Shown here: piece by piece, positions 1 to 64,000 of the stretch | How the letters are laid out: every line of letters begins with the position of its first letter | Numbering within the stretch: the stretch's first letter is position 1 | NCBI GenBank assembly: GCA_034620365.1 | Contig: JAQGEQ010000298.1 | Location: forward strand, 1-64,000 | Length of the DNA: 64,000 nucleotides | Direction of reading: 5' to 3' | Source: Pegea sp. RAD2-039 | Lineage: Eukaryota; Chordata; Thaliacea; Salpida; Salpidae | Position numbers and translations under genes: made by a program | Notes under the pieces: model-generated | Seen by the model: the letters and a program-made list of their open reading frames with translations, nothing else | Databases searched by the model: none | Told to the model about the DNA's origin: nothing

Positions 1-41
1 GATCACAGAGTTGAAAAGGAACCCAGAATTACTATCAAGAA
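1..41 (+). pseudogene. Exon fragment of a third homeodomain/C2H2 paralogue
   Basis: Positions 2-41 translate as a lysine-rich peptide containing LKRNPELL, ending in a GTAAAT splice donor at 42. This is the counterpart of exon 5 of the two homeodomain/C2H2 genes in the window (55,212-55,271 plus; 6,534-6,593 minus), which also contains LKRNPELL and the same donor. It is the tail of an exon cut by the window edge, so a further paralogue probably lies to the left. No intact exon 6 follows; only the zinc-finger relic at about 905-1,097 is on the same strand. Confidence 0.6.
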
Positions 42-137
42 GTAAATTGAGATTTTTTGAAGTATTTAAATAAAAACGAATTTGTAAAAAAAAGATTTAA
101 AAAAAACGGTAAAAAATAAATAAAAAATTGCAGCAAA

Positions 138-833
138 TCATCTTGCTTTCTTGTGGCGTTCAGGATCAGGCATCTTCCAAACCTGTACTTTATGATCTCT
201 TGATAGATTAGAGATTTCATTTGGAGTGAGAAAAATAAATTGAACATTTGGTTGTGTCTTTGCACAACCTAGCAAAACCTCTATAGCCATACGATGGTTA
301 TCAATATCCATACAGACATCAAATTCATCCAAACAACGAAGAGAAGTTTACATAATCTTCCATAAAGACATCATAAGACAAACTATACTAAAAGAACGCT
401 CACCACCAGAAAGGAACTTCATTTCATTTCCACTTCCTCCCCCTCTTTGACTGACTTCAAGTTGAAGTAATTTTTTTGTATGATTAAAGTTTGCACTTCC
501 TTTCAGATTAAAAGCATCAACGGATTTCATGAAGTTGAAAGTAAATTGTGAAGCTAATATATGTACTAATTTCATTTGTCGACTGAGATTAAATGATAAA
601 CTTTCTTAAAATTTTTTCAGTTGGTTTGTGCAAATTTGAATCTGACTTCTATCAGTATGGTAGAGTTCTTTAGCAGTTTTTACTTCTTCCAAACTCTTGT
701 CGTAATCTCCAAAAGTTTTTTCTCTGTTTTAATGTTTTCTTGAATCGCTGAAATTGTTTTAATGATATCTTCAGTGGGTTCTTCAATACCAGGTCGCTCT
801 TTAGATACTTGCTAGCAGTGATAGTTGCATTGG
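138..833 (-). pseudogene. SMC6: SMC6 C-terminal fragment, broken
   Basis: The minus strand encodes the C-terminal ATPase head of SMC6, the Smc5/6 complex ATPase used in DNA repair and replication-fork handling. Visible in order are a coiled-coil piece starting RPGIEEPTEDI (about 730-815), a piece with FGDYDKSLEEVKTA, the ABC signature LSGGERSFS, and a Walker B/D-loop region RCLDEFDVCMD followed by FIFLTPNEIS and a terminal MPDPERH. The reading frame is damaged: a TAA at 348-350 sits between SLWKIM and TSLRCLDEFD where the family has an ordinary residue, another TAA lies near 605-610, and there is a one-base frame change in the A-run near 715-722. Only about 200 of roughly 1,100 residues are present. 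Family assignment is secure; pseudogene status is inferred from three independent lesions. Confidence 0.85.
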
Positions 834-1097
834 TATCTTTCTTTAATAGGTCTATAACACCTGAAACAGTAAATAGATTTAAAAAATATTTGAATACTAT
901 TTAATGCTTTAACTTTAATTATCTTCATCACTGCCACTTTTGTGAAGAATTTTTTGGAAATAAAAGAGTTTTGAAGTCTTATATAAAAAAGAAACACAGA
1001 AATAATAAGAAAAAGTTTTCCTGCAATATTTGCAGTTATTCGTGGAAGACAATAGCCTCAAGAAACCTACAAAAGTTTCTGCTGAAATTTTTTTAAA
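817..1097 (+). pseudogene. C2H2 zinc-finger exon relic (repeat family copy 1)
   Basis: From about 918 the plus strand reads HHCHFCEEFFGN, then a basic stretch, then FSCNICSYSWKT before a stop near 1,097. This matches the first finger and the start of the second finger of exon 6 in the homeodomain/C2H2 genes (HCEFCEDIF..., then YRCNLCDF...). The segment upstream, 817-870, is repeated at 9,853-9,905 and, inverted, at 51,890-51,945. The last finger lacks its histidines, so this is an inactive fragment. It adjoins the SMC6 fragment, which is on the other strand. Confidence 0.55.
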
Positions 1098-1719
1098 CTG
1101 AATTATTTAAACTCAGTGTTTGAAATGATATATAATTATTTTTCTTTGAAACAAATTATATTAAGAAGTTGTTCGGGCTCAAAAAGAAATTAAAATTTTA
1201 TTTCTTTATATTTGTTAAAGACCCACTGTGATATCAATAAAATCAGTTTACTTATTCTTATTTATTTAATGTTTTGTTCTAAAATTTAAAGAAAATAATT
1301 TCAAGATTCAGGAATTGTCTTATTTTTTGAAACATTTAAACATTCCTCTATTTTGTAGAAACCAATATCTAGTCTCTATTATTAATTTAGTTTGCAAATT
1401 TAAATTTGACTTCTTGGGCCAATTAACCGAAAGTCCATTTTCACAATTTGCTAGTAAAATTAAATGAAGATAGTTTGAAGCAATTAAAATCTAACTAAAC
1501 GTTGCAAAATTTTGGTAAAAATATTTTACTTTTAATTTAAATTGTTTAAAAATAAACTGTTACAAGTTGTTTAGATAATTCTGTTTGAATAAGTTTCAGG
1601 TTATAGGTTATATTCTATTTGAGTAAATGCTTAAAAGTTGTGATATAGTTATTTATAGGAAGTGATTTGTATGGTATATGTATTGTGATTGGTGACAGTA
1701 AAAATCTTTTATGAAAACT
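1098..1719. other. No gene seen
   Basis: AT-rich sequence with stops in all frames between the zinc-finger relic and the retrotransposon. No homology to the palindrome arms was seen. Confidence 0.6.
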
Positions 1720-2078
1720 ATGGTGGATTCACATAAAAGTGGCAAGACCTTACGGTCTACTGTAAATAAAAATCCTGAAAGAGATTGCAATTGCCAATCC
1801 TGCAATAAAATTTACTCTGGTGAAGATGCTGCAATTGAATGCTTAAATGCCTCTCCTGCTTTCATCTCACCTGTAGTAATCTGAGCAAGAAAATCTATGA
1901 TATGTTTGATAAAAACCATATGACGCAAACGGGATTTAAATGGTTTTGCATTAAATGTAGAACCATGGCCACAACAGCTACCTCACCCAATTCTGATGAA
2001 AAAATATTATCAGACATCAGCAAATCTATATCTGATGAATTAGTGAAACTTAAATCGGAAATTGCCAAGATTGATTAG
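1720..2078 (+). pseudogene. Non-LTR retrotransposon ORF1 with PHD-type zinc finger
   Basis: An ATG at 1,720 opens a frame containing CNCQSCNKIYSGEDAAIEC; after a one-base frame change near 1,840 it continues as CLSCFHLTC...GFKWFCIKC. Together these form a PHD-finger spacing (C-x2-C ... H-x2-C ... W-x-C-x2-C). A short heptad-like stretch follows (ISDELVKLKSEIAKID) before a stop at 2,076. PHD fingers in ORF1 are known from several non-LTR clades, including CR1-like elements, where ORF1 is a nucleic-acid-binding partner of the reverse transcriptase. One frameshift marks it as inactive. ORF1 lies just upstream of the endonuclease/reverse-transcriptase remains. Confidence 0.6.
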
Positions 2079-2125
2079 AAAGTTTTTAGTTTGTCTAAAT
2101 CAATGGACGAACTGAATGCGTCTAA

Positions 2126-4345
2126 ATGTTTAACTTGAAAAGCGATAATACTAATTCAGCCTTTCTAAGCTTCTTCAATACCAATAATCTATCCAAGATG
2201 GTAACTTTTCTGACCCAAGTTAGTGGTAATACTTTGGATCTTTTTGTCACATCAAGACCCGAGAACATTATCTGCGTTGATCAAAAAGAACCTTTTGCTT
2301 TGAAATGCGATCACAACATGATTGAAATCGAGCTCCATCAAATTTTTTTTATGAACTTTAAAACTTCAAGCAAAAGGAATTTTTACTGTGGAAATTATAC
2401 TGGCATTAACAACTTTTTATCAGATGTTGACTAGATTTATGTTTTTAACTCTTCCGAAGACATCAATACTTATTACTCAAGATTTACTAACATCGTTAAA
2501 GAGTCAATCAAAAAACTCTTACCTTTTTATAGAATCAACAAAAAACCACATTTACCCAATTAATTAAGGAACTTACAACATTTAAAAAACCTTCTATACA
2601 AATAAACTAAAACAGACCCTTCCATCAAATTTCCTTACAAAGATCTTTGTATAGTTTACAAGAAATCTATTTCTAATTTCTGTTTAGGAAGAGAAAGTGC
2701 AGTTTTATTTTCACCTGGCAGAAAAACGTTTTTTGGTTTCATAAATCGCAAGCTTAAGGCGAGATCTCAAATACCTCCCTTACTTGATAACAGCGACCAG
2801 CTTGTGATGGAACCAGAAAATAAATCTGAGTTGCTAAACAATCAATTTATTAACCGATGATGGCAATACTCCTTCTTTCTCCTACTCCAATATTCATACA
2901 AATGTCTTTGAGATGGTAGATCTTGACATAACGGTCGATATGGTATCTAAGGTTATTTCTTCCTTAAAATCATCAGTTTCCAACACCCCAGATCAGATCC
3001 CAGCTTTGTTTTTAAGAAAATCTACTTCATCTTTATCACTACCTTTATTGCTTTTATTAACATGACTCTGAGGCGAGGAAGAGTTCCACAAATTTGGAAG
3101 AAAGCTATTATTGCTCCAACTCATAAAAGGGGTCCCAGAAACACCGTACTTAACTACAGACCAGTTTCACTGACTTCAGTTATCTGCAGAACTCAAGAGA
3201 ATATCATTCACAATCATATGACTAGTCATTTGATAGAGCACCATCTAATATCTGATGTCCAGCATGGCTTTGTGAAACAGAGATCTTCCCTCATTCAACA
3301 TTTCACTTTTCGTAATGAGCTTACAGCCCATTATGAAAGTAATACTCCCTGTGACATCATATACCTCGATATTGCCAAAGCGTTTGAATCTGTCTCTCAC
3401 AACAAGCTCTTTTTTGTATTTAAAAACTCATAAATCAACAGGTATATCTTACAGTGAATTGAAGATTACTTATCAGGTAGAAACCAACAAACTCGGGTAG
3501 AATTTTCTTTATCTACTTCTAGTCAAATCACTAGTGGTGTTCCTCAGGGTTCCGTTCTGGGTCCCCTTCTCTTTTTAATTTTCATCCAAGACCTCATCAG
3601 AAGATTAGTAGCAGTAGATGATGTCAGAGTGTTTGTGTATGCAGATGATATCAAGCTATTATCTTGTAATCCTTCAAAACTTCAAACTGCACTACACACT
3701 GTAGAAAACTGGTCTACGAATTGGCAGCTCAGAATCCAGCTCTTAAAGTCTGAACATTTTCTCGTAAACCAGCTGCAAATTTATTGAACCAATACTCCAT
3801 CAAAGGATTTATTATTCAACGAGTATCTTTGGACCTAGACGTTGGCATTACTCTATCATCTGACTTTAAATGGCGCAATTATCTTTCCAAAATCTTTGTA
3901 AAATCAATCAACTTTATCTACCGTATTATAAAGACCTTTACTTCTAAGGACCCAGATTTTGTATCAATCTTTTCAAACTTTAAGTACGTCAAATTCTTGA
4001 AAACAATGTTAGTACATGGATGCCATATCAAGTTAATGATATCAAAAAAATTGAGTCTGTTCAGGCCACATTTACGAGATTAGTATGCAGGAAACGTAAT
4101 ATTAAGTATGACAGTTATAAACATTGTCTCAGTTTCTTCAATTTAGATACTTTGGAAAATCAATGGATTAAATACGACTTAGTTCTTATTTTTAAAATTA
4201 TCCACAATTTAATTGACCTTAAATTTGATGACTTCTTTTCCATTAGTACTTCCCTCAAGTTATATCAACTCAGACGACACACAGTACACCTTAATGAGCC
4301 TATATTACTTGGTACGTTAATTAAAGAAAGTTTTTTATGATTTGG
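2126..4345 (+). mobile_element. Degenerate CR1/Jockey-type non-LTR retrotransposon, ORF2
   Basis: A broken ORF2 is spread over several frames. An endonuclease C-terminal piece with LDLFVTSRPENI and CDHNMIEIEL lies at 2,126-2,434. The reverse transcriptase follows: RGRVPQIWKKAIIAPTHKRG and NYRPVSLTSVICR (3,062-3,200), YLDIAKAFESVSH (about 3,360-3,400), SGVPQGSVLGPLLFLIF (about 3,530-3,580) and the catalytic YADD box in VFVYADDIKLL (about 3,633-3,665). After that come the C-terminal thumb blocks LDVGITLSSDFKWRNYL (3,834-3,885) and IESVQATFTRLVCRKRN (about 4,050-4,100). Frame changes and stops separate all of these, so it cannot be active. The 3' end abuts the outer edge of the left palindrome arm near 4,490. 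Family is clear; the exact clade is inferred from motif style. Confidence 0.85.
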
Positions 4346-4530
4346 CGAAATAGTACTTGGATCTAGCTTCTATTTTGAGGTTCAAATTGGGTCATCTAGG
4401 AAGCAGCCGCAAAAGAAAAGAATTAAGAGAAGAGCTGATATGACTATCAAGACCATAACTGAGTATTTGTGTGCTACTCAGCTTAATAAAAGAGCATCTT
4501 GACGCTCTAGTTATTAAAAAGTAGAAAAGT

Positions 4531-4986
4531 TAAAAAAGAGAAAGCAGAAGAGATTCTACCTCAAGGGCAAAAGAACAAACAATAAGCACTACTGGATCTA
4601 ATCAGGGATCAAGAAGTAAGCGAGAGCTTTCTCGCTGTGAAGAAGAGCAGGATGGAAGCAATCACAAATGGAGACGGGAGAGTTATGAGCGTTTTCCCAA
4701 AGATTAATAGTGAACTCCTTATAGATTGTTACAACTACAGCATAAAAAACAAACTGAAGCAAGATACAAACTTTGTAGCGCTAGAACTTCCTTCCTACAC
4801 TTTGTATTGTTTCATTTCGCTTGGTTCTTTTATTCAGTATGCAAATTTTTTGGTATAAGTTTTCCTTTCACCCGCAGTTACTTAGTTCGTCAGAGATACA
4901 AAATTACTTTTAACAAATTGCAGTATATGGAGAAGAAGAACTTTTTTCCGAGTTTATTTTTTGTAAAAACATTAAATGAAGTCTGA
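4531..4986 (+). other. Conserved unassigned segment, left copy
   Basis: This segment is well conserved with 56,817-57,280 on the opposite strand. It holds short open stretches (4,637-4,858; 4,726-4,986) but the longest frames differ between copies and neither has a recognisable domain. In the right copy a frame with alternating Ser/Arg/Lys and charged residues (for example SKRELSRCEEEQDGSIHKW) stays open, whereas in the left copy it is interrupted. It may be a decayed exon or a repeat end; no function is proposed. Confidence 0.35.
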
Positions 4987-5836
4987 TCCGAAACATTTGA
5001 AACTTTTAATAGATCTTCTGCCCCTTAGAATTCCAATTTTTTGTAGAGAGCGCAGGGACTTTTTTGGTTTAGGAAGATGGGTTTGTAAATTTTTAGATAA
5101 TGTCCATTAATTCTCTATGAGAGGTAAAAGTGGCAGTGAGTTTGATATGAAATGGGAAACACAATGGAGATTGATTTGACAAAGCAAGAAGAGAGCTTTG
5201 TACATTCACTTAAGATAAAGATGTTAATTAAAAGTTTCTATCCTTAATCTAGTCAACAAACAAGATGATGTGTAAATAATATAAACTGCTGGAGGCTAAC
5301 CCAATGATAAGCTTTATATAAAGAGTCATCATCATTTCAATATACAAACTAACTAATAGCTGAATTTCATCTGCATATACAAACAAACTAACATCATCTA
5401 CTGATATTTGAGTCTATAGACAGCTGTTTTAGCTTAAACATTTTAAAGATAGTTCAAAAATGAACTTTTGTCAAGTTTTAATAAAAATTCCAAAATATTT
5501 CTAATCGGGGTTCCAAGATAACATCAGATAGGATGTCTAGAAAGACAATAATAAAGATCATTAAAAAGACATTAGAAAGTTGCGATAAAAGTAAATTTCT
5601 TAAAAGCACAATTTAGCTAGTATCTAATTGATTCAATTAAAAATTAATCTAATTATTTAAAACTATTTGTTTATTGATCATTCGATTTTATTAATAACAA
5701 TTCTTTCGACTAAAAACTTTCTAAAGACTCAAATTAACATCACAACAAATCGAATAAATGAAACTTTTATTAAAACGACAAAATAAACAATTTTAACAAA
5801 TAAACAAAAAATCAAACAAATGAAAGTTTCATAAAC
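4987..5836. other. Intergenic, 3' flank of the left homeodomain/C2H2 gene
   Basis: AT-rich, no gene seen. The inverted polyadenylation signal TTTATT (AATAAA on the minus strand) lies at 5,766-5,771, about 65 bases beyond the stop codon. The right arm has the same signal at 56,034-56,039. Confidence 0.6.
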
Positions 5837-8385
5837 TCAATTGTGACTTCTCAAATGTTTTTTTAAATGAGAAGGACGCATAAACCCTTTTTTACAAACA
5901 CTGCAGTTATGTGGGAAGTTTCTGGTGTGGATGTTGATCTCGTGTTGCTTCAGAGTAGATGACGTTGTAAATGATTTTGAGCAAATCTTACAATGAAACA
6001 ACTTCTCGCCTGTGTGGATTCGTTTGTGTCTTGTAAGATGACATGATTGCCCAAATGTCTTTCCACATTGATTACAAACAAAATCTTTTTGCTTCTGGTG
6101 AGTATTACGGATATGTTGTTGCTTGTAAGATTTCTGGCTAAACGATTTTTCGCAAAGCTCGCATTGATACGTCACCTTTAAGTGAACTGACTCATTATGT
6201 CGGTTAAGGTTAATTTTTAGTCCAAAGCTTTTTCCACACAAGCGACAAATAAATTTTTTTAATTTATTGTGGGTTACTTGGTGTTGTTTGAGATGGCTTC
6301 CATAATCCGTAGTATAGTCGCATAGATTGCAGCGATACTTTTTATTAGGCGAATGTTTTCTTTTAAGATGAACTTCAAATACTTTCTTATCAGCAAAAAT
6401 GTCTTCACAAAACTCGCAGTGATAAAGATCAGCTGCACAAATATTGTGTTATTACAAAAATTAATTTTATTCTAGTACTAGAAACATTAATAAGATATAT
6501 TTTTTTACAAATAAATGGAAAAGTTTAATTTACTTCTTTTGAGTAATTCAGGATTCCTTTTCAGATTCTTGATTTCTTTCTGAGGACTTTTAGCTGTAAA
6601 AAGTTACTTGTAGTTATTCATAAGATTGTCTTTATGACGAATAACATTAGTTAACTTTTTCGATTTTTTAATTAAAGTAATTCATAAATAATTTAATATT
6701 ATTTTACTAAATAAATATTTTCTAACTTTTATTTTCATCTTTCGTGGCATCTTCTAAATCTTCATTATCATTATCAAGAACATTTTCAAGCATTTCTTCA
6801 TTTTCACATGCAGTATCCTCATTGTCATCTCTATCACCATCACCAAGAGCGTTCTTCATTTGATCTTCATCTTCACAACCATCCAGAGTATTCTCAATGT
6901 GATCCTTATTTCCACCTTCAAAATTGCAATCATTAACGTCATTTAGGTCTTCATCCTCAAGAACATTTCCATCAAAATTTTCATAATCATTACTTTCAAC
7001 AACATCTTTAACTGAATCTTCATCAACAACATCATCATCCAGTTGTTCTTGGATGGCTTCAGGACATTCTGTAACAATAAGATTAATTAAAAAACCTCCA
7101 GTGCAATTTCTATTGGACATGTTAAGGGTTTTAATGCTATTCCTTATCAAAACAGGTCACTATTATTTAATAATAATATATTATCTATAATTTAAATGGG
7201 TTACTATTAGTCATAAATATTTTTTTTTGTGATTACTTATACCATTACAAACATTATAACTTTAGTTTAGAAGTTGTACTTAGAACAGTTTTACTTTCCA
7301 ACTTTCTTCTTTTAATCTCTGGTTGATTGAAACAACTTTCATATCCACCACAACCTTCACTAACAGATTTTGATCCTTTTAAAACAAATTTGTTGTTTAA
7401 ATTTAAATATTTTGTTGAATATAAACTTGTATCACAATTTCTTGGTCAGGCAAACATGTTAACAGTCATTAGATAATTAAAAGATCAAAATTATACAAAC
7501 CAGTTTAATAATAGATTTATCAAACACTTCAACAATATTACTTCAAAGGTTTTCTCAGTTCATTATATTAAACTTCCAATATTAAAATAACTTAGTTATA
7601 AAACCAAACACCAAAAACATAAACAAACAATAAAATCATATATTATAACATCATAAGATCATTTAAAATTAAAATTTACCTTCTTCAACCAATATTCTAG
7701 ACGAATTAAAATCTTCTTTTTGTTTAGGTTGATAGAAAACTTGAGTTTCTATTGGTTCTGTCTTAAAAAGCTAGGAGGCAAATAAGAATCCCAGTAAAAT
7801 TATACAATCTAGATTATTTATTTATAAAAGATTAAAAAGAAATTCATAAAAAAAATACTAAATCCATCTAACAAATTATTTTTTTCATGTAGAAACAACT
7901 AACATTTTGACAATAAATATATATAAACAAAAAAAGATACTTACAAAGGTTTCAGATGAAGATACAGTGTTTAGGTCTTCTCCTTGACTTGTAGAAGCAA
8001 CAGGTTCCTTAGATGGAATTTCAGAGAAGTTATTATCACCATTTGAAGCCAATTTCCTTAAACTATCTTCAATATTTTCAATTTCTTCTTCATAATATTT
8101 TATGATTTTACACTTTGCATATTGTATTTCTGAAGGACTCCAACTTATGTTATTCCGAAGCCTTTTCATGTTAAACCAACGCTGAATCGATTTATATGAA
8201 TAGCCAGAATTTTCAGAGAGTTTAATTAGTTGATCCTCTGATGGATAAGGGAAAGCACAAAATTGTTGTATAAATTCCAACTCAATAGTGGGAAGAATAA
8301 AATTATCTGCAGGAGTTTGATCCTCTACAGCATAATTATTCTCTTCTAACCACAAATCAGCAGTAATAACTTGATGAATTTCCAT
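5837..8385 (-). CDS. Homeodomain, acidic region, seven C2H2 fingers: left copy
   Basis: Six exons on the minus strand: 8,385-7,945, 7,770-7,680, 7,426-7,295, 7,068-6,727, 6,593-6,534 and 6,432-5,837. Lengths (441, 91, 132, 342, 60, 596) match the right-arm copy exactly. The ATG at 8,383-8,385 is chosen because the triplet at 8,394 is TTG. Exon 1 encodes an atypical homeodomain (about residues 25-80) with helix 3 SIQRWFNMKR; exon 3 ends in a basic IKRRKLE; exon 4 is strongly acidic; exon 6 has seven C2H2 fingers. It is a likely nuclear DNA-binding regulator. The oddity is the exon 3 acceptor, which reads AA at 7,428-7,427 where the right copy has AG. Using the next AG shifts the frame, but skipping the 132-nt exon keeps it. 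So this copy may make a shorter protein or be failing. Confidence 0.8.
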
Positions 8386-9852
8386 TATTATCAATTACTA
8401 AGTCTGTTTATAAAAGAAATATTAATAAGCTTAACTCAAGTTTAATTGAAAAAGAAGTTTTTCGATATAACTTATATAAACAATTCAAATTATATTTCAG
8501 TTTATTAATGTACATCTAGATATAAAAATGCATAAAAATATCTCTAAACAAACTTCAAAATAGAATAAATTATTTTAAAAACATGCTAAAAAAACATTGA
8601 AAATAAAATTCACTGGAATAAACATTTGTTGTAAAAAGCTAAAATACTTTTTATTAATAAACATCGTGTACGACTGTTTTTAAATGATTAAGAAAGCAAC
8701 TAAAATAATCTGGTAACTTAACCTTTAAAATTTAAGAAATAAAGTTTGGTGATATTATGTAAGATTTAAGCAAATTATTTCAGTAGAATAAGAATAAAAT
8801 AAACTCTTAAATCTTTAGAAATTCAAAATAAATCTTAAAAGGAAATTTTTTATGAAATAAATTGAGAACTATACCAACAGTAAATAACTTAGCCAATTTT
8901 TCTTCTCTCTTCAATTTAACTTACATTCCTCTGTCTAAGTAGTAAAAGTTTTATTTAAGTGACGCCATTTATTGGTATATAAACTGCACTTGGAGTTTAA
9001 TAAACTTGTTCTATCAATTTAATCAGATATAAAATAACTAATATCTACAAAAAAAAAACAATTTTTAGACGTTTGGATTCAATAACACCGAAGAAATCGG
9101 TGACAAATTGAAAATAAAACAATTATACATTTGAATAAATTAAAACTATTCAAATAGAGAGCTCTATTAAACTACAACAGTTGCAAATAACCAAAGTTAT
9201 AAAAGTGCTCAAGCCTAGCGTGGATAAGATATTAACATATGAGGTATAATATTCTACTGTTATTCGTTTAAAATATACTACAAACAACTCTGAATACACT
9301 ACCAGAGGCAACACCATGTTCTTGACATAATAATTAAGTGAAAAAAACATTATGAATAAATGATACATTTAAAGAAAGTAGAAAAATGATCAGATCTGTT
9401 CCTCTTATAGTCAAAAGTATCTACTATAAACTTGAATTTGCAAATATACATTTTTAACAACTTTATCATGCATCAATATTTACTTCTCAATAGCTTGTCA
9501 ACTTTCACTTCAACAACCTGTGGAACAATTATTCAATAAAAACCCTAAAAATTTTCACCAAAACTAACTAAGCAAAAGTATAAAGAAACTAGTAACAAGA
9601 ATGGATTCTCACAGAAGCTGAGGATATGAAACACATACCCAAGTATCAGTGGAATCTAATATCAGTTGTAAAAGTTTTACAGGTGATGAAAAAGACACAG
9701 AAATTGAAGTGACCTGGTAATGACAAAATGTCAAACTTCTGGCTGCAATACCTACTGCTCATAATGTAACTGCAAACCAACTGAACAAATAAGTTTTATG
9801 ATAGATAGATGATAATATCTTATCATTGATGATATCTAAGCATAAACCACAA
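8386..9852. other. Upstream of the left homeodomain/C2H2 gene, no gene seen
   Basis: AT-rich, mirrored at about 51,946-53,417 in the right arm. Small ORFs such as 9,150-9,368 are not preserved as coding in the mirror copy. As the shared 5' flank of the two homeodomain/C2H2 genes it is where their promoters should lie, but no motif stands out. Confidence 0.5.
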
Positions 9853-10127
9853 GTGATAGTTGCATTGGCATCTTTCTTTAAGAAGTCTATAATACCTGAA
9901 ACAGTTTAAGATACCTGAAACTGTGAAAAGACACCAAAAACAGTAAAAAAAACCAGAAACAGTACAAAGATTAAAATCATTTTAATAATGTTTAATCTTT
10001 AACTTTAATTATCTTCATTACTGCCAGTTTTGTGAGAAATATTTGGAAATGAAAGAGTTTTGAAGTTTCATATAAAATGGAAATACAAAAATAATAAGAA
10101 AATGTTTTCCTGCAATATATGCAGTTA
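9853..10127 (+). pseudogene. C2H2 zinc-finger exon relic (repeat family copy 2)
   Basis: Related to 817-1,097 and to the mirror copy at 51,665-51,945. Near 10,020 the plus strand reads CQFCEKYLEMKEF followed by a stop: the two cysteines of a finger remain but the frame is lost by a small deletion. Homology to the right arm ends near 10,127. Confidence 0.55.
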
Positions 10128-10220
10128 CAATATAATTCTACATTTCAATAAAATAAAACTGTACATTTAAATAAAAGAAATTTATCCATATAAATAATAT
10201 AAAAACAATAAAAAAAAATT

Positions 10221-10496
10221 TTAGAGAACTTCTTTCCTTTTCCAACTACTCAAAACAACTGAAGATTTTCGACGCCCCTTACATTGCTTCATGTCGTAAT
10301 TACATAAGCGGTAAAATATTTTACTGTTATCATTTTCAAACATACGAATTTGGAAATGAAAAAGTTTTGAAGTTTCATATAAAAAGAAAACACAAAATCC
10401 TTTAATAATGTAATCACTAACCTCTATGTTATCATAGATGACAATAAACGTACGGGCAATACAAACCATTCCAAGAGTAACAAAGTTTGAAATCAC
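10221..10496 (-). other. ORF spanning the arm-indel breakpoint
   Basis: A 91-codon minus-strand frame. Its first part (10,496 to about 10,400: VTLGMVCIARTFIVIYDN...) is shared with 45,167-45,230; its second part (FYRLCNYDMKQ...) resembles another worn zinc-finger unit. A GAG|GTTAGT splice-donor-like site occurs just after IYDNIE in both arms, so the shared part could be an old exon. The sequence switches partner at about 10,400, exactly where the 6.4 kb right-arm segment begins. It is probably not a functional gene. Confidence 0.3.
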
Positions 10497-12080
10497 AATA
10501 TTCTTTTAGCAAGCTAAAGCTTTCATTATATTCAAAATTGTTAATTAGTATCAGTAAATTTTTATGTATTTAGAAAATGTTGTTTATTCCTGGTTTTGAT
10601 CTATCTTAGCTTCCATAAAGTTAAATTAATACGATTTCATTCTAAAAATGTTGGTAAAGGCTATTTATGAAGTTTTTTACATCTAAAATTAATTTTTTTT
10701 TTTAATTACACTTGATGAATTTCATAATTTTTAATTCAATCAAAAGTAACTATAAGCAGTTAATAATAAACAAGTAATTAAAACTAATCTTACATCAAAA
10801 TATTTCCAAAGATAAAAACGCCCATTTTAGTTTGAGTTTTATTAAACTTCAATTTACATAATTTTGAAAATCATAAACAAGTTAAATTTTGTTGACATTT
10901 TTTTCGTCGTTTAGTTATTAACAAATATTATACAATTTGTTTTGAAAGCTTTATTGAAATAAAATTCGTCAAATAAAATTTATTTTGTTTTAAATAGTAT
11001 TCTTAATCAGAAAATGTTTGTAATAGTTAAAATATTAATAAAATTATTAAAAATATTTTTGGAATAATTATTTAACAATCTATTTTGAAATATTTTTTAG
11101 TAATTTAACATTTAAGTTTTCAAAATAAATTATTAACTTAATCATTGTGCCTTAATTACCGAATTTTAAAAATGTTTAAAGTAAGTTTTATTAATTAAAT
11201 TATTTTATTCTTATTTATTAAATTTTTTGTTGCTTATTTAACTTGTTATATAATTAAATGTTTTAAATAAATATCGAAAATTTTCTTCATTTTTTTTTCT
11301 ACTTTTTGTTTTTTGTTATTTTGTAGAAACAGTTTTCTTTCATTTACAGGTTTATTGAGAAATTTGTTTATTATTATTTGTATATAAACTTTTTAACAAC
11401 AACTTTAATCAAATATTACTTTGAAGTAGTTTATGTTTTCAATAAATTGAATTTTGGAAATTATTTATGTCTAATGAGTTATATTTTAAACTGTTTTTGT
11501 GATTTTATCTCTATTTATTTGTTTTATACTTAACAATTGTGTATATTTAAGACTAATTTTAAAAATATGATTTCTTTTGTAGTTTATACAAAACAAATTT
11601 TTTTAAATGTATTATTGTATCAATGTATGATTGATAATTTGATCATTTTTAATTTAATTTATATTTTTACTTAAAATTTTTGCATTTCAAATATTAAAAG
11701 TAATTGTATAAACATTTATGTTTACTAATTTTTACTTTTTTTTTATTAAAATCTATACTTTTAACTTTAAAATATAGAATGATATAAGATTATATTTTAA
11801 TAATAATTGTCTAGAAAAAGTTTGCAAATTAATTTATTTATTTTCATTGGACCAATTTTGTTTTATTTATTATTTAGTTTTATCATTTCATGGCTTTAAA
11901 ACTGATAGATCGAAGCCTTGTTTATATTCCAAATATATTTGCTTATAACCATTCATATAAAACTAAAAACTATTATTTAAGTTTTATTTCTACAATAACC
12001 ATTTTAATGATTTTATTTTTTAGTGTATATATGTTTGGGGCATTTAGATAAATTGAAGACAAAAAGAAAGTTAGTGGATT
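10497..12080. other. Very AT-rich stretch, no gene seen
   Basis: Mirrored at 43,557-45,120. No open frame is conserved between the two copies. It is the 5' flank of the RME-8 fragment. Confidence 0.6.
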
Positions 12081-13490
12081 AAGTCACAAATTATTGCTGA
12101 TGATGTTGATATAGTTTGTTACTATGCAACCAAACATTCATGGAGAGAAAAGTAATTATCTGTTTATATCAGTTTAAAAGACTTCATGTAAAACTTAACA
12201 TCATAATTACAGAGATCATTATTTTTAATTTTATAGACTATTTATATGTATAAAAAATAGTTATTTTGTTAATACTCTTGTAAATATTTGTTAAATATAT
12301 ATCCATGCCTCTGCAGTGTTCCTATTTTTTACCTTATTGATGTTAAACTATGGTACTTGTTACCTTTCATTATAGTCATATGGTTCTGTGATTACCTTAA
12401 AAACTAATTTGTTTTGTTATCTGCAGCCATGTGTTAATGTTAAGTAAATAAATAAATTTCAGATTTTAAAATATATTTTGTTTTTAGATATAAAAGGTCA
12501 TTTGCAGTTGGAACAAAATCTGTTACTACATATAACCCAAGCTCATAAGAAATAACTAACCAAGTACCTTCAGTTTTCTGATATTTATTTGTTTATTTGA
12601 TTTATATAAACATATTTACATAACTTTTTAAATATAGTATCTATGTATAAATACAACTATAAAAGAAGTTTTATAAAAATTCTTTTTAATTCAATTAATT
12701 CATTTTAAAATGTTGGAATGTATAACTTTTTAAATGTAGTTTTAGTTGAATTTTCACATTGTAATTTAGATTTATTGTAATAATATTTAGTTAATGCATT
12801 TAAACAAATAAAAATTAAGTAAATGAATAGATCAACCTTCGTTAACATATTGTTTAATTTGAGTTCATTTTAATGACTTTTTAAATTTCATTTTTTTAGT
12901 GGTCCTATAATGACTTTACTGGCATCTTATCTGATAGTAAACCAAAAAATAATAAGTTTATAATATCCTTGCGTAAAACTGGTAAGTAGAACGAAACCAT
13001 GAGATTTTCATGTGAATACAGGGAGAATGTGAGCACTGAGACACTAGTAAGTACATTTTCATTCTAAATTCATCTTAAATGTACAAATATGGAAATTAAA
13101 AATAGTATTTTTTGCTGACAGCGATTTTATCAACTCAACTTTTCGAAATCTTTTCAAGCAATTGAACCAACTCACAATTGAATTTAATAATTAACTTCTA
13201 AACCTGCAGCTTTTGCTTTATCATCATAAAATTTCAACTCATCGTTTTTATTACAGAGACATTGTAAAACCACTTCAGATTCTTATCATAAAATAAAATG
13301 ATTTAATTCACAAAAGTATCACTAGAGTAAAAATCATGTCCCGATTGTTCTAGAGGTATTTATTATCAGTTTTGATTGGATAAAGACATTTCTGTTGTAG
13401 GTTGCAGCCGCATTTATTCGCCAAATACACCCATCATCAAATAAAGTCTTGTCTACTTATGATTATATGGATATACAGCTTTTTTCGAAG
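12081..13490 (+). pseudogene. DNAJC13: RME-8/DNAJC13 first four exons, left copy
   Basis: Four exons match the N-terminus of RME-8 (DNAJC13), a large endosomal DnaJ protein that acts with Hsc70 and the retromer/WASH machinery. They are 12,081-12,151 (CYYATKHSWREK), 12,488-12,563 (YKRSFAVGTKSVTTYNP... EITNQ), 12,900-13,046 (WSYNDF ... SLRKTGK ... ETMRFSCEYRENVSTETL) and 13,401-13,490 (RQIHPSSNKVLSTYDYMD). Splice phases 2, 0, 0 join correctly. Lesions: the start codon is AAG (ATG in the right arm), TAA at 12,546-12,548 (shared with the right arm) and TAG at 12,987-12,989 (left only; the right has AAG). Nothing of the remaining 2,000-plus residues follows; a satellite array takes over. Family identity is strong and pseudogene status secure. 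Confidence 0.88.
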
Positions 13491-13564
13491 GTGAGAACAT
13501 ATTTCGATTTGATTAAAACTATCTCAACTTGATAACATTTGTATTTATAATTCAACAAAGTATT

Positions 13565-16500
13565 TTAGTGGTTGAAGGTGCTAAAGACTCATTTGCTTCT
13601 TGCACCTTGACTTGTAAAAACTCCTCTGCTACCAACACCAAGTCAATAATAACTTGTCTTAGAAACAAATCTTGTGTTTGGTGGTTGAAGGTGCTGAAGA
13701 CTCACTTGCTTCTTGCACCTTGACTTATAAAAACTCCTCAACCAACAACATCAAGTCAATAATAACTTCTCTTATAAACAAATCTTGTGCTTGATGGTTG
13801 AAGGTGCTGAAGACTCACTTGCTTCTTGCACCTTGATTTGTAAAAACTCCTCCACTACCAACACCAAGTCAATAACAACTTGTCTTACAAACAAATCTTG
13901 TGTTTGGTGGTTGAAGGTGCTGAAGACTCACCTGCTTCTAGTACCTTGACTTTTAAAAACTCCTCGACCGACAACACCAAGTCAATAATAACTTCTCTTA
14001 CAAACAAATCTTGTGTTTGGTGGTTGAAGGTGCTGAAGACTCACTTGTTTCTAGTACCTTGACTTATAAAAACTCCTCAACCAACAACATCAAGTCAATA
14101 ATAACTTCTCTTATAAACAAATCTTATGCTTGATGGTTGAAGGTGCTGAAGACTCACTTGCTTCTTGCACCTTGATTTGTAAAAACTCCTCGACCACCAC
14201 CACCAAGTCAATAATAACTTGTCTTACAAGCAATTCTTGTGTTTGGTGGTTGAAGGTGCTGAAGACTCACCTGCTTCTAGCACCTTGACTAATAAAAACT
14301 CCTCGGCCACCAACACCAAGTCAATAATAACTTGTCTTACAAACAAATCTTGTGCTTGATGGTTGAAGGTGCTGAAGACTCACTTGCTTCTTGCACCTTG
14401 ATTTGTAAAAACTCCTCGACCACCACCACCAAGTCAATAATAACTTGTCTTACAAGCAATTCTTGTGTTTGGTGGTTGACGGTGCTGAAGACTCACCTGC
14501 TTCTAGCACCTTGACTTATAAAAACTCCTCGACCACCAACACCAAGTCAATAATAACTTGTCTTACAAACAAATCTTGTGTTTGGTGGTTGAAGGTGCTG
14601 AAGACTCACCTGCTTCTAGTACCTTGACTTATAAAAACTCCTCAACCAACAACATCAAGTCAATAATAACTTCTCTTATAAACAAATCTTATGCTTGATG
14701 GTTGAAGGTGCTGAAGACTCACTTGCTTCTTGCACCTTGATTTGTAAAAACTCCTCCATTACCAACACCAAGTCAATAACAACTTGTCTTACAAACAAAT
14801 CTTGTGTTTGGTGGTTGAAGGTGCTGAAGACTCACCTGCTACTAGCACCTTGACTTATAAAAACTCCTCGACCACCACCACCAAGTCAATAATAACTTGT
14901 CTTACAAACAAATCTTGTGTTTGGTGGTTGAAGGTGCTGAAGACTCACCTGCTTCTAGCACCTTGACTTATAAAAACTCCTCGGCCGCTAACACCAAGTC
15001 AATAATAACTTCTCTTACAAACAAATCTTGTATTTGGTGGTTGAAGTTGCTGAAAACTCACTTGCTTCTAGCACCTTGACTTGTAAAAACTCCTCGGCTA
15101 CCAACACCAAGTCAATAATAAATTGTCTTACAAACAAATCTTGTATTTGGTGGTTGAAGTTGCTGAAAACTCACTTGCTTCTAGCACCTTGACTTGTAAA
15201 AACTCCTCGGCTACCAACACCAAGTCAATAATAACTTGTCTTAGAAACAAATCTTGTGTTTGGTGGTTGAAGGTGCTGAAGACTCACTTGCTTCTTGCAC
15301 CTTGACTTATAAAAACTCCTCAACCAACAACATCAAGTCAATAATAACTTCTCTTATAAACAAATCTTGTGCTTGATGGTTGAAGGTGCTGAAGACTCAC
15401 TTGCTTCTTGCACCTTGATTTGTAAAAACTCCTCCACTACCAACACCAAGTCAATAACAACTTGTCTTACAAACAAATCTTGTGTTTGGTGGTTGAAGGT
15501 GCTGAAGACTCACCTGCTTCTAGTACCTTGACTTTTAAAAACTCCTCGACCGACAACACCAAGTCAATAATAACTTCTCTTACAAACAAATCTTGTGCTT
15601 GATGGTTGAAGGTGCTGAAGACTCACTTGCTTCTAGTACCTTGACTTATAAAAACTCCTCAACCAACAACATCAAGTCAATAATAACTTCTCTTATAAAC
15701 AAATCTTATGCTTGATGGTTGAAGGTGCTGAAGACTCACTTGCTTCTTGCACCTTGATTTGTAAAAACTCCTCGACCGACAACACCAAGTCAATAATAAC
15801 TTCTCTTACAAACAAATCTTGTGCTTGATGGTTGAAGGTGCTGAAGACTCACCTGCTTCTAGCACCTTGACTAATAAAAACTCCTCGGCCACCAACACCA
15901 AGTCAATAATAACTTGTCTTACAAACAAATCTTGTGCTTGATGGTTGAAGGTGCTGAAGACTCACTTGCTTCTTGCACCTTGATTTGTAAAAACTCCTCG
16001 ACCACCACCACCAAGTCAATAATAACTTGTCTTACAAGCAATTCTTGTGTTTGGTGGTTGACGGTGCTGAAGACTCACCTGCTTCTAGCACCTTGACTTA
16101 TAAAAACTCCTCGACCACCAACACCAAGTCAATAATAACTTGTCTTACAAACAAATCTTGTGTTTGGTGGTTGAAGGTGCTGAAGACTCACCTGCTTCTA
16201 GTACCTTGACTTATAAAAACTCCTCAACCAACAACATCAAGTCAATAATAACTTCTCTTATAAACAAATCTTATGCTTGATGGTTGAAGGTGCTGAAGAC
16301 TCACCTGCTTCTAGCACCTTGACTTATAAAAACTCCTCGGCCGCTAACACCAAGTCAATAATAACTTCTCTTACAAACAAATCTTGTATTTGGTGGTTGA
16401 AGTTGCTGAAAACTCACTTGCTTCTAGCACCTTGACTTGTAAAAACTCCTCGGCTACCAACACCAAGTCAATAATAAATTGTCTTACAAACAAATCTTGT

Positions 16501-16635
16501 ATTTGGTGGTTGAAGTTGCTGAAAACTCACTTGCTTCTAGCACCTTGACTTGTAAAAACTCCTCGACCACCAACACCAAGTCAATAATAAATTGTCTTAT
16601 AAACAAATCTTGTGTTTAGTGGTTGAAGCTGCTTT
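13565..16635 (+). repeat. 113-bp satellite array, left, about 27 units
   Basis: Tandem units of 113 bp, each containing GGTTGAAGGTGCTGAAGACT and a CACCTTGACTT... AAGTCAATAATAACTT core. Two unit types can be told apart by TGTTTGGTGG versus TGCTTGATGG. A higher-order duplication is visible: variants at 13,529-13,723, 14,332-14,514 and 14,445-14,627 recur 1,582 bases later (15,123-15,305, 15,914-16,096, 16,027-16,209), which is 14 units. The array fills the gap between the RME-8 and ODAD3 fragments. The repeated 60-codon open frames are a by-product of the period, not genes. Confidence 0.95.
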
Positions 16636-16700
16636 TTGTGTTTATGCTGTTCAAAGTTGATTTTTGTAAATTGAAGTAAAATAAATCTTTTTGTGTTTAG

Positions 16701-17568
16701 AGAACGCAGGGAGCGAGAAGTTGCCCTGAATCAGTTGAAAGCTCTCGCTGAAGAGAAAAAAGCTCAAGCTGAAAGAGTCGAACGCAGGGTTAGAAATTTA
16801 CTACTTTTCTGTTTCTATTCATAAAATATTTTCTAGCTTCAAAGAGCACAAGCTCAAGAACAAGAGACGCTTGGAGATCCATCTAAACATCAAATGACTG
16901 AAGAAGATAAAGAGAAGAAGATTTCGTCTTATGAAGAAGCGTTTTTGTGCATTAAGGAAGCGACTGGAGTCTCAGGGATTCAGGTTTTACTTCATGAGAG
17001 TTGATTTAAAACTCACAGATTTTATTTTAGGAGGTTGTAGCGAGATTCCGTTCTCAAGGAGAGACACAAAAGCATCTTAAAGAGCTAAAAAAGGAAAATA
17101 TTACGCATGTGTCCTTAATCTTTTATCTTCTTCTGAAGAGAAGTTATTGAAACTTCTAGAAGATCTTGACGGCACTGAACTACCTTCAATTCTACGTCAA
17201 ATAGGAGATAATGAGGTTCGAATTTAACTTTTGAAAAACTTTTATTTTCAAACTTTTTTTCAATTTCAAAGTTTGATTGAAACAAAACTTCCTTCCTACA
17301 ACACCAGAATTGTTTTACCAACAACAACTAAAATTGATACATTCGAAGGTTTGCAGAACAAACTCCCCAACAAATTAATAATAGTTGAATATCCTCAGAC
17401 GAGGAAGATAGTGATGATGACACAGCAGCTCCTACAAAAGCTGATCTAAAGCGAAGAGCGCAGCAATTAATTGACGCCAAAATAAAAAAGGCCAAAATCG
17501 TCCACGAAGAAAGAAATGATTTATCTTTTTGTCTAATATATTTTTGCGCTTTTATCTTAACAACTTAA
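16701..17568 (+). pseudogene. ODAD3: ODAD3/CCDC151 3' exons, left copy
   Basis: Exons at 16,701-16,788, 16,837-16,983, 17,031-17,215 and 17,264-17,568 match the C-terminal half of ODAD3 (CCDC151), a coiled-coil subunit of the outer-dynein-arm docking complex on ciliary axonemes. Landmarks are LKALAEEKKAQAERVERR, EEAFLCIKEATGVSGIQ, EVVARFRSQGETQKHLKELK, SSSEEKLLKLLEDLDGTELP, ETKLPSYNTRIVLP and an acidic tail before a Lys/Arg-rich end. Lesions: in exon 3, after KKEN, about 100 family residues are missing and the frame shifts near 17,100 (shared with the right arm); the last acceptor is CAA at 17,261-17,263 where the right arm has CAG; and the tail is frameshifted near 17,385. The first exon enters in phase 2, which does not fit the upstream RME-8 exon. 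Confidence 0.85.
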
Positions 17569-18349
17569 TTATATGTTAGAGTAAATAGTATCTGAACTTT
17601 TTTGCTTTTTTAAAGTTACTTCTTTCTGCCACGCTTAATCACTATCAACTAGCACTTTAAAAACCTCTAAAACCGATTTTCATTACTATTTATAATAATC
17701 TTATGTTCTTATTTTGTAGATAAAGAAGATGTTAAAAAGATCTAGTTAGATCTAAATATTGATTTTTTAGATAAATTCTTTATCATGTTTTTATCATTTG
17801 AAGAAAATAAATTTTTGAAAATAAAAATGTGATCCAAAAAAAAGTCTTTTTAAGTCAATGTCTTTCAATATTAAATCTTCGATATGCTGCTACAATTACC
17901 AATAGTTTTTCAGGGTCGGTATCTGATTACAATCAATTTAAAACTTTTAAACTTGAAAATTTGTTCTTATTTAATTGATTTTTAGATCTTAACATTCTAA
18001 CTTATTCTTCAATAATTTCTTTTTAGTTTTATTACTTTATTTTATAATTCAGTTTAATTTTTTAAATTATTTTAATAACTAAATATTTATTAGATTATTT
18101 TTTATAACTAAGAAATGTTGAATAATCAAATTATTCAAATTCTGCTTGAAATTTATATATTATCGAAATTAAACTCAAAATTAACGTCAAATTGAAAATT
18201 CGAACATTTACTAATAATCAAAAAAGGTAAAAGATGGGAAATATTTAATAACAGTAAAGATTTGGTTAAGATGCGTAGTTTTCTGGGTGATATCAAACAA
18301 TGAAATTAGGTTACAAGTAAAAAAGAAGTCAGAAAAGTTCTAAATTTAA
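17569..18349. other. No gene seen
   Basis: AT-rich interval between the ODAD3 fragment and the retrotransposon remnant, mirrored at 39,421-40,251. Confidence 0.6.
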
Positions 18350-18680
18350 TTAAGCATCAAAACTTTTACGTAGTATGTGCGTTGTTCCCAATTTGAATTT
18401 CAGCTCCTTGATTTTTTCAAAGTATTTTTTAGTGAACTTTTCAAATTCTTTTGATGTTATTCCTAATGCACCAATTACAACTGGAAGTATTTTAGTATTC
18501 ACTTTCCATCTTCGGATCTTAATTACTTTGTTTTTGGTCGTTTCAAATTCCTTGAAACTTTCATTTGCATTGCTTGGTACTGCGACGTCTATTAGTAAAC
18601 ACGTTATGTTGGTTTTAATCCTTTGGTAACATTATCTGGTCTGCTGGCTCTAATTTATCGATCTCTATTGATGCTAAAGT
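18350..18680 (-). mobile_element. 3' end of a non-LTR retrotransposon, left copy
   Basis: On the minus strand a C-terminal reverse-transcriptase tail is readable: IEIDKLEPADQI, then after a frame break LLIDVAVPSNANESFKEFE, IKIRRWKVNTKILPVVIGAL and a GTTHILRKSFDA-like end before TAA (18,350-18,352). The block DVAVP...KVIPVVIGALG...GTAHILRK is characteristic of the C-terminus of one group of non-LTR elements. It is a different element from the CR1-like one at 1,720-4,345. The left copy extends about 150 bases further 5' than the right copy. The plus-strand ORF 18,375-18,629 is its antisense shadow. Confidence 0.75.
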
Positions 18681-20270
18681 TTCAGAATGTAATTAGAAAT
18701 ATGTAAAAAGTCTAGTAAGAGTAAATAAAGTATTGATAAATGATCAGAAGTAAATTAATTTCAATAAATTTTCAAAATCGTTTTTTCACGACTAATTAAA
18801 CTATAAATCACTAAATATTTCTAATTTAAACTTATCTTTCAATTTTCAATCTGAAAACAAATAAAACTGAAAAATGTATATTTTTTAGTTTTTTAAAAGT
18901 TATTTTCTTAAACAAATTCAGCTGTTAAATTTACAATCCGAACAAAAGTATTCAAAGTTCACTTGAAAGAAATTTATTTAATTATTACAATTTAATTCAT
19001 ATTCATTTATTCAATTCATTTAATTCCAAAATCATATTTAAATAAATGACAAAAGCTAAAAGATCTCTTTAATATAAAAACAAACAAATTTATTTTCTTT
19101 AAGCTGAGTTACATCAACTACAGAAAAACTTGTCTTTACAAACCAACTTTGCTCCTAGAGACTTTGATAGAATGGTTGACGCTTGTTTATAAAACGTAGT
19201 CTTAGATGTTTAATAATATAAACTATCACAATTTTATCAAACTATTGCTGTTTGTATTTACTTACTAGTGTTTATAATTTTGAAAATCGAAAAGTTATTA
19301 ATAAAATTATCAGCAACCGTTATCAAACAAACTTGTATCTACTACTCATATAGATGCTTCACTGTGCGTGACCGGTTTATGCTAATTTATTTTTACTAAA
19401 AGTATTTCAAGAGAGCCTAGAGACTGATTATGAAAAGTTTGAGAACCAGCGATCTTAAGATTAGAGATAAGCTCTTCAACTAACTGTTTGTAAATACATT
19501 ATTAGTTTTGTCTTTGCTAATTATTATTATGGAAAAAATGTAGCTGATCACGTTAGGCTATTTAATCAAATACTTCTACAAAAGTGTTTTTGAGTTTTGG
19601 TTAATGAGTTGTTTAAAATGATTTTATGATAATGAAAGATAAAAGAAATATTCAATTAATCAAGATAACTAATTCTTTTAATGTTAATAACGAGCTAACT
19701 TGAATTATTTTGACAACGATATTAGCATCTATGACGTAATAACCAATATTTCATAACTCACTTGTAAAAAAGTTTTTCTTTTAATTGTCTACTTTATTGA
19801 GGTTTGTACATCGTTCTTTTAAAACTTAATTAAATTAAAATAAATAAGTAAATCTTTCAAAGTTCTTAATTATATTGGAGAATTATGAAATATTTTTGAT
19901 TAAATTATTAATTTAAAAAGTTACTGAATAACTTAGTATCGATTTATACTTTATATCAATTTTAAAGTGGAAATTATGCAATTATTCTATTTAATTTTTA
20001 ATGTTTAGTTTACATATTTTGAGATCGCAAATAAAGCTGTTAGTAATCTCAAATTGTTTTTTTGAATACTTTCAAATATTATTAAGCAGTTTTAGTTTGT
20101 TCTTATTTTAAAATATGCAAAAATACTAGGATATAATTAAAAGCTTTTATCGCTAAAACTAACTAAGTTAATTTTAAAACTTAATAATTAAAAAGTAGTT
20201 GTCAAAAGCAATTTTATGTCTTGCTATTTAAAAATATCTTTTCATCAGAGAGAAATATTTATTTTTCGAG
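18681..20270. other. Upstream region of the left many-exon gene, no gene seen
   Basis: AT-rich, mirrored at 38,023-39,246. It presumably contains the promoter of the downstream gene; no TATA box or other motif can be singled out in such AT-rich sequence. Confidence 0.5.
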
Positions 20271-23200
20271 ATGGATAAGCAACTAGACTTACTTAGTAAG
20301 TATTTTTCAATCTAACATTTTATTTTTAAACCTTGTAATAAAGTTATACAAGTAACATTAACACTTTGTAGTTCATGAGTAAATGTTATTCTTATGATTT
20401 CAGATCATACTACGGAAGTTCACTTATATGGAGTGAATCACCTACATTTAAACGAAATCTTTTTTCAACTGGTAAGTAAATAAAATTGTTAACTTTATTA
20501 ATATCACTTTTAAATAACTATTGTATAGTGTATAACAAGCTTGCTTTGTTTAAATTAACTAATTTCTTATGTTTCAGCCAAAATTAGTATTGTTTGAAAT
20601 ATTATTGTTTGGTAAGTTTACTTTTGTTTTAAAAAGTTATATTTTAAATTAAATGTCTTAACGCAACCGATCAACAGTTTTTAAAACTACATTTTTATTT
20701 AAAGGTAATTTTGAACAAACGAAATTTAAAGGTTAGAGAATTAATTAATTGATTGTAACCTCATATATTAACATATGAAAATTTTAGGTACAATTCAACA
20801 AAATGTTTTTAACCTGCAACAGTGGAAATGTTTGTTGGTAAATTGATTTATTTCAGTTATTATGTTAAAAACACCTAATAATTTATCAAATATTTACTTT
20901 TTCAAGTTTATTTAATTATATTTGATTCAATAATCCTTTGAATAAATTCTTTTTTAATTTTAAGATTCTGTTAAAAAGTAAAAATAACTTATGATTTTAT
21001 TTTAGTTGGAATACATGAAGCACCTAAGTAAGTGTAACAGACAAAATGTTTGTTCTAAAAATAATAAATTTAATCTGATTTTTCTGAAACTTGTTACTTT
21101 ATGGTCATAGTTTTCATTATGTTTTCAATTAAAACGTAGAATTTTAAGTCTTAATACGAAAATAAATCTATTTTCAGCTGTTAACAAAGTTGTTGTTGGA
21201 GATATTGTTGAAAATGCTATAGACTTCAATACAGTGAGTTGATTAAACATTTTCCTTATTGATAACACTTGCTTGTCTTTTGTAGTAGTTTTAAGACTGT
21301 TTGGTAAATAGAATTTTAGCATTTTATCAGAAAGTATTTGATTCATCCTTAATTATACTTAATGCAAATTAATAAATGATAACAGTTGACTGAATAAGTT
21401 ATTACAGTTTTTGTTTAACTCTATTTCTTATAGGAAACCTCATCAATTGTTGAAGTTATTGAAGAAGAAAACGAAATGGTAAATTTTAACCGTTGATATA
21501 AAATATGTATATTATAAAACTATTTGTTCATTTTTTTAACTATATAAAAGATTGATTATTCATCTTTAATAAAATAATAATGGTCATATTGAAATTAAAT
21601 CAGTTTAAAATCAAATATTTGTTGAGCTTTCAATACTTTTACAACAAAATAATTTAAGTAGAAGTAAAATATGTAAACTGGGAAATATTTTCCAGTTGAC
21701 TGATTTGGAAGATGGTGGTGATGATTTGAAACCTTCCAGCGTGAGTTTTTGTTTCTTCTAGCTACAGTCTGTCCTTGATTCTAATTTAAAAGTCTTCGTC
21801 CGTTTGTTAAATTGATTGTATTAATGTTTACGACAAAGTTTTACTTTTTTTGCTGCTTCACTTGCATTGGTATAATTTGAGTATCATTCGCTTTTATTCT
21901 ATAAAATACTAATTATTCGAGCTTTTCATAGACTAAACAATTATAACAATTATACAGAGACACAAAATATAAAACTCAACAAGATTGTAATCAAATTAAT
22001 TATTTTACAAAACAAAATTGTAATTTATTATTTTGATAAATGATAAAACTTGAAAATACTTTTAATAAACCACTAACTTATTCCAAAAAAGTAGTAAAAA
22101 ATATTTGAGTAGTTTAAAAATGGTTGTCAATACATATTTTCTTTAGTTATTAGAGTTACTCAAGGAATGTGACAGTGACAGCTCTTCAATCTCCTCATGG
22201 GTTAGTTTCTGTGATTAATTTATCATCACCCATTTTGTTTATTAAATCTTATATGTACTTTTTGTTTCTAAGAACTTTTTTTCAAGTTATGATAACTGAA
22301 TTAAATACTTGGTTTTGTATAAAAATATCAAAATTTTTTTGCTACTTTCAAAAAACAAAACATAAAGTTGTATTTTTTAGGAAACCGATTGCTCAGAAAC
22401 CAACAATAATTTGGTGAATCCAGTTTTGGTAAGCATTAATTTGATCCTAAACTTAATTTAATTTGTTTTTAATGTAAATTTTCAATGTTACAACATACTG
22501 AAAATATTTATTTATGATTTTAGATTGAAAACAATGAAATGAAAAGCAAAGTCACTTCGATAATTTCAGAATCTAATACAGTTAGTGAAAAATTACCATT
22601 TCTATTTGTTTCTTTGATCTAAAAACTAAAATATTGTAGATTTTTATGTTAAAAATGTTATTGAAATAATTATTACAGATCTAAATACAAGTTACTGATT
22701 TAATTTTTCATTAAGTTTATTGATAATATAGAAGATAATCTTATAGAAGCTGATTTGATTGCTTTCAGACAAAGAGTAAACCATTTTAGTTTCTATTCAA
22801 GAACTTACTAGATTGTCATTATCATACTACAGATTATTTAATATTTCATTCATTAATAGTTTAGAAATAAAAAATTTATGATTTAACTTCAATTCATTTT
22901 TAATTTAATCAAACTAATTTTCATTTTTATTAACATTTTTGATATAAAAGAAAATAAAAATTTAATAGCTTGTACCTTTGTTGCTATTTCATTTGCTGTT
23001 TTTACTATATTAAAATACAAACAGACTAATTTTTCTTTCATTGTTTTCAGGAACAAAGCAAAGGTGATAATAGCAATATTCAAAATGTTGAAAGCAAACC
23101 AGTTAGTTTTGATTTAATGTTGAGATTACAATGGTTTTACTTCACAAGTTTTTTTTTGATTTAAAGATAAATTCTCTGTAATATTACTGAAAAAAAATTA

Positions 23201-25897
23201 AAGTAATAAATTTATTATAACTACTTTAGACAACTTTTAAAAATTACTTCTTCAATATAAAATTAATATTATTTTTGCTCTCAACTTTATTTAAATTTCA
23301 ATCATTTTTTTCAGTATCAAAATATCCCATATGAAGAACCTAAGAATATAAATGTTGAAAGCAAACCGGTAAGTTTGGTTATTTGGTTTTTGTTTATCAG
23401 ATACAAATGTGTAACTTTTTAGAAATTATTGATAACAAGTTAATGTTTATATAGAAATGAGTCTTCTCAATTATAAATTTAAGTTGTTCAATGCAGGAAA
23501 CGGCTTTCGAGATTTTCAAGAGAAATTTGTTGAGAATAAGAGCTGTAAGTAAAAACTTATACGTGATTTTGAATATAACGTAAAAAATTTAAAACAATTA
23601 ATTTCTATCTCTCCATAAACTTTTAAAATCTCTGAATTTCATTTTAATGAATTTAAAATCTTTTTTTATAGTCATGAATTACGTTAAATAAAGTAAAATT
23701 AACTATTTTACATAGAGAAAAGTAAATCTTATAACTTGAAAAATGATAAACTTGAAAATACCTTATTCAAACCACTAACTTATTACAGAAAAGTAGTAAA
23801 GTAAATTTGAACAATTTTCATATAGTTTTTAACAAATTCTTTCTTTAGGAACAAAAAGCTAAAAAGGAAAGTCAAAGTGACAGGAGTTCAATCTCCTCAT
23901 TGGTTAGTTTCTGTGATTAATTTATCATCAGTCATTTTGTTTATAAATTCTGATGTATAGTTTTTGTTAGTCATAACTTTGGTTCAAGTTATATAAATTT
24001 AATTAAATAATTGTTGTTTTCATGAAACGATCAAATATTTTTTTCTCTTTGCTAATATATAAGAAAAATAACTCTAAAAAAATATGTGTAAGTTAACACT
24101 AATACCTGATGTTAAATAGAACATAAAAATGTAAAGCAATTAATTTCTATCTCCCAATAAAATTTATTATTTCTGAATTTTGTTTTAATAATTTTAAAAT
24201 CATTTTTATAGTCATGAATTAAGTTAAATAAAATCAAATTAACTACTTTACAAAAACAAAATTAAATCTTATAACTTGAAAAATGATAAAACATAAAAAT
24301 ACTTTATTGAAACAACTAACTTATTACAGAAAATTAGTAAAATAAATTTGAATAATTTTCATAGAGTTTTTAACAAATATTTTCTTTAGGAATCAAATGC
24401 TAGCAAGAAAAGTCAAAGTGACATCTGGTCAATCTCCTCATTGGTTAGTTTCTGTGATTAATTTATTATCAGTCATTTTGTTTATTAATTCTTAAAAAGG
24501 GTTTTTTTTGAGTTATAAATATATTTCAGGTTAAATAAATTTAATTAGATGATAGCTGTTTCCTTGAAAACATCAAATAAGTTGTTTTTGTTACTTTCAA
24601 ATAGTAAAAGATAAACTTGTCTTTTTTAGAAAGCCGATAGCGAAGAAACCAGCAATAATTTGGTGAATCCAGTTTTGGTAAATAATAATTTGATCTTAAA
24701 ACTAATTTCTTTTGTTTTAAATATAAATTTGCCTTATTAAAACTTACTTCGAATATTTGTTTTGATTTTAGATTGAAAACGATGAAATAGAAAGCAAAGT
24801 CACTTCGATAATTTCAGAACCTAATACAGTTAGTGAAAATGATTGTTTCTATTTGTTGTTCTATTTAAAAATATATTTTCCTGTTTTTATAAACAGGTTT
24901 AATATAAAAAACTTATTAATGAAAATTTAGTTGTTTGTACTATATTAAAAGTAAAGTTGATTAATTAATTCTTTATTTTTTTCAGAAACAAAGCATAGTT
25001 GATAATAGCAATATTCAAAATGTTGAAAGCAAACCAGTTAGTTGTGATTTAATGTTGATATTATAATGGTTTTATTTGAAAAGTTATTTTCTGATTTAAA
25101 TAATAATTTTGTTCAATATTTCTGTGAAAATATTTAACTAATAAAACTATTGTCACTACCTTAGACAAATTTTTTAAACTACAACTTGAATATAGAATTG
25201 ATATTATTATTTCAGTCAACTTCAATTAAACCTTAATTTTTTTATTCAGGATCAAAATATCCCAGATGAAGAACCTAAGAATATAAATGTCGAAAGCAGA
25301 CGCGTAAGTTTGGTTTCATTTATCAGTTACATATATCATGGTTTATAATTATTATTAACAAGTTAATGCTTATAGTGAAAATGATTTTTCGTAAATTAAA
25401 TTGTAAAATTATGTTGTTTAATGCAGAAAAACAAGGTTGAAACTGGGAAAAAAGATGCCATCAAAAAATTATCTGTAAGTTAATACCTGATGCTAACTAT
25501 AAATTAAATAATATTGAAGCAATTAATTTCTATTTAACAAAATTTTAATTTCTCTGAATTTTATTTTATTAAAATAAGAATCTTTAGTTGTATAAAATGA
25601 ATTAAGTAAAATATTAAATTTAAAAAACAATTTGCAGAAGAAGAAGAGATTTAGAAATCTTTTGATTCGAGTTTTTACTTGTGGATGCGTAAGAAAATGT
25701 AAACTGAAAGTTTATCTTTTATTTGATTTAATTATTTTATTTCTCAGTAATTTCGAAAACCTTACTTTTTTGATATATTTTAGCAATTTATAAAACACTT
25801 TAAAACATTCTATAATCTATTTGCTTTTATCATTTAATTTTAATTGAAAATAAAACTTTTGTTTATTTATTTAATTTTTCATTTTCAGAAGCTGTAG
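20271..25897 (+). CDS. Many-exon gene with repeated exon cassettes, left copy
   Basis: Twenty-four exons can be read with GT...AG boundaries. Exons 1-7 (20,271-20,295; 20,404-20,471; 20,578-20,611; 20,705-20,731; 20,788-20,837; 21,006-21,027; 21,178-21,233) start MDKQLDLL. Exons 8-23 are all phase 0 and multiples of three: 21,434-21,478; 21,696-21,740; 22,147-22,200; 22,381-22,428; 22,524-22,580; 23,051-23,101; 23,315-23,368; 23,497-23,544; 23,849-23,902; 24,390-24,443; 24,630-24,677; 24,772-24,828; 24,986-25,036; 25,250-25,303; 25,427-25,474; 25,638-25,688. The last exon (25,889-25,897) encodes only Lys-Leu-stop. Exons 10-15 and 17-22 are two copies of a six-exon cassette with sizes 54-48-57-51-54-48 and shared peptides (SSISS, NNLVNPVL, SKVTSIISE, DNSNIQNVESKP, EPKNINVES). 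AATAAA lies at 25,950. No signal peptide or known domain was recognised; the product is acidic, then basic at the end. Function unknown. Confidence 0.8.
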
Positions 25898-27077
25898 TTG
25901 AATGATGGAATTGAATTAGAAATATGTTTTGTATATCTGCTGAAAAACAAATAAACAACTTTTATGGATTTTGAGAAGTTTTGACGAGTTAACTGCTGAC
26001 GTAAATGTGACAATATTCATTCTTGTACCGTTTACATTCGACTATAAACACTATTCAAATCTTAAACATTATTTGTCGAAGCGTATCAGAATAAACAAAA
26101 ATCTTTCTTAGACTTTTCTTGGTTTTTGTTTTTGGTTTCAATAGTATACAAAAATTTCATCAGATATTTTGTAATATAACTTTTCCTCAGATTCTAGATA
26201 ACTCTGACAGCTCTCAATGTATTTATAGATGTTACATAATTGACGAAAAATTAATTAATAATTAATGAGTGCAATCAATGTTCTCATCTTTTCAAACTAA
26301 CATAATCTTGTTTATAAAACTTGTAAAGGTTTTCTTTAAAGAATTGACTTTTCAGCCAATGACACAATCAGGTCGCTGGATTCATTTATTTTGGATTTCT
26401 AAATAAATACAAACTCTACTTAATATTACTAATGTATCAAAAAACTATGATCAGATAAACTTCTAGAATTTGATTCAAGTATTTGAAGAAAAGTCCAGCT
26501 TTTATGTCTATCCCTGTCAGAGTACTTACCTTCTTGTCTAAGAGAAACTTGTATTAATATTTATGTATTACTAAAAAACAAGTTTTATGAATTTAGAATT
26601 TGTATCTAAATTTGAAAAAATGTCTATAAGAATGTAATTATTATATAATACAATATGAATACATTTATCATACTTATATTTCATATAATCCCTAGCCATG
26701 TGATCCATATGAAGGTAGCTAATATAGTATTTATAATTGTATTATTATTAATATAATTTTATTTATATAAATGCAGTTATTTAGTTGCTTTGAAAGCGTG
26801 TCAAAGATGCTTAATTCGCTCAAGTGATATCGCCAAACTTTTGCTTAAAGACATATTAATATTTATATGAACGTAGCTAAGAACTCTAAACTTTATTCTA
26901 TTTGAATAAGGTAAGTGTCTATCAGGAGTAATCTCCTTTTTTTTCAATCAAACATAAATTTAATGCTAGTAATTGATAATATAGAAACTATTTATCAAAA
27001 AATAATGAAGTGAATAAAAGCGATTTTTGATTCGGTGGTAATTGAGATATGTACGTGAAACTTAGCTTTTATTATTT
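25898..27077. other. 3' flank and inner end of the left arm
   Basis: Palindrome homology continues to about 26,660 (mirrored at 29,655-30,408) and then stops. No gene seen. The remaining sequence to 27,077 is unique spacer. Confidence 0.6.
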
Positions 27078-27290
27078 ATCAATTATTTAATCTATATAAC
27101 CAATGATAGAAACTTTGTAACTTTTTCATTATGAAAGTAAATGTTTATTCAATAAAATTTTAAAAATTTTTATTGAACTTAATTTCAATTTAATAAAATT
27201 TTATATTTTGAGCAGCTTAACGTTTGAAAATGTTTGCTTAATATAGAAATTACTCGAAAAAGTCAAATTAAAGTTAAAAAAAAAACAGTA
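27078..27290 (+). repeat. Left terminal inverted repeat within the spacer
   Basis: About 210 bases that recur inverted at 29,293-29,511, including the landmark GAGCAGCTTAACGTTTGAAA on the plus strand here and its reverse complement near 29,355-29,380. The pair encloses about 2 kb and is separate from the main palindrome arms. No target-site duplication was seen. Confidence 0.8.
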
Positions 27291-27633
27291 GAAACATGCG
27301 ATGCATGTAGAGTATTTTTCTACAGCTGGTGGAATTACAGAGAAACATTTGTTTGTGAAAGTTCAGGGGTATGTCCAATAAAATCATTCAATAGAAGCAT
27401 ATGCTGCTCATACTACCGAATAAAAAAGTGCCCTAGTAATGGAATGAATGAGGGCTAGCAGAAAAAACAATTATTGCTTCCGAAAAGATAAATCGAAAGG
27501 GAGAAGCAGGAAGAAAGTCGATCCCAAACATGTAAGTTGAATTTATTTTTGTTAAAATCAAACTGATACTTTATTTTTCATGTTCAGTACTTGCTAGAAG
27601 AAATGAACCGTTTGTTAAGCGGTGAGTTTCCCA
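27234..27633 (+). pseudogene. Nuclear-receptor DNA-binding domain remnant
   Basis: The frame reads TCDACRVFFYSWW, then FVCESSGVC, then ICCSYYRIKKC and NGMNEG. This is the second half of the first C4 zinc finger (P-box region) and the whole second finger of a nuclear receptor, whose family consensus is C-x2-C-x-x-FF ... C-x5-C ... C-x2-C-R-x2-KC-x3-GM. After NEG there is a TAG at 27,456-27,458, then QKKQLLLPK and a one-base shift into INRKGEAGRK, so the hinge is broken. A further exon-like piece lies at about 27,588-27,622. The first pair of cysteines is absent. The frame starts inside the 27,078-27,290 inverted repeat. It is a ligand-regulated transcription factor family, here decayed. Confidence 0.7.
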
Positions 27634-28734
27634 AACACCTTATTAGTAATTTATTGTTACTGTTGCTGGTAATGCTAATCAATCTATGAATACTTCCCTG
27701 ATCAAACCATCACTGTGTTTTGCTGCAGTGACATTCTTGACGAGCAAACCTTTCATTTAGTTTTTGTACAAACAACTGCTTCAGCGTCGCTTCTGTTTTT
27801 ACATAAATTTGACAGCACTAAAAGTGCACATTGTGGGTGGCGCGCTTGACAAGATGAAATGTAAACTTCCATTTACTTTTACCTTAGTTTTGTTTAATGT
27901 TATTTATTCAACCAAGTGTTTGTAATCTGTAAGTTTGCTGCCAGGAATTTTAATTAACATTCAGATAGTTTCACAAAACTACTGCTGCAATAGTAGCTAT
28001 TAACTTAAAAATAAAACGTCTACAATTAGATCTAAAACTTACTACCATAATTCATAAACATCGTCTAGCGGAAAGTAAAAAAACATATATTCAAAAAGCT
28101 GAAGAAAACGTTTAACATTTCAAAGAAAATATTTTTAGCTTTTTGCCAAAATATAAGTATAGTCATAAGGCTTTATCTAATATCAATATAATATCGATTT
28201 ATATAAACAGAAATAGCAAAGAAATCACTTTATAGGTATTTTACAAAATTGTTAACAATAAAACTTTCTATTCATCAGTTCTTAAATTGAAAATATAATA
28301 TTGAAATGATTACAGTTTGAACAAAATGAATGAATAAGTAACAAGTCTGTTTTCATGATATTTATTTCGGTTTATTTGGTTTACATTTGCAAGACTATAA
28401 ATATATGAACAACCCAAAGATGAAAGCATATGTGTCGAAAACTTTTCTTATATTGAAAGTTATATTTTTTTACTTTATTGTTTGTTTGCTAGTTTTGTAC
28501 TGAACATGTTTTAGTTATTTGATGTGAATTCATAATATTTATTTATAACTTAAGTTAACAAAGATAATACTACTTCTTAGCTGAACCTAAATCTTAATGC
28601 CTGGTGTAAGTTGTAAAGTAGAATATTGTCAGAACTTTTTGAAATTAGTAATTGTACTATTTTTGTCTAATAAATTATTTAACTACCGCCTGATTTTTAG
28701 CAGCTCCTGATTTTGTAGATTAATCAGCTAGAAA
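27634..28734. other. Spacer, no gene seen
   Basis: Unique AT-rich sequence inside the inner inverted repeats. No conserved frame or repeat identified. Confidence 0.5.
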
Positions 28735-29328
28735 ATGAACAATTTTGAAATGAATAAATATTCTAAATGCGTGAAAGTTTTAGATGTTGGAGGAAAAACG
28801 TCTTTCATATTGCAAGGTAGTCTATTTGATTACATTTTTACGAGACCGGCTGGAAATGAGCTTATAGAACTTCACCTTAAGTACCAAGATAAAGATTTTG
28901 ATGGATTTGATTGTTTTTCTGATTCACTTGTGAAAGATAATATTTTGTCAGCAAGATTTGTTTACTGGAAATACGAAATATCTGGATTAGTAAAGGTTTA
29001 AAAATTGAAAGATTTTAAAGCCAGCAGTAACTCACGTGATCTTACTATACTGAGAATATTCTTTCAAATTGGAACAAAGTTTTCTTTTACAAAGGACAAA
29101 TCTGTAGAAAGCCATTTTGTTGCTTTAGAGTTATTAAAACATTTTCTGTTGATTGCTGATAAATTCAAACCAACTAAAACCATAATGAAATACAAAACAT
29201 CTGCGTTCTCATTTTTTATAGTACAGATCTTGGATGTATTCGGCAATATGTACGGAACTAAACTCTTCTATATAAGTGGCATATTTGTTAGATTAATCAA
29301 AAACCTTGTTTTTTTAACTTTAATTTGA
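28735..29328 (+). pseudogene. 198-codon ORF split by one in-frame stop, unknown
   Basis: An ATG at 28,735 opens 88 codons ending in TAA at 28,999-29,001; the same frame then stays open to 29,326, giving about 197 residues with one interruption. The first half contains VLDVGGKTSFILQG, the second a hydrophobic end. No family is recognised. Its position between the nuclear-receptor remnant and the right inner repeat might suggest a ligand-binding-domain remnant, but no such motif is visible. The last 30-odd bases run into the inverted repeat. Confidence 0.4.
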
Positions 29329-29511
29329 CTTTTTCGAGTAATTTTTATATTAAAAAGCATTTTCAAACGTTAAGCTGCTCTAAATATAAAATTCTATTAA
29401 ATTGAAATTAAGTTCCATAAAAATTTTTAAAATTTTTTTGAATAAACATTTACTTTCATAATGAAAAAGTTACAAAGTTTCTATCATTGCTTATATAAAT
29501 GAAATAATTAA
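29293..29511 (-). repeat. Right terminal inverted repeat within the spacer
   Basis: Inverted partner of 27,078-27,290. It ends about 15 bases before the tRNA-Asp gene. The pair could be the ends of a foldback-type element or the remains of an earlier, smaller palindrome. Confidence 0.8.
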
Positions 29512-29525
29512 TGAAAAAATCTGTG

Positions 29526-29597
29526 TCCTCGTTAGTATAGTGGTGAGTATCCCCGCCTGTCACGCGGGAGACCGGGGTTCGATTCCCCGACGGGGAG
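29526..29597 (+). tRNA. tRNA-Asp (GTC)
   Basis: A 72-base cloverleaf with anticodon GTC in the loop CTGTCAC, a T-loop GGTTCGATTCC (B box), a D-arm TAGTATAGTGGT (A box) and acceptor stem TCCTCGT/ACGGGGA. It matches the standard animal nuclear tRNA-Asp pattern and has no intron. A short interrupted T-run follows. It sits in the palindrome spacer just outside the inner inverted repeat, with no second copy in either arm. Confidence 0.97.
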
Positions 29598-30408
29598 TTT
29601 ATTTTGGTACCTTACAATTTATTCATTTGTCAATTTTTTAGTAAAATTAAAAACATTGTTTAACTTTCTATAATAAATACATTTTTATAGACATTTTTAC
29701 AAATTTAGATAAAAATTCTAAATTCATAAAACTTGTTTTTTAGTAATACATAAATATTAATACAAGTTCCTCGTAGACAAGAAGGTAAGTACTCTGACAG
29801 GGATAGACATAAAAGCTGGACTTTTCTTCAAATACTTGAATCAAATACTAGAAGTTTATCTGATCGTAGTTTTTTGATACATTAGTAATATTAAGTAGAG
29901 TTTGTATTTATTTAGATATCAAAAATAAATGAATCCAGCGACCTGATTGTGTCATTGGCTGAAAAGTCAATTCTTTAAAGAAAACCTTTACAAGTTTTAT
30001 AAACAAGTTCATGTTAGATTGAAAAGATGAGAACATTGACTGCACTCATTAATTATTAACTAATTTTTCGTTAATTATGTAACATCTATAAATACTTTGA
30101 GAGCTGTCAGAGTTATCTAGAATCTGTGGAAAAGTTATATTACAAAATTGCTGATGAAATTTTTGTATACTTTTGAAACCAAAAACAAAAACCAAGAAAA
30201 GTCTAAGAAAGATTTTTGTTTATTCTGATACGCTTCGACAAATAATGTTTAAGATTTGAATAGTGTTTATAATCAAATGTAAACGGTACAAGAATGACTA
30301 TTATTACATTTACGTCAGCAGTTAACTCGTCAAAACTTCTCAAAATAAATAAAATTTGTTTATCAGCAGATGTAGAAAACATATTTCCAATTCAGTTCCA
30401 TCATTCGA
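29598..30408. other. Inner end of the right arm
   Basis: Mirror of 25,898-26,660: the 3' flank of the right many-exon gene. No gene seen. Arm homology begins near 29,655. Confidence 0.6.
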
Positions 30409-33400
30409 CTACAGCTTCTAAAAATTATAAAAAAAAATAAATGAACAAAAGTTTTTTTTTTCAATTAAAATTAAATGATAAAAGCAAATAGATTATAGAA
30501 TGTTTTTTATATTGCTAAATTGTATCACAAAAGTTAGGTTTTCAAATAAATAAGAAATAAAATAATTAAATCAAATAAAAGATAAACTTTCAGTTTACAT
30601 TTTCTTACACATCCACAAGTAAAAACTCGAATCAAAAGGTTTCTAAATCTCTTCTTCTTCTGCAAATTGTTTTTTAAATTTAATACTTTATTTAATTCAT
30701 GTTATAGAACTAAAGATTCCTAATTTAATAAAATAAAATTCAGAGAAAATTAAAATTTTGTTAAATAGAAATTAATTGCTTCAATATTCTTTAATTTATA
30801 TTTAGCATCATGTATTAGTCTTAACTTACAGATAATTTTTTGATGGCATCTTTCTTCCCAGTTTCAACCTTGTTTTTCTGCATTGAACAACTTAATTTTA
30901 CAATTTAATTCAAGATAATCATTTTCACTATAAACACCAACTTATTAATAATAATTATAAAAAATCATATATGTAACTGATAAACGAAATCAAACTTACC
31001 GGTTTGTTTTGGACATTTATATTCTTAGGTTCTTCATCTGGGATATTTTGATCCTGAATAAAATAATTAAGGTTCAAATGAAGTTGACTGAAAAAATAAT
31101 ATTAATTCTATATTCAAGTTGTAGTTTAAAAAATTTGTCTAAGGTAGTGACAATAATTTTATTAGTGTAATGTTTTCACAGAAATATTGAATAGAATTAT
31201 TATTTAAATCAGAAAAAAACTTTTCAAATAAAACCATTATAATATCAACATTAAATCACAACTAACTGGTTTGCTTTCAACATTTTGAATATTGCTATTA
31301 TCAACTATGCTTTGTTTCTGAAAAAGATAAAGAACTTATTAATCAACTTTGATTTAATATAGTACAAATAACTAAATTTTCATTAATAATTTTTTTTATA
31401 ATAAACCTGTTTATAAAAACAGGAAAATATATTTTTAAAAAGAACAACAAATAGAAACAATCATTTTCACTAACTGTATCAGGTTCTGAAATTATCAAAG
31501 TGACTTTGCTTTTTATTTCATCGTTTTCAATCTAAAATCATAAATAAATATTCGAAGTAAGTTTTAAGAGGAAAAATTTATATTTAAAACAAAATAAATT
31601 AGGTTTAAGATCAAATCATTATTTACCAAAACTGGATTCACCAAATTATTGCTGGTTTCTCCGCAATCGGTTTTCTACAAAATACAAGTTTATCTTTTAT
31701 TATTTAAAAATAGCAAAAATTAAAAAATTGTTTATTTTTCTCCTGAAGATAACTATTATTTAATTAAATTTATATATCTTGAAATAAAATTATGACTAAC
31801 AAAGACTATATATAATAATTAATAAACAAAATGACTGATGATAAATTAATCACAGAAACTAACCAATGAGGATATTGAACACTTGTCACTGTCACATTTG
31901 TTTATAGCGTTTGATTTCTAAAGAAAATATTTGTTAAAAACTGTAAGAAAACTGTTCAAATTTATTTTACTACTATTATGAAAATCGTTCGTAGTTTTAA
32001 ACAGGTGTTTTCAAGTTTAATTTTCGTTTTAATGTTATACGATTTAATTTTGTTTTTGTAAGGTAGTTAATTTGATTATATTTAACTTAATTTATGACTA
32101 AAAGAATGATTTAAACTCCATTAAGACTAAAATCAGAGAAATTAATCGTTTATAGAGAGGTAGAAATTAATTAAAATAAATTTTGTACGTTATATTTAAC
32201 ATAATGTAATAGTGTTAATTTACAGATAACTTTTTCGAGTTATCTTTTTTTAAGTTTCAAATACGTTTTCTTGTATTGAACAACTTAAATTTACAATTTA
32301 TCTTGAGAAGCATCAAATTTTATTATAAACAATAACTTGTCAATAATAATTATAAAGAGTCATTTATGTAACTGACAAAGAAAAGTTGAATAACCAAACT
32401 TACCGGTTTGCTTTCAATAATAATACTCTTAGGTTTTTCATCTGGGATATTTTGATCCTGAAAAAAATGATCAACATTTAAATGAAATTGAGAGAAAAAA
32501 TAAGATTGATTTTATGTTGAAGTCATAATTTATAAAAGTTGTCTAATGTAGTGACAATAATTTTATTAGTTTGATTTCTTTACAAGAAATTTACAGAGAT
32601 TTAATATTTAAATCAGAAAAAACTTGTAAAGTAAAACTATTATAATATCAACACTAAATCACAACTAACTGGTTTGCTTTCAACATTTTGAATATTGTTA
32701 TTATCATCTATACCATGTTTCTGAAAAAAATAAAATAATAATTAATCAGTTATAATTTTAATATAGTAAAAACAGCAAATAAATCTGCAACAGAGATACA
32801 AACAAATAATTATTACGTTATGTTTTCGTTTATGTCAAAACTTTAAAGGAAAATAAAAATTAGTTTGATTAATTTAACAACAAACTGAAGCTAAATCAAA
32901 AAGTTTAAAATCAATAAATTATTTCTAAACTTTTAATTGAATGAAATATTAAATATTCTATTGTATGATAATGACAATCTAGTAAGTTTTTGAAACGAAA
33001 CTAAAATGGTTTTACTCATTGTCTGAAAGCTATTAAACCAGTTTCTATAAAATTATCTTCTATATTATAAATAAATTTAATAAAAAATTACATCAGTAAC
33101 TTGTATTTATATCCTTAATAGCTAACTCTAAATACATTTTATAATTAAAATTTACAATAATTTTGGTTTTGGTCTAAAGAACAAATAAAAATAATCAATT
33201 TTTCACTAACTGTATCCGGTTCTGAAATTATCGAAGTGACTTTGCTTTTCATTTTATCGTTTTCAATCTAAAATCATAAATAAATATTCGAAGTAAGTTT
33301 TATTAAGGCAATTTTATATTTAAAATAAAAGAAATTAGGTTTAGGATCAACTCAGTACTTACCAAAACTGGATTCACCAAATTATTGCTGGTTTCATCGC

Positions 33401-36400
33401 CATAGGCTTTCTAAAAAAGACAAGTTTATCTTTTATTATTTGAAAGTAACAAAAACAACTTATTTGATGTTTTCATGGAAACAACTATTATCTAATTAAA
33501 TCTATTTAACCTGAAATATAGTTATAACTAAAAAAAACCCTTTTTAAGAATTAATAAACAAAATGACTGATAATAAATTAATCACAGAAACTAACCAATG
33601 AGGAGATTGACCAGATGTCACTTTGACTTTTCTTGCTAGCATTTGATTCCTAAAGAAAATATTTGTTAAAAACTATATGAAAATTATTCAAATTTATTTT
33701 ACTAATTTTCTGTAATAAGTTAGTTGTTTCATTAAAGTATTTTTATGTTTTATCATTTTTCAAGTTATAAGATTTAATTTTGTTTTTGTAAAATAGTTAA
33801 TTTTATTTTATTTAACTTAATTCATGACTAAAAAAATGATTTTAAATTCATTAAAACAAAATTCAGAGGTAATAAATTTTATTGAGAGCTAGAAAATAAT
33901 TGCTTTACATTTTTATGTTCTATTTAACATCAGATATTAGTGTTAACTTACACATATTTTTTTAGAGTTATTTTTCTTATAAATTAGCAAAAAGAAAAAA
34001 ATATTTGATCAATTCATGAAAACAACAATTATTTAATCTAATTTATATAACTTGAACCAAAGTTGTGACTAACAAAAACTATACATCAGAATTTATAAAC
34101 AAAATGACTGATGATAAATTAATCACAGAAACTAACCAATGAGGAGATTGAACTCCTGTCACTTTGACTTTCCTTTTTAGCTTTTTGTTCCTAAAGAAAG
34201 AATTTGTTAAAAACTATATGAAAATTGTTCAAATTTACTTTACTACTTTTCTGTAATAAGTTAATGGTTTGAATAAGGTATTTTCAAGTTTATCATTTTT
34301 CAAGTTATAAGATTTAATTTTCTCTATGTAAAATAGTTAATTTTACTTTATTTAACGTAATTCATGACTATAAAAAAGAATTTAAATTCATTAAAATGAA
34401 ATTCAGAGATTTTAAAAGTTTATGGAGAGATAGAAATTAATTGCTTTAAATTTTTTACGTTATATTCAAAATCACGTATAAGTTTTTACTTACAGCTCTT
34501 ATTCTCAACAAATTTCTCTTGAAAATCTCGAAAGCTGTTTCCTGCATTGAACAACTTAAATCTATAATTGAGAAGACTCATTTTTATATAAACATTAACT
34601 TGTTATCAATAATTTCTCAAAAGTTACAAATTTGTATCTGATAAACAAAAACCAAATAACCAAACTTACCGGTTTGCTTTCAACCATTATATTCTTAGGT
34701 TCTTCATATGGGGTATTTTGATCCTGAAAAAAATGATTGAAATTTAAATAAAGTTGAGAGCAAAAATAAGATTAATTTTATTTTGAAGAAGTAATTTTTA
34801 AACGATTTCTAAAGTAGTTATAACAAATTTATTACTTTAATTTTTTTTCAGTAATATTACAGAGAATTTATATTCAAATCAAAAAAAACTTGTGAAGTAA
34901 AACCATTGTAATATCAACATTAAATCAAAACTAACTGGTTTGCTTTCAATATTTTGAATATTGCTATTATCACCTATGCTTTGTTCCTGAAAACAATGAA
35001 ATAAAAATTAATCTGTTTGTATTTTAATATAGCACAGACAGCAAATAAAATAGAAACATAGGTACAAGCAATTAAATTTTTATTTTCTTTTATATCAAAA
35101 ATATTAATAATAATTAAAATTAGTTTGATTAAATTAAAAATGAATTGAAGTTAAATCATAAATTTTTTATTTCTAAACTATTAATGAATGAAATATTAAA
35201 TAATCTGTAGTATGATAATGACAATCTAGTAAGTTCTTGAAAAGAAGCTATAATGGTTTGCTCTTTGTATGAAAGCAATCAAATCAGTTTCTATAAGATT
35301 ATCTTCTATATTATCAATAAATTTACTCAAAAATTACATCAGTAACTTGTATTTAGATCTGTAATAATTATTTCAATAACTTGTTTAACATTAAAATTTA
35401 CAATATTTTAGTTTTTAGATCAAAGAAACAAAAAGAAATGGTAATTTTTCACTAACTGTATTAGGTTCTGAAATTATCGAAGTGACTTTGCTTTTTATTT
35501 CATTGTTTTCAATCTAAAATCATAAATAAATATTTTCAGTAAGTTTTAATAAGGCAAATTTCCATTTAAAGGAAAATAAATTAGGTTTACAATCAAATTA
35601 GTATTTACCAAAACTGGATTCACCAAATTATTGTTGGTTTCTGAGCAATCGGTTTCCTAGAAATTACAACTTTATGTTTTATCTTTTAAAAGTAGCAAAA
35701 AAATTTTGATATTTTTATACAAAACCAAGTATTTAATTCAGTTATCATAACTTGAAAAAAAGTTCTTAGAAACAAAAAGTACATATAAGATTTAATAAAC
35801 AAAATGGGTGATGATAAATTAATCACAGAAACTAACCCATGAGGAGATTGAAGAGCTGTCACTGTCACATTCCTTGAGTAACTCTAATAACTATAGAAAA
35901 TATGTATTGACAACCATTTTTAAACTACTCAAATATTTTTTACTACTTTTTTGGAATAAGTTAGTGGTTTATTAAAAGTATTTTCAAGTTTTATCATTTA
36001 TCAAAATAATAAATTACAATTTTGTTTTGTAAAATAATTAATTTGATTACAATCTTGTTGACTTTAAACTACAACCTTCAGTTTCAAATTTTTTTAGCAG
36101 CTTAAACATAACTTTAAAACTAATTGTTTAAACAATTTAAACTAATGCTAAAATCAGAAAACCACCTTAAATAAAAGACTGACATTGAACCTTAATTTAA
36201 AGTAAGCAAAACTTTAAATATGTTTTTCGTTAACACATCATAGCTAGAAAAAAAACTGATTTTTTGTATATTTTTGATGAAAGTTATTTGAGTTTATTTG
36301 AGTTTTATATTTTGTGTCTTTGTATAATTGTTATAAATGTTTGGTTTTTAAAAAACTGAAATTACTATTTTTATATAAAATAAAAGCGATTGATACTCAA

Positions 36401-38022
36401 ATTATACAAATGCAAGTGAAGCAGCAAAAGAAGTTAAATTTGTTTCACAAACATTAATACAATCTATTTAACAAACGGATGAAGAGTTTTTAATTAGAAT
36501 CAAAGACACCCTGAAATTAGAAGAAAAAGAAACTCACGCTGGAAGGTTTCAAATCATCACCACCATCTTCCAAATCAGTCAACTGAAAAATATTTCCCAG
36601 TTTACATATTTTACTTCTACTTAAATTATTTTGTTTTAAAAGTATTGAAAGTTCAACAAATATTTGATTTTAAGCTGATTTAATTTCAATATGACCATTA
36701 TTATTTTATTAAAGATGAATAATTAATCTTTTATATAGTTAAAAAAATGAACAAATAGTTTTATAATGTACATATTTTATATCAACGGTTAAAATTTACC
36801 ATTTCGTTTTCTTCTTCAATAACTTCAACAACTGATGAGGTTTCCTATAAGAAATAGAGTTAAACAAAAACTTTAATAACTTATTCAGTCAACTGTTATC
36901 ATTTATTAATTTGCATTAAGTATGAATAAGGATGAATCAAATACTTTCTGATAAAATGCTAAAATTCTATTTGCCAATCAGTCTTAAAACTACTACAAAA
37001 GACAAGCAAGTGCTATCAATAAGGAAAATGTTTATTTAACTCACTGTATTGAAGTCTATAGCATTTTCAACAATATCCCCAACAACAACTTTGTTAACAG
37101 CTGAAAATATTTTTAATTTTGTATTAAGACTTAAAATTCTACAATTTAATTGAAAAAATAAACAAAACTATGACCAAAAAGTAACAAGTTTCAGAAAAAT
37201 CAGATTAAATTTATTATTTTTAGAACAAACATTTTGTCTGTTACACTTACTTAGGTGCTTCATGTATTCCAACTAAAAATAAAATCATAAGTTATTTTTA
37301 CTTTTTAACAGAATCTTAAAATTAAAAAGAAATTATTCATAGGATTATTGAATTATTATTTATTGAATCAAATAAAATTAAATAAACTTGAAAAAGTAAA
37401 TATTTGATATAATATTACGTGTTTTTAACTTCATAACTGAAATAAATCATTTTACCAACAAACATTTCCACTGTTGCAGGTTAAAAACATTTTGTTGAAT
37501 TGTACCTAAAATTTTTATATGTTAATATATGAGGTTAGAATCAATTAATTAATTCTCTAACCTTTAAATTTCGTTTGTTCAAAATTACCTTTAAATAAAA
37601 ATGTAGTTTTAAAAACTTATTATCAGTTGCGTTAAGACATTTAATTTAAAATATAACTATTTAAAACAAAAGTAAACTTACCAAACAATGATATTTCAAA
37701 CAATACTAATTTTGGCTGAAATATAAAAAATTAGTTAATTTAAACAAAGCAAGCTTGTTATACACTATACAATAGTTATTTGAAAGTGGTATTAATAAAG
37801 TTAACAAGTTTATTTACTTACCAGTTGAAAATAGATTTCATTTAAATGTAGGTGATTCACTTCATATAAGTAAACTTCCATAGTATGATCTGAAATCATA
37901 AGAATAACATTTACTCATGAACTACAAAGTTTTAATGTTACTTGTATAACTTTATTACAAGGTTTAAAAAGAATATGTTAGATTGAAAAATACTTACTAA
38001 GTAAGTCTAGTTGCTTATCCAT
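30409..38022 (-). CDS. Many-exon gene with repeated exon cassettes, right copy
   Basis: Inverted paralogue of 20,271-25,897. The start is ATG at 38,020-38,022; exon 1 ends at 37,998; the last exon (30,417-30,409) encodes Lys-Leu-stop. Exons 1-17 follow the left copy. There are then three runs of the 54-48-57-51-54-48 cassette rather than two: the SSISS exons lie near 35,825-35,880, 34,140-34,190, 33,595-33,650 and 31,860-31,920, and the NNLVNPVL exons near 35,610-35,660, 33,362-33,410 and 31,630-31,680. About 30 exons in all. The 48-class exon of the middle cassette (near 32,225-32,285) is degraded and out of frame; since neighbours are phase 0, skipping it would leave the frame intact. All other cassette exons look open. 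No known domain; function unknown. Confidence 0.75.
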
Positions 38023-39246
38023 CTCGAAAAATAAATAATTCTATCTGATGAAAAGATATTTTTAAATAGCAAGACAAAAAAATTAATGTTAACAACTACT
38101 TTTTAATTATAAACTTTTAAAATTAACTTAGTTAGCGATGAAAGCTATTAATTATATCCTAGTATCTTCACATATTTTGAAATAAGAGCAAACTAAAACT
38201 GCTTAATAACATTTGAAAGTATTCAAAGAAACAATTTGAGATTACTAACAACTTTGTTTGCGATCTCAAAATATCTAAACCAAACATTAAAAATGAAATA
38301 GAATAATTGCATAATTTCCACTTTAAAATTGATATAAAGTATAAATCGATACTAAGTTATTCAGTAACTTTCTAAACTAATAATTTAATCAAGAATATTT
38401 CATAATTGTCAAATATAATTAAAAACTTTGAAAGATTTACTTATTTATTTTAATTTAATTAAGTTTTAAAAGATCGATGTACAAACCTCAATAAAGTAGA
38501 CAATTAAAAAAAAACTTTTTTACAAGTGAGTTATAAATTATTGGTTATTACGTCATAGATGCTAATATCGTTGTCAAAATAATTCAAGTTAGCTCGTTAT
38601 TAACATTAAAAGAATTAGTTATCTTGATTAATTGAATATTTCTTTTATCTTTCATTATTATCAAATCATTTTAAACAACTCATTAACCAAAACTCAAAAA
38701 CACTTTTGTAAAAATATTTGATTAAATAACCTAACGTGATCAGCTACAATTTTTCCATAATAATAATTAGCAAAGACAAAACTAACAATGAATTTACAAA
38801 CAGTTAGTTGAAGAGCTAACCTCTAATCTTAAGATCACTGGTTCGTAAACTTTTCATAATCAGTCTCTAGGCTTTCTTGAAATACTTTTAATATAGATAA
38901 ATTAGCATAAACCGGCAAGATTTTGATAAAATTGTGATAGTTTATAACTATAAGACATCTAAGACTACGTTTTATAAATATGCATCTACCATTCTATCAA
39001 AGTAGGTGTTTAATTGCGTGCTGCTAGGAGCAGAGTTGGTTTGTAAAGACAAGTTTTTCTATAGTTGATGCTACTGATCTTAAAGAAAACTCTAAAAATA
39101 AATTTGTTTGTTTCTAAATTAAAGAGATCTACTTGTTTTTGTCATTTATTTAAATATGACTTTGGAATTAAATAAACTGAATAGATGATTATGAATTAAA
39201 TTAAATTGTAATAATTAAATAAATTAAAAAAAATTAAAACAAAGAA
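38023..39246. other. Upstream region of the right many-exon gene, no gene seen
   Basis: Mirror of 18,681-20,270, with the 5' part of the retrotransposon remnant missing. Confidence 0.5.
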
Positions 39247-39420
39247 ATTAAGATCCGAAGGTGGGAAGTGAATACTAAAATACTTCCAGTTGTAATTGGT
39301 GCATTAGGAATAACATCAAAAGAATTTGAAAAGTTCACTAAAAAATACTTTGAAAAAATCAAGGAGCTGAATTTCAAATTGGGAACAGCGCACATACTAC
39401 GTAAAAGTTTTGATGCTTAA
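39247..39420 (+). mobile_element. 3' end of a non-LTR retrotransposon, right copy
   Basis: An open 58-codon tail, IKIRRWEVNTKILPVVIGAL ... GTAHILRKSFDA then TAA, the same element end as 18,350-18,680. It is cut off abruptly at its 5' side by a run of A/T-rich sequence, so the DVAVP block present on the left is missing here. Confidence 0.75.
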
Positions 39421-40251
39421 TTAAATTTAGAACTTTTATGACTTCTTTTTTACTTGTAACCTAATTTCACTGTTTGATATCACCCAGTAAACTACGCATC
39501 TTAATCAAATCTTTACTGTTATCAAATATTTCCCATCTTTTACCTTTTTTGATTATTAGTAAATGTTCGACTTTTCAATTTGACATTAATTTTGAGTTTA
39601 ATTTCGATAATATATAAATTTCAAGCAGAATTTGAATAATTTGATTATTCAACATTTCTTAGTTAAAAAAAATAATTTAATAAAATATTTAGTTATTAAA
39701 ATAATTTAAAAAATTAAACTGAATTATAAAATAAAGTAATAAAACTGAAAAGAAATTATTGAAGAATAAGTTAGAATGTTAAATACTAAAGATCAATTAA
39801 GTAAGAACAAAACTTTCAAGTTTAAAAGTTTTAAATTGATTGTAATCAGATACCGACCCTGAAAAACTATTGGTAATTGTAGCAGCATATCGAAGATTTA
39901 ATATTTAAAGACATTATCTTTAAAAGACTTTTTTTGAATCACATTTTTATTTTCAAAAATTTATTTTCTTCAAATGATAAAAACATGATAAAGAATTTAT
40001 TTAAAAAATCAATATTTAGATCTAACTAGATCTTTTTAACATCTTCTTTATCTACAAAATAAGAATATAAGATTGTTGTAAATAGTAATGAAAATCGGTT
40101 TTAGAGGTTTTTAAAGTGCTCGTTGATAGTGATTAAGCGTGGCAGAAAGAAGAAACTTTAAAAACGCAAAAAAGCTCAGATACTATTTACTCTAACATAT
40201 AATTAAGTTGTTAAGATAAATGCGCGAAAATATATTAGACAAAAAGATAAA
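39421..40251. other. No gene seen
   Basis: Mirror of 17,569-18,349. Confidence 0.6.
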
Positions 40252-41074
40252 TCATTTCTTTCTTAGTGGACGATTTCGGCCTTTTTTCATTTTAGCGTCA
40301 ATTAATTGCTGCTCTCTTCGCTTTAGATCAGCTCTTGTAGGAGCTGTTGTGTCATCTTCATCACTATCTTCCTCATCTGAGGATATTCAACTATTATAAA
40401 GTTGTTTTGGGAGTTTGTTCAGCAAACCTTCGAATGTATCAATTTTAGTTGTTGTTGGTAAAACAATTCTGGTGTTGTAGGAAGGAAGTTTTGTTTCAAT
40501 CGATCTTTGAAACTGAAAAAAAGTTTGGAAATAAAAGTTTTTCAAAAGTTAAATTCGAACCTCATTATCTCCATTTGACGTAGAATTGAAGGTAGTTCAG
40601 TGCCGTCAAGATCTTCTAGAAGTTTCAATAACTTCTCTTCAGAAGAAGATGAAAGATTACGGACACATGCGTAATATTTTCCTTTTTTAGCTCTTCAAGA
40701 TGCTTTTGTGTCTCTCCTTGAAAACGGAATCTCGCTACAACCTCCTAAAATAAAATCTGTGAGTTTTAAATCAACTCTCATGAAGTAAAACCTGAATCCC
40801 TGAGACTCCAGTCGCTTCCTTAATACACAAAAACGCTTCTTCATAAGACGAAATCTTCTTCTCTTTATCTTCTTCAGTCATTTGATGTTTAGATGGATCT
40901 CCAAGCGTCTCTTGTGCTTGAGCTTGTGCTCTTTGAAGCTAGAAAATATTTTATGAATAGAAACAGAAAAGTAGTAAATTTCTATCCCTGCGTTCGACTC
41001 TTTCAGCTTGAGCTTTTTTCTCTTCAGCGAGAGCTTTCAACTGATTCAGGGCAACTTCTCGCTCCCTGCGTTCT
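40252..41074 (-). pseudogene. ODAD3: ODAD3/CCDC151 3' exons, right copy
   Basis: Minus-strand exons 41,074-40,987, 40,938-40,792, 40,744-40,561 and 40,512-40,252. Same landmarks as the left copy. Here the last acceptor is intact (CAG before TTTCAAAGATCG), and the acidic tail ISSDEEDSDEDD and the TRADLKRREQQLIDAKMKK end lie in one frame, but a TGA precedes them. Private lesions: the donor after the first exon is GATAGA at 40,986-40,981 instead of GTTAGA, and one base is missing near 40,575 (left CAAATAGGAG, right CAAATGGAG). The internal loss and frameshift after KKEN is shared with the left arm. Not functional. Confidence 0.85.
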
Positions 41075-41139
41075 CTAAACACAAAAAGATTTATTTTACT
41101 TCAATTTACAAAAATCAACTTTGAACAGCATAAACACAA

Positions 41140-42068
41140 AAAGCACCTTCAACCACCAAACACAATATTTGCCTGTAAGACAAGTTATTATTGACTTGGT
41201 GGTGGTGGTCGAGGAGTTTTTATAAGTCAAGGTGCTAGTAGCAGGTGAGTCTTCAGCACCTTCAACCACCAAATATAAGATTTGTTTGTAAGACAAGTTA
41301 TTATTGACTTGGTGTTGGTAGTGGAGGAGTTTTTACAAATCAAGGTGCAAGAAGCAAGTGAGTCTTCAGCACCTTCAACCATCAAGCACAAGATTTGTTT
41401 ATAAGAGAAGTTATTATTGACTTGATGTTGTTGGTTGAGGAGTTTTTATAAGTCAAGGTGCAAGAAGCAAGTGAGTCTTCAGCACCTTCAACCACCAAAC
41501 ACAAGATTTGTTTGTAAGACAAGTTATTATTGACTTGGTGGTGGTGGTCGAGGAGTTTTCATAAGTCAAGGTACTAGAAGCAGGTGAGTCTTCAGCACCT
41601 TCAACCACCAAACACAAGATTTGTTTCTAAGACAAGTTATTATTGACTTGGTGTTGGTGGCCGAGGAGTTTTTATTAGTCAAGGTGCTAGAAGCAGGTGA
41701 GTCTTCAGCACCTTCAACCACCAAACACAAGAATTGCTTGTAAGACAAGTTATTATTGACTTGGTGGTGGTGGCCGAGGAGTTTTTATAAGTCAAGGTAC
41801 TAGAAGCAGGTGAGTCTTCAGCACCTTCAACCACCAAACACAAGATTTGTTTGTAAGACAAGTTATTATTGACTTGGTGGTGGTGGTCGAGGAGTTTTTA
41901 TAAGTCAAGGTGCAAGAAGCAAGTGAGTCTTCAGCACCTTCAACCACCAAACACAAGATTTGTTTCTAAGACAAGTTATTATTGACTTGGTGTTGGTGGC
42001 CGAGGAGTTTTTACAAGTCAAGGTGCTAGAAACAAATGAGTCTTCAGCATCTTCAACCACTAAAATAC
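41140..42068 (-). repeat. 113-bp satellite array, right, about 8 units
   Basis: Same 113-bp unit as 13,565-16,635 in inverted orientation and in the same place, between the ODAD3 and RME-8 fragments. Edge units match the edge units of the left array, so the arrays descend from one ancestor and differ by internal gain or loss of about 19 units. Confidence 0.95.
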
Positions 42069-42137
42069 TTTGTTGACTTATTAATACAAATGTTATCAAG
42101 TTGAGATAGTTTTAATCAATTCGAAATATGTTCTCAC

Positions 42138-43556
42138 CTCAGAAAAAAGCTGTATATTCATATGATCATAAGTAGACAAGACTTTATTTGATGATGGGTG
42201 TATTTGGCGAATAGATGCGGCTGCAACCTACAACAGAAATGTCTTTATCCAATTAAAACTGATAATAAATACCTCTAGAACAATCGGGACATGATTTTTA
42301 CTCCAGTGAAACTTTCATGAATTAAATCTTTTTATTTTATGATAAGAATCTGAAGTGGTTTTACAATGTCTCTGTAATAAAAACGATGAGTTGAAATTTT
42401 ATGATGATAAAGCAAAAGCTGTAGGTTTAGAAGTTAATTATTAAATTCAATTGTGAGCTAGTTCAATTGTTTCAAAAGATTTCGAAAAGCTGTGTTTACA
42501 AAATCGCTGTCAGCAAAAAATACTATTTTTAGGTTCCACATTTGTACATTTAAGATGAATTTAGAATGAAAATGTACTTACTAGTGTCTCAGTGCTCACA
42601 TTCTCCCTGTATTCACATGAAAATCTCATGGTTTCGTTCTTCTTACCAGTTTTACGCAAGGATATTATAAACTTATTATTTTTTGGTTTACTATCAGGTA
42701 AGATGCCAGCAAAGTCATTATAGGACCACCAAAAAAATGAAATTTAAAAAGTCATTAAAATGAACTCAAATTAAATAATATGTTAAAGAAGGTTGATCTA
42801 TTCATTACTTAATTTTTATTTGTTTAAATGTATTAACTAAATATTATTACAATAAATCTAAATTACAATATGAAAATTCAACTAAAACTACATTTAAAAA
42901 TTCATACATTCCAACATTTTAAAATAAATTAATTGAATTAAAAAGAATTTTTATAAAACTTCTTTTATAGTTGTATTTATATATCGATACTATATTTAAA
43001 AAGTAATGTAAATATGTTTATATAAATCAAATAAACAAATAAATATCAGAAAACTGAAGGTACTTGGTTAGTTATTTCTTATGAGCTTGGGTTATATGTA
43101 GTAACAGATTTTGTTCCAACTGCAAATAACCTTTTATATCTAAAAACAAAATATATTTTAAAATCTGAAATTTATTTTTTTACTTAACATTAACACATGA
43201 CTGAAGATAACAAAACAAATTAGTTTTTAAGGTAATCACAGAACCATATGACTATAATGAAAGGTAACAAGTACCATAGTTTAACATCAATAAGGTAAAA
43301 AATAGGAACACTGCAGAGGCATGGATATATATTTAACAAATATTTACAAAAGTATTAACAAAATAACTATTTTTTATACATATAAATAGTCTATAAAATT
43401 GTAAATAATGACTTCTTTAATTATGATGTTAAGTTTTACACCATAAACAATAAATTCTTATAAACTGATATAAACAAATAATTACTTTCCTCTCCATGAA
43501 TGTTTGGTTGCATAGTAACAAGCTATATCAACATTATCAGCAATAATTTGTGACAT
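42138..43556 (-). pseudogene. DNAJC13: RME-8/DNAJC13 first four exons, right copy
   Basis: Minus-strand exons 43,556-43,486, 43,139-43,064, 42,728-42,582 and 42,227-42,138, same lengths (71, 76, 147, 90) as the left copy. The start codon ATG is intact (MSQIIADN) and the third exon is open (TGKKNETMRFS). Lesions: the TAA in exon 2 after YNPSS is shared with the left arm, and the exon 3 acceptor reads GG at 42,730-42,729 (left: AG). No downstream RME-8 exons follow. Non-functional, with a different damage pattern from the left copy. Confidence 0.88.
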
Positions 43557-45166
43557 AATCCATTAACTTTCTTTTTGTCTTCAATTTATCTAAATGCCCC
43601 AGACATATATACACTAAAAAATAAATAAATTAAAATGGTTATTGTAGAAATAAAACTTAAATAATAGTTTTTAGTTTTTTATGAATGGTTATAAGCAAAT
43701 ATATTTGGAATATAAACAAGGCTTTGAACTATGAGTTTTAAAGCCATGAAATGATAAAACTAAATAATAAATAAAACAAAATTGGTCCAATGAAAATAAA
43801 TAAATTAATTTGCAAACTTTTTCTAGACAATTATTATCAAAATATAATCTTATATCATTCTATATTCTAAAGTTAAAAGTATAGATTTTAATAAGGAAAT
43901 AGAAAAATTAGTAAACATAAATGTTTATATAATTACTCTTAATATTTGAAATGCTAAAATTTTCAGTAAAAATATAAATTAAATTAAAAATGATCAAATT
44001 ATGAATCATACATTGATACAATGATACATTTAAAAAAATTTGTTTTGTATAAACTACAAAAAAACTCATATTTTTATAATTAGTCTTAAATATAGACAAT
44101 TGTTAAGTATAGAACAAATAAATAGAGATAAAATCACAAAAACAGTTTAAAAAATAACTCATTAGACATAAATTATTTCCCAAAATCAATTTATTGAAAA
44201 GATAAACTACTTCAAAGTAATTTTTGATTTAAAGTTGTTGTTAAAAAGTTTATATACAAATAATAATAAACAAATTTTTTAATAAACCTGTAAATGAAAG
44301 AAAACTGTTTCTACAAAATAACAAAAACCAAAAAGTAGAAAAAAAAACTAAGAAAATTTTCGATATTTATTTAAAACATTTAATTATATAACAAGTTAAA
44401 TAAGCAACAAAATATTTAATAAATAAGAATAAAATACTTTAATTAATCAAACTTAGTTTAAACATTTTTAAAATTCGGTAATTAAGGCACAATGATTAAG
44501 TTAATAATTTATTTTGAAAACTTAAATGTTAAATTACTAAAAAATATTTCAAAATAGATTATTAAATAATTATTCCAAAAATATTTTTAATAATTTTATT
44601 AATATTTTAACTATTACAAACGTTTTCTGATTAAGAATACTATTTAAAACAAAACAAATTTTATTTGACCAATTTTATTTCAATAAAGCTTTCAAAACAA
44701 ATTGTATAATATTTGTTAATAACTAAACGACGAAAAAAATGTCAACAAAATTTAACTTGTTTATGATTTTCAAAATTATGTAAATTGAAGTTTAATAAAA
44801 CTCAGACTAAAATGGGCGTTTTTATCTTTGGAAATATTTTGATGTAAGATTAGTTTTAATTACTTATTTATTATTAACTGCTTATAGTCACCTTTGATTG
44901 AATTGAAAATTATAAAATTCATCAAGTATAATCATAATAAATATTAATTTTAGATGTAAAAAACCTCATAAATAGTTTTTACCAACATTTTTAGAATGAA
45001 ATCGTATTAATTTAACTTTATAGAAGCTAAGATAGATCAAAAGCAGGAATAAACAACATTTTCTAAATACATAAAAATTTACTGATACTAATTAACAATT
45101 TTGAATATAATGAAAGCTTTAGCTTGCTAAAAGAATATTGTAATTTCAAATTTTGTTACTCTTGGA
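43557..45166. other. Very AT-rich stretch, no gene seen
   Basis: Mirror of 10,497-12,080. The short frame at 43,908-44,099 is not preserved in the mirror copy. Confidence 0.6.
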
Positions 45167-45538
45167 ATGGTTTGTATTGCCCGTACGTTTATTGTCATCT
45201 ATGATAACATAGAGGTTAGTGATTACATTACTAAAAAATTGAAGTATGATAGAGACGAAACTGATTTCGTTGCTAAAAATAAATTTGAAAAAGGAATGAA
45301 TTTAAAAGAAATTGGAAGAAGTTTTGAAATGGTAGAAAATTCCATTACAAAACAAATTAAGGTAGACACAGAAGTCAATTAACAGTTGTTTGAAATAAAG
45401 AAATTAAGCGAAGAAGATGAAAAAGTGGAAGGAAAAGACAAGAAAGAAGAACTAACTGAAACATGGAGTATTGAAATTGAAGATTTTAAAGAAATTGTGG
45501 AAGACAAAGCCGTCGACAACGATGATAAAAGTTTTTAA
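45167..45538 (+). pseudogene. Charged ORF with one in-frame stop, unknown
   Basis: The frame from 45,167 reads IARTFIVIYDNIEVSDYI, then a mixed stretch with MNLKEIGRSFEMVENS, a TAA at 45,380-45,382, then continues in the same frame as a Lys/Glu-rich tail to a TAA at 45,536-45,538. The first 60 bases match 10,440-10,496 in the left arm; the rest belongs to the right-arm-specific 6.4 kb segment. No domain is recognised. Confidence 0.35.
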
Positions 45539-45936
45539 AAATAACCTAAATTTGTCTCAAATTTAGTAACTTGTTAATCAATTTTCTTCGTTATAATTTA
45601 TATTATAAAAACATTTTATTCAATTTAGAATACGAACTAGTAAAGTCACAGCAACAAAACATGTAAAGATAATCATTTAATAGATTTATCACATATTTTA
45701 TAATTGTATTGAACATAACAAATTAATTAATTAACTTTAGAGCACTTTAATGAAATTTTCTGTATCTAAAATATCAGAAACTTTCTTTTAAGTAATTATC
45801 TTAAAAATAAAAACTTGGATTTTTATGTAATTGGTTCATTATTTCATTATTATTGGTTCATTTAACGGCAAGAATTTATTTTTCAGCAAGTTTTCAATGT
45901 CTTTATTTGAAAAAATTAAAAATTGCACGACAAAAT
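45539..45936. other. No gene seen
   Basis: AT-rich start of the right-arm-specific segment, before the direct repeat begins. Confidence 0.5.
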
Positions 45937-46189
45937 AGTTAATAATTTCAAAAGTTTATTTCCTTAACTTTTGAAGTTTTTAAACGAAAATAAATTACCT
46001 ATTATAGTTATACTAATTATATAAACTTATATATCATAGAAATATTAATATTCTTAAATTGAATCAAAGTAAAAACTTGTCTCTGGTACGTTTTATTTCG
46101 TAAACCTTTAATAACTTGTATAAACTGAACATCGACTTTTAATATAGTAGAAGTATTTTCCCGAAATTTATGTTATATTTAATAAAAGT

Positions 46190-47015
46190 CGAATAATTTT
46201 AAAAGACATTTTATAAATTCATTTAACATTTTTTATTTGAAATTTGATGATTGATTATCAATGATTCATTGTTCACAGATGAACAGGAATTATTCAAGCA
46301 CAAAATTAATTGTTAATACATTTGTGGTTACAATCGAAGTTTTTGTTCTTTATTGTTTTATAAGGATTAAAATCTCATTTCCTTCCAGACTAAAATACAC
46401 AATTTAATATATTCTTTATTAATTATATATAGTTTTATGTCAGAATCACTCGCGTTGTTCAAGCAGAAGTTGAACTGTTATAATATTACCAACATTGCCA
46501 TTTTTAAACTGAGAATTTTTCCTTTTTTTAATATTATTATAATTCTAATTTAAAACAGATTGTATAAACTCTTTTTAATGTTTTTTATTCGAAGTTTGAT
46601 ATTAATAGCATTTGTTAAACTTTCACAGATGAATAAGAATCATTCGTGCACAAAATCGATTGTTAATATGTTAAAATAGTTCAATTTAGTACAGAGATAT
46701 CAGACTTCTAAGGTTACTTATTGATTGATGTTAGAAAGCTTACAAGCAATGCTACCCGTCTAAACTTCGGTTTTTATAAAGTGATTTTTGGTATCAACAT
46801 ATAAAAAACTAATTAAAATTAAGTGATTGAATAATTATTAATAAATAATCAACATTATTGAATAAATAGTGAAATTTTGCATCATTGTTATTCATCGCGA
46901 ATTTCTGGTTACAATCGAAGTTCTTGTTCCTCATCCTTTTTATAATGATTAAAGTATCATTTCTTCCCAGACTAAGATATACAATTTACTATATTCTTTA
47001 CATACTTGATAAAAA
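46190..47015. repeat. Worn tandem duplication upstream of the mucin-like gene
   Basis: Blocks including TTCACAGATGAA, CACAAAAT..GATTGTTAAT and GGTTACAATCGAAG occur twice, at about 46,190-46,440 and 46,540-47,015, the second with an insertion of about 230 bases. The same arrangement is present upstream of copy B at about 58,130-58,925. It forms the 5' flank of the mucin-like genes and holds no coding frame. Confidence 0.5.
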
Positions 47016-47533
47016 CAAAATTCAAATATAGAATTTCGTTTGTAGAATTTAGAATAATATTTTAACAATAAAAATTCAACACTTTCTTATATTTAAGATA
47101 ACTATAAAGAAACTGTGTTTATTGGGAAAGCAAAAAATTGTAGAATGGAATATTTATTTACTTAAAATATTTGAAGCATGAAACTTCCAGGAGTATTTAA
47201 TAGTCTTTGTAAGATTGATCACAACCGTTAACAACGTTTTTATGATCTTACATGAAATAAGATATAACAAAATAAATTCTATTTTTTGTTCTATTTTACC
47301 TTTATTAGGAAACTCTTTTTTTAACTATTACAAAGTAGAATAATAAAAAAGAAAAAATATATTTTCACTATAAAAAGTAAGCATAGTCTAATCATTGTTG
47401 TAAAAAGAAAGTAGCTAAAAGTAGTTCAATTTCTTTCGATTTTAGATAGTCATATTGGTGGGACATGACTTTAAACTTTATTTTGAAAGACTTCAACTTA
47501 AACATTTAAAAGATTTTGCAGGATTTAATAGAA

Positions 47534-49089
47534 ATGAAGTCTATTGTATTAGCTGTAGTAACAGTTTTGATTTATGCTGTGAATACTGCAGGTGAAAATA
47601 TTCGAATAATTTATTTTTAATAATATTTGAAAATTTATTTCTTCTTTAAAATAAACGCAAAGTAGTATGCTTGAAAAGAGAACCTCTTACTAACATATAT
47701 TCTCACAAATAGTATAATAATACTGATAATAGAAGTCTTTTAAATATTTATTGATACACATTCTGAATATTTAATAACGACATCAAACTAAATATTCTTT
47801 AATTTAGATGGAATCAAATGTGTAGAGTATGCTGATGAAGGAACAGAAAATAGAGAAAAAGTAAATATAATTACAAACGATGAAGCTGACTGTCCTGAAT
47901 CCACATCTTGCTACTTTACTATATTTAAATACCTTGATAGTAAGAACAAAGAATATACAATCCAAAAATTTTAAAATAAACAAACTTTAATTTCAATTCT
48001 AATTTTACTATTTGATAACTTTTAAAAAAGCGTTTTAAAAACTTACTATTCATTTTTAGAACTTAGTTTAGTTAGTAGAAGTTTGCTGATCAAAAGTAAA
48101 TTTTTAATCTCAATTGCAGCACCATCTACAATTTATATGGCATCCTGTGTCGCGATAGATGATAACTATTTTAGCGATCCGTCCTTTTGTGAAAGAGAAA
48201 TCTTAGAAACTTGCTCGCAAAACATCTGTTATGAAGATTTTTGTAATAATATTTTAATAATTCAGCCACCAACAACTCAGCTACCAACAACTCAGCTACC
48301 AATAACTCAGCCACCAACAACTGAGCCAACAACAACTCAGCAACCAACAACTCAGGCACCAACAACTCAGCTACCAACAACTCAGCCACCAACAACTCAG
48401 CTACCAACAACTCAGTCTCCAACAACTCAGCCACCAACAACTCAGCCACCAACAACTGAGGTTGAAACAACAGCTGAAACAACAACTTATACTTCACCAT
48501 CTTCAAGTATTACCTTCAATCTAATTGTTTAAACACAAGTTAATTTCATTCTAATCTGTTTTTAAGAATGTCCACCTCTTAGTAAAGATAGAACAGTTGA
48601 CTTCAATTGTTCAAGATTTTATGATGATTCATATAAATGTGGACGTCGCCCAGCCTGGTCTTGTGATTATTCTAGTTGGAGAGTTAATATGTTGGAATTG
48701 TTTTTAAAAGAAGTTGCAGACAAAATGTAAATTTACAAACTTTTTTTCAAATTTTTAACTTTTTTATTTTATATAACAAAATTTTTAGTCCTGAAGATAG
48801 TGATTTTAAACTTCCTAAATGTGTTAATGATGATGGCGTCAGTTGTGAATCATCAGAAAAATGTTGTTACATCTCCTACAGTGGATGTCAAATCTGTCAT
48901 TGCATCGACCATGATTACATTGGTAATTGATGAGTATTAATATTTGAAATAGTTTCTACTTGTTATCAATTGTTTACTAAAAGTGTATTAATGATTTTAG
49001 ATGAAACATATGTACAAAATATTTGGAAGCGAGATCAGCAATTATGGAGGAAGCTATACAAGTTATACATCGAAGTTTATCCTGGATAA
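47534..49089 (+). CDS. Secreted cysteine-rich protein with PTTQ mucin-like linker, copy A
   Basis: Six exons: 47,534-47,591, 47,808-47,939, 48,060-48,506, 48,567-48,726, 48,789-48,922 and 49,001-49,089, giving 339 residues. Exon 1 is a signal peptide (MKSIVLAVVTVLIYAVNTA). Exons 2-3 encode a cysteine-rich region (IKC, ADCPESTSCYF, ASC, FC, TC, ICYEDFCNN) whose closing C-x4-CN style recalls Ly6/uPAR-type domains; this is tentative. A Pro/Thr-rich stretch of about 13 PTTQ(L/P) units (48,258-48,450) follows, likely O-glycosylated. Exons 4-6 add a second cysteine-rich module (FNCSRFYDD, KCGRR, WSCDYSSW, CCYISYSGCQICHC). The donor at 48,507 (CAA|GTATTA) is chosen over the stop at 48,530 because it gives phase 1, matching exon 4. 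AATAAA at 49,267. A secreted or surface protein; partner unknown. Confidence 0.75.
48258..48450 (+). repeat. 15-bp coding minisatellite, about 13 units
   Basis: Tandem CTACCAACAACTCAG-type units encoding LPTTQ/PPTTQ within exon 3 of the copy A gene. Homologous to the roughly 120-unit array at 60,175-62,005. Confidence 0.95.
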
Positions 49090-50230
49090 TCTGACTATTT
49101 TAATACTTGTTAAACAAGCGAAATCTTCCACAATAGATTTCTTACATTAGTTACTTACTAACAATTGTAAATATATCAAAACTTTATTCTTTGTAAAAGT
49201 GCTAACTGTTGCAACTTGTATATTATAATTAAAAAATGTTTGACTAAATTCAGAAGAAGATTAAAAAATAAAACTAATATCCACTAATAGAGAAATGTTT
49301 CGATGGTAATTTTTGTTCCGTAAAAGTTAGCGATTTTACGAAAGTTCTTTCAATTTATTTGTTTTATTCAATGAAGCATAAGCTTCAATTTATTGAAGCA
49401 GAAGCAAAAAAAAGTAATTAACAAAAAATATAAAATTAAGTAAAAAAGAAGCTGGCAGCATTATACATAACTTGTTAACAAAATTGTCCAAATGTTATTT
49501 ATTTCAAACGATGTTAAATTTGTATATCTTGAAAGATTTGTGAATTTGGTGTGAAGCAACTGAACTAGTTCTGAATAAATAATTTTTTTATATGGATGCA
49601 TCTACATTACTTTTTCAAATTAATTAAAATTTGATATATGTAGTAAGCAAAACTGATTTAACAATTTTCTATAAGAATATTATTACATAAAGATTTTAAG
49701 TCAGATTTTTAGTTATTAGTAGCATCTTGTGAATAAGAATTGTTTTGGAAGACTTCTTGTTTAGACTTTCTTAAAACAGTTTATAGATTACTCAACAGTA
49801 ATTTAGTTATAGAAAATCATTTGGGCAAAACATTATTTGCTCATTTGACAAAGTTGAAATTTGACTCTTAATATCTGAAACATTGAATTAAATCCTGCAA
49901 AAGGCTTCTAAACTAAATAAAGGTAAATAGTTTCAGCTTTTTTATCTATTAGCTTGTTTGAATATAAACACAAACTATTTGAAATCCTGTCTATAGAAAA
50001 AATTATTAAGATCGAACAAATAGTTAAATAATTAGACAATTAAGTTCTTCAATGTCCAAGATGCACAGAAGACATGTAATTGAGTACATCAGAGTTTCAT
50101 TCTGATTTTAGTGTTCGTTATTCTAAAATCAAAAATGTAAAAATACAAATAATATTCAATAAAAGAAAAACTTTCTAAATAATCACCTCTAGTATACTTC
50201 AAATTGCATCTTTCAAGTAAGACAAAGTAC
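49090..50230. other. 3' flank of the mucin-like gene, no gene seen
   Basis: AT-rich, repeated at 62,634-63,770 with few differences. Confidence 0.6.
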
Positions 50231-50935
50231 AAGTCTAAAACAAATATCGACGTAAACCGCGCTTAGACACCATCGCCATGTGCATTCCAGAGAAAATTGT
50301 AGAATTCCTAACTTTAATGGATATATTAAAGTCATCAACACTACTACCTCTCTGTCTTGCTTCAAAATGAAGGTTAAGATGTACAATAGCGCACTGGAAG
50401 CTCTTGGAGTGAAGACTTATGACAGCAAAGACTGCTTCGAAAAAAGAAGCGTCAAGCGCATGTAAAGCACCAAAAACAATCTAGCAATTCTGAGATTTTG
50501 CGCAAAGCTAGAAAAGTATTTGTAGAGCTGCAAGAAAATGTGTCAATGAGTTTTGGCTGTAAAAAATCGAAGCTGTAGCAGCAATGGGTGACACCAAATC
50601 CGTTTATGATGGTGTTAGATGTGCAATTGAACCCACAAAACGTCTAACAGCCCCCCCCTCCCCCACAATCTGCCTCAGGATAAATTTTGTACAAAAATAA
50701 GAAACCAATAGGGAAGCACATGGAACATTTTAAACTCGTTTACTCACTAAAAACACCGTGATGAACACTATAATAGATAAAATGTAGCAACTACTAGTCA
50801 TACAAGATCTAGATTGTGGACCAACAAGAAAAGAACCCAGCAATGCCATTTCATCAATGGGTGTTGAGAAGCATCTGGTAGCGTTGGTAAAGTACCTAAT
50901 CTACTAAATGTCAAACTTGCTTTTAGTTCCTTCTC
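50231..50935 (+). mobile_element. Non-LTR retrotransposon fragment (linker before RT)
   Basis: Broken frames contain AAMGDTKSVYDGVR followed by AIEPTKRLTA, then MNTI, then DLDCGPTRKEPSNAISSMG. This order matches the region between endonuclease and reverse transcriptase of one group of non-LTR elements (family pattern: D...YDGIR...GP...K...L ... ELD..PT.EEL..AI..L..GK). No catalytic RT motif follows before 50,936. The ORF at 50,280-50,465 is part of this fragment or its flank. It is distinct from the CR1-like element at 1,720-4,345. Confidence 0.55.
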
Positions 50936-51664
50936 CGGATATCTTAATTAAATGTTGAAAAGAAGAGCATATATTTAAATTTATTTTATTAAAAAAAATT
51001 CAATTTTCTAGAAAATTCTTTTGTTTTGTTTACAGCTTTTATAAATGTTATATAATAGCTGGTATTAATCATTTCTATGGCCATTTACTCATCTATCAGT
51101 TGTTCCTGATTTTTTCCTTGTTTTCTACATTAATGTTAAGCTGTGATCCTTAAGATCTTTGCATTATCTTTCGGCAATCACAATGTTTCATGTTTGCTGT
51201 AAGAGTTGAACAATTTGTGATTTGCATCCATATGACAAATATACTTTACTTAATATTCAAAAAGATTATTGAAAGCATACCTCTTATAGTTTCTTACCCA
51301 GCTATTTTTCTATGGTAATCGCAGAACGTATGAACCGTAGATTATTTACCGCAAAGGTTTCTGAACATTGGGCGCTGTCAGTTCATTCTGCATTCTGACA
51401 GTTGAGTTTTTCATTGTTATTTGCCGAGTTTGTTAACAGGAAATTTTTGTAAGTTTTTTATTTAAACATGCTTTCATAGTGATATTAAAATTATTAATTT
51501 GAAGTGATTAATTCATTTTTTTTAATCTTTTAGTTTCTACAATTATACTTGAGATTTTTATTCATTAGATGATAACAATAATAATAAGTAATTTGTTAAA
51601 ATTTATTTTTTTATAAACTTTTTTTATAAACTTTTTTAGAAAGTGGTTGGATTATCAGTTGAAT
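50936..51664. other. End of right-arm-specific segment, no gene seen
   Basis: AT-rich, no left-arm counterpart and no recognised content. Confidence 0.5.
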
Positions 51665-51945
51665 AACTACATATATTGCAGGAAAACTTTTTCTCATTAT
51701 TTTTGTGTTTCCTTTTTATATAAGACTTCAAAACTCTTTCATTTCCAAAAATTTTCTCACAAAACTGGCAGTGATGAAGATAATTAGAGTTAAAGATTAA
51801 ACAGTATTGAAATATTTTTACGACTTTTTACTGTTTCTGGTAGTTTTTTACTGTTTTTGGTGTCTTTTCACAGTTTCAGGTATCTTAAACTGTTTCAGGT
51901 GTTATAGACTACTTAAAGAAAGATGCCAATGCAACTATCACTTGT
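51665..51945 (-). pseudogene. C2H2 zinc-finger exon relic (repeat family copy 3)
   Basis: Mirror of 9,853-10,127. On the minus strand it is better preserved than the other two copies: HHCQFCEKIFGNERVLKSYI then KRKH, then FSCNICSYSTDNPTTF before a stop. The first finger has Tyr where the first histidine should be, and the second finger is truncated. It derives from exon 6 of the homeodomain/C2H2 family. Confidence 0.6.
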
Positions 51946-53417
51946 GGTTTATGCTTAGATATCATCAATGATAAGATATTATCATTTATCTATCATAAAA
52001 CTTATTTGTTCAGTTGGTTTGCACTTGCATTATGACCAGTAGGTGTTGCAGCCAGATGTTTGACATTTTGTCATTACCAGGTGACTTCAATTTATGTTTC
52101 TTTTTCAGCCCCTGAGAAACTTTTACAACTGATATTAGATTCTACTGATACTTGGGTATATGTTTCATATCCTCAGCTTCTGTGAGAATCCATTCTTGTT
52201 ACTAGTTTCTTTATACTTTTGCTTAGTTGGTTTTGGTAGAAGTTTTTAGAGTTTTTATTAAATAATTGTTCCACAGGTTGTTGAAGTGAAAGTTGACAAG
52301 CCACAAAGAAGTAAATATTGATGCATGAGAAAGTTGTTACAGATGCATATTTGCAAATTCAAGTTTATTGTAGATACTTTTGACTATAAGAGGAACAGAT
52401 CTGATAATTTTTCTACTTTCTTTAAATGTTTCATTTATTCATAATGTTTTTATCACTTAATTATTATGTAAAGAACATATTGTTGCCTCTGGTAGTGTAT
52501 TCAGAGTTGTTTGTAGTATATTTAAAACGAATAACAGTAGAATATTTTACCGCATATGTTAATACCTTATCCACGCTAAGCTAGATCACTTTTATAACTT
52601 TGGTTATTTGCAACTTTTGTAGTTTAATAGAGCTCTCTATTAGAATAGTTTTAATTTATTCAAATGTATAATTGTTTTATTTTCAATTTGTCACCGATTT
52701 TCTTTGGTGTTATTGAATCCATAAGTCTAAAAATTTGTTTTTTTTTGTAGATATTAGTTGTTATATATTTAATTAAATTGATAGAAAAAGTATTTAAACT
52801 CCAAGTGCAGTTTATATACCAATAAATGGCATCACTTAAATAAAACTTTTACTACTTAGACAGAGGAATGTAAGTTAAATTGAAGAGAGAAGAAAAATTG
52901 GCTAAGTTATTTACTGTTGGTATAGTTCTCAATTTATTTCATAAAAAATTTCCTTTTAAGATTTATTTGGAATTTTTAAAGATTTAAGAGTTTATTTTAT
53001 TCGAATTCTACTGAAATAATTTGCTTAAATCTTACATAATATCACCAAACTTTATTTCTTAAATTTTAAAAGTTAAGTTACCAGATTATTTTAGTTGCTT
53101 TCCTAATCATTAAAAAACAGTCGTACACGATGTTTATTAATAAAAAGAATTTTAGCTTTTTACAACAAATGTTTATTCCAGTAAATTTTATTTTCAATGT
53201 TTTTTTAGCATAATTATAAAATAATTCATTCTATTTTGAAGTTTGTTTATAGATATTTTTATGCATTTTTATATTTAGATGTACATTAATAAACTGAAAT
53301 ATAAATTATATAATTAAAATTGTTTATATAAGTTATATAGAAAAACTTCTTTTTCAATTAAACTTGAGTTAAGCTTATTAATATTTCTTTTATAAACAGA
53401 CTTAGTAATTGATAATA
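51946..53417. other. Upstream of the right homeodomain/C2H2 gene, no gene seen
   Basis: Mirror of 8,386-9,852. Confidence 0.5.
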
Positions 53418-55968
53418 ATGGAAATTCATCAAGTTATTACAGCTGATTTGTGGTTACAAGAGAATAATTTTGCTGTAGCTGATCAAACTCCTGCAGATAA
53501 TTTTATTCTTCCCACTATTGAGTTGGAATTTATACAACAATTTTGTGCTTTCCCTTATCCATCAGAGGATCAACTAATTAAACTCTCTGAAAATTCTGGC
53601 TATTCATATAAATCGATTCAGCGTTGGTTTAACATGAAAAGGCTTCAGAATAACATAAGTTGGAGTTCTTCAGAAATACAATATGCAAAGTGTAAAATCA
53701 TAAAATATTATGAAGAAGAAATTAAAAATATTGGAGATAGTTTAAGGAAATTGGCTTCAAATGGTGATAATAACATCTCTGAAATTCCATCTAAGGAACC
53801 TGTTGCTTCTACAAGTCAAGGAGAAAACCTAAACACTGTATCTTCATCTGAAACCTTTGTAAGTATCTTTTTTTGTTTATATATATTTATTGTCAAAATG
53901 TTAGTTGTTTCTACATAAAAAAAATAATTTGATAGATGGTTTTAGTATTTTTTGTATGAATTTATTTTTAATCTTTTATAAATAAATAATCTAGATTGTA
54001 TAATTTTACTGGGATTCTTTTTTGCTTCCTAGCTTTGCAAGACAGAACCAATAGAAACTCAAGTTTATTATCAACCTAAACAAAAAGAAGATTTTAATTC
54101 TTCTAGTTTATTGGTTGAAGAAGGTAAATTTCAATTTTAAATGATCTTATGATGTTATATTATATGATTTTATTGTTTGTTTATGTTTTTGGTGTTTGGT
54201 TTTATAACTAAGTTATTTTAATATTGGAAGTTTAATATAATGAACTGAGAAAACCTTTGAAGTAATATTGTGGAAGTGTTTGATAAATCTTTTATTAAAC
54301 TGGTGTTTATAATTTTGATCTTTTAATAATCTAATGACTGTTATCATTATTGCCTGACCAAGAAATTGTGATACAGGTTTATATTCAACAAATTATATAA
54401 ATTTAAACAACAAATTTGTTTTAAAAGGATCAAAATCTGATAGTGAAAGTTGTGGTGGATATGAAAGTTGTTTCAATCAACCAGAGATTAAAAGAAGAAA
54501 GTTGGAAAGTAAAACTGTTTTAAGTACAACTTCTAAACTAAAGTTATAATGTTTCTAGTGTTATAAGTAATCACAAATAAGAAAATATTTATGACCAATA
54601 GTAACCCATTTACATTATAGATAATATATTATTATTAAATAATACTGATCTGTTTTGATAAGGAATAGCATTAAAACCCTTAACATGACCAATAGAACTT
54701 GCACTGGAGGTTTTTTAATTAATCTTATTGTTACAGAATGTCCTAAAGCCATTCAAGAACTACTTGATGATGATGTTGTTGATGAAGATCCAGTTAAAGA
54801 TGTTGTTGAAAGTAATGATTATGAAAATTTGGATGGAAATGTTCTTGAGGATGATGACCTAAATGATGTTAATTATTGCATTTTTGAAGATGGAAATAAG
54901 GATCACAGTGATAATACTTTGGATGGATGTGATGATGAAGATCACATTGATAATACTCTTGGTGATGGTGATAAAGATGACAATGAGGATACTGCAGATG
55001 ATAATGAAGAAATGCTTGAAAATGTTCTTGATAAAGAACATGAAGATTTAGAAGATGCCCCGATAGATGAAAACAAAAGTTAGAAGATATTTATTTAGTA
55101 AAATAATACTAAATTATTTATGAATTACTTTAATTGAAAAATCGAAAAAGTTAACTAATGTTATTCGTCATAAAGACAATCTCATGAATAACTACAAATA
55201 ACTTTTTACAGCTAAAAGTCCTCAGAAAGAAATCAAGAATCTGAAAAGGAATCCTGAATTACTCAAAAGAAGTAAATTAAACTTTTTCAATTATTTGTAA
55301 AAAAATATATCTTAGTAATGTTTCTAGTACTAGAATAAAATTAATTTTTGTAATAAAACAATTATTGTGCAGCTGATCTTTATCACTGCGAGTTTTGTGA
55401 AGACATTTTTGCTGATAAGAAAGTATTTGAAGTTCATCTTAAAAGAAAACATTCGCCTAATAAAAAGTATCGATGCAATCTCTGTGACTTTTCTGCGGAT
55501 TATAAATGCTATCTGAAACGACACCAAGTAACCCATAATAAAATGAAAAATTTTGTTTGTCGCTTGTGTGGAAAAAGCTTTGGACTAAAATGCAATCTCA
55601 ACAAGCATAATGAGTCAGTTCACTTAAAGGTGACGTATCAATGCGAGCTCTGCGAAAAATCGTTTAGCCACAAATCTAGCAAGCAACAACATATCCGTAA
55701 TACTCACCAGAAACAAAAAGATTTTGTTTGTAATCAATGTGGAAAGACATTTGGGCAATTATGTAGTCTTACAAGACACAAACGAATCCACACAGGCGAG
55801 AAGTTGTTTCATTGTAAGATTTGCTCAAAATCATTTTCGCGATCATCTACTCTGAAGCAACACGAGATCATCATCCACACCAGAAACTTCCCATATAACT
55901 GCAGTGTTTGTAAAAAAGGGTTTATGCGTCCTTCTGTTTTAAAAACACATCTGAGAAGTCACAATTGA
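53418..55968 (+). CDS. Homeodomain, acidic region, seven C2H2 fingers: right copy
   Basis: Six exons, 53,418-53,858, 54,033-54,123, 54,377-54,508, 54,737-55,078, 55,212-55,271 and 55,373-55,968, with all boundaries GT...AG and phases 0,1,1,1,1, giving 553 residues. The ATG at 53,418 is used; the upstream triplet at 53,409 is TTG. Exon 1: atypical homeodomain (about residues 25-80; PYPSEDQLIKLSENSGYSYK then SIQRWFNMKR). Exon 2: a KTEP motif. Exon 3: a basic IKRRKLE, a possible nuclear localisation signal. Exon 4: a highly acidic 114-residue stretch, possibly an activation region. Exon 6: seven C2H2 fingers with HTGEK between fingers 5 and 6. A nuclear DNA-binding regulator by family knowledge; targets unknown. 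Polyadenylation signal at 56,034. Compared with the left copy its exon 3 acceptor is intact, so this is the better functional candidate. Confidence 0.88.
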
Positions 55969-56816
55969 GTTTATGAAACTTTCATTTGTTTGATTTTTAG
56001 TTTATTTGTTGAAATTGTTTATTTTGTTGTTTTAATAAAAGTTTTAATTCGATTTGTTGTGATGTTAATTTGAGTCTTTAAAAAGTTTTTAGTTGAAAGA
56101 ATTGTAATTAATAAAATCGAATGATCAATAAACAATTAGTTTTAAATAATTAGATTAATTTTTAATTGAATCAATTAGTTACTAGCTAAACTGTCCTTTT
56201 AAGAAATTTACTTTTATCGCAACTTTCTAATGTCTTTTTAATGATCTTTATTATTGTCTTTCTAGACATCCTATCTGATGTTAACTTGGAACCCCGATTA
56301 GAAATATTTTGGAATTTTTATTTAAACTTAACAAAAGTTCATTTTTGAACTATCTTTAAAGTGTTTAAGCTAAAAGAGCTGTCTATAGACTCAAATATCA
56401 GTAGATGATGTTAGTTTGTTTGTATACGCAGATGAAATTCAGCCATTAGTTAGTTTGTATATTGAAATGATGATGACTCTTTATATAAAGCTTATCATCG
56501 GGTTAGCCTCCAGCAATTCAATATTGTTTACACATCATCTTGTTTGTTGACTAGATTAAGGATAGGAACTTTTAATTAACATCTTTATCTTAAGTGAATG
56601 TACAAAGCTCTCTTCTTGCTTTGTCAAATCAATCTCCATTGTGCTTCCCATTTCATATCAAACTCACTGCCACTTTTACCTCTCATAGAGAATTAATGGA
56701 CTTTATCTAAAAATTTACAAACACATCTTCCTAAACCAAAAAAGTCCCTGCGCTCTCTACAAAAAATTGGAATTCTAAGGGGCAGAAGATCTATTAAAAG
56801 TTTCAAATGTTTCGGA
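55969..56816. other. 3' flank of the right homeodomain/C2H2 gene
   Basis: Mirror of 4,987-5,836, with AATAAA at 56,034-56,039. No gene seen. Confidence 0.6.
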
Positions 56817-57280
56817 TCAGACTTCATTTAATGTTTTTACACAAAATAACCTCGGAAAAAAGTTCTTCTTCTCCATATACTGCAATTTGTTAAAAGTAAT
56901 TTTGTATCTCTGACGAACTAAGTAACTGCGGGTGAAAGGAAAACCTCTACCAAAAAATTTGCATACTAAATAAAAGAACCAAGCGAAATGAAACAATACA
57001 AAGTATAGGAAGGAAGTTCTAGCGCTACAAAGTTTGTATCTTGCTTCAGTTGGTTTTTTCTGCTGTAGTTGTGACAATCTATATGGAGTTCACTATTAAT
57101 CTTTGGGAAAACGCTCATAACTCTCCCGTCTCCATTTGTGAATGCTTCCATCCTGCTCTTCCTCACAGCGAGAAAGCTCTCGCTTACTTCTTGATCCCTG
57201 ATTAGATCCAGTAGAGCTTATTGTTTGTCCTGTCGCCCTTGAGCTAGAATCTATCTGCTTTCCCTTTTTTAGCTTTTCTA
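56817..57280 (-). other. Conserved unassigned segment, right copy
   Basis: Mirror of 4,531-4,986. One minus-strand frame (SSSRATGQTISSTGSNQGSR ... HKWRRESYERFPKD) is open here and broken in the left copy. No family is recognised. The palindrome ends about 35 bases beyond. Confidence 0.35.
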
Positions 57281-57315
57281 CTTTTTAATAACCAAAGCGT
57301 CAAGATGCTGATGCA

Positions 57316-57875
57316 AAGCAAAGACTCGTTGACAATTGTTTAATGAAAATAATCTTGCTGTAGTTATATGGCATCATTTTGAAAAGAAAAATAATTATTA
57401 CTGAAGGTTTAGATGTAGTAAATGTATCAGAAGTAATAATGTTGTTACAAACTAGTATAAAATGATTACACTAAATCATATTAAGCTGAAAAATTGTTGA
57501 TGGATGTCGTGTTAATTACCCTCAAATATGAGAGATCTAATTGCTGTTGTTGATTTATTATAAGAACGAAAGATTTATTCAGCTTGATGTTAAAGAAAAA
57601 CATTTCATTTTAACTTTTATGGTTGAAACTACGCATCATCTATGTTTAAATAATTCTGTACAAGCAGAAATAATCAATTCAGTTATTTGGAGCAGTATCT
57701 ACTTTTATACAAACTTTGCAGGATATAAATTACTCAAAGTATCGGTTTGTAATTTGTCAAATGCTTTTTAGCATCTTAATGAACCACTTGAACCTTGTAT
57801 GTGAATTATATCTAGAAATTTTATTTTATGAATTTATTTATTCGAGCTTAATAAGTTCAAAATTTGTCAACAAAA
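57316..57875. other. Unique sequence between palindrome end and direct repeat B
   Basis: No counterpart in either arm. A 76-codon frame at 57,541-57,771 has no true ATG at its start and no recognisable features. Confidence 0.4.
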
Positions 57876-59465
57876 AGTTAATAATTTCAAAACTTTATAT
57901 CCTTAACTTTTGAAGTTTTTAACCGAAAATAAGTCACGTATTATAGTTATACCAATTATATAAACTTATATATTATAGAAATATTAATATTCTTAAATTG
58001 AATCAAAATAAAAACTTGTCTCTGCTATGTTTTATTTTATAAGTCTTTAATAACTTGTATGAACTGAACATTGAGTTTTAATTTAGTAGAAGGAATTTTA
58101 AGAAATTTATGTTATATTTAATAAAAGTCGAGTAATTTTAAAACACATTTTATAAATTCGTTTAACATTTTTTATTTGAAAATTGATGATTGATTATCAA
58201 TGATTCATTGTTCACAGATGAACAGGAATTATTCATACACAAAATCAATCGTTAATACATTTGTGGTTACAATCGAATTTTTTGTTCTTCATTGTTTTAT
58301 AAGGATTAAAATCTCATTTCCTCCCAGCCTAAAATACACAATTTAATATATTCTTTATTAATTATATATAGTTTTATGTCAGAATCACTCGCGTTGTTCA
58401 AGCAGAAGTTGAACTGTTATAATATTACCAACATTGCCATTTCTAAACTGTGAATTTTTCCTTTTTTTAATATTATTATAATTCTAATTTAAAACAGATT
58501 GTATAAATTCTTTTTAATGCTTTTTATTCGAAGTTTGATATTAATAGCATTTGTTTAAACTTTCACAGATGAATGGAAATTATTCGAGCACAAAATTGAT
58601 TGTTAAAATAGTTCAATTTAGTACAGAGATATCAGACTTCTAAGGTTACTTATTGATTGATGTTAAAAAGCTTACAAGCAATGCTACTCGTCTAAATTTC
58701 TTTTTTTATAAAGTGACTTTTGGTATCAACATATAAAAAACTAATTAAAATTAATTGATTGAATAATTATTAATAAATAATCAACATTTTTGAATAAATA
58801 GTGAAATTTTGCATCATTGTTATTCATCGCGAAATTCTGGTTGCAATTGAAGTCTTTGTTCCTCATCCTTTTCATAATGATTAAAATCTCATTTCCTCCC
58901 AGCCTAAAATACACAATTTACTATATTCTTTACATGCTTGATAAAAGCAAAATTCAAATATAGAATTTCGTTTGTAGAATTTAGAATAACATTTTAACAA
59001 TGAAAATTCAACACTTTCTTCTATTTAAGATAACTATAAAAAAATTGTGTTTATTGGGAAAGCAAAAAAGTGTAGAATGGAATATTTATTTACTTAAAAT
59101 ATTTGAAGCATGAAACTTCCAGGAGTATTTAATAGTCTTTGTAAGATTGATCATAACCATTAAAAACGTTTTTATCATCTTACATGAAATAAGATCTAAC
59201 AAAAGAAATTCTATTTTTTGTTCTATTTTACCTTTATTAAGAAACTCTTTTTTTTAATATTACAAAGTAGAATAATAAGAAAGAAAAAAGATAATTTCAC
59301 TATTAAAACTAAGCATAGTCTAATCATTGTTGTAAAAAGAAAGTAGCTAAAAGTATTTCAATTTCTTTCGATTTTAGATAGTCTTATTGGTGGGACTTGA
59401 TTTTAAACTTTATTTTGAAAGATTTCAACTTAAATATTTAAAAGATTTTGCAGGATTTAACAGAA

Positions 59466-62400
59466 ATTAAGTCTATTGTATTAGCTTTAGTAACAGTTTT
59501 GATTTATGCTGTGAATACTGCAGGTGAAAATATTCGAATAATTTATTATTAATAATATTTGAAAATTTGTTTCTTCTTTAAAATAAACGCAAAATAGTAT
59601 GCTTGAAAAGAGAACCTCTTACTAACATATATTATCACAAATAGTATAATAATACTGATAATAGAAGTCTTTTAAATATTTATTAATACACATTCTGAAT
59701 ATTTAATAACGACTTCAAACTAAATATTCTTTAATTTAGATGGAATCAAATATGTAGTGTATCGTGGTTTTATAGAAAATGAGACAGAAAAATTAGTTCT
59801 ACTTGAAAGTGATAAAGCTGACTGTCCTGAATCCACATCTTGCTACTTTACAATATATAGATTTCTTTCTGGTAAGAACAAACAATTTAGTCTCAAAAAT
59901 TTTAAAATAAACAAACTTTAACTCTAAATTTACTATTTGATAACTTTTTAAAAAGCGTTTTAAAAACTTACTATTCATTTCTAGAACTTAGTTTAGTGAG
60001 TAGAAGTTTGGTGATCAAAAGTAATTTTTTTATCTCAATTGCAGCACCATACACAGCTTATGTAGCAAACTGTGTCAAGATAGACGATGATTTCAGCGAT
60101 CCGTCCTTTTGTGAAATAGAAGACATAACAACTTGCTCACAAAGCATCTGTTCTGAAGATCTATGTAATAATATTTCAACAACTCAGCTACCAACAACTC
60201 AGGCACCAACAAATCAGTGTCCAAAAACTCAACTACCAACAACAACTCAGCTACCAACTACTCAGCCACCAACAACTCAGCCACCAACAACTCAGCCACC
60301 AACAACTCAGCCAGCAATAACTCAGTCACCAACAACTCAGCTACCAACAACTCAGCCACCAACAACTCAGCCACCAACATCTCAGCTACCAACAACTCAG
60401 CCACCAACAACTCAGCCAGCAATAACTCAGCCACCAACATCTCAGCTACCAACAACTCAGCCACCTACAACTCAGCCACCAACATCTCAGCTACCAACAA
60501 CTCAGCTACCAACAACTCAGCCAGCAATAACTCAGTCACAACCAACTCAGCTACCAACAACTCAGCCAGCAATAACTCAGTCTCCAACAACTCAGCTACC
60601 AACAACTCAGCTACCAATAACTCAGCCACCAACAACTCAGCTACCAACAACTCAGCTACCAACAACTCAGCTACCAACAACTCAGCCACCAACAACTCAG
60701 CTACCAACAACTCAGCCAGCATTAACTCAGTCACCAACAACTCAGCCACCAACAACTCAGCTACCAACAACTCAGCCAGCAATAACTCAGTCACCAACAA
60801 CTCAGCTACCGACAACTCAGCTACCAACAACTCAGCTACCAACAACTCAGCTACCAACAACTCAGCCACCAACAACTCAGTTACCAACAACTCAGCTACC
60901 AACAACTCAGCTACCAACAACTCAGCCAGCAATAACTCAGCTACCAACAACTCAGCTACCAACAACTCAGCCACCAACAACTCAGCTACCAACAACTCAG
61001 CCAGCAATAACTCAGTCACCAACAACTCAGCTACCAACAACTCAGCTACCAACAACTCAGCCAGCAACAACTCAGCTACCACCAACTCAGCTACCAACAA
61101 CTCAGCCAGCAATAACTCAGTCACCAACAACTCAGCTACCAACAACTCAGCTACCAACAACTCAGCTACCAACAACTCAGCTACCAACAACTCAGCCACC
61201 AACAACTCAGCTACCAACATCTCAGCTACCAACAACTCAGCCAGCAATAACTCAGTCACCAACAACTCAGCTACCAACAACTCAGCTACCAACAACTCAG
61301 CTACCAACAACTCAGCTACCAACAACTCAGCTACCAACAACTCAGCCAGCAATAACTCAGCTACCACCAACTCAGCTACAAACAACTCAGCTACCAACAA
61401 CTCAGCTACCAACAACTCAGCCAGCAATAACTCAGCTACCACCAACTCAGCTACCAACAACTCAGCTACCGACAACTCAGCCACCAACAACTCAGCTACC
61501 AACAACTCAGCTACCAACAACTCAGCCACCAACAACTCAGCTACCAACAACTCAGCTACCGACAACTCAGCCAGCAATAACTCAGTCTCAAACAACTCAG
61601 CTACCAACAACTCAGCCAGCAACAACTCAGCTACCACCAACTCAGCTACCAACAACTCAGCTACCAACAACTCAGCCAGCAATAACTCAGTCACCAACAA
61701 CTCAGCTACCAACAACTCAGCTACCACCAACTCAGCTACCAACAACTCAGCCAGCAATAACTCAGCTACCGACAACTCAGCCACCAACAACTCAGCTACC
61801 AACAACTTAGCCAGCAATAACTCAGTCACCAACAACTCAGCTACCAACAACTCAGCCACCAACAACTCAGCCAGCAATAACTCAGTCACCAACAACTCAG
61901 CCACCAACAACTCAGCCACCAACAACTCAGCTACCAACAACTCAGCTACCAACAACTCAGCCACCAACAACTCAGCCACCAACAACTCAGTCTCCAACAA
62001 CTGTGGTTGAAACAACAGCTGAAACAACAACTTATACTTCACCATCTTCAAGTATTACCTTCAATCTAATTGTTTAAAGACAAGTTAATTTCATTCTAAT
62101 ATGTTTTTAAGAATGTCCAGCTCTTAGTAAAGATAGAATAGTTGACTTCAATTGTTCAAGATTTTATGATGATTCATATAAATGTGGACGTCGCAGAGCA
62201 TGGTCTTGTGATTATTCTAGTTGGAGAGTTAATATGTTGGAATTGTTTTTAAAAGAAGTTGCAGACAAAATGTAAATTTACAAACTTTTTTTCAAATTTT
62301 TAACTTTTTTATTTTATATAACAAAATTTGTAGTCCTGAAGATAGTGATTTTAAACTTACTAAATGTGATAATGATGATGGCATCAGTTGTGAATCATCA

Positions 62401-62633
62401 GAAAAATGTTGTTACATCTCCTACAGTGGATGTCAAATTTGTCATTGCATCGACCATGATTACATTGGTAATTGATGAGTATTATTTTTGAAATAGTTTC
62501 TACTTATTATCAATTATTTACTAAAAGTGTATTAATGATCTTAGATGAAACATATGTACAAAATATTTGGAAGCGATATCAGCAATTATGGAGGAAACTA
62601 TACAAGTTATACATCGAAGTTTATCCTGGATAA
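59466..62633 (+). pseudogene. Mucin-like gene copy B: start lost, minisatellite expanded, one stop
   Basis: Exons at 59,466-59,523, 59,740-59,871, 59,985-62,051, 62,112-62,271, 62,334-62,467 and 62,545-62,633 correspond one to one with copy A; five have identical lengths. Three changes argue against function: the initiator is ATT at 59,466 with no in-frame ATG between it and the upstream stop at 59,439; the first cysteine of exon 2 is Tyr (GIKY); and a CAG-to-TAG change makes a stop at 61,808-61,810 inside the repeat. Otherwise exon 3 keeps frame over 2,067 bases (copy A has 447), so the expansion went by whole 15-bp units and the second cysteine module remains open. An upstream exon giving a new start is possible but not seen. 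Confidence 0.75.
60175..62005 (+). repeat. Expanded 15-bp coding minisatellite, about 120 units
   Basis: Units such as CTACCAACAACTCAG, CCACCAACAACTCAG and CCAGCAATAACTCAG encode LPTTQ, PPTTQ and PAITQ. Repeated higher-order motifs pairing a PAITQ unit with runs of LPTTQ indicate expansion in blocks. The same DNA is open in a second plus frame (NNSAT) and in a minus frame (LLVAE) merely because the unit is a multiple of three without stops. Confidence 0.95.
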
Positions 62634-63769
62634 TCTGACTATTTTTATACTTGTTAAACAAGCGAAATCTTCCACAATATATTTCTTACATTAGTTACTT
62701 ACAAACAATTGTAAATATATCAAAACTTTATACTTTGTAAAAGTGCTAACTGTTGTAACTTGTATATTATAACTGAAAAATATTTGACTAAATTCAGAAG
62801 AGCATTAAAAAATAAAACTAAGATCCACTAATAGTGAAATGTTTTGTTGGTAATATTTGTTCCGTAAAAGTTAGAGGTTTTACGAAAGTTCTTTTATTTT
62901 GTTTGTTCTATTCAATGAAGCATAAGCTTCAATCTATTGAAGCATAAGCAAAAAAAAGTAGTTAACAAAAAATATCAAATTAAGTGAAAAAATAAACTGG
63001 CAGCATTATACATCACTTGTTAAAAAAATTGTCTAAATGTTATTTATTTCAAACGATGTTGAATTTGTATATCTTGAAAGATTTGTGAATTTGGTGTGAA
63101 GCAACTGAACTAGTTCTGAATAAATAATTTTTTTATATGGATGCATCTGTATTACTTTTTCAAATTAATTAAAATTCGATATTAGTAGTAAGCAAAACTG
63201 ATTTAACAATTTTCTATAAGAATATTATTACATAAAGATTTTAAGTCAGATTTTTAGTTATTAGTAGCATCTTGTGAATAAGAATTGTTTTGGAAGACTT
63301 CTTGTTTAGACTTTCTTAAAACAGTTTATAGATTACTCAACAGTAATTTAGTTATAGAAAATCATTTGGGCAAAACATTATTTGCTCATTTGACAAAGTT
63401 GAAATTTGACTCTTAATATCTGAAACATTGAATTAAATCCTGCAAAAGGCTTCTAAACTAAATCAAGGTAAATAGTTTCAGCTTTTTTATTTATTAGCTT
63501 GTTTGAATATAAACACAAACTATTTGAAATCCTGTCTTTAGAAAAAATTATTAAGATCGAATAAATAGTTAAATAATTAGACAATTAAGTTCTTCAATGT
63601 CCAAGATGCACAGAAGACATGTAAATTATTACATCAGAGTTTCATTCTGATTTTAGTGTTCGTTATTCTAAAATCAAAAATGTAAAAATACAAATAATAT
63701 TCAATAAAAAAAAAACTTTCTAAATAATCACCTCTAGTATACTTTAAATTGCATCTTTCAAGTAAGACA
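62634..63769. other. 3' flank of copy B, no gene seen
   Basis: Copy of 49,090-50,230; polyadenylation signal at 62,811. Confidence 0.6.
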
Positions 63770-64000
63770 AAGTACAAGTCTAAAACAAATATCGACAAAA
63801 ACCGCGCTTAGACACCATCGCCATGTGCATTCCAGAGAAAATTGTAGAATTCCTAACTTTAATGGATATATTAAAGTCATCAACAATACTACCTCTTTGT
63901 CTTGCTTCAAAATGAAGGTTAAGATGTACAATAGCGCACTGGAAGCTCTTGGAGTGACGACTTATGACAGCAAAGACTGCTTCGAAAAAAGAAGCGTCAA
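63770..64000 (+). mobile_element. Start of the non-LTR retrotransposon-associated fragment, copy B
   Basis: Matches 50,231-50,455 and is cut by the window end before the diagnostic motifs seen in copy A, so its identity rests on that alignment. Confidence 0.5.

Follow-up and report, generated by a model that had tools for sequence, protein, structure and literature searches.

In the sections of the literature drawn on here, the micro-exon genes (MEGs) of schistosomes have a coding region built mostly of small exons, mainly multiples of three in length, which can be omitted in frame; the genes evolve fast and occur as several families and copies (PMC4350168, PMC10526429). In the same sections all their products are described with a signal peptide, and the exons are mostly of 15 nt (6–81 nt) (PMC4350168, PMC10526429). 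The bicycle genes of aphids, in the corresponding sections of their account, have many small internal exons of one phase and encode orphan, fast-evolving proteins in many copies; almost all of these exons are phase 2, and CYC motifs and salivary expression are reported (PMC9168663).

The locus analysed here lies at 20271–25897 of the window, the first 64 kb of contig C70 in an assembly of 105.7 Mb and 387 contigs. As far as those sections go, it resembles schistosome MEGs in its small symmetric in-frame exons (16/16 in an internal run), its fast evolution and its many copies, but differs from them in lacking a hydrophobic start, in exons mostly of 45–57 nt and in the repetition of a six-exon block. 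No sequence relation to the schistosome genes was found. With bicycle genes, again within what those sections describe, it shares small internal exons all of one phase and an orphan, fast-evolving, multicopy character; the 16 exons of its run are, however, all phase 0 rather than phase 2, and there is no signal-peptide-like start. By eye, no CYC motif pattern was noticed in the protein. Fibrillar collagen, elastin and the PEVK region of titin are repetitive proteins that also have long runs of small one-phase exons, and in collagen those of 45 and 54 nt are phase 0. Unlike these, the present gene has no Gly-X-Y or PEVK repeat, has a distinct peptide for each exon type and is multicopy. It represents a real, undescribed multicopy family that follows the design principle of micro-exon genes, yet is neither a micro-exon gene nor a bicycle gene by the features tested.

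A chain of exons joined at GT-AG introns runs on the forward strand from an ATG at 20271 to a TAG at 25897, with 23 exons and an open frame of 360 aa. Inclusion of a 27-nt micro-exon (20705–20731) in the third intron of this chain gives 24 exons and 369 aa with the frame kept. Exon numbers used below (1–6, head; 7–22, phase-0 run) are those of the 23-exon chain, whilst the numbers of an earlier note on this DNA fit the 24-exon model. The six repeated exon types, of 54, 48, 57, 51, 54 and 48 nt, are named A to F. W1 and W2 denote the gene copies in the window, L009–L028 copies taken from other places, and P0001–P0003 three unnamed proteins discussed below. The features are as follows.

20271–25897, forward strand: gene copy W1 in full, 369 aa in 24 exons, or 360 aa in 23 if the micro-exon is omitted, from the GT-AG exon chain.
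20271–20471, forward strand: exons 1 and 2 (25 + 68 nt), with which the constant head begins, from the exon chain; P0001–P0003 start alike.
20578–20837, forward strand: two head exons, of 34 and 50 nt, flanking the micro-exon, from the exon chain.
20705–20731, forward strand: 27-nt micro-exon, peptide GNFEQTKFK (counterpart in P0001, GKFKKREVR), from splice sites in the copies.
21006–21233, forward strand: 22-nt and 56-nt exons, end of the constant head, from the exon chain; an indel in the poly-T intron was checked.
21434–21740, forward strand: two acidic 45-nt phase-0 exons with no counterpart in P0001 or P0002, from the exon chain.
22147–23544, forward strand: cassette block 1, exons A (54), B (48), C (57), D (51), E (54) and F (48), from the exon chain.
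23849–23902, forward strand: additional 54-nt A exon lying between the two blocks, from the exon chain.
24390–25474, forward strand: last cassette block A-B-C-D-E-F, in W1 a fused form of what are blocks 2 and 3 in the longer copies, from the exon chain and copy comparison.
25638–25897, forward strand: 51-nt exon (KKKRFRNLLIRVFTCGC) and last exon (KL, stop), together the constant basic tail, from the exon chain.
30409–38022, reverse strand: second gene copy W2, three cassette blocks, tail to tail with W1, from copy comparison.
32224–32269, reverse strand: block-2 F exon of W2, decayed, having lost its acceptor and being out of frame in length, from copy comparison.

The head exons form three pairs (25+68, 34+50 and 22+56 nt), each pair bounded between codons. 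Exons 7–22 measure 45, 45, 54, 48, 57, 51, 54, 48, 54, 54, 48, 57, 51, 54, 48 and 51 nt and are phase 0 in 16 cases out of 16, so that W1 reads head, 45, 45, ABCDEF, A, ABCDEF, tail. The exon chain thus bears out the earlier note, which had described sixteen consecutive internal phase-0 exons of 45–57 nt, the lengths 54-48-57-51-54-48 occurring twice with related peptides, and a six-exon block as the unit of repetition; one extra 54-nt exon stands between the two occurrences. The coding gene of small in-frame exons is real. That its exons are larger than micro-exons is true of most of them (45–57 nt), but not of the 27-nt exon, a true micro-exon. A plain one-in-three model gives a run of 15 such exons a probability of about 7e-8; the recurrence of exon lengths and splice sites in 22 copies is stronger evidence than this figure. 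The AG and GT of the micro-exon were found by script in 21/22 copies, the remaining one (L020) showing the acceptor and first bases, and P0001 carries a similar nine-residue stretch at the same position. A further exon candidate at 22716–22775 was dropped because in many of the matched copies it fails at the acceptor, at the donor or in frame.

The earlier note treated the locus as a single gene; instead it belongs to a multicopy family. A query with the 5' end found 23 places in the whole genome at 89–100% identity. The 3' end gave 43 matches, 27 of them at 82–100% identity; the other 16 (77–86%) lie on C102 and C247, and some are pieces of one place. Exon B alone has at least 40 genomic matches. 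Twenty-two copies were read: the 20 that were fetched (L009–L028), W1 and W2; a 5' match at 120914–121166 of C26 was left out. W1 and W2 lie within a large palindrome of 90–95% identity that also holds inverted homeobox-like and zinc-finger ORFs. Among the 3'-end matches are six convergent gene pairs, 4.4–5.3 kb apart, two on C70 and one each on C90, C159, C165 and C272. The region is an amplified compartment, since convergent pairs recur and the homeobox-like ORF has many matches on the same contigs.

The copies differ in exon content. Eleven long copies read ABCDEF-A-ABCDE(F dead)-ABCDEF. About one block is missing from W1 and likewise from L016, the breakpoints not being the same in the two, and L028 reads ABCDE-ABCDE-ABCDEF. 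Short copies on C171 and C31 have BCBDEF (n=5) or BDEF (n=2), and the C exon they miss is absent from the DNA, a genomic deletion. The blocks are alike in intron sequence as well, and were therefore duplicated as units of DNA. In all 11 full long copies the acceptor of the block-2 F exon is gone and the exon no longer fits the frame. As the exons on either side of it join in frame, losing it does no harm, and the frame of W2 is intact when the decayed exon is left out. L019 and L028 have lost the donor of the first 45-nt exon. Genomic gain and loss of whole in-frame exons and blocks is shown by these comparisons. At the level of the genome the proposed in-frame design principle holds, as copies missing whole exons or blocks still read through.

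Exons and introns accumulate changes differently. In the 11 full long copies there are five distinct exon indels in 1403 columns, against 73 intron indels in 5971 columns, 63 of which are not multiples of three. One of the five lies in the dead F exon, two come from the frameshifted exon 3 of L013, and two are of 3 nt, in exon 6 and at the last exon. Variable columns make up 10.1% of exons and 15.9% of introns. The five short copies have a single exon indel (3 nt) in 711 columns compared with 34 intron indels in 3629 columns (30 not multiples of three), with 7.0% of exon and 10.5% of intron columns variable. No internal stop is present in 21/22 copies once exons that have lost a splice site are omitted (in 11 copies block-2 F, and in L019 and L028 the first of the two 45-nt exons) and one GC donor, needed by L028 at exon 1, is accepted; splice sites were sought up to 4 nt from projected ends, which favours finding them. 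The exception is L013, in which the loss of 1 nt shifts the frame in exon 3. L009 has lost the usual stop codon, and L017 is cut by the contig end.

Ten long copies give a dN/dS ratio of 0.57 and five short copies one of 0.27, with 0.44 between the groups, leaving out L013, L016, L017 and W1 (long) and L020 and L024 (short, except between groups). An estimate over 14 long copies, the frameshifted L013 among them, is 0.88. By part, on small counts, the ratio is 2.75 for exons 1–2, 0.29 for exons 3–4, 2.54 for exons 7–8, 1.03 for exons 1–8 together, 0.61, 0.80 and 0.40 for blocks 1–3, and 0.09 for the tail exon. The family is under purifying selection overall, yet fast-evolving, since dN/dS is below 1 overall and its parts vary widely. 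Exons 1–2, exons 7–8 and exons 1–8 together give no sign of purifying selection on these small counts, which neither demonstrate nor rule out positive selection in parts of the head.

Relatives are few. The 360-aa protein of L016, searched against about 5.8 billion proteins, has two matches, P0001 (369 aa, E 8e-76) and P0002 (350 aa, E 1.1e-67), each at 99% query coverage. A profile search returned the same two, and a profile led by the 200-aa short form returned both together with P0003 (127 aa), whose source label, merc, we take to denote a catalogue of marine eukaryote transcripts. The contigs of P0001 and P0002 (1230 and 1173 nt) extend 120 nt beyond the reading frame, whereas genome introns measure 100–500 nt; both are therefore intron-free, and the sequences are most simply, and probably, cDNA. 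P0001, read by exon type, has the order head-BCBCDE-ABCD-ABDEF-tail. P0002 is identical to it at 347/350 aligned residues, with the same head and tail, and lacks 19 residues (57 nt) that correspond to a C exon of P0001. The three substitutions fall within the 19 residues after the missing exon, and point to another gene copy or to the use of different D and E copies. In P0003 the head is joined directly to a B exon, the counterpart of the second one in P0001, and C follows. These proteins support exon use and variable exon content in a relative, and fit alternative splicing or different gene copies alike.

No named homologue emerged from the protein, profile, Pfam and PDB searches: no Pfam family passed the cut-off (best E 0.066), and no PDB chain matched at E up to 1. 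The suggestion in the earlier note of a possible undescribed family agrees with this outcome, in that no described family was found by any of these searches. Word searches of the open-licence literature returned no description of the gene family, a result that cannot show absence.

The W1 protein has an acidic middle (net −24) and a basic end (net +10 over the last 30 residues). No signal-peptide-like or hydrophobic N-terminal stretch was seen in the first 40 residues of 3/3 proteins, which agrees, by hydropathy only, with the signal peptide having been called absent. A structure model of P0001 with P0002 has a mean pLDDT of 28.1 and no fold; at this low confidence it hints at helices at 33–43, 47–56, 61–75 and 350–367. 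We infer that the protein is intracellular, its head helical, its modular middle disordered and its tail basic.

We propose, with a probability of roughly 70%, that this is a multicopy, fast-evolving and probably intracellular family in which in-frame exon diversity arises by recombination and probably by splicing. A constant head (exons 1–6 with the micro-exon) and a constant basic tail would enclose an acidic, probably disordered middle made of A–F exons. Because all the middle exons are bounded between codons, the protein stays open whatever their number or order. In the genome, as the gene copies show, whole exons or blocks are added or removed by recombination between exon-intron units that resemble each other, and splicing, here likely to be alternative, would probably include or skip individual exons. 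An exon that loses a splice site would drop out with the frame unharmed. The middle would then serve as a tunable series of short motifs for binding or phosphorylation.

An unlikely, though substantial, alternative is that each real copy gives one fixed transcript, with variety due to unequal recombination between copies and the phase-0 design a by-product of tandem exon duplication. The whole-exon and block differences between copies, which are present in the genome, and the C exon of the short copies, deleted rather than skipped, are what such an account would predict. P0001, P0002 and P0003 may themselves stem from different gene copies and not from splicing, and the three substitutions beside the exon missing from P0002 fit a different copy or allele. 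The near identity of P0001 and P0002, with the same ends and exactly one 57-nt exon between them, nevertheless speaks against this account, as does the retention in 11/11 full long copies of a dead F exon that must be skipped. It is far less probable that most copies are not working genes but decaying repeats or pseudogenes from the amplified region. Their position in palindromes and arrays with other amplified ORFs, the occurrence on C102 of exon B without most of its partners, the L013 frameshift and the universally dead block-2 F exon of the full long copies would suit decay. The depletion of indels and variable sites in exons would not, nor would open frames in 21 of 22 copies, dN/dS below 1 overall and the intron-free relatives in other sources. 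These data already largely refute decay for the long and short groups, to which that judgement applies, the C102/C247 group lying outside it.

The preferred reading, of recombination with probable splicing, has a wider implication that we put forward tentatively: an undescribed, amplified animal family may vary an intracellular protein in two ways, by exon-block recombination between palindrome-held copies and by splicing. Known genes of such design, in blood flukes and aphids, are thought to vary secreted effectors at the host interface. If the suggestion is true, the design of micro-exon genes extends beyond the secreted effectors of parasites or plants, and a family without a secretion signal would make many small one-phase exons a general means of varying proteins. 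With its many copies at known divergence, the family allows tests of the gain, loss and killing of exon blocks. A gene class of this kind tends to escape automatic annotation.

Several other features of the surroundings were noted. The palindrome arms are 4493–10127 with 51664–57309 and 19372–26648 with 29666–38915, centred near 28–31 kb. The homeobox-like ORF (Homeobox_KN, E 2.1e-5) lies at 7885–8394 (reverse strand) and 53409–53918 (forward strand) and has at least 40 genomic matches at 80–100%, many on contigs shared with the gene family. C2H2 zinc-finger ORFs occur in both arms, at 5837–6448 (reverse) and 55357–55968 (forward), adjoined by acidic 144-aa ORFs without a Pfam match. A 113-bp tandem repeat, in opposite orientation in the two arms, occupies 13564–16633 (27 copies) and 41142–42064 (8 copies). 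ORFs of TTQ/P-rich 15-bp repeats, mucin-like and following a cysteine-bearing start, are found at 48026–48532 and 59906–61810 (forward). On C102 (L029, L030), exon B is repeated in both orientations, in arrays without most other exon types. A broken non-LTR reverse transcriptase (RVT_1) is present at 2951–3787 (forward), and a partial nuclear-receptor-type zinc finger (zf-C4, E 5.8e-9) lies between W1 and W2 at about 27280–27460 (forward). The zinc finger suggests that the DNA is from an animal; none of the results marks that animal as a flatworm. Searches for COX1, for a bdelloid rotifer spliced-leader sequence and, with no positive control responding, for nematode cuticle collagen gave no match, and the 5S genes that were located were uninformative as to the organism. 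A tRNA-Asp (GTC) is located at 29526–29597 (forward), near the palindrome centre.
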